From Coprinus comatus (Eukaryota > Basidiomycota > Agaricomycetes > Agaricales > Agaricaceae), in NCBI GenBank assembly GCA_034638255.1, contig JAWPGT010000038.1, positions 145,520 through 209,519 on the forward strand: 64,000 nt of DNA, given 5' to 3'. This document shows positions 1 through 64,000 of this stretch, one piece after another (position 1 is the first letter of the stretch; each line of letters opens with the position of its first letter). Below the pieces are notes generated by a model. It did no database searches. It saw only the letters and a program-made list of their open reading frames with translations, and was not told the origin of the DNA. The position numbers were made by a program, and so were the translations under genes.

Positions 1-728
1 TGTATGACGGCAAGCTGGACGCCATGCTTTAGTTCGAAAAAACTGAGTTCAAATCTGAAACGAAGAGAGCTTACGAGACATATGATGGCAGGCACAATGT
101 ACGATTTCGAAAGTACCTTGATGCGATAGGCGTAAAAGAGTTGTACCATAAACCCAACTGAATTAAAGATTTATCCATTAGTACCGAGGCAACGTTTTTG
201 ACTCGACGACATCGACATTAACTCTTGCTTACCTGTTCCTGCAATAATTGGTGCTGACAATCCACTCAAATGTAAAGCCGTAATCGCAGCTGGATCTCCA
301 AAGCCCTTTGCAAACGTTTCAAACATATCCCGTGCGATTATAACCACTTGTAATGTCTCGAGTAGAAAGACTGTTACTACAAGGCATTTACTAATTGCTC
401 TATCTCGAGGGAAAGCAAGGAAGTAAATATCTGACACACCGAGTTAGTTAGTTGAAAATGATTAGTGAAATGTACAGCTCTCAAACTTACAGACTTGAAC
501 AGCAAGAACTCCGAAAAGACCCCATGTGAGTAAGTAGCCAACAATCTAAATGCGCACAATTAGCTCGGTATGTTTGCATGGGGCTGGCGTAATGATATTC
601 ACTAATGGCCCGGATCTAAGTTGTTACTGCATTTAGTATAGTATTAAGACAAGGAACGCGAATGTTCCTTACGTATGAAGGAGTAATGCAGCAGGTGGCG
701 GGCCACTCGGGGGAGGAGGAGCCGACAT
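1..728 (-). CDS. DUF6534-type membrane protein, 3' end outside the window
   Basis: Multi-pass membrane protein of the basidiomycete DUF6534 family; biochemical role unknown. The start is the ATG at 728-726, giving a proline-rich N terminus (MSAPPPPSGPPPAALLLHT). Inferred exons are 728-673, a 13-base microexon 615-603, 545-491, 430-233 and 157 to beyond base 1. Joined, they keep one frame and give the family hallmarks: a GPL-(I)VGYLLTWGLFGVL first helix, VQVYIYFLAFPRD, a FETFAKGFGDP loop, and VQLFYAYRIKVLSKSY. At least four hydrophobic helices are visible. The C-terminal third lies beyond the left edge. Splice sites were read by eye; the microexon is an inference based on frame and family fit. 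Confidence 0.8.
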
Positions 729-1817
729 AGTTCTCTCAAAGAATTATAACCCTGAACAAATCAACGACTATCAGTGCAGAATGAATTGGGGTTTGGGGTA
801 GGAAGTCTATCCCTTTCAATTTAACTTCCTAATATATAATTTCACCCGTAACTCATGATGGGGTTACAGTCGAGACATCGAAGACGTTGCTGGGAAATAA
901 TTAAGATGTAATTCAGAAAGGGCGGGAATTCATGTACATATTGGATTGGAGGTGATGATACATTTGCTTATTAATAATTATAAGTCAGTACTATTATTAA
1001 CTTTTTCGTGACACCTTAACAACATCTCCACATTAAATGTTTTCAATAATCATTCTCTTTCAGAAACTAGATAGTAATAATTGTTAGGGGTGAGTCAGAA
1101 GAGAATGTAGAGCCCTCTTCAAGGCCTTGTGATAGGGAAAAAAAATCCTGAAAATTTGGATCCGGCGAGGTTGGGAAGACATAGAGCGCTTGTCAATGTC
1201 ACAAAATAGGCGACATGTCTTCATTTAAGCACCTGTCATTGTAAAATCAGGCTTCGAGGGAGCAACTGTACTTATAAGGAATTGTAGAGTGTAAATCAAT
1301 CACAATCGATGCTTAATCATGGCCGTCCAACATAGTTTTCAAGTTTCAACACTGCATGCGTGTAGTAGTACATCTGTGATCATCAAACTCAAGATAAATA
1401 CCAATCCGACGTCAAAAGTAATGTTTCCCGGGATCTGTCAATAAATGCCGAGCTTATGAGCACCTCTTCACTGGTCCTTAGTTCTGGTGAGTTGGTTAGG
1501 CTGGGAGAAAATAACTTTGTAAGGACGAGACTAATGTGATTCTCATCTTCTGAACCGAACAAATTCATGGCACTCACCTGCCACACGTATGCAAGTCAGC
1601 GTAACCTGGTAGCAAAAAGATTTGGTATTGGTAGCGCACCAGGGCAACATGCAATTAAAATTAAACACGAATAATATACCCAAAATCCGAGTACGAGTAT
1701 GTAGTAACTAGGAACCGAAAATAAATTTTACAACGTGTAAACAGAAGACTAACACTGACAAGAAACCGTTTGTCACCGACGTTCAACGCTCAACATCAGA
1801 CACCAAGAAAAGGGCAC
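729..1817. other. intergenic, nothing recognised
   Basis: AT-rich spacer between the DUF6534 gene and the 3' end of the SNF2 gene. One 65-codon minus ORF (1389-1586) has no family resemblance and no supporting neighbours, so it is not called. No repeat or RNA gene is evident. Confidence 0.5.
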
Positions 1818-4800
1818 TTAAGAAGCAATTTCCTCTCCCATCATTGCACCAAGTGTATCATTTCCATGATCTTTCGGCGCCTCATAGACAGCAAAAGCAG
1901 CCTTCTTACCATGAGCACGATCCCCATCGGCTACATTTTCTCCCAACTTATGCGATGTCCAACCCAGACCACGAGACTCGAACACTTCAGGACTTCGGTC
2001 TAGTAACATGTTCAGATGTTCATCGCTTAAGACACTTTCTTTGCCCTCATCTGTTTCGGGTACAACGTCAATCTTCTCTCCTTCCAAACGTAACAGTTCG
2101 GAAGCCATGTCGGCCATTGTCAATTGCTTTCCACTCGGAGCCATAGAGGAAGGCATCTTGAACTTGCCTAGAGAGCATTGGTTAACATCGGCAAAAAGAT
2201 AGGCTATACCATTAATCCCATACCTTTGGCAATCACCAAAGCTTCGAGCTTCTTCTTTTCTGTCGCCCGCTGCATGATCTTATCTTCAATCGTATGTGCA
2301 CTAACTAACCGATAGACAAGAACAGGTTTGGTCTGCCCTATTCGATGGGCTCTATCTTGAGCCTGTGCATCCATCTGTGGATTCTGTCCGAGGTGTCAGC
2401 CGAAACCTTAAGAACCGAGAATCTGGATTTACCCAATCCTGATCATAAAAGATCACCGAGTCCGCTGCAGTCAAATTAATACCTAGGCCACCTGCTCGGG
2501 TACTCAAAAGGAATATTTTTGGAGAGTCCTCAGTCGCGCTTTGGAACAAGTTCATCTGAGCACGACGTTCTTGTGGCGAGGTTGTACCATCAATACGACA
2601 GATTTTCCAACCCATGAAGTCAGTGGCCCAGTCCTAGGATGAGTATGATTAGTGCCTGTTAAAACGTTTAATGAGGATTAAAGTCACCTCAATAATATCC
2701 AACATAATCCGAAATTGACTGAAGACTAGCACACGATGACCACGTTTGAGAAGCTCTCTTAGCAATCGATCAAGAACCATCATCTTTCCACTAGCATTTA
2801 CTAGTTCAGCACCAAGAACAGGTTCATTGGTCTTTGGATCAATGGGCCAATTAAAGAGGAACGGATGCGAACAAACTTTTCGCAATTGCATGACCGTATT
2901 TTGAAGCCTCATATTATTAATAGTCTTGACTATCCCATAGTCAGTACAGAGACTGTGATACCACAAGGTAATTTCTCACCTTTAGCTTTCGTTTGGTATT
3001 CAATCGCTTTTCTCTTCCGCTCCGCTTCTTCCTCCTCCTTGCTTAGCTCTTCTTTGATGCCGCGTTCATCTATGAGCCCTTGTTCCAACTTATCAAAGTA
3101 TTCCTCATCGCTTCCATCAACCCGATAGCTCTTTATCCCTACACGTTTACGTAACTTCCTGGGGGCATTACTGGGCTCAGCTTCCTCCTCCTTGTGTTCT
3201 ACTACTGCTTTAGCACCGCCCTTACTTGTACCGTTATTCATCAACCAGCGTCGGATGTTCCCGTTAACGATACTTTGATACGCTTCGTTCTGACGAACAC
3301 TGAGAGGTGCATATAAGACGTACTCTTTCTTTGGTGGTAATCCACCCTTTCCGTTCTCATCATTCCCGAGAACATCTACCTTAAGTCGACGTAATAAAAA
3401 GGGTTTCAGGATAGCATGGAGAGCAGAAACAATCTGAGTGGATTGATCTGTAGGCAGCGTAGACTGCAGAGTCGGTAGATTGAACCACTCTTGAAATGAA
3501 TCGAGATCGTCAAAAATATCGGGCAAGATGAAATTCATTAGCGACCACAGTTCAGAAAGGTTATTCTGTAGCGAAAAAGGTAAGATATACTTGCATCCTT
3601 GGAGTGTAGTGAGTTTCTTACATGCAAAGGTGTTCCGGTTAATATCATTCTTCCAGCACTTGAATACTTTTTTATTTCTCGCATAAGCATGCAATCCATG
3701 TTTTTCAGGCGATGTCCTTCGTCTACTACAATGTATCCCCAATTATAGCGGGTCAAGTGTATACGATCCTTGATGATCATTTCGTAGGTGGTAAGTACGA
3801 TGGGAAACGATGCCCGTGGGTCCTCTTCACTATTTATTTGTGGTGTCTCTTCATCCTCGTCTTCGTCCTCGTCTTCGACTTGGCGGGAAGCGCTAGCACG
3901 ACCGCGATTCGACTTTTTTACGTGACCTTTGGCCTTTTTAGCCGGTTTCTTCTTTGGCGCCGTTTTCTTCTGAGTAGCGACCCGATCTTCGGGAGGCAAC
4001 ATGGTGGTACGGCGCAGTTCTGCACGTTCTGCTGGCGTACCATGGTATATACAGACGGGTATCTATAATTGAATTAGCATCTCGGAGCTTTTTGCATAAA
4101 TGAGGTATACATACAGAGGGAGCAAATTTTTGATATTCGTCAAACCAGTTGTGAAGCACACTGAGAGGGCAAACGACCAGAAATGGCCTTGTATTATGTT
4201 GTTCGCGAAGATAAGCACTAAATGCTATTGTTTGCAAGGTCTTATATGCGTGTCAAAATCACTCAACGAGAAGCAACAACACATTGACATACCTTTCCAA
4301 GACCCATTTCATCGGCTAGAATGTTTGTGAATCCCGAGAATTACAAAGAGAGCTGAAACCTACCTAGAATACCACTTATTCCATTCTGGTCGAGTGAGAC
4401 CATCCATTGTAAACCCTCAAGTTGGTAATTTTTCATTCTTGCGCCCGTAACAAGCGCTGGTTGTTCAAAAGCGACATGCTCATCAGCTTCTGTGGGCAAA
4501 GCATTTCCATTCTCGCCCTTCTTTCGCTTTGAAAGAGGGTCCTGGTCCTCTTCATCATCAATGCGTAACCTCTTTTTGCCTTTCCTTGCATTGGTCGGTT
4601 TAGCTTTCTTTGCTTTCTGAGCTTGTAAAAGTTTCGCTTTATCCTCTTCCATACGCTGATGCAGAATACTGGTATACACTGCCGACTTTTCGAGAACGAA
4701 TTTCAACCTTGCCAAGCGGCGAGTAGTTATCTGTCTTTGAGGGTTAGACGGTAAATTTGGAAACTTGTATCATCTTACCTCGTCGCCTGCAGGCTCATTA

Positions 4801-5042
4801 TCGTTTTCATTTATGGTATCTTCAGCAACGGCGTCAACTTCATCCTTGGCGTCGTCCTCCTTTGTTAAAATTAGATATCAAGAAATGAAAGAATTTGACA
4901 TGAAACATACCTGAGGATCGTAAATATCGCTGTTTGCACATGATGAGGCATGGTTTGGGGGTGATGAAGCAGAAGTACTGGCTGGCGCCGACGAGAATCT
5001 TGATACTGGCGATGGAGATTGTCGGGAGGATGGCGAGCTCAT
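1818..5042 (-). CDS. SNF2-family chromatin remodeller, LSH/HELLS (yeast Irc5) type
   Basis: ATP-dependent DNA translocase of the LSH/HELLS subfamily, expected in the nucleus in chromatin remodelling and genome stability. Starts at the ATG at 5042-5040 with a Ser/Pro-rich N terminus, followed by an acidic stretch and a Lys-rich segment (about 4560-4680). Helicase motifs in order: Q-like [12 protein letters not shown], Walker A DEMGLGKT (split by introns, with a 23-base exon at 4315-4293), motif Ia, DEGH box (near 3720), [19 protein letters not shown], then the C-lobe [34 protein letters not shown] and a [15 protein letters not shown] region (about 2340-2400). A low-complexity Lys-rich then Asp/Glu-rich insert (about 3850-3990) sits between motifs Ia and II. 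The LNFILPDIF and SDEH...LLDRS elements favour LSH over ISWI. All key ATPase motifs are present, so probably functional; about 900 residues. Confidence 0.9.
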
Positions 5043-5273
5043 TCTGGTCGGTATAATGATGGCTAAGGCCTAGGGCGCGACACGACCCTAATATGTCTGC
5101 AACACCAGTTGACCTGCCCTGAGCTACTCGCACGTGATAGAACTCAGATCGGGTTAGTCCGAAGTTGGTCCGAGTCAACTCTAAAGTCAAACTTTTTCTT
5201 AACACTAAAGTACTGACAGACGTTGGCAGAAGAAAACTAACTGTACAATTTAAACATCAAAACATTATACAAA

Positions 5274-6947
5274 CTAATTTTTTACCGATGAATTTGACAC
5301 AAATGTAACATCAGCCTGAGCCTTTTTGAATTCCCCAACGCTTTCCCGGAATTTCTTACTCGCAAAATCAATCGCCTTTCCCAATTGATCCTCCATTTCT
5401 TTACTGCGTTCTTCCGAACTCCCATAACTTCTATACGGAGTCTTCCCAAATACATTCCACCATTCACCAGAAAATGGATGTCCGGGAGCACCAATATATC
5501 CCCAAGGTTTCGCAGTTGGTGGTTGAACATATGGATTGAGTACCTCAACTACGGAAGGGTTCACTGGTCCAGTGAAATGAACAATAGCAGGATCATCCAT
5601 TTCTTTCATCTCCATCTTCGATCTTTCTGGTGAGGGGTACCGAGCATAGGTTCCAAGACCTTGTCCGTTCCATTGCAAAGAAAAAGGAACCCAATCTTTG
5701 AAATGAATATTCAATACATCTTGATCCCGAAATTTAACATCTTTCATCTCTCTCCCCTTTCGTCGGAGTACCTCGCTCAATTCACGTATCTTGGTTAAAT
5801 TCATGAGCATGACCCCAGCATTGAAATAAGGATGTTTCTCGTTCGGGTCGTGTCCCATAGGATGACCAACGTCCTGGACAGCACCGATCGCCCTATCACC
5901 AAGATCAGACTCCCATAATGGAGTAAGGTCCTTGCGAACAAGGGTGTCTGCATCAAGGTACAATACACGTTCAATCGGGAGGACGGTATCAAGATCGAGC
6001 TTGGCCCAGATAGGACCCAACTCGACCGCAATACTGTTCTGAGGAAGAGGTAGGAATGTCAATGTGACCCCGTCTGATCTTGGCAAAGATTGGCGTAACA
6101 ACGCTTTGTCTTCTTCGGTCAAGCCCCCACAGTCAACTATATAGATGGAGATACGTCCAGGAGTACAGTCAACCGCACTGTAAATGGTAGCTGCGGCAGA
6201 CCTGACGTAGGATGAGTCGATGGCGAGAGCGATGTTAATCCCATAACCTAACGCATCCTTCAATCGACTTCTATCTTTTCCCGGAACAAGAAATCCTATC
6301 CGCATATCCACAATCTTCCTCAACACAACCTGATAACACTCTTCTCCAGTAAGCTTTTCATACTCTCCTTCATGAAGTTTTAAAAATCCCTCTATCCCTC
6401 TTCTCGGATGATGAGCACTATTCTCTGGTTGACTATCCCAATGATAATCATCAAAAATCATAATAGCACCTTTCCTCGCCAACCTCCAACATAACTCCCC
6501 ATCCAAAAAGGTGTCATCAGCTTCATGTGAACCATCAACATAAATCCAATCATAACCTGGTTCCTTCTCTTCCATCTCCTCCTCTAACAACATCATCAAA
6601 GCTGGAAAACTAAACTGAGCCAAAATACGATAAAATTTGTTGTTTCCACTACCAGCCGCAACACTAAGGTTATGTTGAATTTTCGCATAACGTTCTCTTC
6701 CTGCTGCAGTTTCCAAGAGGTCAAAATGGTCGATACAGACAATGGATCCTGTAGGATTACATAGATGTGAGAGGAGATGGACAGCGGAACGACCTTCCCA
6801 TGAGCCGATTTCTAGTACTCGAGGTGAAGAACAACGATTTTTGATGGAAGTAATAAAGGGTTCCCAATTTTGGATATTATGAGAAAACCAGTCTTGAGTG
6901 AGTGTAAAGTTATATGGCGACTCGGTGGAGAGGGATTGAGCCTTCAT
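5274..6947 (-). CDS. methyltransferase-GT8 glycosyltransferase fusion (557 aa)
   Basis: Single-exon two-domain protein. Residues about 15-215 form a class I SAM-methyltransferase-like fold of the Methyltransf_24/CmcI kind: motif I VLEIGSWEGRSA (44-55), acidic IDHFD (72-76), YVDGSHEADD (136-145) and IFDDYHW (164-170). Residues about 230-485 are a GT8-type transferase: ALAIDSSYVRSAAATIYS start, DAD metal site in VLYLDADTLV (333-335), YFNAGVMLMNL (374-384), DQD (408-410) and the C-terminal HFTGP...KPW signature (457-482). No signal peptide or membrane helix is seen, so it probably faces the cytosol. A close paralogue with an inserted membrane segment lies at 13237-15150, and a sugar epimerase-glycosyltransferase gene lies directly upstream. 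Inferred role: transfer of a sugar and possibly O-methylation of the product; neither substrate can be read from sequence. Confidence 0.85.
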   Translation of the reverse strand: MKAQSLSTESPYNFTLTQDWFSHNIQNWEPFITSIKNRCSSPRVLEIGSWEGRSAVHLLSHLCNPTGSIVCIDHFDLLETAAGRERYAKIQHNLSVAAGSGNNKFYRILAQFSFPALMMLLEEEMEEKEPGYDWIYVDGSHEADDTFLDGELCWRLARKGAIMIFDDYHWDSQPENSAHHPRRGIEGFLKLHEGEYEKLTGEECYQVVLRKIVDMRIGFLVPGKDRSRLKDALGYGINIALAIDSSYVRSAAATIYSAVDCTPGRISIYIVDCGGLTEEDKALLRQSLPRSDGVTLTFLPLPQNSIAVELGPIWAKLDLDTVLPIERVLYLDADTLVRKDLTPLWESDLGDRAIGAVQDVGHPMGHDPNEKHPYFNAGVMLMNLTKIRELSEVLRRKGREMKDVKFRDQDVLNIHFKDWVPFSLQWNGQGLGTYARYPSPERSKMEMKEMDDPAIVHFTGPVNPSVVEVLNPYVQPPTAKPWGYIGAPGHPFSGEWWNVFGKTPYRSYGSSEERSKEMEDQLGKAIDFASKKFRESVGEFKKAQADVTFVSNSSVKN

Positions 6948-7576
6948 CGAGGACGCTCGGCTGGACTGTGTGTGTTAGGGCTAGCTAGGGGATAGCTGGA
7001 GGGTATAGTGTGGTGGAGGGTGGGGAAATGATGTTATTGCCACACTATCCTCGAACTTTACTACCTTAGGTGAGTGAGTGAGACTTACTAGTCGTATTCC
7101 TCCATTCAAACTCCAACAAAGTAGAAAGACGGAATTACATTCACGGTCTCGCTCCATCCAGAAGCGCAACATAAAATACTGGCCAATACAGACCTTTGAG
7201 GGTGATAATAAACTTAGGTGTGGGATTCAATACTCAGAAGTAAAACTTCGAAATGGTTAGAATCTGGCTGCGCTTTGATGCCAAGTCAGCCGAATAACTT
7301 CGAACGGGGAAGACTAGGCCTTCAAGGAAGCCTAGCCACTCAGGAGTCAGAGCCACCGACAGAATATGATAGAAATAGATTGAACGGCGACTTGAGGTAC
7401 TACGCGGGCGTTAAAACTCGCTGGTCCATAGTTTTTGATATTCAGAAATTTACAAGTATTTCAAAGACAATATATCACATATGTATGATTTTCACAAAAG
7501 ATTTCGATATCATGAATCACGATAACATATACAACTACAAGAGACCATCCAACATTCTTCTTTTCTTTCAAAAGCA

Positions 7577-10500
7577 TTAGAACATAACCCTCCAATTCCA
7601 AACGAGCATCAAAACAAAAATGAGCAAAAATCGTTCAACCGAATTTCTTCTCTCTTCCATCCTTGGTCCATTTCCTACTCTCCCAACAAACCAATCAAAT
7701 CTTCTCCCCAAGCTACCCCACTCCTTTCTATCAACAATTCCACGCAATCTACCAAATTCACTGAACATCCTGATGAACGAACTCTCAACAACAGCAAAAA
7801 ACAACCTAAATCGGAATCTTCCCTTTCGCAAAGTCGTGTTAATCGCATTTGTTCGTTCTGGATGACGAAGTAAATGCCTCCAGATGTCATGAATAACATT
7901 TGCCACCATCGTCATAAAGATAAACTCCACCATAAACATGAGAGTGGACCCAGTATTCTGTAGAGGTATTGTTAGTGGTATTAACATTGCGAGTCCAATA
8001 CATTCTGTACTATTAGGCGCGTAATCCCAATAGCTCAAATGCGGATAGGCAGCAATTAAATGACCATCTCCAACGCTCCACAAATAAAAACGCCAATATG
8101 AACGACGTCCGGAGTTCCACCATGGATGGGTTACAGTTACCGTAGGTGCCGCAATAAAAGTCCTCGTATTCGTTTTATTTCCATTTTCTTCAAGCTCGTT
8201 TGTAGTTCTCGGTGAGTCGGATGATGGAACAATGCAAGAAGGGACAAACGGAGAAGGAAGTGCAATGGATGCCTCGCGTTGTTTGAGACAATAATCAATG
8301 TCCTCTCCGCCCCCTGTCTTCGGATAGACAAGAGAGAAACGCGTGACCGGAACAGAAGTCAAAACACGGTTGCAAGAGTTTGATAAGTGTATATCCTGTT
8401 TATCCCTAGAGGTTGTAGAAGAAGAATCTGCCCATGACAGTAAGGACCGCCTCGAAACAAGGTTAGCAGTTACTCCCCAAGGAATATCCATCCCAATCTT
8501 AGTGGCAATATCCCAGAAATACGTAACTCCTGCCAGGTGTACAGCAGTTGTGAATATTTCATGAGAGGGAGGGAATTGAGTATTGCCGACAAAACCTGCG
8601 GCCATGGGATTCGCATCAATGTACTTGGCAAGTTCATGTATGAGATTCCGAGCAGGAATGACGTCATCATCGAGAAAGTGTACCCAATCAGCCGAAGACT
8701 CAGATAGTCCTCGATTGCGAGAATAAGGTGCACCACGGTTCGTTTCGTTGACACGAATACGGATGCTTGGATCTGCCGAATGAGAATGAAGTAAGGTAGG
8801 AATGTGGGGGGATTCCGGATTGTCAACAATCACGATGCGATTCAGAGAAACATTGTCTGGCGCCTCGAGTGAAAGAATATTATCTAAAATTGGAAGGCAG
8901 ACGCGATAGCAAGGAATAATGATGTCAATGGTGGTTTTTTGATATCGTGAGATCTGCGTGAGGTCGATACCTTGAGTTTCACAAAGCCATAATGAGATGG
9001 TATTAGACGCAGTAGCCAGAAGTTCCAAGGACCAGTCACGGGTGTGTTGCTTCATATAACGAGCATCGACTGAACCTCCAATGACATTTGTGAGGCGACA
9101 CGGAAACATAACTGAGGCACCCCAACGACGATACAACTGGAAAAGAAAGGGGTCTCCGTCCTGATTGATAAATACATCGGGAATTACTTCACCATTGAAA
9201 ATATCCATGTGGGTTTTATGAATGATCGGGAACGTTGGCATACCGGGAAAGGATTGGTCTGTGAACGCAACACATCCTACACCATGAGGGAGCCTGGTGC
9301 TTTGGGCAATGGAAGCAAATTGATGGTCCGCCTTTCGCATCCATCCTTCATCTTGTATAATAATGTCATCTCCCACAAGCACATAATAATCGCATTTGTC
9401 TTCATAAGCTCTGCGAGCACAATCTCTCCAGATACTGCATACATGGCCCTTGGGGAAATTACAAAGGACAAGCCGAATATGAGATTCGGGGATTCCAGCA
9501 TCCAAGAGAACCTGATAAGCCACATTTCCATGTCGAAGATAATCATCGTCCTCGTCAATTGCAAGATAGATTCTGTATGTGTAGACTGGATGAGAAAGGG
9601 AGTTTGTATCCCTCCAAGTGGTATCCTGGAAGGAAACTATGAATTTCCTGAGATTTTCAAGACAAGCGCTGGGGTCGCTCGAACCGCGTGAGGTTATGGG
9701 AAGAAGAATACCGTACGTAATTCCTTCGGCAGACAAATGAACCAACCGGCTTGATAGAAATGAATCAAGCACCTTTCTTCTAAGCTGAGTATCCGTATAG
9801 GAATTCAACAAGTGCGCCATATCCGCTTTCAACCAACCGCAGGTCTCCAACATGCCGTCTTCAAGAGAGGTGGATGGTTGCCACGCCAGGATGTCTCGAG
9901 CGTGTTCGTTATTTGAACTTCGCGAAACAACTCCCAATGGCTTGGTCGTATCATATGTAAAAATAACTTCTGACTCGTCCAGTCCTGCGCAACGGAGGGC
10001 AATTCTAGCCAATTGAGAGATTGTGACAGATCTATCAGAACCAATGTTTACAGGTCCAGGATCTGTACATGAAGTAAGCAACAGCTTGAGTGTGGCGTCG
10101 ACGGCATCGTCGATGTAAAGGAAGCTTCGGCGTTGGGTCCCGCCACCCCAAATCTCAAAATTCGGTTTTTCACCAAATTCCTTGACGAGGTGTGAGCATG
10201 CCAAAGCTTTTCTCAAGAATGCCGCCGGAGCTTTCTCACGGCCATTGTTCCAAACTCCACGTGGACCAAATACATTATGAAACCGAGCAATGCGTACTTG
10301 AATCCGGTCAGAGTCATATTGCGTTAGCAATAACTCAGAACTGAGCTTCTCCAAGCCATAAAGCCCTTGAGGAGAGGGAGCACCGCTATCAAAGACACTA
10401 TCCTCTCGGAGGGAGATATCCTGGTCAGAACTCTGGAGAGCTTCGGGATAAACACAGGCCGAGGACGCATAGAAAATTCGAGAAACGCTATTGCCAGGCA

Positions 10501-10896
10501 TCGAGATGACTTTGAGCAAATTTTGCACCATCGCATGATTCTGCTCATAGATCACAGAATCATTGGCCGAATGAATAGTTCCCATTCCCCCCATCGTGGC
10601 AGCGAAATGCATAACAATATCGATACCTCGAAGGGCGGTAACGCATGTTGAAAAACTGCAGAGGTTCCCGTGGATAAATTCGTGGCAAATGGGGACGATC
10701 CCAAACGGCGATACATGATTAATATCTATGATTTTTACACGATAATTGGGAAAATTGTCGAAAAGTCGTTTTGCGACATGAGAACCCTAGTCAGATTCAT
10801 GAGTGAGATATGACTCAACAGACTCGAGGAATGTGCATTATTACTGACTATAAACCCATGCCCTCCAGTAATGAGGACGGTGCTGGTGGGATTCAT
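7577..10896 (-). CDS. GDP-mannose 3,5-epimerase-like / glycosyltransferase / GT2 tri-modular protein (1085 aa)
   Basis: Two exons: 10896-10849 (16 codons) and 10786-7577. The splice completes the NAD-binding GGHGFIG motif. Residues 1-345 are an extended SDR most like plant GDP-mannose 3,5-epimerase: AATMGGMG, SSACVYPE (Cys127), YGLEK (Tyr159, Lys163), FHNVFGPRGVWNNGREKAPAAF (Lys201) and IWGGGTQRRSF. The four catalytic residues known for that enzyme (Cys, Tyr, Lys, Lys) are all present, predicting GDP-L-galactose production. Residues about 370-625 are a GT-A-like module (YGILLPITSRG; AIDEDDDYL; YYVLVGDDI with DD at 489-490). Residues about 635-930 are a GT2 module (DIIIPCYR; WVHFLDDDV with DDD at 722-724; GGGEDIDY about 841-848). 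Hydrophobic stretches in the last 150 residues suggest a membrane anchor. The donor GTCAGT is canonical GT. Activity of each module is inferred. Confidence 0.87.
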
Positions 10897-11297
10897 GATG
10901 GCAAACTGTACTATGCAATCGAGACTCCGGAGTCTATAAATGAGTAGATGTCCACTTACCATGAATGGTGGACTTGGGAACCTTTCGTCACTTGAACCCT
11001 AAAAGAAGATATTCCTGTGCGAGAAGTTCTATAAATGATAACACAACGGTTGAGAAAGAGATTGCCATAAAAATAAGCATAGGATTTAGTTACAAGCGAC
11101 CCTGTTGGAAGAGTTTAGAATTGGAGTTTTTTATAATTGGGCATATGGCTAATCATTATGTGTATTCTACCAAGAAAAAAGGAATTCATTAGATATTTGA
11201 AGATAAAGGGTCTCCACAGCTTAAGATAAGTCACCAAACAGTGTGGCAGTGGCGCCTTCTGAATGAATATACCAGAGAAATGATAAAAGGAAGGAGG
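10897..11297. other. intergenic, nothing recognised
   Basis: About 400 bases between the 5' end of the epimerase-glycosyltransferase gene and the 3' end of the F-box gene; presumably its promoter plus the F-box terminator region. No conserved element could be identified. Confidence 0.5.
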
Positions 11298-13005
11298 TCA
11301 TCCGAAGTAATAGATTTGAAATGTAACAGGGTCCGTTGACTGAAAGTCGCATGAGATTCTCTTCGGGGAACGTAGGTAGGAGAATAGACCAACCGATTTG
11401 AATCGACTCATAAGGCAAACACCATTCATCATCATGCCTGCTGAAAGCTCAGGGATCAAAGACAGAACCTCCACAGATTGGAGATTTCCGGGAACTTCAA
11501 CTGCAAGAATACCAAGCGTACCGTGTGATTCAGTCAATTGCAAATGTGTGGGAGCACTGTTCGCATTGTTCATGCGAACGTTGTGCTCATGCAGGTGGTG
11601 GGGGTTGAAGGAAAGGATAGAAACCACATGTTCGTCCTGCAGGTCGATAAATCGCTGGCCATGACAGGCGGTAATATACTCAGAGAATTTTGTAGACCAA
11701 GAACAAACATCCGGTGTCCAATCTTGCCAAGGTATTATTTGACAATTTGAGGTGGACCATGTAGACTCGGTGGGTAGTCGGTTAATGATCGACTTCCTGT
11801 GACACTGCATTGTAAGCGGCCCAATGTAGTCATCGTTTTCTACAACTACTATATCCCATGAGAGTAGAATCAGACCATCATCAGGTCGTTCCCTAAACGG
11901 TCGTGCTGGTGATGTGTACTTCGGGAATGAAGCACGGCCAGTTGGGTGAGGTGATGAATAAAATTGAACAGCTTTCATTGACAGGCCTGGATGTAGGGGA
12001 GGAAGGCCCATACGACAGATGTATTCAATTAGTTTGCCAGGTGAGGGTATGATGTAATAGATATCAAGATATCTGTCCTCATCGTGCGGATGCAAGAATA
12101 GATCGTCTCGAAGAAGAACAAGTCCCAGGTTAGAAACTGGGGTTGGAGCCTACGTCTTATGTTATCATTCGGTTTAAATAAGCAACTGAATAAGAAAATA
12201 GCTCCAACTCACGGCTATGCTTAATCCCGTTTTCCATTCGTATATGTAAAGGCAAAACCAGGAGGTAGATATTTGCAATATCATGATCAAGTTCTCCCCA
12301 GCAATTTCGAGATTTACATCCAAGATCGGAAATTCTGGACGCTCAAGTTCGATTTGAATTCCGTCCTTGTTAGCCAGAGGATGGCGATTTCCAGTCGAAT
12401 GTTGAAAAAGGTGGATGCGAATTTCTAAATTCGAGTGAGAAGACGCTACATTGCTGTACACCAAAGACTTCGGTTACGAGTGACAAATGATGTGCATTAT
12501 GTACGTACCTTGAAACACATGCGAGGAGATCATTTTCTTCAATACAAGTAGCAAAGTCGATCATGCCATCAACGTAGAATAAGGTCCAATGGTCTTCACA
12601 ATTAGGATCATCCTTTTCACTAGGAATTCGATAGGATTGCACGCCGTTAGGAGAACAATCTTGGGCTGGTGCCATTCCAAGTAGAATATATTCATCACCA
12701 ACCTCATATTGGTATGATATCGGTTGAGGTGGTGAGATAGATGATATGTAAGAAGGTTCAAAGGATAACCATCGTTGTTCACGTTCCAAGAGTTTTTCCA
12801 AACGATCACGAATCGGCAAAGTGCACAATGGATTATCATCGACGCCTGCTAACTGACATTGAAAGGCATATTGTAGCTTGATGGATTCTTCATAGATTTT
12901 GTGCAAACGACGATTAACAACCTTCACCGCACCGGCATCTTTCACTTCCAAATTGACAAGGATATCAACCAGAATCTCGGTGGGAAGAGCGAGGAAAAGT
13001 GACAT
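11298..13005 (-). CDS. F-box protein (529 aa)
   Basis: Predicted substrate-recognition subunit of an SCF ubiquitin ligase. Three exons, 13005-12509, 12453-12213 and 12149-11298, keep one frame. An N-terminal F-box (residues about 6-45) contains LPTEILVDILVNL followed by VNRRLHKIYEESI, and a long beta-rich C-terminal region follows (QYEVGDEYILLGM, RPFRERPDDGLILLSWDIVVVEN) as in the large agaric F-box families. An in-frame ATG at 13065 would add 20 residues, but the ATG at 13005 puts the F-box at the usual distance from the N terminus. It lies inside the glycan gene block on the same strand; no evidence ties it functionally to that block. Confidence 0.82.
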
Positions 13006-13236
13006 AGAGTTGAAAACAAAAAGCGCTTGCGCCCTACATGCAGGTATATGCCGTACAAATAACACGTGATAAAATTGAATAGATCATGACGTTGCGTCGT
13101 AGACTACCAGACAAATGCCTGGCATCTCGAATCTGAAATAGGATGCAGTTCCATCAGGTTAAACTTATCCTACGCTTTTGAGAAATCACTTGAAAAATAA
13201 TTGGAACTTCAAGTACTACTCATTAACTGATTCTTA

Positions 13237-15150
13237 TTAAATATGAGTATTCGACATTGAATAATAGTTATCTTCCATCCCCCTTAATTCTTTGACCCTT
13301 TCTCTAAACTGCTTACTTGCGACATCAATCGCCCTTTCCACTCTATCCTCAATATCTTTTCTACGAATAGTTGATATTCGGTAGTCCCGATATGGTGTCT
13401 TCTCAAGCGCATTCCACCATTCCCCTGAGAATGGGTGCCCAGGAGAACCAATGTATCCCCAAGGTTTCGCGTTGGGAGGTTGGATAGATGGATTAAGGAC
13501 TTGAACAAGAGATGGATTCATCGGTCCAGTGAAGTGAACAATCACAGGATTTTCCATTTCCTTTACCTCCATCTTTGATCTTTCCGATGAAAGAAGTCGA
13601 GAAGAGGTTCCGAGACTTTGTGCATTCCATTGTACAGACAAATGAACCCAATCTTTAAAGTGGATATTCAACACATCTTCATCTCGAAACTTTGCTCCTC
13701 TCATCTCTCTCCCTTTTTGTCGAAGCGCGTCACTCGATTCACGTACTTTGGTCAAGTTCATGAGCAAAACCCCAGCATTGAAATAAGGATGTTTCTCGAT
13801 GGCATCATGCCCCATGGGATGACCTACATGAGCGATAGCGCCAATTGCCCCATCACCAAGGTGATATTTCCATAAGGGTGTAAGGTCACCACGGATGAAA
13901 GTGTCTGCATCGAGGTATAATACGCGTTCCATTGGGAGGATGCAATCAAGATCCAGCTTAGACCAGGTAGCATGACCCAACTCTTTTGCGATACTATTGT
14001 GAGGAAGAGGGAGGAATGAGAGGTTGACGTTGTTGGTTCTGGGTAATGATTGGCGTAACATGGCCTTCTCTTCTTCAGTTAATCCGCAATCAATAACGAA
14101 GATAGAAATACGACCAGGTGTGTGGTCAACTGCACTATAAATAGTCACTGCAGCAGACATGGCATACGTCGAGTCAACAGAAAGGGTAAGATTAATCCCA
14201 CTGTAATCTTCATCAAAAACCTCCCATGGACTTTGCAAATCGGCTCGAGATTTGTTAAAGCCAGTAGACCCACTCAAATCACCCATAACGTTTATTAACC
14301 CTCCTCCAAATGCAGAAATGAGAACCCAAACCAAAAATAAAAGAGCCAATGGAGCCATGAATCGAAAGCGGGAGGTGAAAGTCGGATAAGAAAAAGGTTT
14401 AATGATATGAGGAAATCTTGTGGTAGGTTGTTCCACCTTCACTCGATCTATAAAGCCTTTTGCTGGAGCAAAGGAACTAATGCGTATGTCAACTGTCTTC
14501 CTCAACACAACCCGGTCTTTCCAGAAACCAAACCCAACAACCCTTTCATACTCTCCTTCATGAAGTTTCAGAAATACATCTATGCCTTGTGTTAGATTCT
14601 TGGTTCCATTGACTGGAGATTGGTGATTGTCCCCGCCACAATAGTCGAAAATGATAACGGCATCCTTCCTTGCCAAGCGCCAACACAACTCCCCCTCTAA
14701 GAATGCATCCGAGTCGTTCGTCTGACTGGAACCATCAAGATAAATCAAGTCATAACCTGCCCCTTTTCCCAACATCTCTTCTTCCAACAACATCATTAAA
14801 GCTGGAAGGCTAAACTTAGCCACAATCCGATAATTATTTTCCCCTACAATACTGAGATTATGCTGGATATTCGCATACTGCTCTCTTCCAGGAGCAGTGC
14901 GCAAAAGGTCAAAGTGGTCAATACAAACAATTGAACCTGTGGGATTGCATAGTTGGGAGATTAAATGGACAGCAGAACGAGCTTCTCTCGATCCAATTAT
15001 CAATACTCGAGGAGACCCCGGATGAGTCTTGATGGAAGAAATGAGAGGTTCCAAACTTGAAATATTTTGAGAAAACCAGTCATCGGTCGATGGAAATTGA
15101 TACGACAACTGGGTAGAGTCGACTTGAGGCGTCTTTTTAGAAAGCATCAA
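13237..15150 (-). CDS. methyltransferase-like/GT8 fusion with internal membrane segment (637 aa)
   Basis: Single-exon paralogue of the gene at 5274-6947, with the same N-terminal methyltransferase-like domain, then GT8. The GT8 part is intact: VLYLDADTF (DAD 414-416), YFNAGVLLMNL, HFTGP and KPWGYIG. Two differences stand out. A segment of about 80 residues between the domains includes a membrane helix at about 264-290 (FMAPLALLFLVWVLISAFG). The methyltransferase motifs have drifted: the partner's EIGSWEGRS is here IIGSREARS, DGSHEADD is DGSSQTND, and FDDYHW is FDYCGG. SAM binding may therefore be lost. With the helix as a type II anchor, GT8 would face the Golgi lumen and the methyltransferase-like domain the cytosol; that topology is inferred. 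Confidence 0.85.
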   Translation of the reverse strand: MMLSKKTPQVDSTQLSYQFPSTDDWFSQNISSLEPLISSIKTHPGSPRVLIIGSREARSAVHLISQLCNPTGSIVCIDHFDLLRTAPGREQYANIQHNLSIVGENNYRIVAKFSLPALMMLLEEEMLGKGAGYDLIYLDGSSQTNDSDAFLEGELCWRLARKDAVIIFDYCGGDNHQSPVNGTKNLTQGIDVFLKLHEGEYERVVGFGFWKDRVVLRKTVDIRISSFAPAKGFIDRVKVEQPTTRFPHIIKPFSYPTFTSRFRFMAPLALLFLVWVLISAFGGGLINVMGDLSGSTGFNKSRADLQSPWEVFDEDYSGINLTLSVDSTYAMSAAVTIYSAVDHTPGRISIFVIDCGLTEEEKAMLRQSLPRTNNVNLSFLPLPHNSIAKELGHATWSKLDLDCILPMERVLYLDADTFIRGDLTPLWKYHLGDGAIGAIAHVGHPMGHDAIEKHPYFNAGVLLMNLTKVRESSDALRQKGREMRGAKFRDEDVLNIHFKDWVHLSVQWNAQSLGTSSRLLSSERSKMEVKEMENPVIVHFTGPMNPSLVQVLNPSIQPPNAKPWGYIGSPGHPFSGEWWNALEKTPYRDYRISTIRRKDIEDRVERAIDVASKQFRERVKELRGMEDNYYSMSNTHI

Positions 15151-15227
15151 GTGAAGGTTATGTGTATGTGTTGTGAGTGTTTCTCGGGAGGGTATCAGTG
15201 ATATAGAGTGGTCTTATTCCAACATAC

Positions 15228-15241
15228 TTTATATATATTCT
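15228..15241 (-). promoter_or_regulatory. TATA-like element upstream of the second methyltransferase-GT8 gene
   Basis: Read on the minus strand, an ATATATATAAA run lies about 80 bases upstream of the ATG at 15150, a typical spacing for a fungal TATA box. Position and sequence are the only evidence. Confidence 0.4.
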
Positions 15242-15652
15242 CCCAAAACTTGGCAGATTTTCGCATGCCAAATGTTGTTCCATTACACCTATAATCATAG
15301 TGCGAGCCAACCCAAATACTCGACAGCGACAGGATGTGGGATTATCTTCTACCAACATTGTTTCACAATTTCTGATTTCAGAACGTCTTTTCAAAAGGCT
15401 TGTCAGTGCCAGCGCGTTTGGTGACAAGAGCTCCGACGTCGGTTGATACTATAACTGGCATATGATGTTTATTTGGCTGTAGACAGCCTTATAATGATAC
15501 TACTGATGGAAGCTGGAAGCCTGGAATACAACGGAAAAGATGATTGATAATTTGATAGTGATTCTCAAAATAAGGCACAATGTCCACTTTGTGTATTCAA
15601 CTGTGTAAAGATAGAACCATCATAGGTTGGACGAATTTAAGAATAGTACGCA

Positions 15653-15860
15653 CCTTTACAGTACCATGTACTCAAAATAATTCCTATAATCAGAACCAAG
15701 AATAGGCCAACGAAGATAGCAATCAAGTAACCTACCAATTATGATAATAATGGGTATGACAAGGTGCATACAAACAAAAATTTGAAGGACGCACATCTAC
15801 GTTCAATGAATACATTCCTTTCATTTTTTGATGTATCGCCAACAACACGTTTCACAATTT
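15653..15860 (-). pseudogene. decayed copy of the small two-helix membrane protein
   Basis: Two stretches match successive exons of the gene at 17849-18543. One encodes KRVVGDTSKNERNVFIERR (15797-15855), compared with KRAPGDPSQDNGSVFIDRK. The other encodes a helix YLIAIFVGLFLVLIIG followed by ILSTWYC (15655-15729), compared with YLIIIFVGLLLVVIAA. The intron position between them is kept, but in-frame TGA and TAA codons lie directly upstream of the first stretch and the Cys-rich tail is not found. It therefore looks like an ageing duplicate. Confidence 0.6.
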
Positions 15861-17429
15861 ATTCTCAGCCTTGTCTCTGAGGAAGAAAAAGTTATCGGTT
15901 CAGATAGGACATATAGCAAGACTATAGAATCGTAAATGTTCCAGAAACGGAGACCAATTGTTTTCTCTGTACAACATCCAATATCCTTTAAACCATTAGC
16001 GAGAGTTAAGTACATACTATTGTTGTCATAGAGCTAATAAAGGTTTTGTAAAATGAGGATTCCTTTATCATTTTGGTGTATTAGAGGTTCGGAACTTGCA
16101 TACTGGTAGTTGTATCCGTATACTAGACAACGCTCTAAAAGTCTTGAAGTTTGTAATTAGCACAATGCTGCCACAGACCTGCCGGTGCAAAAAGTGCCAA
16201 AATCAAGGAGTTGATAAAACTGTGACGTGAAACGGTCACGAAGATTCTGAACTCCGACAGGGAACACGAATGATGGCATCGGAGTTTTAATTCATTGGTG
16301 AGTCCTTCCTCAGCCCATGTCACGTTCACAGAATTTGCCTAATGATTACCTGTAGACACCTATCGCTCAACAAATAAAGGCAGGTTTTCATAGCTGGAAT
16401 GTAGTACTATTATAATTTTATAATTTTACCCATGAAACGTGGTGGGCACCTGTGATAAATCGAATATATTGATGAAATCGTGATTTTGATGCAAATTTTG
16501 TCCAACAATCAAGATATTGAAAGGCGCATACTGATCCAAATTTCACAAAAATTTGCAGATATACTGTCTACCTTCTCCTCTACTACTGTCCAGGATTTCA
16601 AGGAAAATAATCTATTAAAAAAGGAGATAGTATAGCTTTATCAACTCTATGACAAATTTGGGTACTTTATCAACCCATTGTCACAAATAGTAGTCCATGA
16701 ACATTCTTGATGGTTCTTTTGTAATGGTGAATTGCATTTATCACGAATGTCATAAAGATGGAACAGAACAGTGGGAATGAGAGATTGAACCAAGAGTAAC
16801 CCACTTTTGTTACTAGTAGGCTGTGTACTAGGATGTAACTCAACGAAATTCCGGTAGATATAGCCTAAAACCTTATATGTGTCGAGGAGTGGTATCACAC
16901 TGGCCTTTCTGATGCTTTTGTGATAATAAGGGGTACGTGCATATGCATGATACAGGTGTTGATGGTGGAGCACTCGGTATCTGGCCCTGATTGTACACAT
17001 TTTGCCACTGTTAAGAGTGGTTGAAACGAGTTGAAATTTTGAAACGTTCAATAAGATGGGATTGGCGACCGGATCACTTCGAGATATGACGTCATTAAGA
17101 GCTAGTATGTAATTGTGCAACCTGTTTCACCGTAAAGCTCTGGTGCGCACCCTCTGCCGCATTCCCCGTTCAAAATCCACCTTCACAAGAATCTTTATGC
17201 TGTTAAGCTGTGAATATTTGTCGTGTATGTCAGGATGGTATTGTTCAGTGCAACTTGCGTCGGGCCGAGGCAAATGGTAAGAACAAGTGAGAGATACTAA
17301 AATCAAACACTGATGGTCTCGGATTGTCAGTTCCAACCACACGACATTCCTCGCACTTGGACTTGGGCTTGAGCATCTAGTTCAATGGACTCTACTTGAA
17401 TTTCCAGAAAAAGAATTCAATAAACTTGG
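15861..17429. other. gene-poor stretch, mostly unrecognised
   Basis: No gene could be supported. The longest minus-strand ORF (16647-17120, 157 codons) has no recognisable motif or paralogue in the window. The region lies between two decayed gene copies and may itself be decayed duplicate DNA. Confidence 0.4.
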
Positions 17430-17580
17430 ATGTTTTTGCTTGGTGGTAAAGTTATGGCATACTCCTCGTTTAAAGCCATAAAAGAACTTGCAGAAAAGGA
17501 GAATTGGTTTTTGGGTTGTTGTATAATCGAGTGGAGATGTTGTAAAATGCGACGAGCATGTTGTGGTTGGAGCTCCAAGG
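17430..17580 (+). pseudogene. relic of a LaeA/UMTA-like methyltransferase C terminus
   Basis: The short stretch encoding GGKVMAYSSFKAIKELAEKE followed by NWF matches the C-terminal segment of the methyltransferase family found at 43-63 kb, for example GGQATLNFFKAIKEAVRKE-NWF at about 57770-57830. Upstream and downstream family sequence is scrambled, so this is a small gene remnant and not a gene. Confidence 0.55.
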
Positions 17581-17848
17581 AAAGCGATGGTTGGAATAGT
17601 AGAAGCTCTTATTGAATATTATTTACAGGTTTCCCAGAAGGAGAATCCATAGTTCATTTTTCGATTCAAAGTCAAAAGTACCAACTCAAATAACAAACAA
17701 AAAGTCCGATATCAAGAATACATCACAATGTCCTGTGAGTCCAATTTTCCCAGTATCCACACATCCTTTACATTTCGCTTATTCCTTCCGCACATAAACC
17801 ACAACCGATACACTCCAAGCAGACTATAACGTGATTGAACAGTTAGTT

Positions 17849-18543
17849 TCATAGATCTTTATGTATATATGCGGGGAATAAAAACGCACCCAAACCTCCA
17901 CAACAAGCGCAGAGATAACAAGGACAACAAAGTGGATTTTTGAAAGCACCTAATATTGCAAATATTTTAATAATAGTCAATGACCACACTGTACTTCTTA
18001 TATACGTACCCCTACAGCACCAGGCACTCAACATAATTGCAGCAATCACAACCAACAGTAGCCCAACGAATATGATGATCAAGTAATCTAGAGTAGTGCG
18101 GTATCCAATTGTCAGTACACATTCAATGCAATATAATCAACGAGAGACTCACATTTCCGATCAATAAATACGCTGCCATTATCCTGGGAAGGATCTCCAG
18201 GAGCACGTTTGACAAATTGGCTGAAACCGTCACTCCAGAATCCAGAACTTGAACCATCCCAATTCATTTCATGAAGTGAGCATAACAAGACAATGACAGT
18301 TCCAAGCGTTAGGATTAATCCAAAAATCAGGAAAAGGAATCGTCGCTTGGATTTATGACATCTCTTATGATCATGGTCATGAGAATCACGGCATTCGCCT
18401 TGGTTCAAAAATTGTGATTGATGCTCGGACTCCTGAAGCAAAGAGTGCTTTATGTCCATGAAATCGTTCGGGCGTGGGGCGGGTTGTTCAGCGACAAGAC
18501 TTCCTTTCATTTTTTGGAACTGAAATCGATGGCTGGATATCAA
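17849..18543 (-). CDS. small membrane protein, two helices, Cys-rich tail
   Basis: Family unknown. Exons run from 18543 (or the internal ATG at 18510, MKGSLVAEQ) to about 18150, then about 18088-18010, then about 17950 to about 17849; three splice junctions preserve the frame. The N-terminal half is polar and His/Asp-rich (SHDHDHKRCHKSKRR), followed by a helix FLFLIFGLILTLGTVIVLL, an extramembrane loop, a second helix YLIIIFVGLLLVVIAAIML, and a terminal cluster CCPCYLCACCGG. The basic KSKRR before helix 1 suggests a cytosolic N terminus. A GTGCGT after the CCGG cluster could be a further donor, so the last residues are uncertain. The Cys cluster suggests palmitoylation or metal binding, which is inference only. 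A decayed copy lies at 15653-15860. Confidence 0.55.
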
Positions 18544-18807
18544 ATGGTGCCAATAAAGCGAGAGGAGGTTAACAAGGGGATGGTTTCTAGGTCATCCCGT
18601 TTATAAATGGTGGCTTAAAGAGGATTCTGTGTTACGTAATGCCTCGTTCACAGCTGCGGAGAAGATGCTGGTCATAAATGGCCCTTTCCAGCATGCAAAG
18701 GCTGTGGTCTGGCCAGTGTGGCCCACCTCATTCAGCGTGGCTGTGTAAAATTATTCCATTAATAGCCCAGAGTACTCCTGAATATACTACTATGTACATA
18801 ACATCGG

Positions 18808-20189
18808 CTAGATTGAGGATTCAGCCAGTGAAGGTACGTGCAATCGCTTGTTTGGTGAAGAAGACCGTCTAATGATTACAGGATATACTCCTGAATTATA
18901 ATCGCATCAGTAGTCAGAAATCAGCCACAAAGGGGACTAACCTCCGGTCGGCAATGACCTCCTTGGTCTTCCTATGACAGATAGAAATGCGTTGATCAAT
19001 CCACCATGGATTGTACAGCATATACCTGTCACGCCGCAGTTAGTAATCGCGTATATGAGGCTCCAACTTCACACAATAACCGAATTTCTACCCACACATA
19101 GCGGATGATTCTTCATCAAATATCGAGTTTAAGACATTCTCGGCGCGAGCGGCCATCGCTTCTTTGCTCTCTCTCTTATGTGCTTCCCACAGCTCATCTT
19201 CTTCCGTAAATCCTTTTTCAATTCCAAAACAAGGGAACTGTTGCTTGATGTAAGACAGTGACCGACGTTTGTCATAAGTGTATACTCCATTTGCCTCCCT
19301 TAGGTTCTACAACTGCCTGTAGGCATCTCGAGAGTAAATGCACGAATTGTCTGCTTACCTCTTTCACCATAACGGATATTTTTGTTGGCCTGGTTATTAA
19401 CCATCCAAAGCCCAACTCGCATGTCCGAAGAGCTCGAGTTAGAGGACTTGTATAAATCTTGTCTGGTAGTATTGCATCGAACAGTAATTCCTTTTCCCAT
19501 TCCTTCCTTATACATAGAGCTTGATTGACGCCGGTAGAAGTAAGATCCGAATCAGCTTTAACCGATAACGTTAGTAACCCCTAACACACACAAGTACAAC
19601 TGTGAGACTCACGCCCCCACGTTGTTTCATCGTCACAGTTCAATCTACCCCATACACTATATAGTCCGACACATACTGTTTTCAGACTACCATGATAGAT
19701 AGGAGTGTGGCATGGCTGACCTCTTCCAATCTTTTGATCCATACTTTTCTTTTCCAACGTTATCTGCAGAAAGGAGCACTCTTGAGAATGACTCCAACTT
19801 CCCATTCAGTAGTAATTAAGAAATCAAGAACATACGATAGCTTTGACCATGTCTCAAAAAAAAGAATAACTTGAATGACTCGCCGGGATATGCATTATCG
19901 TTGAGCGCCTTCATGTGTTTCCGAAGATTCTTCCACCGTCGAGGTGACTCATCTATTAGCCCAAATCGTGGATGTATCTATGACCTATTTGCAAGGTTCT
20001 GCGGACCAACTCGATGATTGATGAATCTCACTGGTTGTTGTACTTCTTCAGTCGCTACGTCCTGAATGAACGGTCCAGGAACCGCCTACCATAAAGTTAG
20101 TCTTATTTATTGGTTCAGAATAATCGAACGAATGAACTCACCTCATAGTGGTATTGTAAAACACCTTCATTCATAGAAGGAATTGTCAT
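18808..20189 (-). CDS. histidine phosphatase superfamily (phosphoglycerate mutase-like) protein, copy A
   Basis: The ATG at 20189-20187 gives MTIPSMNEGVLQYHYE; the stop is at 18810-18808. About nine small exons can be joined in frame. Family landmarks in order: VPGPFIQD; catalytic LRHGQS-YHNVGKEKYGSKDW (RHG near 19840); DDETTWG-PDSDLTSTG; LPDKIYTSPLTRALRTC (second Arg); NLREANGVYTYDKRRS; GFTEEDELW; and the second catalytic His in IHGGLINAFLSVIG (about 18985). The C terminus is GGVYPVIIRR...LAESSI. Members of this fungal family are cytosolic phosphatases of unknown substrate. It is a tandem paralogue of the gene at 20363-21931 and more diverged. Exon edges were read by eye and some could move by a few bases. 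Confidence 0.75.
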
Positions 20190-20362
20190 AGATACTGTAC
20201 GTAAAAATTGATGGTAAGGGTAAGTGACAAGACCCGTGTATTGTGACGTCATCATTCCTAAATTCAAAATGTTACAAAGGAGTGTGAGACCGAGATCATA
20301 GAGATAGGTAAGTAAGCTGTACGGTGACTACATCCAACAAATCGTATTCATATTTGGCTTTC

Positions 20363-21931
20363 TCATTTCTTGTAACACTTGATTACAACAGGGAGTATAC
20401 CTAATAATATGAATGGTAAGCTACTTTCAGTAATCATTGGTAAAAACACCTCATACCTCCTGTCGTTAATGAGAATGGATTACGTCCAATGGCATTCAAG
20501 AAACCATTAATGATACCGCCATGAGCAGTCAGAGAGATATCTGATCCAATTTTTTCTTGTGAGTTCTATCTACACCTGACGTGTTTTTGGGAGCTTACAA
20601 GTCGACGTGGTATCCTTTTCAAAAATATAATCCAATACTGCTCTGGCGCGTTCAGCAACTTGGGCCTTAGTCTCCCTAATCTCGGGGTGCCAGAGTAAAT
20701 CTTCCTCCTCAAAATTTTCTTCAAATTCAAAACCGGGGAATCGTTCTTGGATATATGATTTCGTTCTCCTCTTGTCGCATGTATGGATTCCATTCTCCTC
20801 GCGACAATTCTAAGATAAATAACAAACCATCAGAAGCTAAAGCAAGCAGGGACAGAGGTCAAATATTCACCTCAACAACTTCAACGGTGCTTTGAATTTG
20901 TACACCATCCAAACCAAACGTAGTGGCACACGTTTGTAAGGCTCTTACCAAAGGGCTCGAATACAATCGATCAGGAAGTGGAATCCTAAATGGCATCTCT
21001 GCTTCCCAACCTCTCTTTGCTTCGAAGGCTTGATTCATTCCAATAGGTGTCAATTCCGGATCCGCTATACATCCAAAAGTTAAAATAATTAGCCATATTG
21101 TGTCAAATCGGAGTGAAAGACCGACGCACGGCCCCAAGTAATCTCATCATCCGAATACTGTTTACTCAGAACCCTGAATTTAAATGATCCGCCATTCGAA
21201 AAAAACAAGAGGAAGAATCCATCAAAAAATTGACGTTCAAACAATTCCAACCAAGTTCTGAACGACGTACTCATCCCAAAGTTTTGTTCCATACTTGACT
21301 TCCGCTACGTTGTCTGATAAAACAAGCGAGAGTTAGTCTATCCACATGAAATAACAGTCCAAGAGACTACTGAAGAAACGTACGCCATCCCTGACCATGC
21401 CTAGAAAAGAAAAATACTTTAACTTCTTCCCCAGTCCCTTCCTCTCTCCACTTTCCGTTCATCCCTTCAATACTCTCTCTGAACTTATCCCACCTGTCGA
21501 CACTATCATCTTCCAAACCCATTCTCAACGGGACCTAAACCAACGAAAATAATTTGGTGAAATCAGTCTACGGTCATGACCCCAGCTCATGTATTCAGAT
21601 ATGATCAACGGCAAACACAGTGTCTTAGACCCACCTATCTCCTATTATAATGATGGAGTAATGAGAAATGAAACACTCACGGCAGGATGAGTCAACGCTC
21701 GATGATTTTCCGTATCATGAATGAAATATCCTCTAACACACTACCCTCCGATATTCCCAAAATCAAAGGCCAGCGTATAGTGCCATATATTAATATGACA
21801 ATATTGTGAGGGGAAGAAACCAACAAGCGAAAGCGAAATAACCATGTCTTAATATTAATATTTCCACATTCCTTGACATGGAGAATATCAGGACGCACCT
21901 CATATTGATATCCACTATTCTGTTCTGGCAT
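20363..21931 (-). CDS. histidine phosphatase superfamily (phosphoglycerate mutase-like) protein, copy B
   Basis: Begins MPEQNSGYQYE at 21931-21929 and ends GILPVVIKCYKK at 20363. Multi-exon. Landmarks: GYFIHDTENHRALTHPA; VPLRMGLEDDSVDRWDKF; catalytic FFFSRHGQGW-HNVAEVKYGTKLWDE (about 21400); DDEITWG-PDPELTPIG; LPDRLYSSPLVRALQTC (about 20950); THTCDKRR-like CDKRRTKSYIQERFPGF; the EEEDLLWHPEIRE stretch; and TAHGGIINGFLNAIG with the second catalytic His (about 20520). All residues expected for the two-step phosphohistidine mechanism are present. It is closer to the family consensus than copy A directly downstream. Substrate unknown; the fungal family is annotated variously as phosphatase or mutase. 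Confidence 0.78.
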
Positions 21932-22119
21932 TGTTGAATGCCTGACCCGCGTAGGCGCTAATCTTCCAAACAATGTACGAATCTGATGATCGTCCCAATG
22001 AAAAGGAAATTACGGAGATCTCGACTAGATAACATTTCACATACACGTGAGTTCTAACACGTGTAATTGATTACCCCTGAGGTACTTTGATTGGAACCTG
22101 CCGGCCGGTGGCCAGTTGC

Positions 22120-24028
22120 AAGTCCCAACAGACTCATCGGTTTGAATCCCATATTCATGATCGACTTCCACTATCAATTACGGAGGCTAAACTGGCACGA
22201 GTATCTCTGTTACTCACTGGCATTCCATGCGTTCGCCTCGTAAATCGGAAACATGAGACTGTTACTCTTGAATCTTTACCAGCCGAACCGCTTTACAACT
22301 GGAAAAGTACGCTATCACTCAAATTGGTAAGCTCAGTCACGCCTTGTGCTGGTGCTTTTACACATCTTAAAAAGACCCAATAACTTGTCACAAAGTCTAG
22401 TGCAATGCTGCGCGTGAGGCGGAAGAACCGATCGGTGCTCGGTAGGAAGAAGAATTTGAAGACTACATCGGAAGAGCTAAAGAAATGGTGCTTGCGTCGA
22501 ATTCCAGCATCTTTATTGTGGAAGACAACAACGTATCCCTCGATGTTCCTTCATAACCGGCGTTCTCTCGATGCAAGGAGCGACATTACGTTTTGTCACA
22601 TTATACATGGTAGTCGATGGATGATAGTTGCCGCCTTGGCTGGTTTTATCTACCACGTCTACCTTGACAGTCCAGAACGAAAATGTCAGAAATTGGTCAA
22701 TCTGGGCCGTGAATGGGGGGAATACCCTTGCAATTTGGGTTGATGATTCGAAACGCCGGTTATCTTTCCATTGCTACTATGATTTGACATATGACAGACA
22801 TGACACGAAAACCATCATCCATTGACATCTATCAAGTCGATCTAGTTGACCATGGGACTGATGCTAACCTTGTTGCAAAGCGTATCTCAAACCTTTTCTC
22901 TCGTAGGCCTGGTTTCTCTGCGACATTCAACCGCCATTACTACGTTGATCGATATACCAGGAAAAAAAATTAGAGGAATTCGAATATTCCATTATGAAGA
23001 TGCTCTTAGTACCAATGATAAGAAGGAAACGCTTCACATAGTGATACAAGTTCCTTCCTGTGCAGAACCCTCACAGGCGAGTTTTCATCCCCAGTAGGTC
23101 AATCGAGAACATTCCTCTAACATTCTGACAGTTTTTGTCATTCATCACCAACCTCTGCTTCGTGGTACACACGCAACTTGAATTCGCTCGAGTTTTTTAT
23201 TATTAAAAACCCTCACATGATTCCTACAAACACAAGGGGAAGTCGGTGCTATATTCAGCATTGCGGTGTCGGCAGTGATGGATAATGCGTATCTCACTAC
23301 CTTATCGCTCTTTTCATGCAACGCGGATAGTCCTATTTGCAGAAAACAAATTCAAAGGAATATTCATCTGTGGGGTTGAGTTCGGCGTTGACTGAGAGTC
23401 GAGAGTATAATGAAAGTAGAATAAAAAAAAGGAAGATAAATAATGGGAACTTGCAACGAAGGTAGGGGAAAAGTAACTTGTATTATCGAGTCAGTCCGAA
23501 CACTAATATATGCGAGAACACGAGGCTATTAAGTAAAAGAAAGACCTGCATACTAGATGGTGTTATATGTAAAGATAAACGAGCGCAAATGAAAAACGGA
23601 GTCGAAGTCGAAACACTACACTAAAAACACCCATTCGGGCAGGGCTGAGCCCCTTTGAATAAGAGAATGGAAATTAAGAGAGAAAAGAAAGAAAGAAACG
23701 AAAAGAAAAGAAAAGAAAGGAAATATTACGATGAGTCATATTCTAAGCCATCAGTCACGTCCAGCCGTCACGTCCCCCCTACACATCCCTCATAATAACC
23801 CAACAAATTCTACTGCTACGATGCTTGGAGAATACAACGCAGATTCATTCCGGATTCGCGAGACGCATTGTAGTCCATCAACCGCAGTTGTACTAGACTC
23901 CTCTACAATGGATATCATACTTTATGAGTGGAATCATTGGAACTCATGTCGTGATTCAAGTCCAAGGATTTGACATCGTGCATGGATCATTTGATCTCGG
24001 TGCATTGACTTTTGGTGAAGAGTTGTGA
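22120..24028 (+). pseudogene. F-box gene copy, disrupted by stops and a solo LTR
   Basis: Homologous along its length to the F-box gene at 27491-29077. Visible blocks are VRLVNRKHETVTLESLPAEP (F-box start, about 22235), EELKKWCLRRIPASLLWKTT, GSRWMIVAALAGFIYHVYLD, IDIYQVDLVDHGTDANLVAK, RGIRIFHYEDALS, FLSFITNLCFVVHT (about 23130), ENKFKGIFI (about 23345), then after the insertion PHNNPTNSTATMLGEYNADS (from 23788) and FDLGALTFGEEL (end). Frameshifts occur at about 22740 and 22965, stops elsewhere, and the inserted element splits the last exon. The copy stops at 24028, where an opposite-strand copy begins. Confidence 0.75.
23369..23783. mobile_element. solo LTR, 415 bp
   Basis: Starts TGTGGGGTTGAG and ends CGTCCCCCCTACA, so it has LTR-style TG...CA ends and a short imperfect inverted terminal repeat (TGTGGGG / TGTAGGGG). 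It is flanked by the 4-base direct repeat CATC (23365-23368 and 23784-23787). Removing the element plus one CATC exactly restores the F-box reading frame (GIFI then PHNNP), as in the intact paralogue GIFIPHNDP. The interior is AT-rich with purine tracts and no coding capacity, as expected of a solo LTR left by recombination. Confidence 0.75.
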
Positions 24029-24582
24029 CTGTCGAGGTCGACGTGGTAGATAAAACCAGCCAAGGTGGCAACTATCATCCATCGACCGCCAGGTATAATG
24101 CAACAAAATTCAATGTGACTTCTTTCATTGAGATAACAGTCCTTCTCAACGAACGTGGAAGGACTTGCTGTTTTCCACAGCAATGACGCTCGAATTCGAC
24201 GCAAGCACCATTTTTGAAGCTCCTCTGGTGATTATTCATCCAGTTGTTCTTCCAGACGCGCCCCTATCGTGTTTTCCAGTTCACGTGCTACGTTGCACCA
24301 TACTTTGTGAGAATTCATCAAGTCATAAAAAAAACTTGGAAGTCTAATGAAAGTATGCATGACCTCCCGAAAAAAATACACGACACTTACCATTTTAAAT
24401 GATAACATGTTATCCCAGTCAAGATATCCAATAACCTCGTGAAGCACTTCGACTGGCAAAGACTCAGTCTTAACAGTTTTCCGAACTATAAGGCGTTGGG
24501 TACATTGAATGAAACTGGGAAAGAGAAGACATAGATATCCGAGCCAGCTCAATATCTGATGTTGAACGTAGTCAGTGGGCAT
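24029..24582 (-). pseudogene. truncated F-box gene copy (5' half only)
   Basis: Begins MPTDYVQHQILSWLGY (24582) and carries KTVKTESLPVEVLHEVIGYL, NSHKVWCNVARELENTIGAR, LEEQLDE, IEFCCIIPGGRWMIVATLAG and FIYHVDLDS, matching the first two exons of the F-box gene at 27491-29077. Homology stops abruptly at HVDLDS (24029), where the partner gene continues PERKC. From that base on, the DNA belongs to the opposite-strand copy. It includes a stop near LDE (about 24232) and so is a dead half-gene. Confidence 0.7.
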
Positions 24583-25844
24583 CAGTGGGCATCTGGTGGA
24601 TATAACCTGATTCAAATAGGACTTGTAAACTTTAAACCATGACACACGTGTCGGGCACATGCCGCCACGTGCCAGAGATCTCCGGTAGGTATCTAGCATC
24701 ATCGCTCTCAGATCGCTCTTAAGTTTATCCAAGATCTCTATGGTTAAGAGAGTATTCATTTTTCTTTGTAACCCCTCCTTCATTGTGTTTTTGTAGTACA
24801 CATGCAATCTCTATGCTCCAATTCTGTGTCACGACTCACCACACCGTATAATAATTGGTTCAAAACCCGTTCGGCCAGGAAAGTATTCAGAATAGGCGTG
24901 TTCGTGTGTAATGTCCTTTGCAAAAAAAAATAATATCATTGTTTTTTGTATGTTAACCATTCGAGGACTATTTATATTCTGGTCTCTTGTAATGACATGA
25001 GCCCAAATTTAATCATGATTTTACATCATACTAACGTATTCCCAGACATTGATCTATAATTACTACTAACACTCATGTATATAAAGTAACGAGGTTCCCA
25101 ATGCCTTACCACTCCTCTTCTTCTCCCTCAACCATTCATATCCCACACGCACCACAATAGTAATAGCCAGTGACAGACCATTCGAGGTATCCACGTCCTC
25201 GTTCTAAACAGTCAGTTCTCTATTATATCATCCTTTTATCTCTTGCTCTACCCATCCATAGACCCTGCCCATCCAACCCACCGAGGCTCCGTTGTACAAA
25301 AACCGAATACTATAAAACGGAACAGATGCACAATTTTCAGACAAACCTGAGACAGAGACCAGACACATACTTGAGACGATAGTAGTAATAAGTAGACGAT
25401 ATACGAAAAAGGAGAAAGGAAAAAAATATAGAAACAAACTATACGACGAACACGACAATATGAGAGGGATATAGAGGGGTACGAGAGAATCAAGAATACC
25501 CTTCCCTTCTTTACATATAATGTGGTATATTCGCAATAGCAGGAATCCTTCTCAACAAATGTTATTTGTTATCTGTAGTTACTCTGTAACGGCTCGTGAA
25601 ACATAGGTTCTCCTATAGGTTGATATGGGCAGAATAGTACTATATATCAAATCAATTAATACATCATAATTACAACTAATCCAGTTTCATCGATCATCGC
25701 TGAGCGCTGAGCTGCGGTGGCTGGCTCAAGGGTTGTGTGATATAGAATACTCTTTTTAATCCCATACAGAATGGGTTGCACCATTAATACGTGGAGCGAT
25801 TTGTAGGAATGAACAGCAAGGTATATCATAGTAATAATAACAGC
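24583..25844. other. intergenic, mainly duplicated DNA
   Basis: No gene. About 24935-25565 is a diverged duplicate of 32560-33525 (listed separately); the flanks (24583-24934 and 25566-25844) show nothing recognisable apart from A-rich runs. Confidence 0.5.
24935..25565. repeat. segmental duplication, copy 1 (of 32560-33525)
   Basis: Ordered matches to 32560-33525: the block beginning TTTTTGTATGTTAACCATTC (24942) and 32562; the CCAATGCCTTACC block (25098 and 32731) with CATTCATATCCCACA; TACAAAAACCGAA...ACTATAAAAC (25296 and 32965); CATACTTGAGACGATAG (25367 and 33032); and ATAATGTGGTATA-TCGCAATAGCAGGA (25519 and 33479). The last block encodes, on the minus strand, the final codons of the histidine kinase (LLRRIPAIANIPHYM and stop, compared with [15 protein letters not shown]). 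This copy therefore carries a severed kinase tail plus its downstream region. Confidence 0.75.
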
Positions 25845-27490
25845 TCATGAAGGAGGAATTCCGTCAAGCACATAGAACAATTGCTGAAGAATAGGATCGT
25901 AAAATATAATCCGGCACATGTCTTCTCCAATCACTAGAGTACGCCTCCAAAACAAAAGATGTTTAAAGTTTTTCACTTCGAACGATGTTACTTCAGACCC
26001 GTTACCACTCCATTCATAACGAATAGTGTCCAGTTGAATTCCTTGGTCTCGAATCACGAGTGTGGTTCTCAAGCCGCAAGCCATCGTGAATTCGGAAGCT
26101 TGACAATGATACTTTCCAAGTTGGGTGACCGTATGATTTTTCAAGGGATCGTCATGGGGTACAGATATTCCCAAGAACTCGTTCTGGGCAAAGACAACTA
26201 TACGTGTTTCATGGGGCAATTGGAATGGAAGTGACATCTGAACATCAGGGTTCTCAGATATGTTAATCTTGAATGCTTTCCTAATCGCACGAGGTTTGAA
26301 CGAGTTGTCATATGGAATAACGACGCAGAATTGCAACATGGTTTGCATGTGCACCACAAACCAAAAAGAGGCTATGAAATGGAAAAACTGCGATGGAATG
26401 AATACTCGGGTGACCAATGGACCATAAAGAACAGCTAAACTTACTAATGATCGTTCGGTTATACAACGTTGAGTTTCAAACTCGAAAACGTGCCTCGGTT
26501 CGTCACAATCTACATGATAATGAAAGAACTGAATTTTCATCGTGTTTGGCATCAAGAACTGCTCAATGTAATAATTGTTATTCAATGCTGTGCCGTCACC
26601 TGGACGTGGGGAGAAGAACGTTGAAAGAAGGGTTGCAGTCAGGTTCGCAGCAGACCCATGTCCGACCAGATCAACTTGATAGATTCTGACACGATATGGA
26701 GATCGTTTCGTTTCTGTATACGTTACATTTTGAGCTGGGAATGACGATGTCATGAAACTGATTAGTACCTGTAGCAGATATTCGGAAGGATAACCGCCGT
26801 TTTGAGTGGTCCACCCAGATTGCATGGAGGTGTTGCTCAGTGCGCTCTAGGTTAATTAACTCGTGACACTTTCGTTCTGAACTGTCAAGGTCGATAAAGT
26901 AGATGAAGCCCAGATTCGTAGCTGTTATCATCCACCGACCACCAGGAATGATGCGAGTAAACTTGACATCACCCTGGAACATGACCTCATATTCAGTACA
27001 AGGAAACAGATAATCATCTGTTGTCTTCCACGCTGTCGAAGCTCGATGTCGTTGCAAGCACCATTTTTGTAATTCTTCTCCAGTATAAGCTTCTAGTTCT
27101 TCTTCCAATCGTGCTCCTGTTGTGGATTCCAGATCATGCGCAATGCGGCTCCAGATTAGTTGGGAGTTGGTGGCAGAACAAAATAACTTCGAAGTCTGAA
27201 ACGAATGCACGATTAGAGTACTGATGATAAAGAAAAACACGTTTTGAACATGCCTGTTTGAGTGACAAAATGCTTTTCCAGTCCAGGTACGCGATGACCT
27301 CTTGTAAAAGCTCCGGTGGCAAAGATTCAATTGCACTTGTTTCATGTTTCCAATTTATGATCCGAAGCCAAGAGTGCAAGTACACAGAGAAGGATGTCAT
27401 AATCCTGGAGGTTTTAGAGACACAGGACCCGGAAAGCGCAGGCAGGCGAATAGGAGTGGTGTGTACCAGTTGATTAGTGGGCATTTCCAT
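25845..27490 (-). CDS. F-box protein, downstream half of a fused pair
   Basis: F-box module with LPPELLQEVIAYLDWKSILSLKQ (about 27255-27330), RIAHDLESTTGARLEEELE, PGGRWMITATNLGFIYFIDL, RVRIYQVDLVGHGSAANL, FFHFIASFWFVVHMQ, HETRIVVFAQNEFLGISVPH and C terminus YVLDGIPPS. Exons: 27490-27254, 27195-26769, 26713-26445 and 26387-25845, phases consistent. The first intron uses a GC donor (CAG|GCATGT). Upstream, the reading frame continues without a stop into the F-box gene at 27491-29077, so the ATG given here (MEMPTNQ) is only the likely ancestral start. As translated, both halves form one 970-residue protein. Expected role: SCF substrate adaptor; substrate unknown. Confidence 0.75.
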
Positions 27491-29077
27491 ATGAATAGGC
27501 TTCCCATCAATTATTCTTATGGATGGGTCATCACAATACTGATAAAAAACCATCCGGCAGAGCTCTTCGCCAAAAGTTAAAGTACCAAGTTCATATGATC
27601 CGGGTGTAATGTCAAACCTTTGGACCTCAAATACGACAGGAGTCCCATCATGATTCCAGTCATAATGGATGATATCCATTGTGGAGTGGTCTAACACAAC
27701 TGTGGTTGAAGGGCTACAGTGCATATCAAGAATCCGAAATGAGTTTGCGTTGTATTCGCCAAGTATCGTAAGGGTGGAATTCTTCGGGTCATTATGAGGG
27801 ATGAATATTCCTATAAATTTGTTTTCTGCGAATAGGACTATCCGCGTTGCATGAGGAGAGCGATAGGGTGGTGAAATACGCATATCCTTCACGGCCGGCA
27901 CCGCAATACTGAATATAGCGTTGACTTCCTTGGGTTTGTAGGAATCATGGGAAGGTGTAATAATAAAAAACTCCAGAGAATTATGCGTGTGTACCACGAA
28001 GCAGAACGTGGTGATGAAGGACAAGAACTGTCAGAAGGTCAAAGGTTGTTCACAATGTACAACAAATTAAAACTTGCCCGCGAGGGTCCCACACAAGAAG
28101 GATCGGTCAATACTATGTGAGAGGTTTCTTCATCATCACGGGAGGGAACATCCTCATAATGAAAGATCCGAATTCCGCTTGTTTTCTTCGTGGCATATCG
28201 ATCAACGTAATAATGTCCATTCAATGTCGCAGAGTAGCAAGGCCCTGGTGAGGATAGGCTTGAAATATGTTTTGCAACAAGGTTAACGTCTGTACCCTGG
28301 CCAACTAGATCGACTTGATAGATGTCAATGGACGCTGGTTTGCGTTGCTCGTCTGTAATATGTTGAGTCTTGGCCATGGATGTTGAATCAAGAAAATCCC
28401 ACCTGTGATAGAAATACGAAAAGATAGCTGGTGTTTTGAATCATTGACCCAAATTGCATAAAAATTGCAGTTCTCCTTCCTTTCCAGACTGACTAACTCC
28501 TGGCATTTTCGTTCTGGACTGTCTAGGTCGACGTGGTAGATAAATCCGGCGTAAGTACAGACTATCATCCACCGACCACCAGGTATAACGCAACAAAATA
28601 GAATTTTACTCTCATCATTAAGATAACATTCCTTACGAAGCGACCTGGAAGGATCTATCGTTTTCCACGATAAGGATGCACGAATTCGACGCAAGCACCA
28701 TTTTTGCAGTTCATTTGGTGTATAGTCATCCAATTCTTTTTCCAGACGTGCACCAATCGTGCATTCCAGTTCATGCGCCACGTTGCACCATACTTTGTGA
28801 GAATTGACCAAGTCACGAAAGAACTTGGAGGTCTAATGAAAATATATGTAAATTTGTAATAGAGTACAAGGATGGAACCCACCATTTTGAGTGATAGCAT
28901 GCTGTCCCATTCGAGATACCCCGTAACCCTAAGAAGCACTTCGGCTGGTAAAGATTCAATAGTCACAGTTCCTCGTTTCAAATTTATTAGGCGTGCAGAT
29001 CGAATGAAATGAAGCAAGAGAGTATAGACATATTCAAGCCAGCTTAATCTTCGCGGTTGAGAATCGCAGTCGGACAT
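27491..29077 (-). CDS. F-box protein, upstream half of a fused pair
   Basis: Begins MSDCDSQPRRLSWLEYV (29077). Exons 29077-28883, 28832-28403, 28352-28078, then 28027 onward, all in phase. The F-box is ESLPAEVLLRVTGYLEWDSM; then TSKFFRDLVNSHKVWCNVAH, PGGRWMIVCTYAGFIYHVDL, IDIYQVDLVGQGTDVNLVAK, IRIFHYEDVPSRDDEETSH, FLSFITTFCFVVHTHNS, FIGIFIPHNDPKNSTLTILG and EELCRMVFYQY. The third intron (28077-28028) has a GC donor (CGG|GCAAGT). Paralogues end about here with LDGIPPS or LDGTPRR plus a stop; this one reads IDGKPIHMEMPTNQ straight into the next F-box gene, without a stop. It is the best-preserved relative of the pseudogenes at 22120-24582. Confidence 0.75.
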
Positions 29078-29306
29078 GGATGTAAGGGGTCAAACCAGTT
29101 TTGGGCAAGGAGTACATGCCAAGTGCACCTCTGGTGCACGTCTCTGAACGACCACGCGCCGCGCACGTGCTGCGCATCATATGATATCATAAGTATACAT
29201 ACTAGTCCCTGAATTATTTAACTGAGATAATGAAAAGCAATAAAGCAAGCAACCCGAAGCACTGTATCTTACTGCAGCACATCAGCATAAAGACAAGTAG
29301 AGATCA

Positions 29307-31621
29307 TGACTGACTTCCATTTACAAACCCCACTATCCATTACCTTGTAGCCACTCCCCTGCCTCATTCCAATAGATTTCCACCCTCTATTCCATGCCGA
29401 GTTAGGGTCTATTCTTCTCAGCCAAAATATTATATCTTGACATTACTCTTGGTCATTAGATCTCGCTGCTAAATTCACAAAGGAGCTCGCAACAGCTAAC
29501 AGTCCGGAAGAACATAGCGCTGTGTTTCTCAAATTCACTAGGACTATTCTCACCACTGTTTTGGGTAAGGGGAGATGGACAGCGCATGAATTTTCAGGAG
29601 TGATGTACCTGATCAAACAAATTGGGGAGAACCAAAACGAGCAGTTGTGTTCCCGAGTCCTCAAAATCATTTCGGACGAGACAGTTGTCCACAAAATCAT
29701 GGTAGGTAACCAAAATACAACTATACCCCTTATACAATCTGCCCGCTGAATTTCAATTAGCTCCTTTCAATGTCCCACCTGGAACTCCTTGATGCCTACC
29801 GTCTTGGGGTAATATTTAGCAAAATCCAAAAAGATCAAGTTGACGATCTCGTGACGACCAAGCTTCCTGCACACTTTCAACGCTCTAAGGGTCCTCTATT
29901 AACAGATAAGGTTGTAAAAGAAATTCACAAAAAAGTTTGCCATACGGCTCGCACCGACAAGTCTCCGGTACGTCAGATCTTTAGACCTGGCGTCATTTAA
30001 CAGAGCACTCATGTATATTTATGTAGGATGAAAAAACATCATTGGCTATAATTGATACGATCACCTCTAACGCGGGAAATTTTCTTTCACATTATACCTA
30101 CCTATCTCGACATAAAGAGCTACGCCTCTCAACACTCAGCAAATATTCTCTTCCCCTTGAACTCACCCACGAAGCGCAACAGCGAGAGTTTGTATTATCC
30201 GACCATCGAAATACCCGGAGCAAGACTCGTAAACTCCCCCCCACTCGTTATACCCTATTCCTTACCGGCAGCGTTGATTACGGGTTTGTGACCACCACAC
30301 CTCCTCTATCGGTCACCAAAGAGTTGGACGACGTACTTGAGGATGAGATAGACCTACAGAGGATGTATTTATTTCGGGACCTGATTGAAGGAACATGTAC
30401 GTGAACTGAATCCAATAATTTTATTCAAAAAGTTTCTAATTCTTTAACTTGAGAAGGCGAAAAGTACAAGAAGTCTCCATATTTTAAACTCTCGGTAGAG
30501 CTTAAAAATGCCTGCAAAGAATTGACAGCCGAGTTCGCGCGCATAGAGGGGAATCCTGAGAAGGTTAAGCATGACATATGTTTCCTAGAAGCCAAACGAC
30601 TTGATGCGCACGTACAAGGTACAGTACATACACCCGTGATATGATCACCACGATTTGCTCGATCTTAACTAACATGAAGAGTGTTTTACTAGGGGATGAC
30701 GATCAGACGTCAAAGTTCAAATCACTAACTTTCAACGGTGAAGGACTTCAAGATGCTATTAAACAAATTGAAACATATCGACCTGGTGCTGAAATCTTAA
30801 GCTCTGCGTCAAGTGATTTTGACAACATAACAAAATTTAATAAAGTACGTACAATTACATCATATTCTCCTTTTACATTAGTCACGAAGTTTGGTGCCAC
30901 TTTTTACAGGAAGTAAAGAAGATCTTCAGAAACATGCCCAAGACTGCGGTTCCAAAGCAGAAGCATAACAAGAGGAAATTAACGGACCACTTGGTGCAGG
31001 TGATTGGACAATGTTTAACTGCCATGTAAGTCTGATCTATGATATCTCCAGTTTGCGATCTGACGTACAACTCTGATTAACATATTCAATGTTCAACGTT
31101 CAACAGTGGGAAGGGAGATGGATCACAGAAATTCGCTTTATCCAATGGGGGGGATTGGATCTTTGGGCTGGTGACCATCGATAAAGGCAAGAGGATATGC
31201 CAACATACGGATGTTATTTCAATTCCTCTTCCTCCCGCTAAGGACCTTAAAGCCGTTCGCTCCAATATTCGCTTATTCCGTCCAGGCACGGATGATGGAG
31301 GTGCTAATACCACCTCTGGCTTTACACTTATTGACTCGGATTCAGTAACTGAAATCACAGAGGGTATAGAGAAAAGAGCTGAGCAAGAAACATCCAATAT
31401 TTTGCCATTGAATGTGCTCGATCCTATGGAAGACTTTCATGCAAATTCAAGTAATTTCCAAAAAGTAGTGATGTTGCTCATAGCATGGGTAAGCATATCC
31501 AACACATTGCCTGGATTAAAAATTTTAATCATGATTTACACAAATTATGTGACAACAGATGGCGATACATAAAGATAAGCTTAGGAGGTACTTACCACCA
31601 GTGCCTACAAACGAGCTCTGA
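29307..31621 (+). CDS. unrecognised multi-exon protein
   Basis: No known family recognised. Exons joinable in one frame: about 29456-29703 (LAAKFTKELATANSPEEHSA...), 29762-29968, 30028-30398, about 30457-30612, about 30681-30845, 30911-31025, 31106-31485 and 31557-31621, ending RRYLPPVPTNEL. All junctions use GT/AG. The protein is hydrophilic, rich in Lys, Asp and Thr, with no signal peptide, membrane helix or coiled coil obvious; DDDQTSKFKSLTFNGEGLQD and GDWIFGLVTIDKGKRICQH are its most distinctive stretches. The first exon is uncertain: 29307 (MTDFHLQTPL) is the nearest upstream ATG, but its splice phase does not fit, so the true start may differ. Intact frame over eight exons argues for a living gene. 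It lies between F-box copies on the opposite strand. Confidence 0.6.
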
Positions 31622-32147
31622 AGACTTCTCTCGGTCATATTTGGCATTCCTCATATCTTTTCTGAATTTCCTCCCTTTTTTCTCAACGAACACTTCAACG
31701 CTTGGACATCCATTTTCCACATATCAGTCTGTACAACAGTAGCTTCGTCTCTTTCCGGGCGCACCTGTAGTAACAGTTGTTTGGTGTAGGTCGTATGGCT
31801 TAGATGCAACCGCCTAGGTGTATATAGTTTTTTATTCATGTTTGACCTTAGGCCTGGTGTCTCCTTTGTTTCTTTTGTACTTGTAGGTTGAGGTTGTACT
31901 CGTCACTGGTCACTTCTAAGTTTCCAAGTGATTCCCTAAACGTGTTACGTACTGATGTTCAACTCTCGAATGTCTAACTCTAGTCACACAGTTGTATATA
32001 ATCTTGACGGCAGACTATAAGCCAATTATTATCAATGTTCTTAGTATAGGAGAAGAAATCATGGATAAGTACTATAGTAAATAGGGCGGATGACTCTGAG
32101 GTTTCTTGCTACAAAACGTGGAAGCTGAATGGATCATTCAATGGATT
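31622..32147. other. intergenic, nothing recognised
   Basis: 3' flank of the unrecognised gene and spacer before an F-box remnant. No coding or structural signal seen. Confidence 0.4.
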
Positions 32148-32367
32148 TCCGTGAGTGGTACAAGACCTAGGAGAGCAAGTGGACACCATTCGGTATGAAT
32201 GGTCTAGTGGTGATGGTTGTGCAACATCGTTTGAAGTGAAACGGTTTGAGCCTTCTTTTTTTTCGAGGACTAATATTGTTCTTGAGGAAGAAATGTGCCG
32301 GATTATTTTATATGACGACATCTCTGCTGAGTTCATCTATGTTCTAGATGGAACTCCTAGACGGTAG
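32148..32367 (+). pseudogene. F-box gene remnant, last exon only
   Basis: Encodes VDTIRYEWSSGDGCATSFEV...EEEMCRIILYDDISAEFIYV followed by LDGTPRR and a stop, matching the C terminus of the F-box gene at 25845-27490 (LDTIRYEWSGNGSEVTSFEV, GEDMCRIIFYD, YVLDGIPPS). Nothing of the rest of that gene is found upstream, so it is a terminal fragment left by duplication or deletion. Confidence 0.7.
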
Positions 32368-32559
32368 AAAAAAAGTGAAGATGAGCGGTATAACGTACTA
32401 GATAAGTGGGATGTGCTTGTATTAAATAAAAATAATCTTGAACATCTACTTTGTGCCACCCACTTCTGTAGCCATTCCATGACTGTTTAGTCGTTCAACT
32501 TTCTTATCACCTTCTCGACTTCAAGATCTAGAAGCTACTCTTATCCTCACTCTTGTTTG

Positions 32560-33525
32560 GTTTTTGTATGTTATCCATTCAAGGGACTATTTATATTCTG
32601 GTTTCCTTGTAATGACACATGAACCCAATTTTAGCTATGATTTAACTGACGTCATATTATACTGACGTCATTCCCGGACATTGTTCTATAATTACTACTG
32701 ACCTCACCCATATAGAATAACGAGGCTCCCAATGCCTTACCGTTCCTCCCCTCTTACCTTAACCCATTCATATCCCACATGCACTACAATGGACAAAATT
32801 CGTGATAGTCCATTCGACGTATCCTCACACTCGTCCTCGTCCCCGTCCCAAACAATATCAGTTCTCTTATATCACCCTTTTTTTCCCGTTAGTGTAGCCA
32901 TATCCAATCCGCGACTTCAAAGACACAAAAACAAGAGAAATCGAAATAAAAGAAAATATATTGTACAAAAACCGAAAACTATAAAACAAAACAGATGCAT
33001 AATTTGCAGACAAATTTGAGATAGACAAGACATATACTTGAGACGATAGAGTAAGTAGGATGATATAGAGAGAAAAAAATAGGAAAGAAATAGGGACGAA
33101 CTAGACGATACGACGATATGGGATACGAGAATGCGAGAGAGAGAGGAAGAAATAGAGACAGACGGAGAAACAGAGGAACAGAGGGAGAGCGTTATATAAG
33201 ATCGTAAGGAAAGCAGAAAGATCATAAAATGTTCAAACAAACAAAAAGTCAAAACACATGAAGGGGAAATCAAGGTATGTAGGGTAACTAAAATGGAAAA
33301 CACAGGACACCAACATCGCTTGCAAAGAAGGTGACGAAAGGGAGAAAGGTAAACAAAAAAAAATAAAAGTGCGAAGTAAATGCAAATAACGAATGGCGAA
33401 ACAAAAAAGAAGAAACAAGAACACCCTTCCCATCACCAACCCGACTTTCCCACAACTACACCGACCCTTCTTCACGCATAATGTGGTATACTCGCAATAG
33501 CAGGAGCCCTTCTCAACAAATAATG
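32560..33525. repeat. segmental duplication, copy 2 (parent, 3' flank of the histidine kinase)
   Basis: Parent of the copy at 24935-25565: the same ordered blocks plus about 300 extra bases of purine-rich DNA (33060-33440). It includes the last 50 or so bases of the intact histidine kinase coding sequence (stop at 33474-33472), which identifies the direction of copying. Confidence 0.7.
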
Positions 33526-36500
33526 CGAAATCTTTCCACCGTGCTCTCCTGCTAACTTATTAATAGCATTCAACAGATCCCCTCTTCTCAATGGTTCTAC
33601 AAAGAAGAGAAAACACGACAATTCATCAACAAAAGGAAAAGAAAAAGAAAAGAATAACGTACTAGTAATATGATCATCCATACCAGCTTGCAAACACCTC
33701 TCACGATCACCAATCATAGCATGAGCCGTAAGTGCAATAATAGGTGTCGGAGTCAATCCTTTATGCATTTCAAACGACCTAATTAATTCCGTAGCTTGCA
33801 TACCGCCCATGAACGGCATTGACACGTCCATCTATGAAAAAAAAAATAGAAAAAAGTTTTCGATTAAAAAACCAGAAAAAAGAACACACAACAAAACTCA
33901 CAAGAATAATATCAAAAGGTCTCCCAGCAGCAACTCTCGCTTTAAATGCATCAACCGCCAAACTTCCATTCTCAGCAATCTCAACCGTATGACCATATTT
34001 CTCCAAAATCTTAACCGCCAACTTTTGATTAACCAAATTATCCTCCGCCAACAGAATATCAAACGTAACATCATTAGGTGCCGATACTGGACTAACAGTA
34101 TTAGATTCTAATGCTGTTATTAGAGCTGATGCTAGATCTTGAGCTGTTACTGGCGTTGTAACTTGTGAGGATATACTGTTATCGAGACACCATTTGACTG
34201 TTTTGTTTTCGTCAATTAGTCAAAGTGAGGAGAGAAAACGAAGTGGAAGACGTACGATTCAAACGTGGCATCTTGGGCGCGAGTAATACGATCGGAATAT
34301 ATCTCAAATGTTCAAGTTCGCGAACACTCTCCGTCTACCAAAAAACCATCCATCATCCATAAGCCATTATTTATACCCTGGGGAAAACAAAGCACTCACC
34401 ATTCCAAGAGCATCAACAACAATAGTATCAATATGCGGACACTTTTCTTTATCCGCAACTTCACTAACATGATGAACCATATGCGGTCTCAACCCCAATT
34501 CTCTAATCCTACCAACCACATCCGTCGTATCCATAAGTGTATCCACAAACAAAATCGTTCTCTTTGAAAATGGTGCCATTTTCGCCAAAGTAGCTTCCAT
34601 TGATGAATATGATATTTGGGATGAAATTGTGAAAAAGAATTTAGATCCTTTTGAAACTTCACTTTCTACCCACATATTTCCTTGCATTAGGTTCACAAGT
34701 CTTTTCGAAATTGATAATCCAAGACCTGTACCACCATATTCCTAAAGAACAAACAAAAAAAAACACGCACAAATCGTCATTAGCACACAATGCTCATCAC
34801 GATCCCAGCAAAAAAAGAAAACTCACTCTCGTAGTAGACCCATCAGCCTGACAAAACGTATCAAAAATCAAATTCAACTTATCCTTCGCAATCCCAATCC
34901 CAGTATCCATAACCGCAAACTCCAAAGTAACCAATTGATCATCCATAGCCAACAATCTACAGCTCAAAGCAACATGTCCTTTCCTAGTAACCTTGCTAGG
35001 AGTAAACTTGATCGCATTCCCAACCAAATTCGTTATAACCTGTCTTAACCTTAACGAATCTCCAATCAATTGATCCGGAATATCAGGTTCGATTTCGTAT
35101 GTTAGATCCAAGTTATTTTGAGATGCTCGGACTACTAATGTTTTGAGGATTCCGAAAACGGTTTGTCGAAGTGAATAGGTTACTGCTTCCATTGTCATAC
35201 GTCCTGCTTCGACTATTCACAATAACCAAAATAATTAGAATTTTTTTAAAGAGAGATAGAGAGAGAACGTACTCTTCGAAATATCCAAAATATCATCGAT
35301 AATCAACAAAAGCGACCTAGCCAAACTATGAACAAGTAACAAACTCTCCCTCTGTGATCTATTCAAATCACTATCCAAAGTCAACTCCGTCATTCCAATA
35401 ATTCCATTCATCGGAGTCCTAACACTTATTAGTAAACTACTCCTTTATCAAAGAGAGAGAGAGAGAGAAACACACACCTAATTTCATGACTCATATTAGC
35501 CAAAAACTCACTCTTACTCCTATTAGCCAACTCTGCAGCTTCTCTAGCAGCTGTATTCTTCTGAATACTATCTCTCAAATTAAACACCATCTGATTAATC
35601 TGAGTTTTCAAAGAATCCATTTCTCCAGAAGCTTCAACAGTAATAAATCTCGTGAAATCGCCATCCATAGCCGCTGCCGAAATTTGTGCAAATCCTCGAA
35701 CTTGAGTTGTCAAGTTTCCTGCCATAGTATTCACGCTCAACCTATATCATTCCGAGTGATTATTAGTTTATGAACAAAGAGGAGTGAAAAAAAAAAAAAA
35801 AAAAAAGAAAAAAGAAAAAAAAAAAAAAAACATACGTAATCTCCTGCCAAATACCCTGCACATTCCCAACTTCAGCTTGTACACCCAACTTTCCTTCCGT
35901 TCCTACTTCTCTCGCCACTTTCTTAACTTCAGCAGCAAATATAGCCAACTGATCGATCATATCATTGATCGTATTAACCAAATTTAACATTTCTCCAGAT
36001 ACCGAAACTCCTCTGATCTTTTGTGTTAAATCTCCTCTTGCTACTGCCGTCTGTGGATATGTGCGTGGGGCGTTAAACCGAGAGATGAGCAAAGGAAGAA
36101 GGGCAGTACTTACAGTAGCAACAGCAATAGTTCTCACTTGCAACGTCAACTAAAAAAAAAATCTCTCAATCAACACCCACCATTCCCAATCACAACAACA
36201 AGTATTAGCAAACACTCACATTATTAGCCATAACATTAACATTATCCGTCAAATCCTTCCAAGTCCCACCAACACCCGTAACTCTAGCTTGACCACCCAA
36301 CCTACCTTCAGTTCCAACCTCTCTAGCAACTCTCGTAACTTCATCAGCAAAGACACTCAAACTCTCCGTCATACCATTAACAGTTTCCTTCAATTCCAAA
36401 ATTTCACCTCTAACATCAACTTCAATCTTTTTAGTCAAATCACCACCAGCAACAGCTTTCGTAACTTGAGCAATACTCCTAACCTGATTTGTTAAATTCA

Positions 36501-39500
36501 TAGCCATCAAATTAACATTATCAGTCAACACTTTCCACATTCCTTGAACATCTGGTACAGATGCTTGTCCTCCTAAAATACCTTCTGTTCCAACTTCTAA
36601 TGATACCCTTGTTACTTCGTTTGCTAATGTTGAAAGTTGGGCTACCATTGAGTTTACTGTTAGTTTTAAATCTAACATTTCTCCTTGAACGTCTACGTTG
36701 ACTTGTTTGTTTAGGTCTCCCAAGGCTACTGCTTTTGTTACTTCAGAGATGGAACGGACTTGATCTGTTAGATTCGAGGCCATTTTCTATTCCAATTATT
36801 AGTATTTGTGTAATAGTTAGCGCGCGAGGAGGGGAGCGAGTGGACGGTAAAAGTCGCGAGAGGGAGGACGTGCACAAGAGGATGTAAGTCGCAACAGTGT
36901 GCAAATCACGAGAGAGAGTGTGTGAGTGTGAGTGTGAGTGTGTAGATCGCGAGAGAGAGTGTGTGTATAGGTCACGAGGGAGACTACGAAAATCGCATAT
37001 GAAGCGGAAAAACACACATACATTAACATTCCTAGTCAAATCCGCCCAAGTTCCTTGAACACCTTCAACTCTAGCTTGTCCACCAAGTATACCTTGAGTA
37101 CCAACTTCCAAAGCTACTCTAGTAACTTCAGAAGCAAACGCTGATAATTGATCTACCATTGAATTAACCGTGCCTATAATTGTAAGCGCGTAATTTTTTT
37201 TAATCAATTTTGTTTTTTAAAAAGGGATTAAGAGTAAATAGAGGGTGGTGGTGGTGGGGAGAACGTACCTTTCAAAGTAGCCATTTCACCTTCGACTTGA
37301 ATTTCAATTTTTTGAGTTAAATCTCCTCTAGCTACAGCCGTTGTGACTGTAGCTATAGATCGAACTTGATCAGTCAGAGATGAACACATCCTATTGACCT
37401 AAAACAGCTGAATTAGTAGTGATTCTTGAACCGAGAGCGAGGATGGGACGGGGATGAAGGTGAGGTGAAGGTGAAGGTGAAGGTGAAGATGAAGACGAGG
37501 ATGAGGACGAGGGTTAATGTAAAGGTGAATGTGAATGTGAAGTCGAAGACCAAAATAAACAACTCATCCCCAATCCCAATCAAAAAAAGAAACAGAACAA
37601 AAGAATTCGCAGAATAGAAAATAACCACCCAACACTCACATTCCGAACCAACTCAAACCAAACACCCTCAACATCCGGAACATGAGCCTGACCACCCAAC
37701 TTTCCTTGAGATCCAACTTCCAAAGTAACTCTAGTAACCTCCGCGCCAGCGCCCTTAACCTACAATACGCACAGGCAAAATAAAAAAAAAAAGGTATATC
37801 AGTATATCAGTATATTCAAGTTTAACAAAATAAAAAAAATAAGTTTAAAAAAAAAAATATATAAATGAAAAAAAAGACAGAAGAACATACGTACCTAACA
37901 ACCATCCCATTAACAGTATTCTTCAAATCCAAAATCTCACCTCTAGCATCAACTTCAATTTGTTTCGATAAATCACCCAACGCCACTGCTTTAGTAACTT
38001 TCGCAATCGATCGTACCTATAATATTTGAATGGGATAACGAAATGAAAAAGAAAAAAAAAAGGAATAAGAACCTGAGATGTTAAATTCGCAGCAAGTTTA
38101 TTAACCACACCCGTCAACTCTCTCCAAGTTCCTTCAACATCAAGTACCAAAGCCTGACCACCCAATTTCCTAATTAAATAAATAAACAAATAAAATAAAA
38201 AAACATCCATAAAAAGAACTCACCCTTCAGTTCCAACCTCCTGACTAACTCTAGTAACCTCCTTCGCAAACTGTCCCAACTTATCCACCATAGTATTAAT
38301 AACATCCTTCAACTGAACCATAACCACACCTTGAACCGGTACTGTAATTTTCTGACTCAAATCACCTCTAGCCACAGCATTACAAACCCTAGCAACATCC
38401 TGAACCTGAGCTTTCAATAATTTCAATTCTTCCACCGCACTCATTCCACTTTCAAAAGCAGCATGAGCAAGAGGTCCCATACTTGGTACAATCATAGGAG
38501 AACTTCCATTTGAACTAACGATATGTTCACCATTCACATTCGTAGTTGAGGTTATCGTTGATGAAGGATGTACAAATGGAATAGCATGTTCAATTAATCC
38601 GTAACCGGCATAAAGGGGTAACATCATTGGATCTGAAATGGTTTTGCCACATGTTGGACAGTAAGTGTGAGCTGTTGGAGGTGCTGATGCTGATCCGTTG
38701 GCATTTCCATTTGCGAGAGCATTAGCATGAGCGGCACTTGTAGGTTTGAGACTACTGATACTGGCGTAGAGTTGATTTGCTTCGAGTGTTGCGGGGAGTT
38801 GACCAAGAGAAAGAGAAGGTCTGGAGGTGGTGGTGTGTTCTTTCTTGACTTTATCTTTTGCCTTGTTGGTCTTGGTGGTGGTAGTGTTGGAGGAAGATAT
38901 TGATGAGGAAGAAGAAGCGGGAAAAGTGGACTTTGGCTTTGAAGGAACGGAAGATCCGGAGGTTGAGATATAGGTAGTGGTAGGCTTTGGGGTGATGTTG
39001 TTATCTTTGTTTGTGGGTGTTGTAGAAGACTTTGAAGTGGTAGTAGAAGTCGTTTTGTAGAGTGTTTTTGAGGGAGGACAGGGACGGTCTTTGAGAGTTT
39101 GATGCTGGGCCGATGGGAGTGAAGAGATTGTCGACAACAAATAGTTCGTTTATTGCTGAATTCTTTGATTTTACGTCTGTTTTATCTTTTGGTTGATCGC
39201 CACTCATCAAGGGAAAGTAGCTGCCCGTACTTTCTGCAGAAGGGAAATACCCTGTTCTGGATGCTGGAAAACTAGCCTCGAGAGGAGGAACTGCGGCTGG
39301 CATGTTGATATTGGCGTCTGTGTCGTAGTTGCTGTGTTCCCTGTGGCATCTTCGCACCTGCTCCTCTGCCGTCCACAGTCTTTGACCCAGAGCTACGATG
39401 GCTCTGATAATCGCATCGTGCTGCCAATTGCGAACACCATGCCAGACAGGAGCAGGTGCAGATTTTGTACCGAGTTCATATACGGAAAGCAGGAGGACAA

Positions 39501-39639
39501 GGTGTCTGAGGAAGGGGTCGCCGTCGTGGGCAAAGGCAAAGCGAGGGTCGAGGATGTGTGCCATGGAGGGCGAGGGGTAGAACGTCGGGAAGACGGCGTT
39601 CGAGATAGTGCGATTATTCGAGTAATACAGTTTGCTCAA
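33472..39639 (-). CDS. group III hybrid histidine kinase (Nik1/Os-1 type)
   Basis: Cytosolic osmosensor kinase that feeds the HOG MAPK pathway through phosphotransfer; this class is the known determinant of phenylpyrrole and dicarboximide fungicide action. The N terminus is either 39639 (MSKLYY) or 39564 (MAHILDPRF). After a Ser/Thr-rich linker with CPTC, seven HAMP-like repeats of the form VRSIAxVTxAVAxGDLxxxI follow (about 38390 to 35640). Next come the H-box [18 protein letters not shown] (about 35415-35500), N-box [19 protein letters not shown]1 [11 protein letters not shown], and [10 protein letters not shown]. The C-terminal receiver has AEDN, phospho-acceptor [10 protein letters not shown] (Asp codon 33828-33826) and LTAHAM, plus a spliced [10 protein letters not shown] supplying the conserved Lys. 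Many introns; an intron at 39174-39105 fixes the N-terminal frame. All catalytic residues are present, so likely functional. Confidence 0.92.
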
Positions 39640-39730
39640 CGTGGGCGTAGGTCAATTGACAAACCACCCACTTCTCACGCCCACTTCTCTCCTTCTCCTC
39701 AAAACACAGCCACTCGGTCCGATATCCAAT

Positions 39731-41614
39731 TCAATACATTTTCAACTTTCTCACTCCAAGTAAAAGCCTACGAATCTCACTCAAAATAATATCAACTACT
39801 CTTGCCAATTCTAACCATTCACCTCTCATATCTTGAACAGAGTGTGGCCATCCATGAGTCAGATCTCCTGTAACACCACTACGTCCTGCATCACTTAATC
39901 TTCGAATAACGTCGGCTTGGATAACTCCAAAGTCCTATTTAATGGTTTATTATCGATATCCAGCGAAAAAAAAAACACTCACATCCACTTTACGTCTTAC
40001 ATCATGAAAACTTCCATGTCCATTCAAATTAGGAATATCCCTTGCTATCTGTCCACCTAGTATTCCTAGTGGATACATCTCTCTAGCTATTCTCGATATT
40101 TCATTCAAGAGCTGAATCAACATATCCACAATTGAATCCACAGTTACTTGAAAGTTGACAACATAATAATCAAAGAACTTATATATGAGAGACTTGAAAA
40201 ATTGTACAACTCACTTTTTAGATTCTCAATCTCGCCTTTTGTTAATAAAATCCTTCCTTCTAATTCCAACTCTCCTTTTCCAATCTTAATAGCAGAAACT
40301 GAAATGAATCGGAATACTTCCTTAATCGAAGAACACATATCATTTATCTAAAGAATAGTCAAACAGTTCAAACAAGTGTTGGTAATAATAATAAAAAAGC
40401 GACTCACATCTGTTACCATCGCAGACCAAACACCTTAGACTGTAGAATCTAAACCTATTCGACTTCCCAATTTACCTTCAACACAAATCTCCGATTTGAT
40501 CTTTGTAACTTCTTTAGACATTTCACACAACCTTTGAATATACAAACCCTTCATCAAAACACTGTCATTCACCACAAAAAAAAAACCCACTACATACATC
40601 ATAATCCAATCATTCATAGATTCCTCGATAGCTAGTATTTCTCCATGTGCAGTTGAACAGTCAATTGTTTTTGAAATATCGCCTATCACCAGTAACTTTA
40701 TAAATAGAGCACTTCGTCGGATCTGAGGTAGAGGTTAGCTATTCAAAGAAAGATATGTTATTAATTATTGTAACTTAACTTGTCTAGTGACATTCATAGA
40801 AAGACAATCAACACATTCAATCGATTCTCTCCAAACTCCTTCAAACTTCAATTCCAAAGGAACCGAAAGTGAAATGATTGAATCACTTTGATACAGTGTT
40901 AAATCTAGATATAAAAGAGAATCAAAACCAGTATTTCAGCTTACTTACCTTCCTATCCTAATAGTAGTATCCTGAATAACTATCTTTTGAATATTCTCAT
41001 AAAACAAAATCAAGTTTTTAGACATAGAGTTGATACTATTCATCAACTCAATCACATCCGAATCCAAATCTCCCATTTGTATCATTTCAGTTTGAGGTGG
41101 AGGTGGAGGTTGTGGTTGTGGAAGTTTACAAGTCAAATCCCCATGAGAAATAGCATGACATACTCTTGAGATATCTTTGATTTGGGTTTGAGTTTTTAAG
41201 AGTTTGTTCTGACTCTTAGCAAAAGTCTGCACTGGAAAGATTAAAACATTCAGGTTACAATTGAGAAACAAAAACAAAAAAAAAAAGAATAAGGTTGGTT
41301 GAGTTAACGTACTTGGACTCAAAGTTCTCCTTTTCCTTCACCTTTACCAAATCCCTCTCCCTCTCCTTCTTTTTCTTTTCTCTATCTCTATCTCTATATC
41401 CCTCCACTTCTTCTTCCACATTTCTCACTTTAAGACATAACGCAACGATACCAGGTATAATCGATTCATATCGTAATGGAAGTTGATAACTTGAATCATA
41501 TTCTTTTGGAAACTCGGTAGTATTAGCATTAGTATTAGGTTTCAAGTCGTCACAGTGGTATGAAAGAGAATCAATAATGTGAGATAAAATGATGTCTTCT
41601 TCAAGGTTCTCCAT
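39731..41614 (-). pseudogene. kinase-less poly-HAMP paralogue of the histidine kinase, one nonsense codon
   Basis: Same strand and 92 bases upstream of the kinase. It aligns with the kinase N terminus: IIPGIVALCLKVRNVEEEVE (kinase: [20 protein letters not shown]), then NKLLKTQTQIKDISRVCHAI and SHGDLTCKLP (kinase: [17 protein letters not shown]). Diverged HAMP units follow: LVIGDISKTIDCSTAHGEIL, EVTKIKSEICVEGKLGSRIG, and ISRIAREMYPLGILGGQIAR. The end is VIQADVIRRLSDAGRSG...GVRKLKMY and stop at 39733-39731. There is no H-box, ATPase or receiver. Introns fit, but a TAA at 40437-40435 sits where the family has Glu (V-stop-GVW for VEGVW). Either a recent pseudogene or a truncated expressed protein. 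Start 41614 (MENLEED). Confidence 0.75.
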
Positions 41615-41833
41615 TATGTGTAAGGGTGTAAGGGTGTAAATGGTGTAAATGGTGAAGGCGTGTTCACTAGCAGGTTCAAATATCTTCAAAGTAGAAAGTA
41701 CCGTGTTAATGTTCATGAGCAATTAACCTGTTAGGGACGCCCTGTACTTTGTGACAGTTAATTATTTATGTTTATGTACTAAGTGTCACTTGTGTGAATG
41801 TATGATATATATAACTGATTTACGATTCACAAT

Positions 41834-42279
41834 CAGTGTTGGGACGGTTAATGAGACTAGTTATAACTGCGGCTAAATTATAACCTATAACCATTGGTTA
41901 GTATGGGAAATTTGATTGTAACGGTCCTAACTACTACTAAGTACCAAATTAGCGATGTTAAGACAGGGGCGATCTTCCAAACAAGTCGCCACGACAAAAT
42001 CTCCGATTAATTTTAACGGTTTTACTAAAACAAGAAGTCACAAAGGCAACATGACGATGCATGATACATCTCATCTGTAGCTACTGTTGAACAATAATAT
42101 ATGTGTATTAAGTGGAGGTCCATCTTCTGTATCCGCAATGACCCCCAAACAAAGCCATATTTGCACACTCACGTGGCGGTTAACGGTCATTAACTCTGGT
42201 TAATAACTCTAGTCATTTAATGATTTAACTAGTCATTAACCATAACCAATTTGGATTGGTTAATGACTGCACATCACTG
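41834..42279. mobile_element. candidate hAT-type MITE (446 bp)
   Basis: Left end CAGTGTTGGGACGGTTAATG; the right end read on the minus strand is CAGTGATGTGCAGTCATTAA. The shared CAGTG.TG start is typical of hAT terminal inverted repeats. Subterminal repeats of TTAATGA / GACTAGTTA motifs occur at both ends. No coding capacity. The flanking 8 bases do not form a clear target-site duplication, so the call is tentative. Confidence 0.4.
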
Positions 42280-42404
42280 CTCAAGCGCTCACAGTGGCAT
42301 TCGTATTCGTAATCACACAACCAATTTAAACAACTATCATTTCTCTAACTTAACTAAAAGTATATTTCAAATTACCCCTCCCTCAGTGTTAACGTTCACT
42401 CATC

Positions 42405-43016
42405 ATGGTCCTCAGGCTACTACCACTGTACTCCCTTATATCCAAAAAAACCTCTATTCATTTTCAGGCTCTACCTCCAGAATTACTATACGAAATCCTA
42501 AAACATCTCAACTACAGGAGACTATTATCAGTAAAACTCCTAAGTTTCTGCCAATTTGTCTCCGAACGACACTACCAACTGATCTTATCTCACTTAAAAG
42601 ACATGTTGTGAGTCGTTCCTGGAATAACATCATAGATTCACAACAACTTTGGTACACCATCTTACCTCATCTATTTCCAAAAGATTATACTGTCAAAGAA
42701 CCTTTAAACGCAGAAATGGTGACCTCCTGGATACTGTGCTCATCAACCATTTTCATTTAATTATGGTGCCTTCATTGTTCGAATACAGATCCCAACAGTA
42801 GAATTTTTATCTATGAGGTTCACCTTGTCAGGAATGGGAAAGATGCTTTCCTGCAGTCAAGACGTATCCATATGTTACAAGACCGCTACTCGTCTACTAC
42901 GCGCCGGGAAACTTTGTTTCTCAAACATCAAGTAGCGAAAAGCCTCAGAATTTTACCATTGCAAGATTTGCAAAAATCACATAGTAAAAGTGTGACTGTT
43001 CAAAATATTCACCTCT
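42405..43016 (+). pseudogene. F-box gene relic
   Basis: HFQALPPELLYEILKHLNYR followed by RLLSVK is an F-box of the same type as at 28 kb (ESLPAEVLLRVTGYLEWDSM). RHVVSRSWNNIIDSQQLWYT follows in a different frame after a gap without a proper GT donor, then IFIYEVHLVRNGKDAFLQSR (family: IYQVDLVGHG) and a stop at 43016. The middle of the family sequence is missing. It is more diverged than the copies at 22-29 kb, and lies directly next to the candidate MITE. Confidence 0.55.
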
Positions 43017-43189
43017 AGAACCCAACTTTGAAAATTGAGAACGGTTTTCATCTGCACGCTTGGTAAGAGACCGATAATCTGCTGTTGGCCCATTGTGTTG
43101 AAATTTGAGGTACCTCCCGCCCTCGTAAATACTAAATCGGTAATCAATTCTGCTATCACTTGTTCAACGTTTAAGTTTCTCTATTTACA

Positions 43190-44218
43190 TCACCCCAATA
43201 AAGGCTTTTGAGCCACATGTGCATGATACACAAAATAAGTTTCTGGTGTCTCATCACACCTCCTTTCCAAATCAACCAAGAGCTCATCATATTCCTCACC
43301 CGACTTACACAAACCAAACCAATTCTCCTTTTCTACTGCCTCCTTTATAGCTTTATGAACACTCAAAGTAACCCTTCCACCATTCTTTCCACGTTGACCT
43401 GCCCAACTTCCAAGTGGTAATCCTCTCGTCTCAATCCACAGACCCACAAATCCAGCATCTTCAAGCCACCCAGGTAATTTTGTAGTAATATCCAGTGTTA
43501 CTTTGCGTACATCTAAACAAAGCTTATCACGCGCAAGTATAATAGGATGATTAGTGATATTTTGATCAGGTGAAGAGAATGAATAATCTGGTTCGAAAAG
43601 TTGAATCCATCCTCCAGGAACGAGAGTACGATACATTTCCTTTATAGCAGCTTTCCATTGATGTTCTTGTAATGCTGCAAGAAGAAGTCGTTGGTTAATT
43701 AGAGTGATCGAGTTGGACCATTCCTTTGGTAGAGAAGTGATGGAGTTAATGGAGGTCGAAACGTTTTGAGGGGGATTTGAAGGAAACATGCGTAGTTCGA
43801 GATCGATTCCACGGAGTTGAATAGTTGGAGAGACTTCCTTTGCTACTGACAGGATCCACTGACCTGTATGTTAAAGTTAATGCTTCGTTGCAGAATTTCA
43901 ATGAATGGTCAAAAGGATACCTGATCCGGTACCACTGTCCAATATGACATCACCATCTTTAAGTGTTACCGGAGCCCAAATTAGTTTGTTATCAAATATA
44001 TCGACAATCCCATCGCCTTGTTCATTTAGTCTGTAATATTTTTTAAGTTTGAAAATTGTAAAGAAAGATAAACAAAACAATTCGACTTACCGTACTCTCT
44101 CTTCTTCATCTGCTGGTAATATATATTTACTTTCCTTAGATTTCTCTGAAATAAAGAATCTACTAGCAGCACAACGACCAGATTCGGAAAGACTTATGGG
44201 TTTGAAGGTTGAGACCAT
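43190..44218 (-). CDS. LaeA/UMTA-like SAM-dependent methyltransferase
   Basis: Class I methyltransferase, substrate unknown. Three exons. Exon 1 ends in SKESKYILPADEEERVR; exon 2 carries NKLIWAPVTLKDGDVILDSG with motif I LDSGTGSG; exon 3 has QWILSVAKEV, GIDLELRMFPSNPP, SITSLPKEWSNSITLINQRL, the post-motif MYRTLVPGGWIQLFEPDY and a conserved C terminus (KAIKEAVEKENWF, YFVYHAHVAQKP). The start MVSTFK (44218) gives the same leader length as the paralogue at 56939; an in-frame ATG at 44281 is possible. Same family as five further copies at 54.7-63.1 kb. The frame is intact. Confidence 0.85.
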
Positions 44219-44281
44219 TGGAAGACGTGGGCTGATGAGGGATGAATTGGTGATGGATACTAGTAGAGCTGGGACGAGCAT

Positions 44282-45763
44282 TTTATACTGTTATTTCGGC
44301 CTTGACACGTCGGTCGGTGTACATAACTAAAGCGCGGGCCCGACTAAAGCAAAACACATAGTTACGTTTATGACAATGATACTACTCTACATAACTCAAC
44401 ACATGTCATTTTTTGAGCCCACATGTACTATTCCGAACAGGCTCCGAACCTGTTCAACGGGAATGGGATAGGTACAATTAAATGGAAAATGACAGCATAA
44501 ATCAATTCAGCCTGCCACGGAAGAGGAAGTAGTCCAGAATAGTGACTACACGCCAAATCGAGGACGAGATTGGTATGAAACGATGTCACCCTTATTATCT
44601 ATTGTATGTAAGGTGTAAGGCGAAGGCATTCAAGTTCAAATGTACAAGTAGAAAGAACTATGTGGTCGCGAGCAATCAACTCTTTTGGAAGCGAACTGCT
44701 GGGGGCTGGTGACAGTTATGTACTGAATATCACGGTGTGTATGATTCAGATTTCGCATTCATAATCACACAGCATTGCGTGGCTTAGGCCTGACTATAGC
44801 AACTAGGGTCTAACCGGTCAGTGGTCAATTGTTGTGGGAGAATGTGAGAAAACGCCATGTTAGAAATAGTGAAACCATTTGGGATCGAACATGCAGTGTT
44901 TTGGTGTTCAATTTTTTTCTCCTCTCATGGAGGTGTGAGTCCGTTGAAACTTCGTCCGAGACTTCTGTGATATGTGACAACTGAAACAAGAAACGGCTGT
45001 GCGTCTAATATTGCTCTGGTCCAACCCGACAAATGGGTATGCTGGTTACAGATGATTGCGACTGATAACACACATTTGAGATCATATCACATTTAATGAG
45101 ATAAACGCTCAACTATTGCAGTCTTATTAATTAAACACTGTGCCAGTGACTTGGTAATCCACACAGATTATCAAGTACTAGCGAGTATTTATCCAAGCTT
45201 TACTTTACTCGTGCCAAGCATCGGTCTCAGTAAAGTTTAGGTATGTCCTTGATAATCCAGTTCGATTATCGAGTCACCCATGCAGTGTAAAACAAGACTC
45301 GCTTGCCACCTTTCATCTTCTCCTTCTGGATGCGCTTCTCTCACCTCACGTCTGCCTCAAGTGTCTAATCTTCTGATAAGAGCATTCGCTACTTCCCCAT
45401 CCTCTTTTTCTTTTGTTTCTGCTTCAATGATGTGACATCGCCAATGCTCCGTAGCGATCCGTAGATTGCCACATATGTGTAGAAGAAACACGTAGTACAA
45501 TCGTAAATCATGCAGGAATGTGGACACAAATCCTTCTCCGTTTAAGTTTTTTTGAGCTAGAGGTCTGATGATCCTAAGAGACTGAGTTCACAGAAGGGTA
45601 TAGTAAAACAGATATCGTGTCCTATGATAGAAAGTAGTATTATTACGTCATGGCTTATTTATTTGTACAGTTCACTGCCAAATAAATGTATTTCATTCCT
45701 TTTGTCGACGATAGCTTCAATAAATAATAGTGTTTTATTATTCAAATGTGATAATATTAATCT
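44282..45763. other. long spacer, nothing recognised
   Basis: About 1.5 kb between the methyltransferase start and the DUF6535 gene end. No ORF with family resemblance, no RNA gene and no terminal repeats were seen. Confidence 0.4.
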
Positions 45764-48553
45764 TCAAATTACTTCGTTATTTTTGTCTCCAGGTCCCAAA
45801 CGTTCAGATTCGGGATTATCTTCTGGAGACTCTATCAAAGGACTTATAAAAGTTGAAGTCCCTACAAACTTGTCCTTCGTTACCACTATATGTCCTCGTA
45901 TCATGTCCGAGTCATTATTTGAACCCAATGTTCCCTCTTGATGATCTCCCGTTGACTCCTTATTCAAGGTAGTATTGCTTATCTCTGCACCTAATCAGAA
46001 TGAACAATGTTGATCAGTCAAGAAAACCAATTTTCGAGCGCCCAGATAGTGACATACCCATATCATCAACCTTACCAGGTCCACCAGTACCAATTCCAAG
46101 ATCTCCATCTCCAACTTCATTTTCACTCTTCACTTCAACCACCTCTAACTTTACCAAATTTTTCCCATCCTTATCCTCACCCTCATCATCATCAACACCC
46201 GCTTTCAACTTTTCCAACAACACCAACGTCTTGAACTTCTAAATTAAGATTTCCTCCAGACTCTTCATATTTCTCAAATAACGCCTTCAACCTATTATTA
46301 AACTCATCAATCAACTCAACAGCAGATTGATCTTTCGTTATTCTTCTAGGATGATCAATAAAGAATCGACTTGGATGAAAAACACAATTCTTCAACTTCA
46401 TTATTGATGTAATCGAAGTCGAGGTGGTGGCAGAAGTCGAAGTGGTGGTGGCAGAAGTCGAACGAACACAATATTCTTCAGCACCTTCAACTATCACATT
46501 AAACATTTTTCCAATTTGAGGAATCATAAGTGTCGGCCAATCTGCACGTTCCATCAAATAAACAATATACAAAAACATTTCATCCAATGTTGAATCTTCT
46601 TCTATTGTTGGTAATCCTTGTGTAATCAAATATTGAATGATTTCGTAGAATCCATTAATGGTAACTGAACGGAGTGAAGAATAATACCAAAACATCAATC
46701 AATTTTACTCATCCAAGAAGAGAGATAATAAAAAAAAAGAAAACCAAGTCAAAAAAAACTCACAATTTTCAAGTGAACATCTAGGACACTTTACAAGTAA
46801 CCCCCCAATCAACATTTTCCTAAGCTTATCTTTATGAACCGAAGATTCCAAACTCGGAAAAACCCCATTAAAAATCCTAAGCACAGCCGTACAATTCCTA
46901 TGATTCTCCACAACAACATGTTTATCCCTAATCTTATCACAAAGTGTAGTAATAAGATCTGGATAATCCGAATCAGGTGTATACCGTTTACACAAGTTAA
47001 TTAGAATTGGTATTGTGTTTGGACATATAGCTGCTGAATGTTGATCGATTAAATAACAAGTTGCAGCGACTGCACAGTGATCGGTTATTGAGATCGTATT
47101 GGTTCCGGGATTTGTTACTAGGGCTTGATTAATTGCCATTAAAAGACCTAAATCATTGTAAGAAAAAGAGACGCGAAGTAGCAAAGAGCAGAAATTCAAT
47201 CATACCTTGTGCATCACCCTCATTCGACACTTGTAAAAGTTGATACACATCACTTTTCGAATCAACATCCACCTGAAGCATTTCCATTTTCTCCCATATC
47301 TGAGAAAACGCTCCAAGACAAGCATTCCAAACAGACAAAGAAGAATCCGTAGTAAAATTCATCTTGAATTCATTCAAAGTAGGAAATCCAAATGCAGTCC
47401 AAGCAGTTTCTGGAACTCGTATACGTTGAATTAAGACCCATCTACCGACTTTTAATTCCGGTAATAGTTCACAAGAAGTGTCTGTAATCGCAGATAGGAA
47501 ACATCTATAAGCGTCTTTAACGACATCTTTACTTTGTTTGAACTCCATTGCGATCCATTTCAATGCAGGATATATGCTTTTAGGAGTTTCATACTTGTCT
47601 GTCCACCAAGTATCATAATCCGTCCAACTGTTGAGTTCCCTAAAAGGTGCCAATCGATCGAACAATAGTTTGTTGTTTGTGAAGGCACGGATTGTTGAAA
47701 AGAGAATTCGAAGCATGCAATGAACTAGCCATGCTTGAGGAGATCGATAGGGACAGAGTACCGGAGGTGGTAAACTATCAGCAGGATCCTCCATTGTCAT
47801 CTTTGGAGCTCTATATTTAGCCAACCAAATGACTTGTAATGATGGTAAGAAGGATGTTATGATAATAAATAGACCAGCAAGCGCAACCAGAACAGTTACA
47901 GGCCCAGCAGCAAGAGCATTCGCATCCCATTGTGCGAGGAAGAATCCAACAAAGAATAAGGCCAGTGATACGAGTAGGAGTAATGGTAAAGCGTTGAGAA
48001 GAGCCAGAACTCCCCACTTTCGCATACTTCGATGTCGTTGATTTTGGAGAGAAAGGTCTGCTTTGTGGGAAAGTCCTGTGATGTTTCTGTTGAATTCTCG
48101 TAGCCATTGGAGACATACGATTCCTCCGAGTACTGCAATGAGACTGAGTGTGAGACTGACGGAGTAGAGAACATAGATTCGTTGAACATGCGGGGAGACG
48201 GATTGATCTGGTTCCAAATTGAGTGGGAAGTCTGATAATGGTTGTGGATTTGAGATGTTGTGGACCTGTTGAATGAGGGTTTGTAGTAGAAGTACTGTCA
48301 TTGCAGCGGAATCACCCTCGATCACACTAGCAACTTCAATCGTGAACGAGGTAACAATGGCGGAGAAGAGAGAAGCCTTTGGAACGAAACATCATCGGAT
48401 CAGGAATCTATTTTACTACACCAAATGTGATGGCAAACTCACGAATATGAGAAGATTGTCCAACTCATCCTTCCATCTGTCGTATGTTTCTCGTGTCAGT
48501 TCCTCTGCCTTTTGGTTGATATTTATCCAGGGGTCATCATTTTGATTATTCAT
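45764..48553 (-). CDS. DUF6535 membrane protein
   Basis: Agaricomycete-specific family of unknown function. Exon 1 as called begins MNNQNDDPWININQKAEELT (48553), with the family hallmark YDRWKDELDNLLIF, then ASLFSAIVTSFTIE. Three or four helices follow: VQRIYVLYSVSLTLSLIAVL, WGVLALLNALPLLLLVSLAL, and LVALAGLFIIITSFLP. A long soluble region ends in an acidic tail (DDDEGEDKDGKNLVKLEVVE) and a last exon ending DKNNEVI (45764), joined by a clear GTATGT donor at about 46053. An intron near 46240 is needed to reach the acidic tail; its donor is uncertain, and without it the protein ends at 46192. An upstream exon (IQLLDADEKLDS, about 48650) may belong to the 5' end, so the true start may lie higher. 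Confidence 0.75.
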
Positions 48554-48793
48554 TGGCAATACATTGATAGCCACCTATTGACGCGTTGGTCATACCGTCA
48601 TAGAGTCAAAGAAACGACGCTTACAGAGTCCAGCTTTTCATCAGCGTCTAATAGTTGAATGATAACGCTCAAGAATCAGAAGGGTACTTGTCAACAAGAA
48701 TAGAAACTAAAAAAAGGTAGTATCAAAGTAAGTATTTGATGGATAACGTTCAAAATAGTTACTCACCTCACTGTTCATGATACCACAGAGCCC

Positions 48794-49769
48794 CGGTTGT
48801 GTGTTTGTCGTGTAGAATGGATGTGGTAGCAAGCCAAGTTTCAAATTTACCCAGCCCTACAATTCACTGTCCAAACGTAGCAATGCCATGCGGCTAATTG
48901 CGCAAAGCGCGGTGCTTTGTTGTCAGGGACAAGATTAGGGGTGGACATCATTCAATTATCCAACACACATGGCCCCAGGAGCCAAGATGAACGAATGAAA
49001 CGCTACAAATGAAATCCAACAGCTTAAAACAGCCAAACACTATATAAGAAAGACGAGGACAAGTGATCTGTGTAGCAGAGTTGTAAGGAATGGAACCAGT
49101 TGAACTATTCAATATGTCGTGTGTGTATGAAATTTAAAGGAGGGGCTCGAAGCTCCGGACCTATCTATAAATACTCCTACATGACGTTTTTAGGCACACG
49201 TCAACGTCATGATGTTCTATGTACTAACTTTTGTGCCACCTGGAGCGCACGGTACACAAGTACAGCATATTGTAGAATATGACTAGGCGAGCAGTTCAAC
49301 TGGAATTAATTTCATCGAGCTTGTTGTTGGTGTGGAGAACTTCGGTCTCCATGAGAATTACGCCCAATGTCACCTTGAAACACAATACTCTCGGCTCTCT
49401 CGGCTATCCCATTGAGAATTAATTAGTACATAGAAAATACAGAGTTGTGAATCCTGAGATAATTCTTTAACATTGTATGGTCGGATATGACAATAAGTAG
49501 ACATGTTTCAATAGAGAGACGATATAAGAGAGATGCACTTTAGCATAGTTAGTATGAAATTATTCCAACAAAGAACCGTATTCAATACGACAAGCACGAA
49601 ATAAACAAAAAATAACACCATTTTCTAGATCTTTCTGTCCAAATCCTCGCCAACCCGCCAAAAACCAAACACCTAAATCCTTCAATCCCCAATCTTCAAA
49701 AATCCCCTCCCCCCCACCAATCTCCACAGGGGGGGGGTTCAACATCAAACCATTCATCGTGTCACAAAC
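48794..49769. other. intergenic, nothing recognised
   Basis: Spacer between the DUF6535 5' end and the secreted-protein 3' end. Contains a C/G-run (about 49707-49738) and no coding signal that I can support. Confidence 0.4.
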
Positions 49770-50125
49770 TTATAAAACCGCAACAACTCCACCAGCCACC
49801 AACAACAATACCGAAGTCAAACTCAACTTCAATCCTTCCACAGATCCATTCCCATTTCCATCCGAATTACCTCCATTATTCCCACCAGCAGATGTCCTAG
49901 TTGAAGTAGCTTCACCAGATCTAGTAGTAATAGAAGGTATAGCTGTAACAACTGAACTACCTGGAGGACTAGGTGGAGGTGTAGGATTTAAAACAAGTGC
50001 TCTAATTGATACACCTTGTCTAACACAATCCCTAGCGAAATCTATTTTTTTTGTATTAATTAGTGTACCGTCGCGAAGCAAGTTTTTGAAGGATGGGAGA
50101 GAATAACGAAGGATGGGAAGAGAAT

Positions 50126-50163
<38 letters not shown>

Positions 50164-50716
50164 GTACTACTCAATACAGTTTCTCCTTGAGCTCTCAATT
50201 GAGTATATCCCGAAGTTCCAAAACTATAATCCACCAAACAATCCATACAAGTTTTAAGAGCAACATTATTTCCTTCATCACAAACACAATCCACAGAAGT
50301 ACACCCCTAGATAGACAAAAACACAATACACAATACAACAATATCTCATAAGAAGAGGTTGGTATATTATAAAGGGAATGTATACGTACTGCTAAAACGA
50401 TATCAACGGGAGTACATGTCGATCGACACTGTACACATAACGAATACAACGTCAACACAAGTTCATAACCCTAATAAAAAGAAGAAGAAAGAAAAAAACG
50501 CACAGATTCAGGAACTTGAGTAAGAATCCCATCCGACTGTCTCTTTTCCAGAACTTCAGTAGTACGTTTAACATGATTCTCAGAAGCCAAGATCAAAGCT
50601 AAATAGTACGCACGCACACACACACACAATGATGAGCTAATCGTCACGGTTCAATAACATCATTAATACTCACTCAAAGCTGAGAAAGCAAATGGTAAAA
50701 CTTGATAAATCTTCAT
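49770..50716 (-). CDS. secreted Cys-rich protein, probably GPI-anchored
   Basis: Starts MKIYQVLPFAFSALTLILAS (50716): a signal peptide split by an intron. Then comes a KR site (LEKRQ), and a compact region with nine cysteines over four exons (SLCVQCRSTCTPVD, GCTSVDCVCDEG, LKTCMDCLVD, ARDCVRQG). A Pro/Ser/Thr/Gly-rich stalk (NPTPPPSPPGSS, TSTRTSAGGNNGGNSDGNG) follows, and a hydrophobic C terminus (LSLTSVLLLVAGGVVAVL) without a basic tail, as in GPI-anchored cell-wall proteins. Spacing does not match the eight-Cys CFEM domain. All exon joins keep one frame and use GT/AG. Likely a surface or wall protein; specific function unknown. Confidence 0.72.
50128..50161. repeat. (GA)n microsatellite in an intron
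   Basis: About 17 uninterrupted GA units, inside the last intron of the secreted Cys-rich protein gene; likely length-variable between strains. Confidence 0.85.
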
Positions 50717-51196
50717 AGATATGCTTTAAAGGACAAGAGAGGTGCGAATTTGGAGGGGAAATGGAGGGGAAAACAAGGTGAGAAGCACCAGGCATGAGAT
50801 TGATGGCGTTGTGGTAGCATATTTCCAGGGTCACAGTGCCATTTGGTAATGGCTTGGCGGTCGACCATGCCCGACAAAATCCCTTCTTTTGCAAAATGGA
50901 ATGATATAATATAATACTACGCGATGAATACTCTACATCTCCAAACAAACCTAAGTCAAGTACAAACACAAAATGGGCGTACCAATCATGGGTTAAAAGC
51001 AAAGGATACGCAAAGAAAATAGCATGTCATAGCATACAATGAGAGACTTAAAGAAAAGCGAGAACACAAACAATGGATACTAGGAGAGAGAAAAAAATCG
51101 ATAATCGAATGACACCAAGAGCGTAGAATACTAAGAATCAGTATGTAGCGCAACGAATAATCGTAGCGTGAGGTTCAAAAACATCAGCATATTTTG
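50717..51196. other. intergenic, nothing recognised
   Basis: Spacer between the secreted protein's start and the eIF3a stop; contains no supported feature. Confidence 0.4.
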
Positions 51197-54100
51197 TTAA
51201 CGCTTAGCATTCTCCTGTAATCTCCGGGGTTTCCAAACAGGCTTAGCGACGGTTTGGAACCCATCATCAACTGCCTTTGCTTCTTCCTTGGGAGGTGTAG
51301 GTGCAAGTGCAGGTGAAGAGGGGCGAGGTGACGGGGTCTCAGGAGCAGCAGCCTTAGCGGCTTCACGAGCTCTCCATCCTCCTCCTCCTCCTCCTCCAAG
51401 GGCTCCAGGGGTATACTTAGCAGGAGCAGCACCAGGAGCAGGACTTTCAGAACGGGGTGATTCAGAACCTCGTGTTCCACCAGCACCAGAAACAGTACGT
51501 CTCCAAACAGGCTCTTGACCATTTGCAGCGCGAATAATGGGAGGTCCACGAGAAGCAAAAGGTGGAGGTTTGGCAGCGGCAGCAGCAGCTTTCTCTTGTT
51601 CCCGACGTTCCCTGCGACGAGCTTCCGCTTCTTCCTCGCGTTGTTGTTGAAGTCTCGTCTTCTCCAATGCTTCCTGACGTTCTTTTTCGCGTTGAGCACG
51701 GAACTCGGCCATTTCTTCTTCCTTCTTCTTGCGGGAGGCCTCTTCTGCAGCAAGTCTCTCTTCTCCTCTCTGAGAACACGTTCCTCTTCTGCTTGTCGTT
51801 CTAAAATAGGAATAAAAAGATTAGAAAAAAAAAAAAATATCACAAAAAAAAAACAACTTGCCTTCTTCCAATCTTCGTTCCTCCTCTTCCCTGGCAGCAA
51901 GCTCTTCCTTCTCTTTTACCAATCTAGCATTTTCCTCTTCCCAAGCTTTAACTACAACTGCTTTTCTCTTGGCCTTCTCTTGTTCAATTTTCTTAGCAGC
52001 AGCTTCCAATTTCCTCTTATATGCATCTCCCTTCTTCTCCACCAATTTCACTTTCCAAGAAGTATAATCATCAATAATACGATACAACCTTGCCTTGGTT
52101 GTTAAATCTTCTTCATGAGCTACCTTAGCAGTTTCTTTACGTTGTTGTTGAATAAAATGGAAAGTTTCACGATCCAGTTTTTGTTGTGTCTGATAATCAT
52201 CAGAAAGTAATGGTCTTTCCTCTTTACGATAAGCACGTTCGATATGATCAATCCGTTTCGCAACGATTCGAAGACGTTCATTCATTTGATTCTTCTCCTT
52301 CTCAAGTTGAGCAACTTGCATACCAATAAGTCCTTCGGTATCATAGGTATCCAATTTCTATATTCAAAACATCAGCATCACACTAAAGGGAAAACTCATT
52401 TCGAAAAAACTTACTTCAACATCATTAGCCTTCAAAATACCTTTATCAACCAAGCTCTGAGCATATTTCTTGGCCTCATCAATCCTGATACTCTCAATCT
52501 CCTTCTTCGTCCTTTCAATTTCTCTCTTTTTAGCTTCTTCCTTCTGTCTCCTGGTCTCTTCATCTTTCTCCTTTCTACTAAGTTCGGCTCTCCTACTACT
52601 TTCTTCCTTCTCCTTCCTTACAGCCAATTCACTCAACAACTCTCTTCTCCTAGCCACCAAAGCACGTTTAATCTGTAAAGCTTTACGTTCTGCTTCAACA
52701 GCAGCAACTAACTCCTGGAACTTTTGTTGTTGTTCTTCCTCAGACGGACGAGGTGGCGGTCCATCAATGATTTGAATAGAATCATGAAGGGCAATGGCAA
52801 TTTTACTCAAACGTGTTTGAACAGTCTCTGCAAGCGAAGGTTGAATAGAAGTCTCCTTAGCCTTGGTTGACGATGTGGAAGGTGCCTCATCAGAGACAGC
52901 AAATGCATCATCAACGAAGGAGATGCTAGCAGCTTTATGATCAACACGAATGTTCAACTCGCCACGACGAGCACAACCCATTACATATGCTTGAATTTGC
53001 TCTGATTCGAATAGCGGAGTTTCACCATCGACACCTGATTTAAGGGGCTGCACGAGTTCTAGAAGGGTGTCGATCTTTACCGTTGAATACACCTGAGAGA
53101 GTTGATTGAGGAGTCGGGAAAGGAGAGCATGTTGAAGCAATGGGAGGTATTGGGCATATGCGGCGTCAGTCGAAAGGCTCTGGAGAAGAGGAGTGATCGA
53201 ACTGCAAAGCGAAAGTGGGTCAAAGGTAACCTCAAGGATGGAGTAGAGGTTGTTGACAACGGGAGGGGACAGTTTAAGGACATCACGAGATAACTGGTAC
53301 ATTATTAGAGCCGAAAATGAAAAACTTAAATCAAGTCACTTACGGCGTCTTTCAACAAACCAGCACGGGTAGGCATACGGGTGAGCCCAAGCAAGGCAGT
53401 CAAACGGGCATTCTTTCCCTTTAACTCTTCAGGCTCTTCTGTATGCAGTCCAACAGGAACAGCAAGAGCGCTGACTAGAACCTGGCCCGCAAGTCTGCTT
53501 AACTCTTCTTCCGACTTGCCTCCGATGCTGGTAACTATAGCATAATAACGACTCCAAGCAGCTGCGTGATATAGAGCATTTCCAGACATGAGAAAAATCT
53601 TGGTAAGTTTTTCGTAATAGTTGGCCATCATGGCGGGACGAGGAGCCTTCTTGGCCATGGTGAGCAAGTTGTGAACGTCTTCGACCGAGCGGAAAGCCTC
53701 CTGCCATAATTCCAGTTCGACGGAGGTATTTAGTTGCGCAAATCGGGTGTCGAGATGGTGCTGGAGGGTATCAGGATCGGAGAGGTTGATGGAATGTTGT
53801 TGGTGTGAGTATTTGGCGACATTGGAAAGATGAAGGCGGAGAGTTTCACAGAGACGACGGAATTCGACTTTGCGGTTATGCTTCAAGCAAAACTTGAAGG
53901 CTTGTTGGGCAATTTGCTAAATATATACTGCTAAGGACCCGAGAAATGGAGGAGTCATAGTAAAATTACGTACCTGGTACACGACCTCCAACCGAGCATT
54001 ATTTTTCAGAGTTTCAAGCGAAGTACGGTAGCTCTCCCAGAGGTACTTGAGCCAGGGGGTAACCAAAGCACGATCCGTGCGATCTTTGCTCTGGTCACCG

Positions 54101-54501
54101 CTAACAGCGCCCAGAAGGATGCTCTCAGGCGTTTCGCTGGCTTCCAAATCATCAATATCGACAGCTGATTGTACCGCAGCCGCAGCCTGAGCCTCCTTCA
54201 CCTTCGCATCGGCAAGTTGTAGGAATTTATTGATGACGGCTTCGATGCTCTGAACGTTTGTATTCTGAGCGATGTTTTTGTATTGCATGAGACCTTCTTT
54301 TGCGGTACGGCCTTTGCGTAAATCGACGCATAACTCGATGAATCGGAACATAATGGGCTCGAGGGACGCCAAGGGTGTCGAACGAAAACGTTTTGAAGCG
54401 AACATCTCGGTGAGCGACTGTAGGGCGGCATGGGTTTGACCTACAGACACCAGACCCTCAGCCTGGCGAAGCACCGTCTCAGGTTTTGTGAACGGCGCCA
54501 T
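51197..54501 (-). CDS. TIF32: translation initiation factor eIF3 subunit A
   Basis: Scaffold subunit of eIF3 (cytosolic 43S pre-initiation complex). The ATG at 54501 gives [20 protein letters not shown]. Exons 54501-53974, 53916-53344, 53293-52415, 52357-51862 and 51800-51197. The N-terminal half is helical with [20 protein letters not shown] and the PCI region ([19 protein letters not shown]...[16 protein letters not shown]). The C-terminal half is a long charged coiled coil (EEEEEK/R-rich), ending [20 protein letters not shown]. The last intron has a GC donor (GAAG|GCAAGT). Just after the last acceptor (between about 51752 and 51775) the frame must shift by one base to pass from VLREE to the conserved [12 protein letters not shown]...EEEMAEF, so the C-terminal 180 residues are out of frame as written; a sequencing error is likelier than loss in this essential gene. 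Confidence 0.9.
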
Positions 54502-54696
54502 ATTGGACTAAAATCGCGAAAATTGGATAAGTGGAGTCCTCATTGTGCTAGACGACATGCTCACTGGTTTTGATTTCAAGGCTGTACGTCGTCACTGACG
54601 ATGATCTCGACGCTGTGGATATCAAAAATTTAGGTTCAAGACAGGTGTTCAGGGCAGGCTCTATAGAAGCTAATTAAACGCTGTATTACGTAATAT

Positions 54697-55660
54697 CTAT
54701 ATGGGTTTGCGAGCACAGGACATAAAATAAACATGATTTACGCCAGGTTTATTGTTCCACCAGTCTTCTACTTCCGTTGCTGCCTTGTCAAACTCGCTAC
54801 TAGAAGCGAAATTATGTTCTAACGCAACCTTTTTAATTCCACGCTGAAATCCTCCAACAAACTTCACTGCTCGCTCCCCAGCCTCTCCTCCCCATTTTCC
54901 AAGTGGGAAAGTCCTTTTTTCAGATGTCACATCCACAAATCCTGCGTCTGCTAGCATACCTGGAAGCTTGGTACTGATTTCAGGCTCGAGGTCTCTAGTG
55001 GCGAATGCTTGCGCCTTGATTGTAAAAAACCTAAGTCCCCAATAATCTTCCGTCGCACCTTCACCTTCGTGATAGGAAGGTTCAAGAAACTCAACCCACC
55101 CTCCTGGCTTCAGTACCCTGTATATCTCTTGTATGGCCTTATTCCATTCCGACTTTCTTAAACCAGCAACTAATCGTCGCTGATGAACATAGGCGAAAGT
55201 ATTTGACCATTCTTGAGGCAATTTAGTGATGGAGTTTACCGAAAAGGAAACATCTTCGGGCTTCGATTCTGGGAACAAACGTGACTCTATGTCTATGCCA
55301 TGGATTAATACAGTGTCGGGTATAGTGGATGCAAGATCCAAAACCCATGCACCTGTAAATAATATCGGTATGTTGTTCAAAAATTCGCAAGCCACACTAC
55401 CTACCCGCAGCAGCACCAGATTCAAGAACTCTGTCCCCGTCTTCAAATTTTACTGGTGGCACAACTAATCTATTATCGAAAAGCCTAACATCGTTCACAT
55501 GCTGCATGAGTAATCTGAAGATTGGGTTAATATCACAGGAAATTCTTTATTCCACTTTCAAAACCCACCGTTCTCTTTCTTCATCGTCACATGGAAGCAA
55601 ATATGCAGTCCCCTCCGCCTTTGTATAGTACCTTTCCATTACTTCTGTAGTATTAACCAT
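54697..55660 (-). CDS. LaeA/UMTA-like SAM-dependent methyltransferase, divergent
   Basis: Starts MVNTTEVMERYYTKAEGTAY (55660). Three exons, the second holding MQHVNDVRLFDNRLVVPPVK and motif I VLESGAAAG, the third GAWVLDLAST, GIDIESRLFPESKPEDVSF, SITKLPQEWSNTFAYVHQRR, YRVLKPGGWVEFLEPSY and a C terminus HVYFMSCARKPI. Same architecture as the copies at 43 and 57-63 kb but the most diverged: motif I is SGAAAG in place of SGTGSG, and the C terminus has WWNNKPG in place of CEETP. Frame intact. Directly downstream of eIF3a's start on the same strand, 195 bases away; likely independent. Confidence 0.82.
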
Positions 55661-56166
55661 GGCTTCTTGTCCTTCTGTTGATTGGCGCTTCAATTGCTTT
55701 AGAGCAGGCGGTATCGTGCTTCTGGTTCACCACGAGACAATGGGGTTCTCGTTTTCATATTACTATGCATTTAAATAGTGTGGAAGCATAGAAACTGTCA
55801 ATAACTAATTGGCCTCCTGCTTTACCCTGCTCCCGGTTCATTAAACCCTTAACCTCCGTATTTGACCTTTTCTGACTGCAACCTACCGGCCTTTTCGTCG
55901 TTCCGATGTAAAAAACGTACATGAGCGCGGTATCTCCCACAGAAGACATAAATATGGATCTATAACTTGATGTAAATACGTCAATTTTAGGAAAATAGCT
56001 CATAGGTAACGTATATTTCAGATCCGACTCCGACATTATCTCAGTCGCACTATTAACACGTTTTTGACAGTTACCTGTAAGGTTGATATTAATCTAATTA
56101 GAAGGTTCACATGTTGATGGGTAAGTCAATCAATTCATTTAACTCACGAGTACCGCGATGTTCACA
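55661..56166. other. intergenic, nothing recognised
   Basis: Contains a 93-codon minus ORF (55755-56036) without family match, not called. Confidence 0.4.
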
Positions 56167-56752
56167 GTAGAACCCCTCTTAATCCATACCTCTCCGTGGA
56201 CTGCCCAAGCTATGGGCTACGGGGGTTACGCCAAATATTATAATAGAATAATCTTCATAATCACTCTTTTCTTATTGAGGTGAACAAAAGCTACAGCTAC
56301 TACTACGTGAAGTCCTATCTGCGGTTGACTCTGCCACGAGCCTAACTAGTTTTTCAAGCTACAACACGGAGCTTGAGAACTGTGTTTGCCGCGTCCCAAG
56401 TGTCGATCTACTACTAACTACCAATTGGGTGATTATCGAAGTAGTGTCCTTATGTGACGTCAAAGTAGATTCCAGCATATATTGACTCTTTTGTTGCTGA
56501 TTTTTTTTATTGATTTTGGTGGGTCCTGGCAGTGAACTTACGCCTTGAATGATGAACAAATTTCGCAACATTCTAAGAATAGGCTGTAAATAACGATCAC
56601 ATAGCCCGTTCTTAGTATGGTTTTTTCCCCGAAGGGGTTGGGGTATGGCCTTTTGCGGACCTATGGGTTATATGAAAATCTCCCATCGAATCAAAGCTAT
56701 GGACTAAGAGAGGCTATGGGTCATGTGGGGTACGGTATATGAGGGGTTCTAC
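56167..56752. mobile_element. candidate MITE with AGTAGAACCCCTC inverted repeats
   Basis: Left end AGTAGAACCCCTCTTAATCC, right end GAGGGGTTCTACT, so the terminal 13 bases are perfect inverted copies; a second inverted match, CCATA(C/G)C, lies just inside. The interior of about 560 bases holds no gene and has repeated TATGGG / CTATGG motifs. The size and structure fit a non-autonomous DNA transposon of the Tc1-mariner/pogo kind. Target-site duplication was not clear. Confidence 0.45.
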
Positions 56753-56938
56753 TATATCTAGAACCAGGTTCTTATCTTCAAGCTTCAAGTTCCATCTATG
56801 GACATGATGCTAACACGATGTCACTATAATAAGAGCATGAACACTTCATATTCTATTATCTAATCAATAATCGCGCCTGGCTACTCATTCTACCTTGCCC
56901 ACTTTCACGATTCACCGACACTCTACTATTTAGCCAAT

Positions 56939-57954
56939 ATGACTATCGATGAAGAGTCTCAAGCTACTCAGGGTACTACAGGACCGGATGGCCGTAGATT
57001 CTTCGTCTCAGAAAAATCTCAGGAAAGTAGATATGTGTTACCAGCTGATGAGGAAGAAAGGACACGGTAAGTTGTATATACACCGGAAAACTCTTACATT
57101 TTACATTTAACTTAAATTTAGGTTAACTGAGCAAGGCGATGGAGTTGTTGATATTTTCGATAATAAACTCATCTGGGCTCCAGTTACTCTAAAAGATGGG
57201 GATATCATACTGGACAGCGGTACAGGATCAGGTATTTTATTTTAACAAAAGTAATGAAATTCCAGATACTAAATATCGTTTCTTTCGAGGTCAATGGATA
57301 TTATCAGTAGCCGACGAAGTCCCTTCAACAATCCAATTACGAGCCGTCGATCTGGAATTACGAATGTTTCCATCAAATCCTCCTCCGAACGTTTCAGCCT
57401 CCATAAATTCTATCACTTCCCTTCCTCAAGAATGGTCCAACTCGATCACCTTAATTCATCAACGTCTACTTTTAGCAGCATTACAAGAACATCAATGGAA
57501 ATCAGCTATAAATGAAATGTATCGAACACTTAAACCGGGAGGTTATATTCAATTATTCGAACCTCAATATGATTTCGTCACACCTAACAAAAATATCATA
57601 AACCATCCTATCGTTTTATCTCGTGATAAACTTTTCGAAATTCGTAAAGTAACATTCGACATTACAACGAAATTACCTAAATGGCTTGAAGATGTTGGAT
57701 TTGTAGGTTTGAAGGTTGAAAAGAGGGGTTTACCACTTGGTCGTTGGGCTGGAATACGTGGAAGAAAAGGTGGTCAGGCTACTTTGAATTTTTTTAAAGC
57801 TATTAAAGAAGCTGTGAGGAAAGAGAATTGGTTTGGGTTTGTTAAGGATGGTGAGGAATATGATGAACTTGTAGGTGATTTGGAGAGGATGTGTGATGAG
57901 ACTCCGGAAACTTATTTTATGTACTATGCACATGTGGCTCAAAAACCTCTGTAA
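56939..57954 (+). CDS. LaeA/UMTA-like SAM-dependent methyltransferase
   Basis: Starts MTIDEESQATQGTTGPDGRR (56939). Exons 56939-57066, about 57122-57231 and about 57290-57954. Carries SRYVLPADEEERTR, IWAPVTLKDGDIILDSGTGS, QWILSVADEVPSTIQL, LELRMFPSNPPPN, SITSLPQEWSNSITLIHQRL, MYRTLKPGGYIQLFEPQYD and KAIKEAVRKENWF, ending YAHVAQKPL. Intact, and closest to the copy at 43190-44218 (opposite strand). Predicted cytosolic class I methyltransferase; the acceptor is unknown. These families often sit in secondary-metabolite loci, but no such core enzyme is visible here. Confidence 0.87.
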
Positions 57955-58562
57955 TAATGTATACAGTTACCTACTGTACATAGAATAACCTTTGAAATAA
58001 ATGTAGAAACAATTACTGGCGTCCAAATTGAATAAAACCTTGGGTTCTGTGACGTTTTCATGACATCACATTGATCTAAAAATAACATATATTTTTGTGT
58101 AAAAGGTCACGCGCGATTCCTACTTCCGAGTACTAACACATCAAGATATTTTATATAGAGTTCTCGACGTCGTTCATACTAGAGTACAATGGAAGCGAAC
58201 TAGCGCATGGGAATGTTGCAAAGGTCTGGTGCTGTTCTGTTCAAACCTATGCCAGTGGGTGACTTCTGACTCAGGACTCAAATTGTGCCGAATAACTCGG
58301 AATCGAAAGCAGTGTTCTTTCCAACTCATTTTTCGAAACAAGCATAGTGGCTATATGTTGATGGCTATCACTCACAGTACCAGGGCGCCCCTATACACCT
58401 ATACATGATAATGATAATTCGTCGGTGCTTTGAGCAATCCGATGGCGAATTGACTCCTCTTCTGGTACCATATATAAGGTACGATGTATGCGTATGAATG
58501 ATACAAAATCTCTACTCTCTCCTATCCTTCACTTCAATCACTTCAATTCATCAAACGCCATA
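57955..58562. other. intergenic; TATA box near its right end
   Basis: Spacer with no gene; includes the TATA-like element at 58471-58478, listed separately. Confidence 0.45.
58471..58478 (+). promoter_or_regulatory. TATA box upstream of the methyltransferase at 58563
   Basis: TATATAAG lies 85 bases upstream of the ATG at 58563, usual spacing for a fungal TATA element. Confidence 0.45.
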
Positions 58563-59562
58563 ATGGAAAGCAAAGGCAACAGCACCTCGTCAAATCCTTC
58601 TAGCAACGGAAGATATTATGTCAAGGATCACTCTACTCACAGCTACATCTTACCTGCGGATGAAGTTGAAAAGGAGAGGTTTGTACAACTCGTGGTGTTT
58701 CTCTCTCCAACTTGTGATAACCTCTACACGCAGGTTGAATACCCTAGCCCGCAAGGTCAACGCCCTCTTCGACAACAACCTTATTTGGGCGCCTGTCTCT
58801 TTAGAAGACGGAGATAGTGCTCTTGATAGCGGTACAGGTACAGGTCAGTATAACACTCGTCCATCCCTCCCGTAGCCCAAGAAACGAGTCACCTAAAATT
58901 TTTACTTCAGGTTACTGGATTTCCTCTCTTGCGAACCAAGTCCCATCCACAACCAACCTAATCGGATTAGACATCGAAACCCGAATGGTACCAACAACTT
59001 ACCCACGAAACGTATCTTTCAAAATCGGCTCCGTAACTTCCCTTCCTGAAGAATGGACATCAACTTTCAAACTCATTAATCAAAGGTTACTAGTGCTTGC
59101 TCTAAAAGAGGAACAATGGAAGGTTGTTTTGAATGAAATTTATCGGACTCTCATACCCGGTGGTTGGGTTCAACTTTGTGAACCAAGACTCAGAATTGTA
59201 TCACCTTCAAAGGAAATCGAGAATCATCCCGTAATGCATTTAACAAGAAAAATCCCTCTTGATATTCATGGTATCATATTGATATACCGGATAAACTAAA
59301 TGGTTTTTTAAAGGAAGTTGGGTTTGTTAATGTACAAGAGGAGAGAAGGAAGTTTAGACTTGAAGTTGATGAGAATGTTCGAAGTACGCTTTCGACTTTT
59401 CGTGGGATGAAAGGTGTGATGGATAAAGAGAATTGGATTGGGGTGGTTGATCCAGAGGAGGATTTTGAGAGATTGTTTGATGATTTTGTGAAGAAATGTG
59501 AAGAGACTCCGGATACTTACTTTGATGTTTGTGCGTTTGTAGCTCAGAAACCCTTGGCTTGA
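58563..59562 (+). pseudogene. LaeA/UMTA-like methyltransferase with a frameshift
   Basis: Starts MESKGNSTSSNPSSNGRYYV (58563). Exon 1 ends EVEKER; exon 2 has ARKVNALFDNNLIWAPVSLE and motif I LDSGTGTG; exon 3 has YWISSLANQVPSTTNLIGLD, SVTSLPEEWTSTFKLINQRL and YRTLIPGGWVQLCEPRL. At about 59270-59295 the frame ends at a stop (IYRIN), but the family sequence continues in the next frame, IPDKLNGFLKEVGFVNVQEE to FDVCAFVAQKPLA (59562). One small indel therefore separates two otherwise well-kept halves: either a recent pseudogene or a base-call error. Confidence 0.75.
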
Positions 59563-60421
59563 ATTGTGACTTTATTTCACGTAGTTATGACTAGATTGGT
59601 ATATTTTAGTAGCCCTTTTTATAATGAGCTATCTGGATCTAGCCGTTTACAAGTTGACGACGAGTTTTGACATGAGTACCATGTGGAACATGTATGATTG
59701 GGATGCTATATAAGTTAATGATATCCATTGAAACATTTCCACTCCCAAGGTTCAAGAATGATGATGTGGAGTCAGATATTTAAATCCCTATGAGAGAAGA
59801 ACCCTTCTCGTGATTCACGATGATCCGATTTATTGTCTCATTGAGGAAGAGGAGATATGCCCATCTTACACGAAATTTGAATCAGAGTCTCCAGTGGAAT
59901 CCGCGCACTGTGATCTCACCCCCTTGCATTAACTCAGGTACCCAAGTTTTGACCTCATTAGAGGATTACAATGAGTAATTCTCGGCATCTGCGGCTATCA
60001 CACTGATAGTAGCATATTCGTAAATATCTTGATGCTCTCTTCAGCCAATATCCTTCTCACCATTACTCAGCCTCAGCTCAAGTTTCTCCCATGGACTTAT
60101 AATTGAATATTTTTCCTTACGTCTGCCGGCGGCTGGATCATCAGCAGACTGATGAAGCTTTGCATACATACAATGGATGATACTTTGTGGTGCCAACAGC
60201 CTTCGTAGTAAAGGGGTAAATTCAGCACAGCTCCTTACAGTTCAACCGCAGTAGAATCAGTTATATTAGTAGAGAACCAGTGAGAGCGAGTGTGCGATAT
60301 CCCCGCAGTATATCACATTCTTCAATATCTGTTTATAGGATGTTGTTCACGTTTTAAAAGACCTGAGAAACACATCTTTCAGCATTACTCCTGCTTATAC
60401 ATCACACTTACCCAAACCTAA
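59563..60421. other. intergenic, nothing recognised
   Basis: Spacer of about 860 bases between two frameshifted methyltransferase copies. No conserved sequence seen. Confidence 0.4.
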
Positions 60422-61480
60422 ATGTCCACTACAACCAAACCTCCCAAAATTACTCCCGCTCTCACTAAAGGTGGGAGATTCTTCCTCTCGGACAGTTCTG
60501 ATACAGAGTCTTCGTATGTACTTCCGGCTGATGATTTGGAGAGAGAACGGTAAAATCACTCCTAACCCCTCAATATCCTTTGACCACTAAATATCATACC
60601 ATTCTCCTGGAAACCTTTCACTCTAGACTCGAACTCCAAGGAGCAAGTATAAACCTTGTCTTTGGTAATAAACTTATTTGGCACCTGTATCCTTACAGGA
60701 TGGTGACATTATACTCGACAGCGGTACAGGATCAGGTACAGAACATCATTTAACTTGTAAAGATCTGATATATATTTCTTTTCTGCCAGGTCAATGGATA
60801 CTTTCTGTAGCAAAGGAAGTCCCATCAACTATTCAACTCCTTGGCATAGACCCTGAATTACGAATGTTTCCTCCCAATCCTCCATCCAACGTCAAGACTA
60901 CTATTGGATCCATTACATCACTTCCTAAAGATTGGACATCATCTATCACTCTCATTCACCAGCGTCTCTTAATAGGTTCATTACAAGAACATGCGTGGAA
61001 ATCCGCTTTGAAGGAAATGTATCGAACCCTTGTTCCTGGGGGATGGGTACAGTTATTTGAACCATTCTATCCTTATAAATCACCGAGCAAAGAAATCACT
61101 AATCATCCAGTAATGATCATGTGTGAGAGCTATGCAAAGAGAAACGTGGTTTGGTATTGGGGATTACTTCAAAGCTTCCTGGATGGCTTGAAGAAGCTGG
61201 GTTTGTTGGTCTTAGAATAGAGAAACGGGGATTACCACTTGGGAGTTGGGCTGGAGAACATGGAAAGGGGTGTGCTCAAGGTTCTTTGGATTTCTTTAGA
61301 GCTATCGGGGAAGCAGTAGGAAAAGAGAATTGGTTTGGAATGGCTAAATCGGCAGAGGAATATGATGAACTTGTTGCTGATTTGGAGAGAAAGTGTGAGG
61401 AAACACCGGAAAGCTATTTTGTTTATCATGCACATGTTGCACAAAAGCCTGTTGATGCCTCCAAATTCAAGTTGAATTGA
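60422..61480 (+). pseudogene. LaeA/UMTA-like methyltransferase with two frameshifts
   Basis: Starts MSTTTKPPKITPALTKGGRF (60422). Exon 1 ends YVLPADDLERER, exon 2 begins LELQGASINLVFGNKLIW. The family then needs APVSL, but one base is missing (TGGCACC for TGGGCACC, about 60680), moving QDGDIILDSGTGSG into another frame. A second shift at about 61141-61160 separates MIMCESYAKRNVV from ITSKLPGWLEEAGFVGLRIE. The last frame ends HAHVAQKPVDASKFKLN (61480). Two independent shifts make decay likelier than sequencing error. Elsewhere the copy is close to that at 57 kb. Confidence 0.75.
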
Positions 61481-62109
61481 GAATTTACATCATTATCAAT
61501 TATGATATGTTGTATATGATGAAGGGATAGTACTAGTCTACTAGGTGTCCTGAGAACTAGAACCCATCCTATCTTAAGGGCCAAGATTACTTTTTTTTTT
61601 TTTTTTTTGTTTGTTTGTGTACCGGGTAGATGACCTAATACGTCACCCAAAAGTTTATTCTTATTTGTCCAACGCCCTTTTAAGACATTGGGCCAAGATA
61701 ATTAATTCTTACCTTTTTTTTTTGTTTTAAGAATTTGTAACCCTAAGACCGGTTACAGTTTGGGCCTTTGGGCCTGAGCTTGTTTCACATGTACTGGGTA
61801 GGGGAATATTTTCTCAGTATCAGTCTTCGTCCAGCGTCCAATCATGATTCCATTATTTTTGGCATGATCAATGTCGCCGTCAGTGATGATTTATATTCCA
61901 TGGCGATAATCCGATTTGTAGGTGCTTCTGTTGACGTGTAAATCTATATGTCAGCAGGACCAAACGGGCCGTGTAGAATGCTGAAAGTGCATCATGAAAA
62001 ATCCTCAGAAGAGAATCAAAAGAGCCCCAACCCTTCCTTGAAAAGGCGAGCTCTTCAAAGCTCGGACACATTCTCTTCGGCAACTACACTCCCCTCCACC
62101 TCAATCAAT
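61481..62109. other. intergenic with poly-T tracts
   Basis: Two T-runs (about 61590-61608 and 61713-61721) and TTTGTTTG; otherwise nothing. A longer in-frame ATG for the next gene begins at 61948. Confidence 0.45.
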
Positions 62110-63134
62110 ATGTCTACATTGTCTATTGACAACCCACTCAACACTGTAACTTCTGCTACTGAGAGGAGATATTATGTCTCTAACCACTCAAGGAACTCCG
62201 ATTATCTTCTTCCGGCAGACCAGGAGGAGGTTGAGAGGTGGGCGATAGCGACCTGCTATCTTTTGTCCGTCAGTAAGACTAATATTTATTCATGCAGACT
62301 GGCTGCTCAAGCGCAGCATATCAACAAAATGTTCGACAACAAGCTCATTTGGGCCCCCATTACACTCAATGATTTCAAACACGGCGATGTCATTCTTGAC
62401 AGTGCTACAGGCTCAGGTCTGTATTCGATGCATCTCTGCCGTGTGACATACTTTGTGTGACAGTGCATGCAGGCACCTGGGTTTTAAATATTGCGAATCA
62501 GGTTCCATTCACTGTGAAATTAATAGGGCTGGACATTGAACATCGCATGTTCCCTCAAAACTATCCATCGAACGTCAGCCTTAAACATGGATCTGTAACG
62601 TCACTACCGGATGAATGGTCGTCCTCGATTACCTTTATCAACCAACGTCTTCTCGTGTGTGCTTTACAAGAAAAACAATGGAAATCAGCATTGCAGGAGA
62701 TGCACCGTGTCATGGTACCGGGTGGCTGGGCTCAGCTCCTGGAGATGAGGTTTCGAATCACTTCACCCTCCAGGGAGATTCGCGATCACCTAATCTTACT
62801 CATGGCATATAAGCTTGCTGCATCCCGTAATATTAACCTTGATATTGCTGATAATCTTCCCAGCTTACTCGAAGAGTGTGGGTTCGTGAATATCAAGGTT
62901 GATGAACGCAAAATGATGCTTGGATCGTGGGCAGGAGAAGAGGGAAAGGATCATAGATCAGCTCTAGGTTTCTTCCAAGGGATGAAAGGCATGCTAGCAA
63001 AGGAGAAATGGCTCGGAATGGTTGGTTCTGAGGAACAGTGGGACGCATCTTTTGATGACTTTGTACAGAAGTGTGAGGAGACACCTGGCACGTATTTCTG
63101 CATGTGTTCATTTGTTGCGCATAAGGCTCATTGA
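62110..63134 (+). CDS. LaeA/UMTA-like SAM-dependent methyltransferase
   Basis: Starts MSTLSIDNPLNTVTSATERR (62110), matching paralogue leader length; an in-frame ATG at 61948 would add 54 residues. Exons 62110-62237, about 62300-62416 and about 62471-63134. It holds DYLLPADQEEVER, NKLIWAPITLN, motif I LDSATGSG, TWVLNIANQV, GLDIEHRMFPQNYPSNV, SVTSLPDEWSSSITFINQRL, MHRVMVPGGWAQLLEMRF, ISLDIADNL-like LDIADNLPSLLEECGFV and a C terminus MCSFVAHKAH. Extra Phe-Lys-His in the motif I approach (NDFKHGD). Frame intact. Closest relative in the array is the copy at 58563. Confidence 0.85.
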
Positions 63135-64000
63135 TTGAGTATACCCTATACGATCATCATTTTTGGTTTTCCCACTCATTAAAAATATCTTGACCCACTT
63201 TTTACGCTCTAGCCAGAAGCCGAATATTCTTATACATACTACAATTCTTTATCATACACCCGGTAATTAGCAACTTAAAAACAGTACTTACCGCTGGCTA
63301 GTAGTGTTTTCCACATACATACTACAGCATGACTCTACTTGAATTAAAACCTTCTCGAGCCGTTATTACTGGTAGCACATCTGATGGAATTTTAACCCGG
63401 CTTTGCTGCGTATTCAAATTCCCAGGCCTTTGACTTCTGTTGCGGTGGAGTTAGGTAGCACATGATGATGAAGGTATCTGTTGCTCCATCTTCAATTCAT
63501 ACTTCAACAATTGTTAGAATCAGAAACCTGGTCCAGAATTGATACTATCTGAGGTACGAGACATGGCAATTATTTACTCGGAACGTTCTAACCATAGGAT
63601 TCGCACCGTCAACGCATGTACCACCAGGCTAATGAAAGATAGAAAAGATAAGAACACCAGTATAAACTCCCACACATTCAAAATCATGAACCAGTAGTGC
63701 TCAAATTCATTGAAACAGACATATCACAATTGAGGTCAAACTTTAAACTAGAAAGATCATAATTTTCTCACTAGTGGCGGTTTTAATCGAGTTCTAATCA
63801 ATCCTTCTCAGAATCACTATTCAACGACATGACCTATAATCACAATACAGCCCTAGCAGTGGGTCACCGCACTTCTGTTTGCCATGTCACATTGTACTGA
63901 CATCTCAGTGTACAGATATATTTAGGATTTACCGATCCAACTACGCCATATATTCGCAGGTGATTGCCATGCGTTGCAGTGCTCAATTCGCTCTCATGTC
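63135..64000. other. right edge, nothing recognised
   Basis: No supported gene. A short stretch at about 63590-63635 resembles fragments of tRNA boxes on the minus strand but lacks a full cloverleaf. Confidence 0.4.

Follow-up and report, generated by a model that had tools for sequence, protein, structure and literature searches.

The question raised by this locus is what a mushroom can build with a protein in which a domain resembling plant GDP-mannose 3,5-epimerase (GME) is joined to two glycosyltransferase modules. The locus lies in a 64,000-nucleotide stretch of the Coprinus comatus genome (contig JAWPGT010000038.1), which was analysed as a whole and is referred to here as the window. 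The reading that we consider rather likely is that the fusion makes GDP-L-galactose, with some GDP-L-gulose, and that one of the transferase modules uses the sugar in a membrane-associated glycan.

The answer depends first on whether the gene is real. On the minus strand, a stop-to-stop frame at 10786-7577 is open across 1069 amino acids. When a 48-nt first exon starting with ATG (10896..10849) is spliced to 10786-7577, a protein of 1085 residues with zero internal stops is obtained. The intron between them (10787..10848, minus strand, 62 nt, GTCAGT...CTAG) is predicted from sequence, and the predicted splice restores the Rossmann glycine motif GGHGFIG in the epimerase domain. The first-pass annotation had reported one 1085-residue frame at 7577..10896, and both its coordinates and its length are exact with this predicted intron. 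The frame is not a product of chance, because 649 proteins match it at E ≤ 1e-3 in a search among 5.8 billion proteins, and the best 120 of these 649 cover 93–100% of the frame at 46–57% identity, with lengths of 927–1359 residues. Two stretches of the GT2 module (exon-2 residues 786–809 and 849–871) have pLDDT values below 50 in the structure model. These inserts are shorter in the four closest relatives shown and next to absent in three more distant ones. Among the nine in-frame GT...AG introns listed by a scan, one, 87 nt long, would remove the second insert by using a non-canonical GAG acceptor. Since this acceptor is not canonical and the closest relatives keep shorter inserts, both inserts are unlikely to be missed introns.

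The N-terminal part of the protein (9815..10896, minus strand) is a GME-like SDR domain according to residues, tree, fold, and sequence matches. In the full protein, Pfam recognizes Epimerase (3.8e-23) and Glycos_transf_2 (3.4e-15), with no match in between. The domain has the features of extended SDRs, namely a Gly-rich NAD motif and a [ST]...YxxxK triad. The signature MGGMG, the Cys of SSAC, the Tyr and Lys of YGLEK, and the Lys of GGREKAPAAF, which had been picked out in the first reading of the sequence, are all present; in full-length numbering, MGGMG lies at 81–85, SSAC at 124–127, YGLEK at 159–163, and GREKAPAAF at 198–206. In the alignment, with the Arabidopsis residues counted along the 2C59 chain, S125, C127, Y159, and K163 correspond to S143, C145, Y174, and K178, and N187, K201, R236, and R305 correspond to N203, K217, R243, and R306. 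S125 is the second Ser of SSAC, and the Arg of QxRSF is the counterpart of Arabidopsis R243. All eight GME residues named in a review of the enzyme are kept in 120/120 fusions (the best 120 of the 649 matches).

Three positions help to distinguish GME from its relatives, and each is kept in all of the same best 120 fusions: the catalytic acid C127 (Arabidopsis C145), the catalytic base K201 (K217), where E. coli Fcl has His, and the Cys-acidifying R305 (R306), where Fcl has Lys. The GDP-L-fucose synthase (GMER) signature of Cys, a His base, and Lys is thus replaced by one with Lys and Arg. The extra acid/base pair missing from UDP-glucose 4-epimerases is present; the corresponding residues of E. 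coli GalE are Thr and Gly. A tree with plant GME, which the first-pass annotation had proposed as a check, groups the domain with GMEs, apart from GalE, GDP-fucose synthase, Gmd, and RmlB. This tree contained 71 rows taken from 131, with six outgroup rows, and was built by a quick method with a root of our choice; the branch between GME and the other SDRs has an SH-aLRT value of 91, below the tool's star, and the tool warned about long outgroup branches. In the fold comparison, the aligned identity to plant GME structures is 36–38%, and five of six GME entries stand about 10 Z units above other SDRs. The GME assignment made at first pass is therefore backed by sequence, residues, tree, and fold, and the domain is probably a GME enzyme. 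The fusion occurs in a single copy in its own genome, where the only other match (C2, E 1.5e-11) has motifs that, as we take them, read like those of a UDP-xylose-synthase-type SDR.

The remaining two modules are of the glycosyltransferase kind. The middle module (about residues 366–632; 8939..9739, minus strand) carries GDD at 488–490 and NQDGDP at 557–562. In isolation it matches no Pfam glycosyltransferase family at max_evalue 10; this search, in which HMMER's filters discard most hits weaker than about 0.1, returned three chance-level non-GT matches. Its modelled structure matches GT-A enzymes. In the fold search, GalNAc-transferases, chondroitin polymerase, and the synthases of heparosan and hyaluronan all score to within about 1 Z unit of the WrtF fucosyltransferase (PDB 9OMH-9OMN; 6% identity), and Foldseek ranks TarP first. 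With WrtF tied with other GT-A enzymes and TarP at the top of Foldseek, these matches do not reveal which donors the transferase modules use. No paper on WrtF was found in the literature searched. The GT2 module (about residues 633–935; 8030..8938, minus strand) scores 56.8 bits against PF00535 (Glycos_transf_2; cut-off 23.3) and contains FLDDD (720–724) and GGGEDID (841–847), which we take to be the DxD and ED motifs, as well as HPWW (903–906). With phmmer, neither module matched solved PDB chains at E ≤ 0.01. The C-terminal tail (7577..8029, minus strand, including the stop codon) consists of long helices with hydrophobic segments at 963–981 and 1066–1084, and in the model it is likely to be a membrane anchor. 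The three-module layout of SDR, GT-A-like, and GT2 parts recognized at the outset is supported by the same sequence, residue, tree, and fold evidence.

This architecture is widespread in mushrooms. The organisms named among the best 120 of the 649 matches are, to judge by their names, Agaricomycetes throughout, from Leucocoprinus and Leucoagaricus (55–56% identical) to Tulasnella and Rhizoctonia. By sequence, the fusion is a conserved Agaricomycete family. These homologs, similar over nearly their whole length, are known by automatic names only: 'glycosyltransferase family 2 protein', 'NAD-dependent epimerase/dehydratase', 'hypothetical protein', and, for one homolog among the matches listed, 'GDP-mannose 3,5-epimerase 2'. 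The first-pass annotation had ranked this locus above everything else in the window as a possible new system. The gene itself is already in databases, and it appears to be functionally unexplored; what seems to be new is the predicted biology. Outside this group, a partial relative from Racocetra persica (P0246), presumably of the Glomeromycotina, keeps the architecture as far as its sequence goes. Asn, Gln, and Gln replace the GME Lys and the counterparts of R243 and R306, respectively, so that its SDR domain may have lost or changed its activity; the domain can therefore persist without canonical GME chemistry. In Lentinula aciculospora (P0130 and P0244) and Cyclocybe aegerita (P0124 and P0270), the epimerase and transferase parts are separate proteins, and the longest contigs are equally long. 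These are probably split gene models and possibly cases of real fission.

Relatives without a fused epimerase can help to indicate how the parts came together. Of 53 pattern matches to the middle module in bacterial and archaeal genomes, one was confirmed, a locus on a 3.4-kb contig (L003) of a Verrucomicrobia MAG (G001), in what we take to be the phylum of Methylacidiphilum. The gene (1675-3444, plus strand) contains both transferase modules, begins shortly ahead of the middle one, is cut off by the end of the contig within or after the GT2 part, and adjoins a RadC gene. The same bin contains a separate GME gene (L005, 1459-2463, minus strand) of 334 residues with the same eight GME residues. 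The two genes lie on different contigs of one draft bin, and the G+C content of L003 is 0.617 as against 0.656–0.717 in four other loci of the bin; for these reasons, transfer or mis-binning of this contig is possible. Only G001 gave a whole-protein match to the two-transferase gene, both among 387 genomes sampled from the phylum and among 320 from its order; two other genomes of the phylum matched weakly and in the GT2 part only. Scans of viral contigs for relatives of the transferase modules yielded 42 and 38 pattern matches and zero confirmed loci. Five further sequences (P0256, P0258, P0260, P0261, and P0264), some of which may be fragments, contain both transferase modules without the epimerase. 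In a tree of 39 middle modules, made by a quick method and rooted by us on L003, the fungal sequences, Racocetra, and one further row group together (SH-aLRT 93), and the epimerase-less sequences fall outside the fungal group. These sequences are read most simply as descending from an older two-transferase protein to which fungi later fused a GME. Parts that are separate genes elsewhere are fused here, which suggests that they work together.

The neighbourhood of the epimerase gene also contains candidate glycan enzymes. Two genes for fusions of a SAM methyltransferase (Methyltransf_24) with GT8 flank it on the same strand and are possible partners: copy a (5274..6947, minus strand, 557 aa) and copy b (13237..15147, minus strand, 636 aa). 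A search of the genome at E ≤ 1e-5 turned up no other such fusion; as it scores best candidates only, two is a minimum. Copy a matches Methyltransf_24 at 3.9e-17, and the nearest PDB entry to its GT8 part is LgtC (E 5.4e-16). Copy b reaches 24.7 bits for Methyltransf_24, under the cut-off of 26.3; its methyltransferase motifs are altered, and a hydrophobic helix lies within it. The copies are probably one tandem-duplicated unit and therefore count as one coincidence. With an estimated hundred or so glycosyltransferase genes in a genome of this kind, the chance of finding one within 10 kb is several per cent. The three genes suggest a 10-kb glycan locus, and this neighbourhood is suggestive, not decisive. 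No paper on a GT8-methyltransferase fusion in basidiomycetes was found in the literature searched. Between the epimerase gene and copy b, the stretch 11298-13065 (minus strand) also contains an F-box-like frame (12373-13065, minus strand; 23.7 bits, cut-off 24.3) and, near it, a frame without a Pfam match.

Elsewhere in the window, Pfam matches mark an SNF2-related domain (2930-4002), DUF6535 (47153-48325), and the PCI/TPR region of eIF3a (52364-53886), all on the minus strand. One frame at 36205-36783 (minus strand) has two HAMP matches and may encode a portion of a fungal multi-HAMP histidine kinase. Within 8.5 kb, three Methyltransf_25 frames (54697-55446, minus strand; 57196-57954, plus strand, below cut-off; 62457-63134, plus strand) perhaps form a local methyltransferase family.

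The favoured reading can be described as a sequence of steps carried out by a trifunctional, membrane-anchored enzyme that would face the cytosol. The N-terminal domain would bind NAD+ and oxidise GDP-D-mannose at C4; the Cys/Lys pair would then epimerise C5 and C3, and reduction would give GDP-L-galactose and some GDP-L-gulose. One GT-A module would place the L-sugar on a growing acceptor and its partner module would add the next sugar, as in two-domain synthases, while the tail would keep the enzyme at the membrane. Extension and O-methylation of the product may then fall to the flanking methyltransferase-GT8 enzymes. Computed support comes from membership in the GME family, the complete set of catalytic residues, the folds of the modules, the conservation of the fusion, and the bacterial bin in which these parts exist as separate genes. 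The enzymatic activity, the use of the L-sugar by one or the other module, the acceptor, the cytosolic topology, and the part played by the neighbours are inferred. The proposal of the first-pass annotation that one polypeptide both makes and uses an L-sugar donor is an inference consistent with these observations. An L-galactose-type glycan made by the fusion is a good prediction. A broader picture, of a mushroom L-galactose/L-gulose glycan system in which a self-supplying GDP-L-sugar synthase, a two-transferase module of bacterial origin, and methyltransferase-GT8 partners give an O-methylated surface or lipid-linked glycan, is put forward tentatively, as less likely than not.

Other explanations have to be weighed against this one. 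An active epimerase could have another GDP-sugar as its main product, either GDP-L-gulose, GDP-altrose, or one formed from a different GDP-hexose or GDP-heptose, and the glycan would differ accordingly. The level of identity to the plant structures leaves room for such altered specificity, but the retention of the eight residues across the best 120 fusions argues against it, and we regard this outcome as unlikely, though a serious candidate. It is less probable still that the epimerase is a structural or regulatory remnant and that the transferase modules work with common donors, for example GDP-mannose or UDP-sugars. Relatives of these modules do occur without the epimerase (L003 and, perhaps incomplete, P0256, P0258, and P0264), and the Racocetra domain lacks key residues; however, conservation of both catalytic and substrate-contacting positions in 120/120 of the best fusions is unexpected for a remnant, and the bacterial bin with the free-standing transferase pair also holds GME. 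GDP-L-galactose might instead feed an ascorbate-type pathway as in plants, with the transferase modules as unrelated passengers. GME takes part in plant vitamin C synthesis, according to the text available from PMC8787198, and the ascorbate analogues made by fungi, according to that of PMC4396506, include glycosides and 6-deoxy-L-ascorbate. This role is nevertheless very improbable, because PMC4396506 reports VTC2, the next plant enzyme, only in Viridiplantae, and the fusion to two glycosyltransferases points to use in a glycan. The last alternative, a GDP-fucose synthase or UDP-glucose 4-epimerase that resembles GME, has hardly any chance of being right: general models (Epimerase, GDP_Man_Dehyd) do match, and the GDP-fucose synthase model NF047922 gives 73.8 bits, far below its 500-bit cut-off, but these enzymes and other SDRs are rejected by the residue test with its controls, the tree, and the fold gap, and separate GDP-mannose 4,6-dehydratase matches elsewhere in the genome speak against a GDP-fucose role. 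A weak GDP-fucose-synthase-like candidate fragment shares a contig with one of these dehydratase matches.

The fusion differs from the systems that have been described. Plant GME (Arabidopsis 2C54/2C59/2C5A/2C5E; Myrciaria dubia 8SG0 and 8SKB) is a separate homodimeric enzyme, whereas in the mushroom it forms the N-terminal module of a three-part fusion. The two-domain GT-A synthases K4CP (chondroitin polymerase) and PmHS2 (heparosan synthase) were compared along with hyaluronan synthases; all of these use UDP-sugar donors and are not known to have a domain that makes a nucleotide sugar. The GME of Methylacidiphilum fumariolicum belongs to the same family as the fungal epimerase domain, and fused transferases are not mentioned in the available text of that report (PMC6678494). 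Joining GME to a GT2 module and to a GT-A module of no assigned family is a new arrangement of parts of known kinds. No description of a fungal GDP-L-galactose pathway or of a GME-glycosyltransferase fusion was found in the literature searched, which consisted mostly of titles and the beginnings of abstracts. In a survey of fungal nucleotide-sugar pathways whose species tree covers 491 fungi (PMC8092308), 'GME' occurs 0 times in the main text and the pathway legend is without GDP-L-galactose. The string 'fung' occurs 0 times in the main text of the GME review (PMC8787198), and 'GDP-L-galactose' occurs 0 times in the text available from a Ganoderma metabolic model (PMC6298397). L-galactose appears in PMC13106811 in the references only, and nothing on GME was found in the available part of PMC12295706.

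If the prediction holds, an overlooked L-sugar glycan would exist in mushrooms, with relevance to the chemistry of the wall, to symbiosis, and to recognition by lectins. D- and L-galactose are not told apart in routine sugar analysis. The middle module would be the first member of a new glycosyltransferase family, and a natural donor-making enzyme fused to its own transferases would be useful for the synthesis of rare L-sugars. If true, the proposal would add a class of 'donor-making' glycan synthases across Agaricomycetes, beyond the nucleotide sugars that appear in the consulted sections of the fungal survey (PMC8092308).
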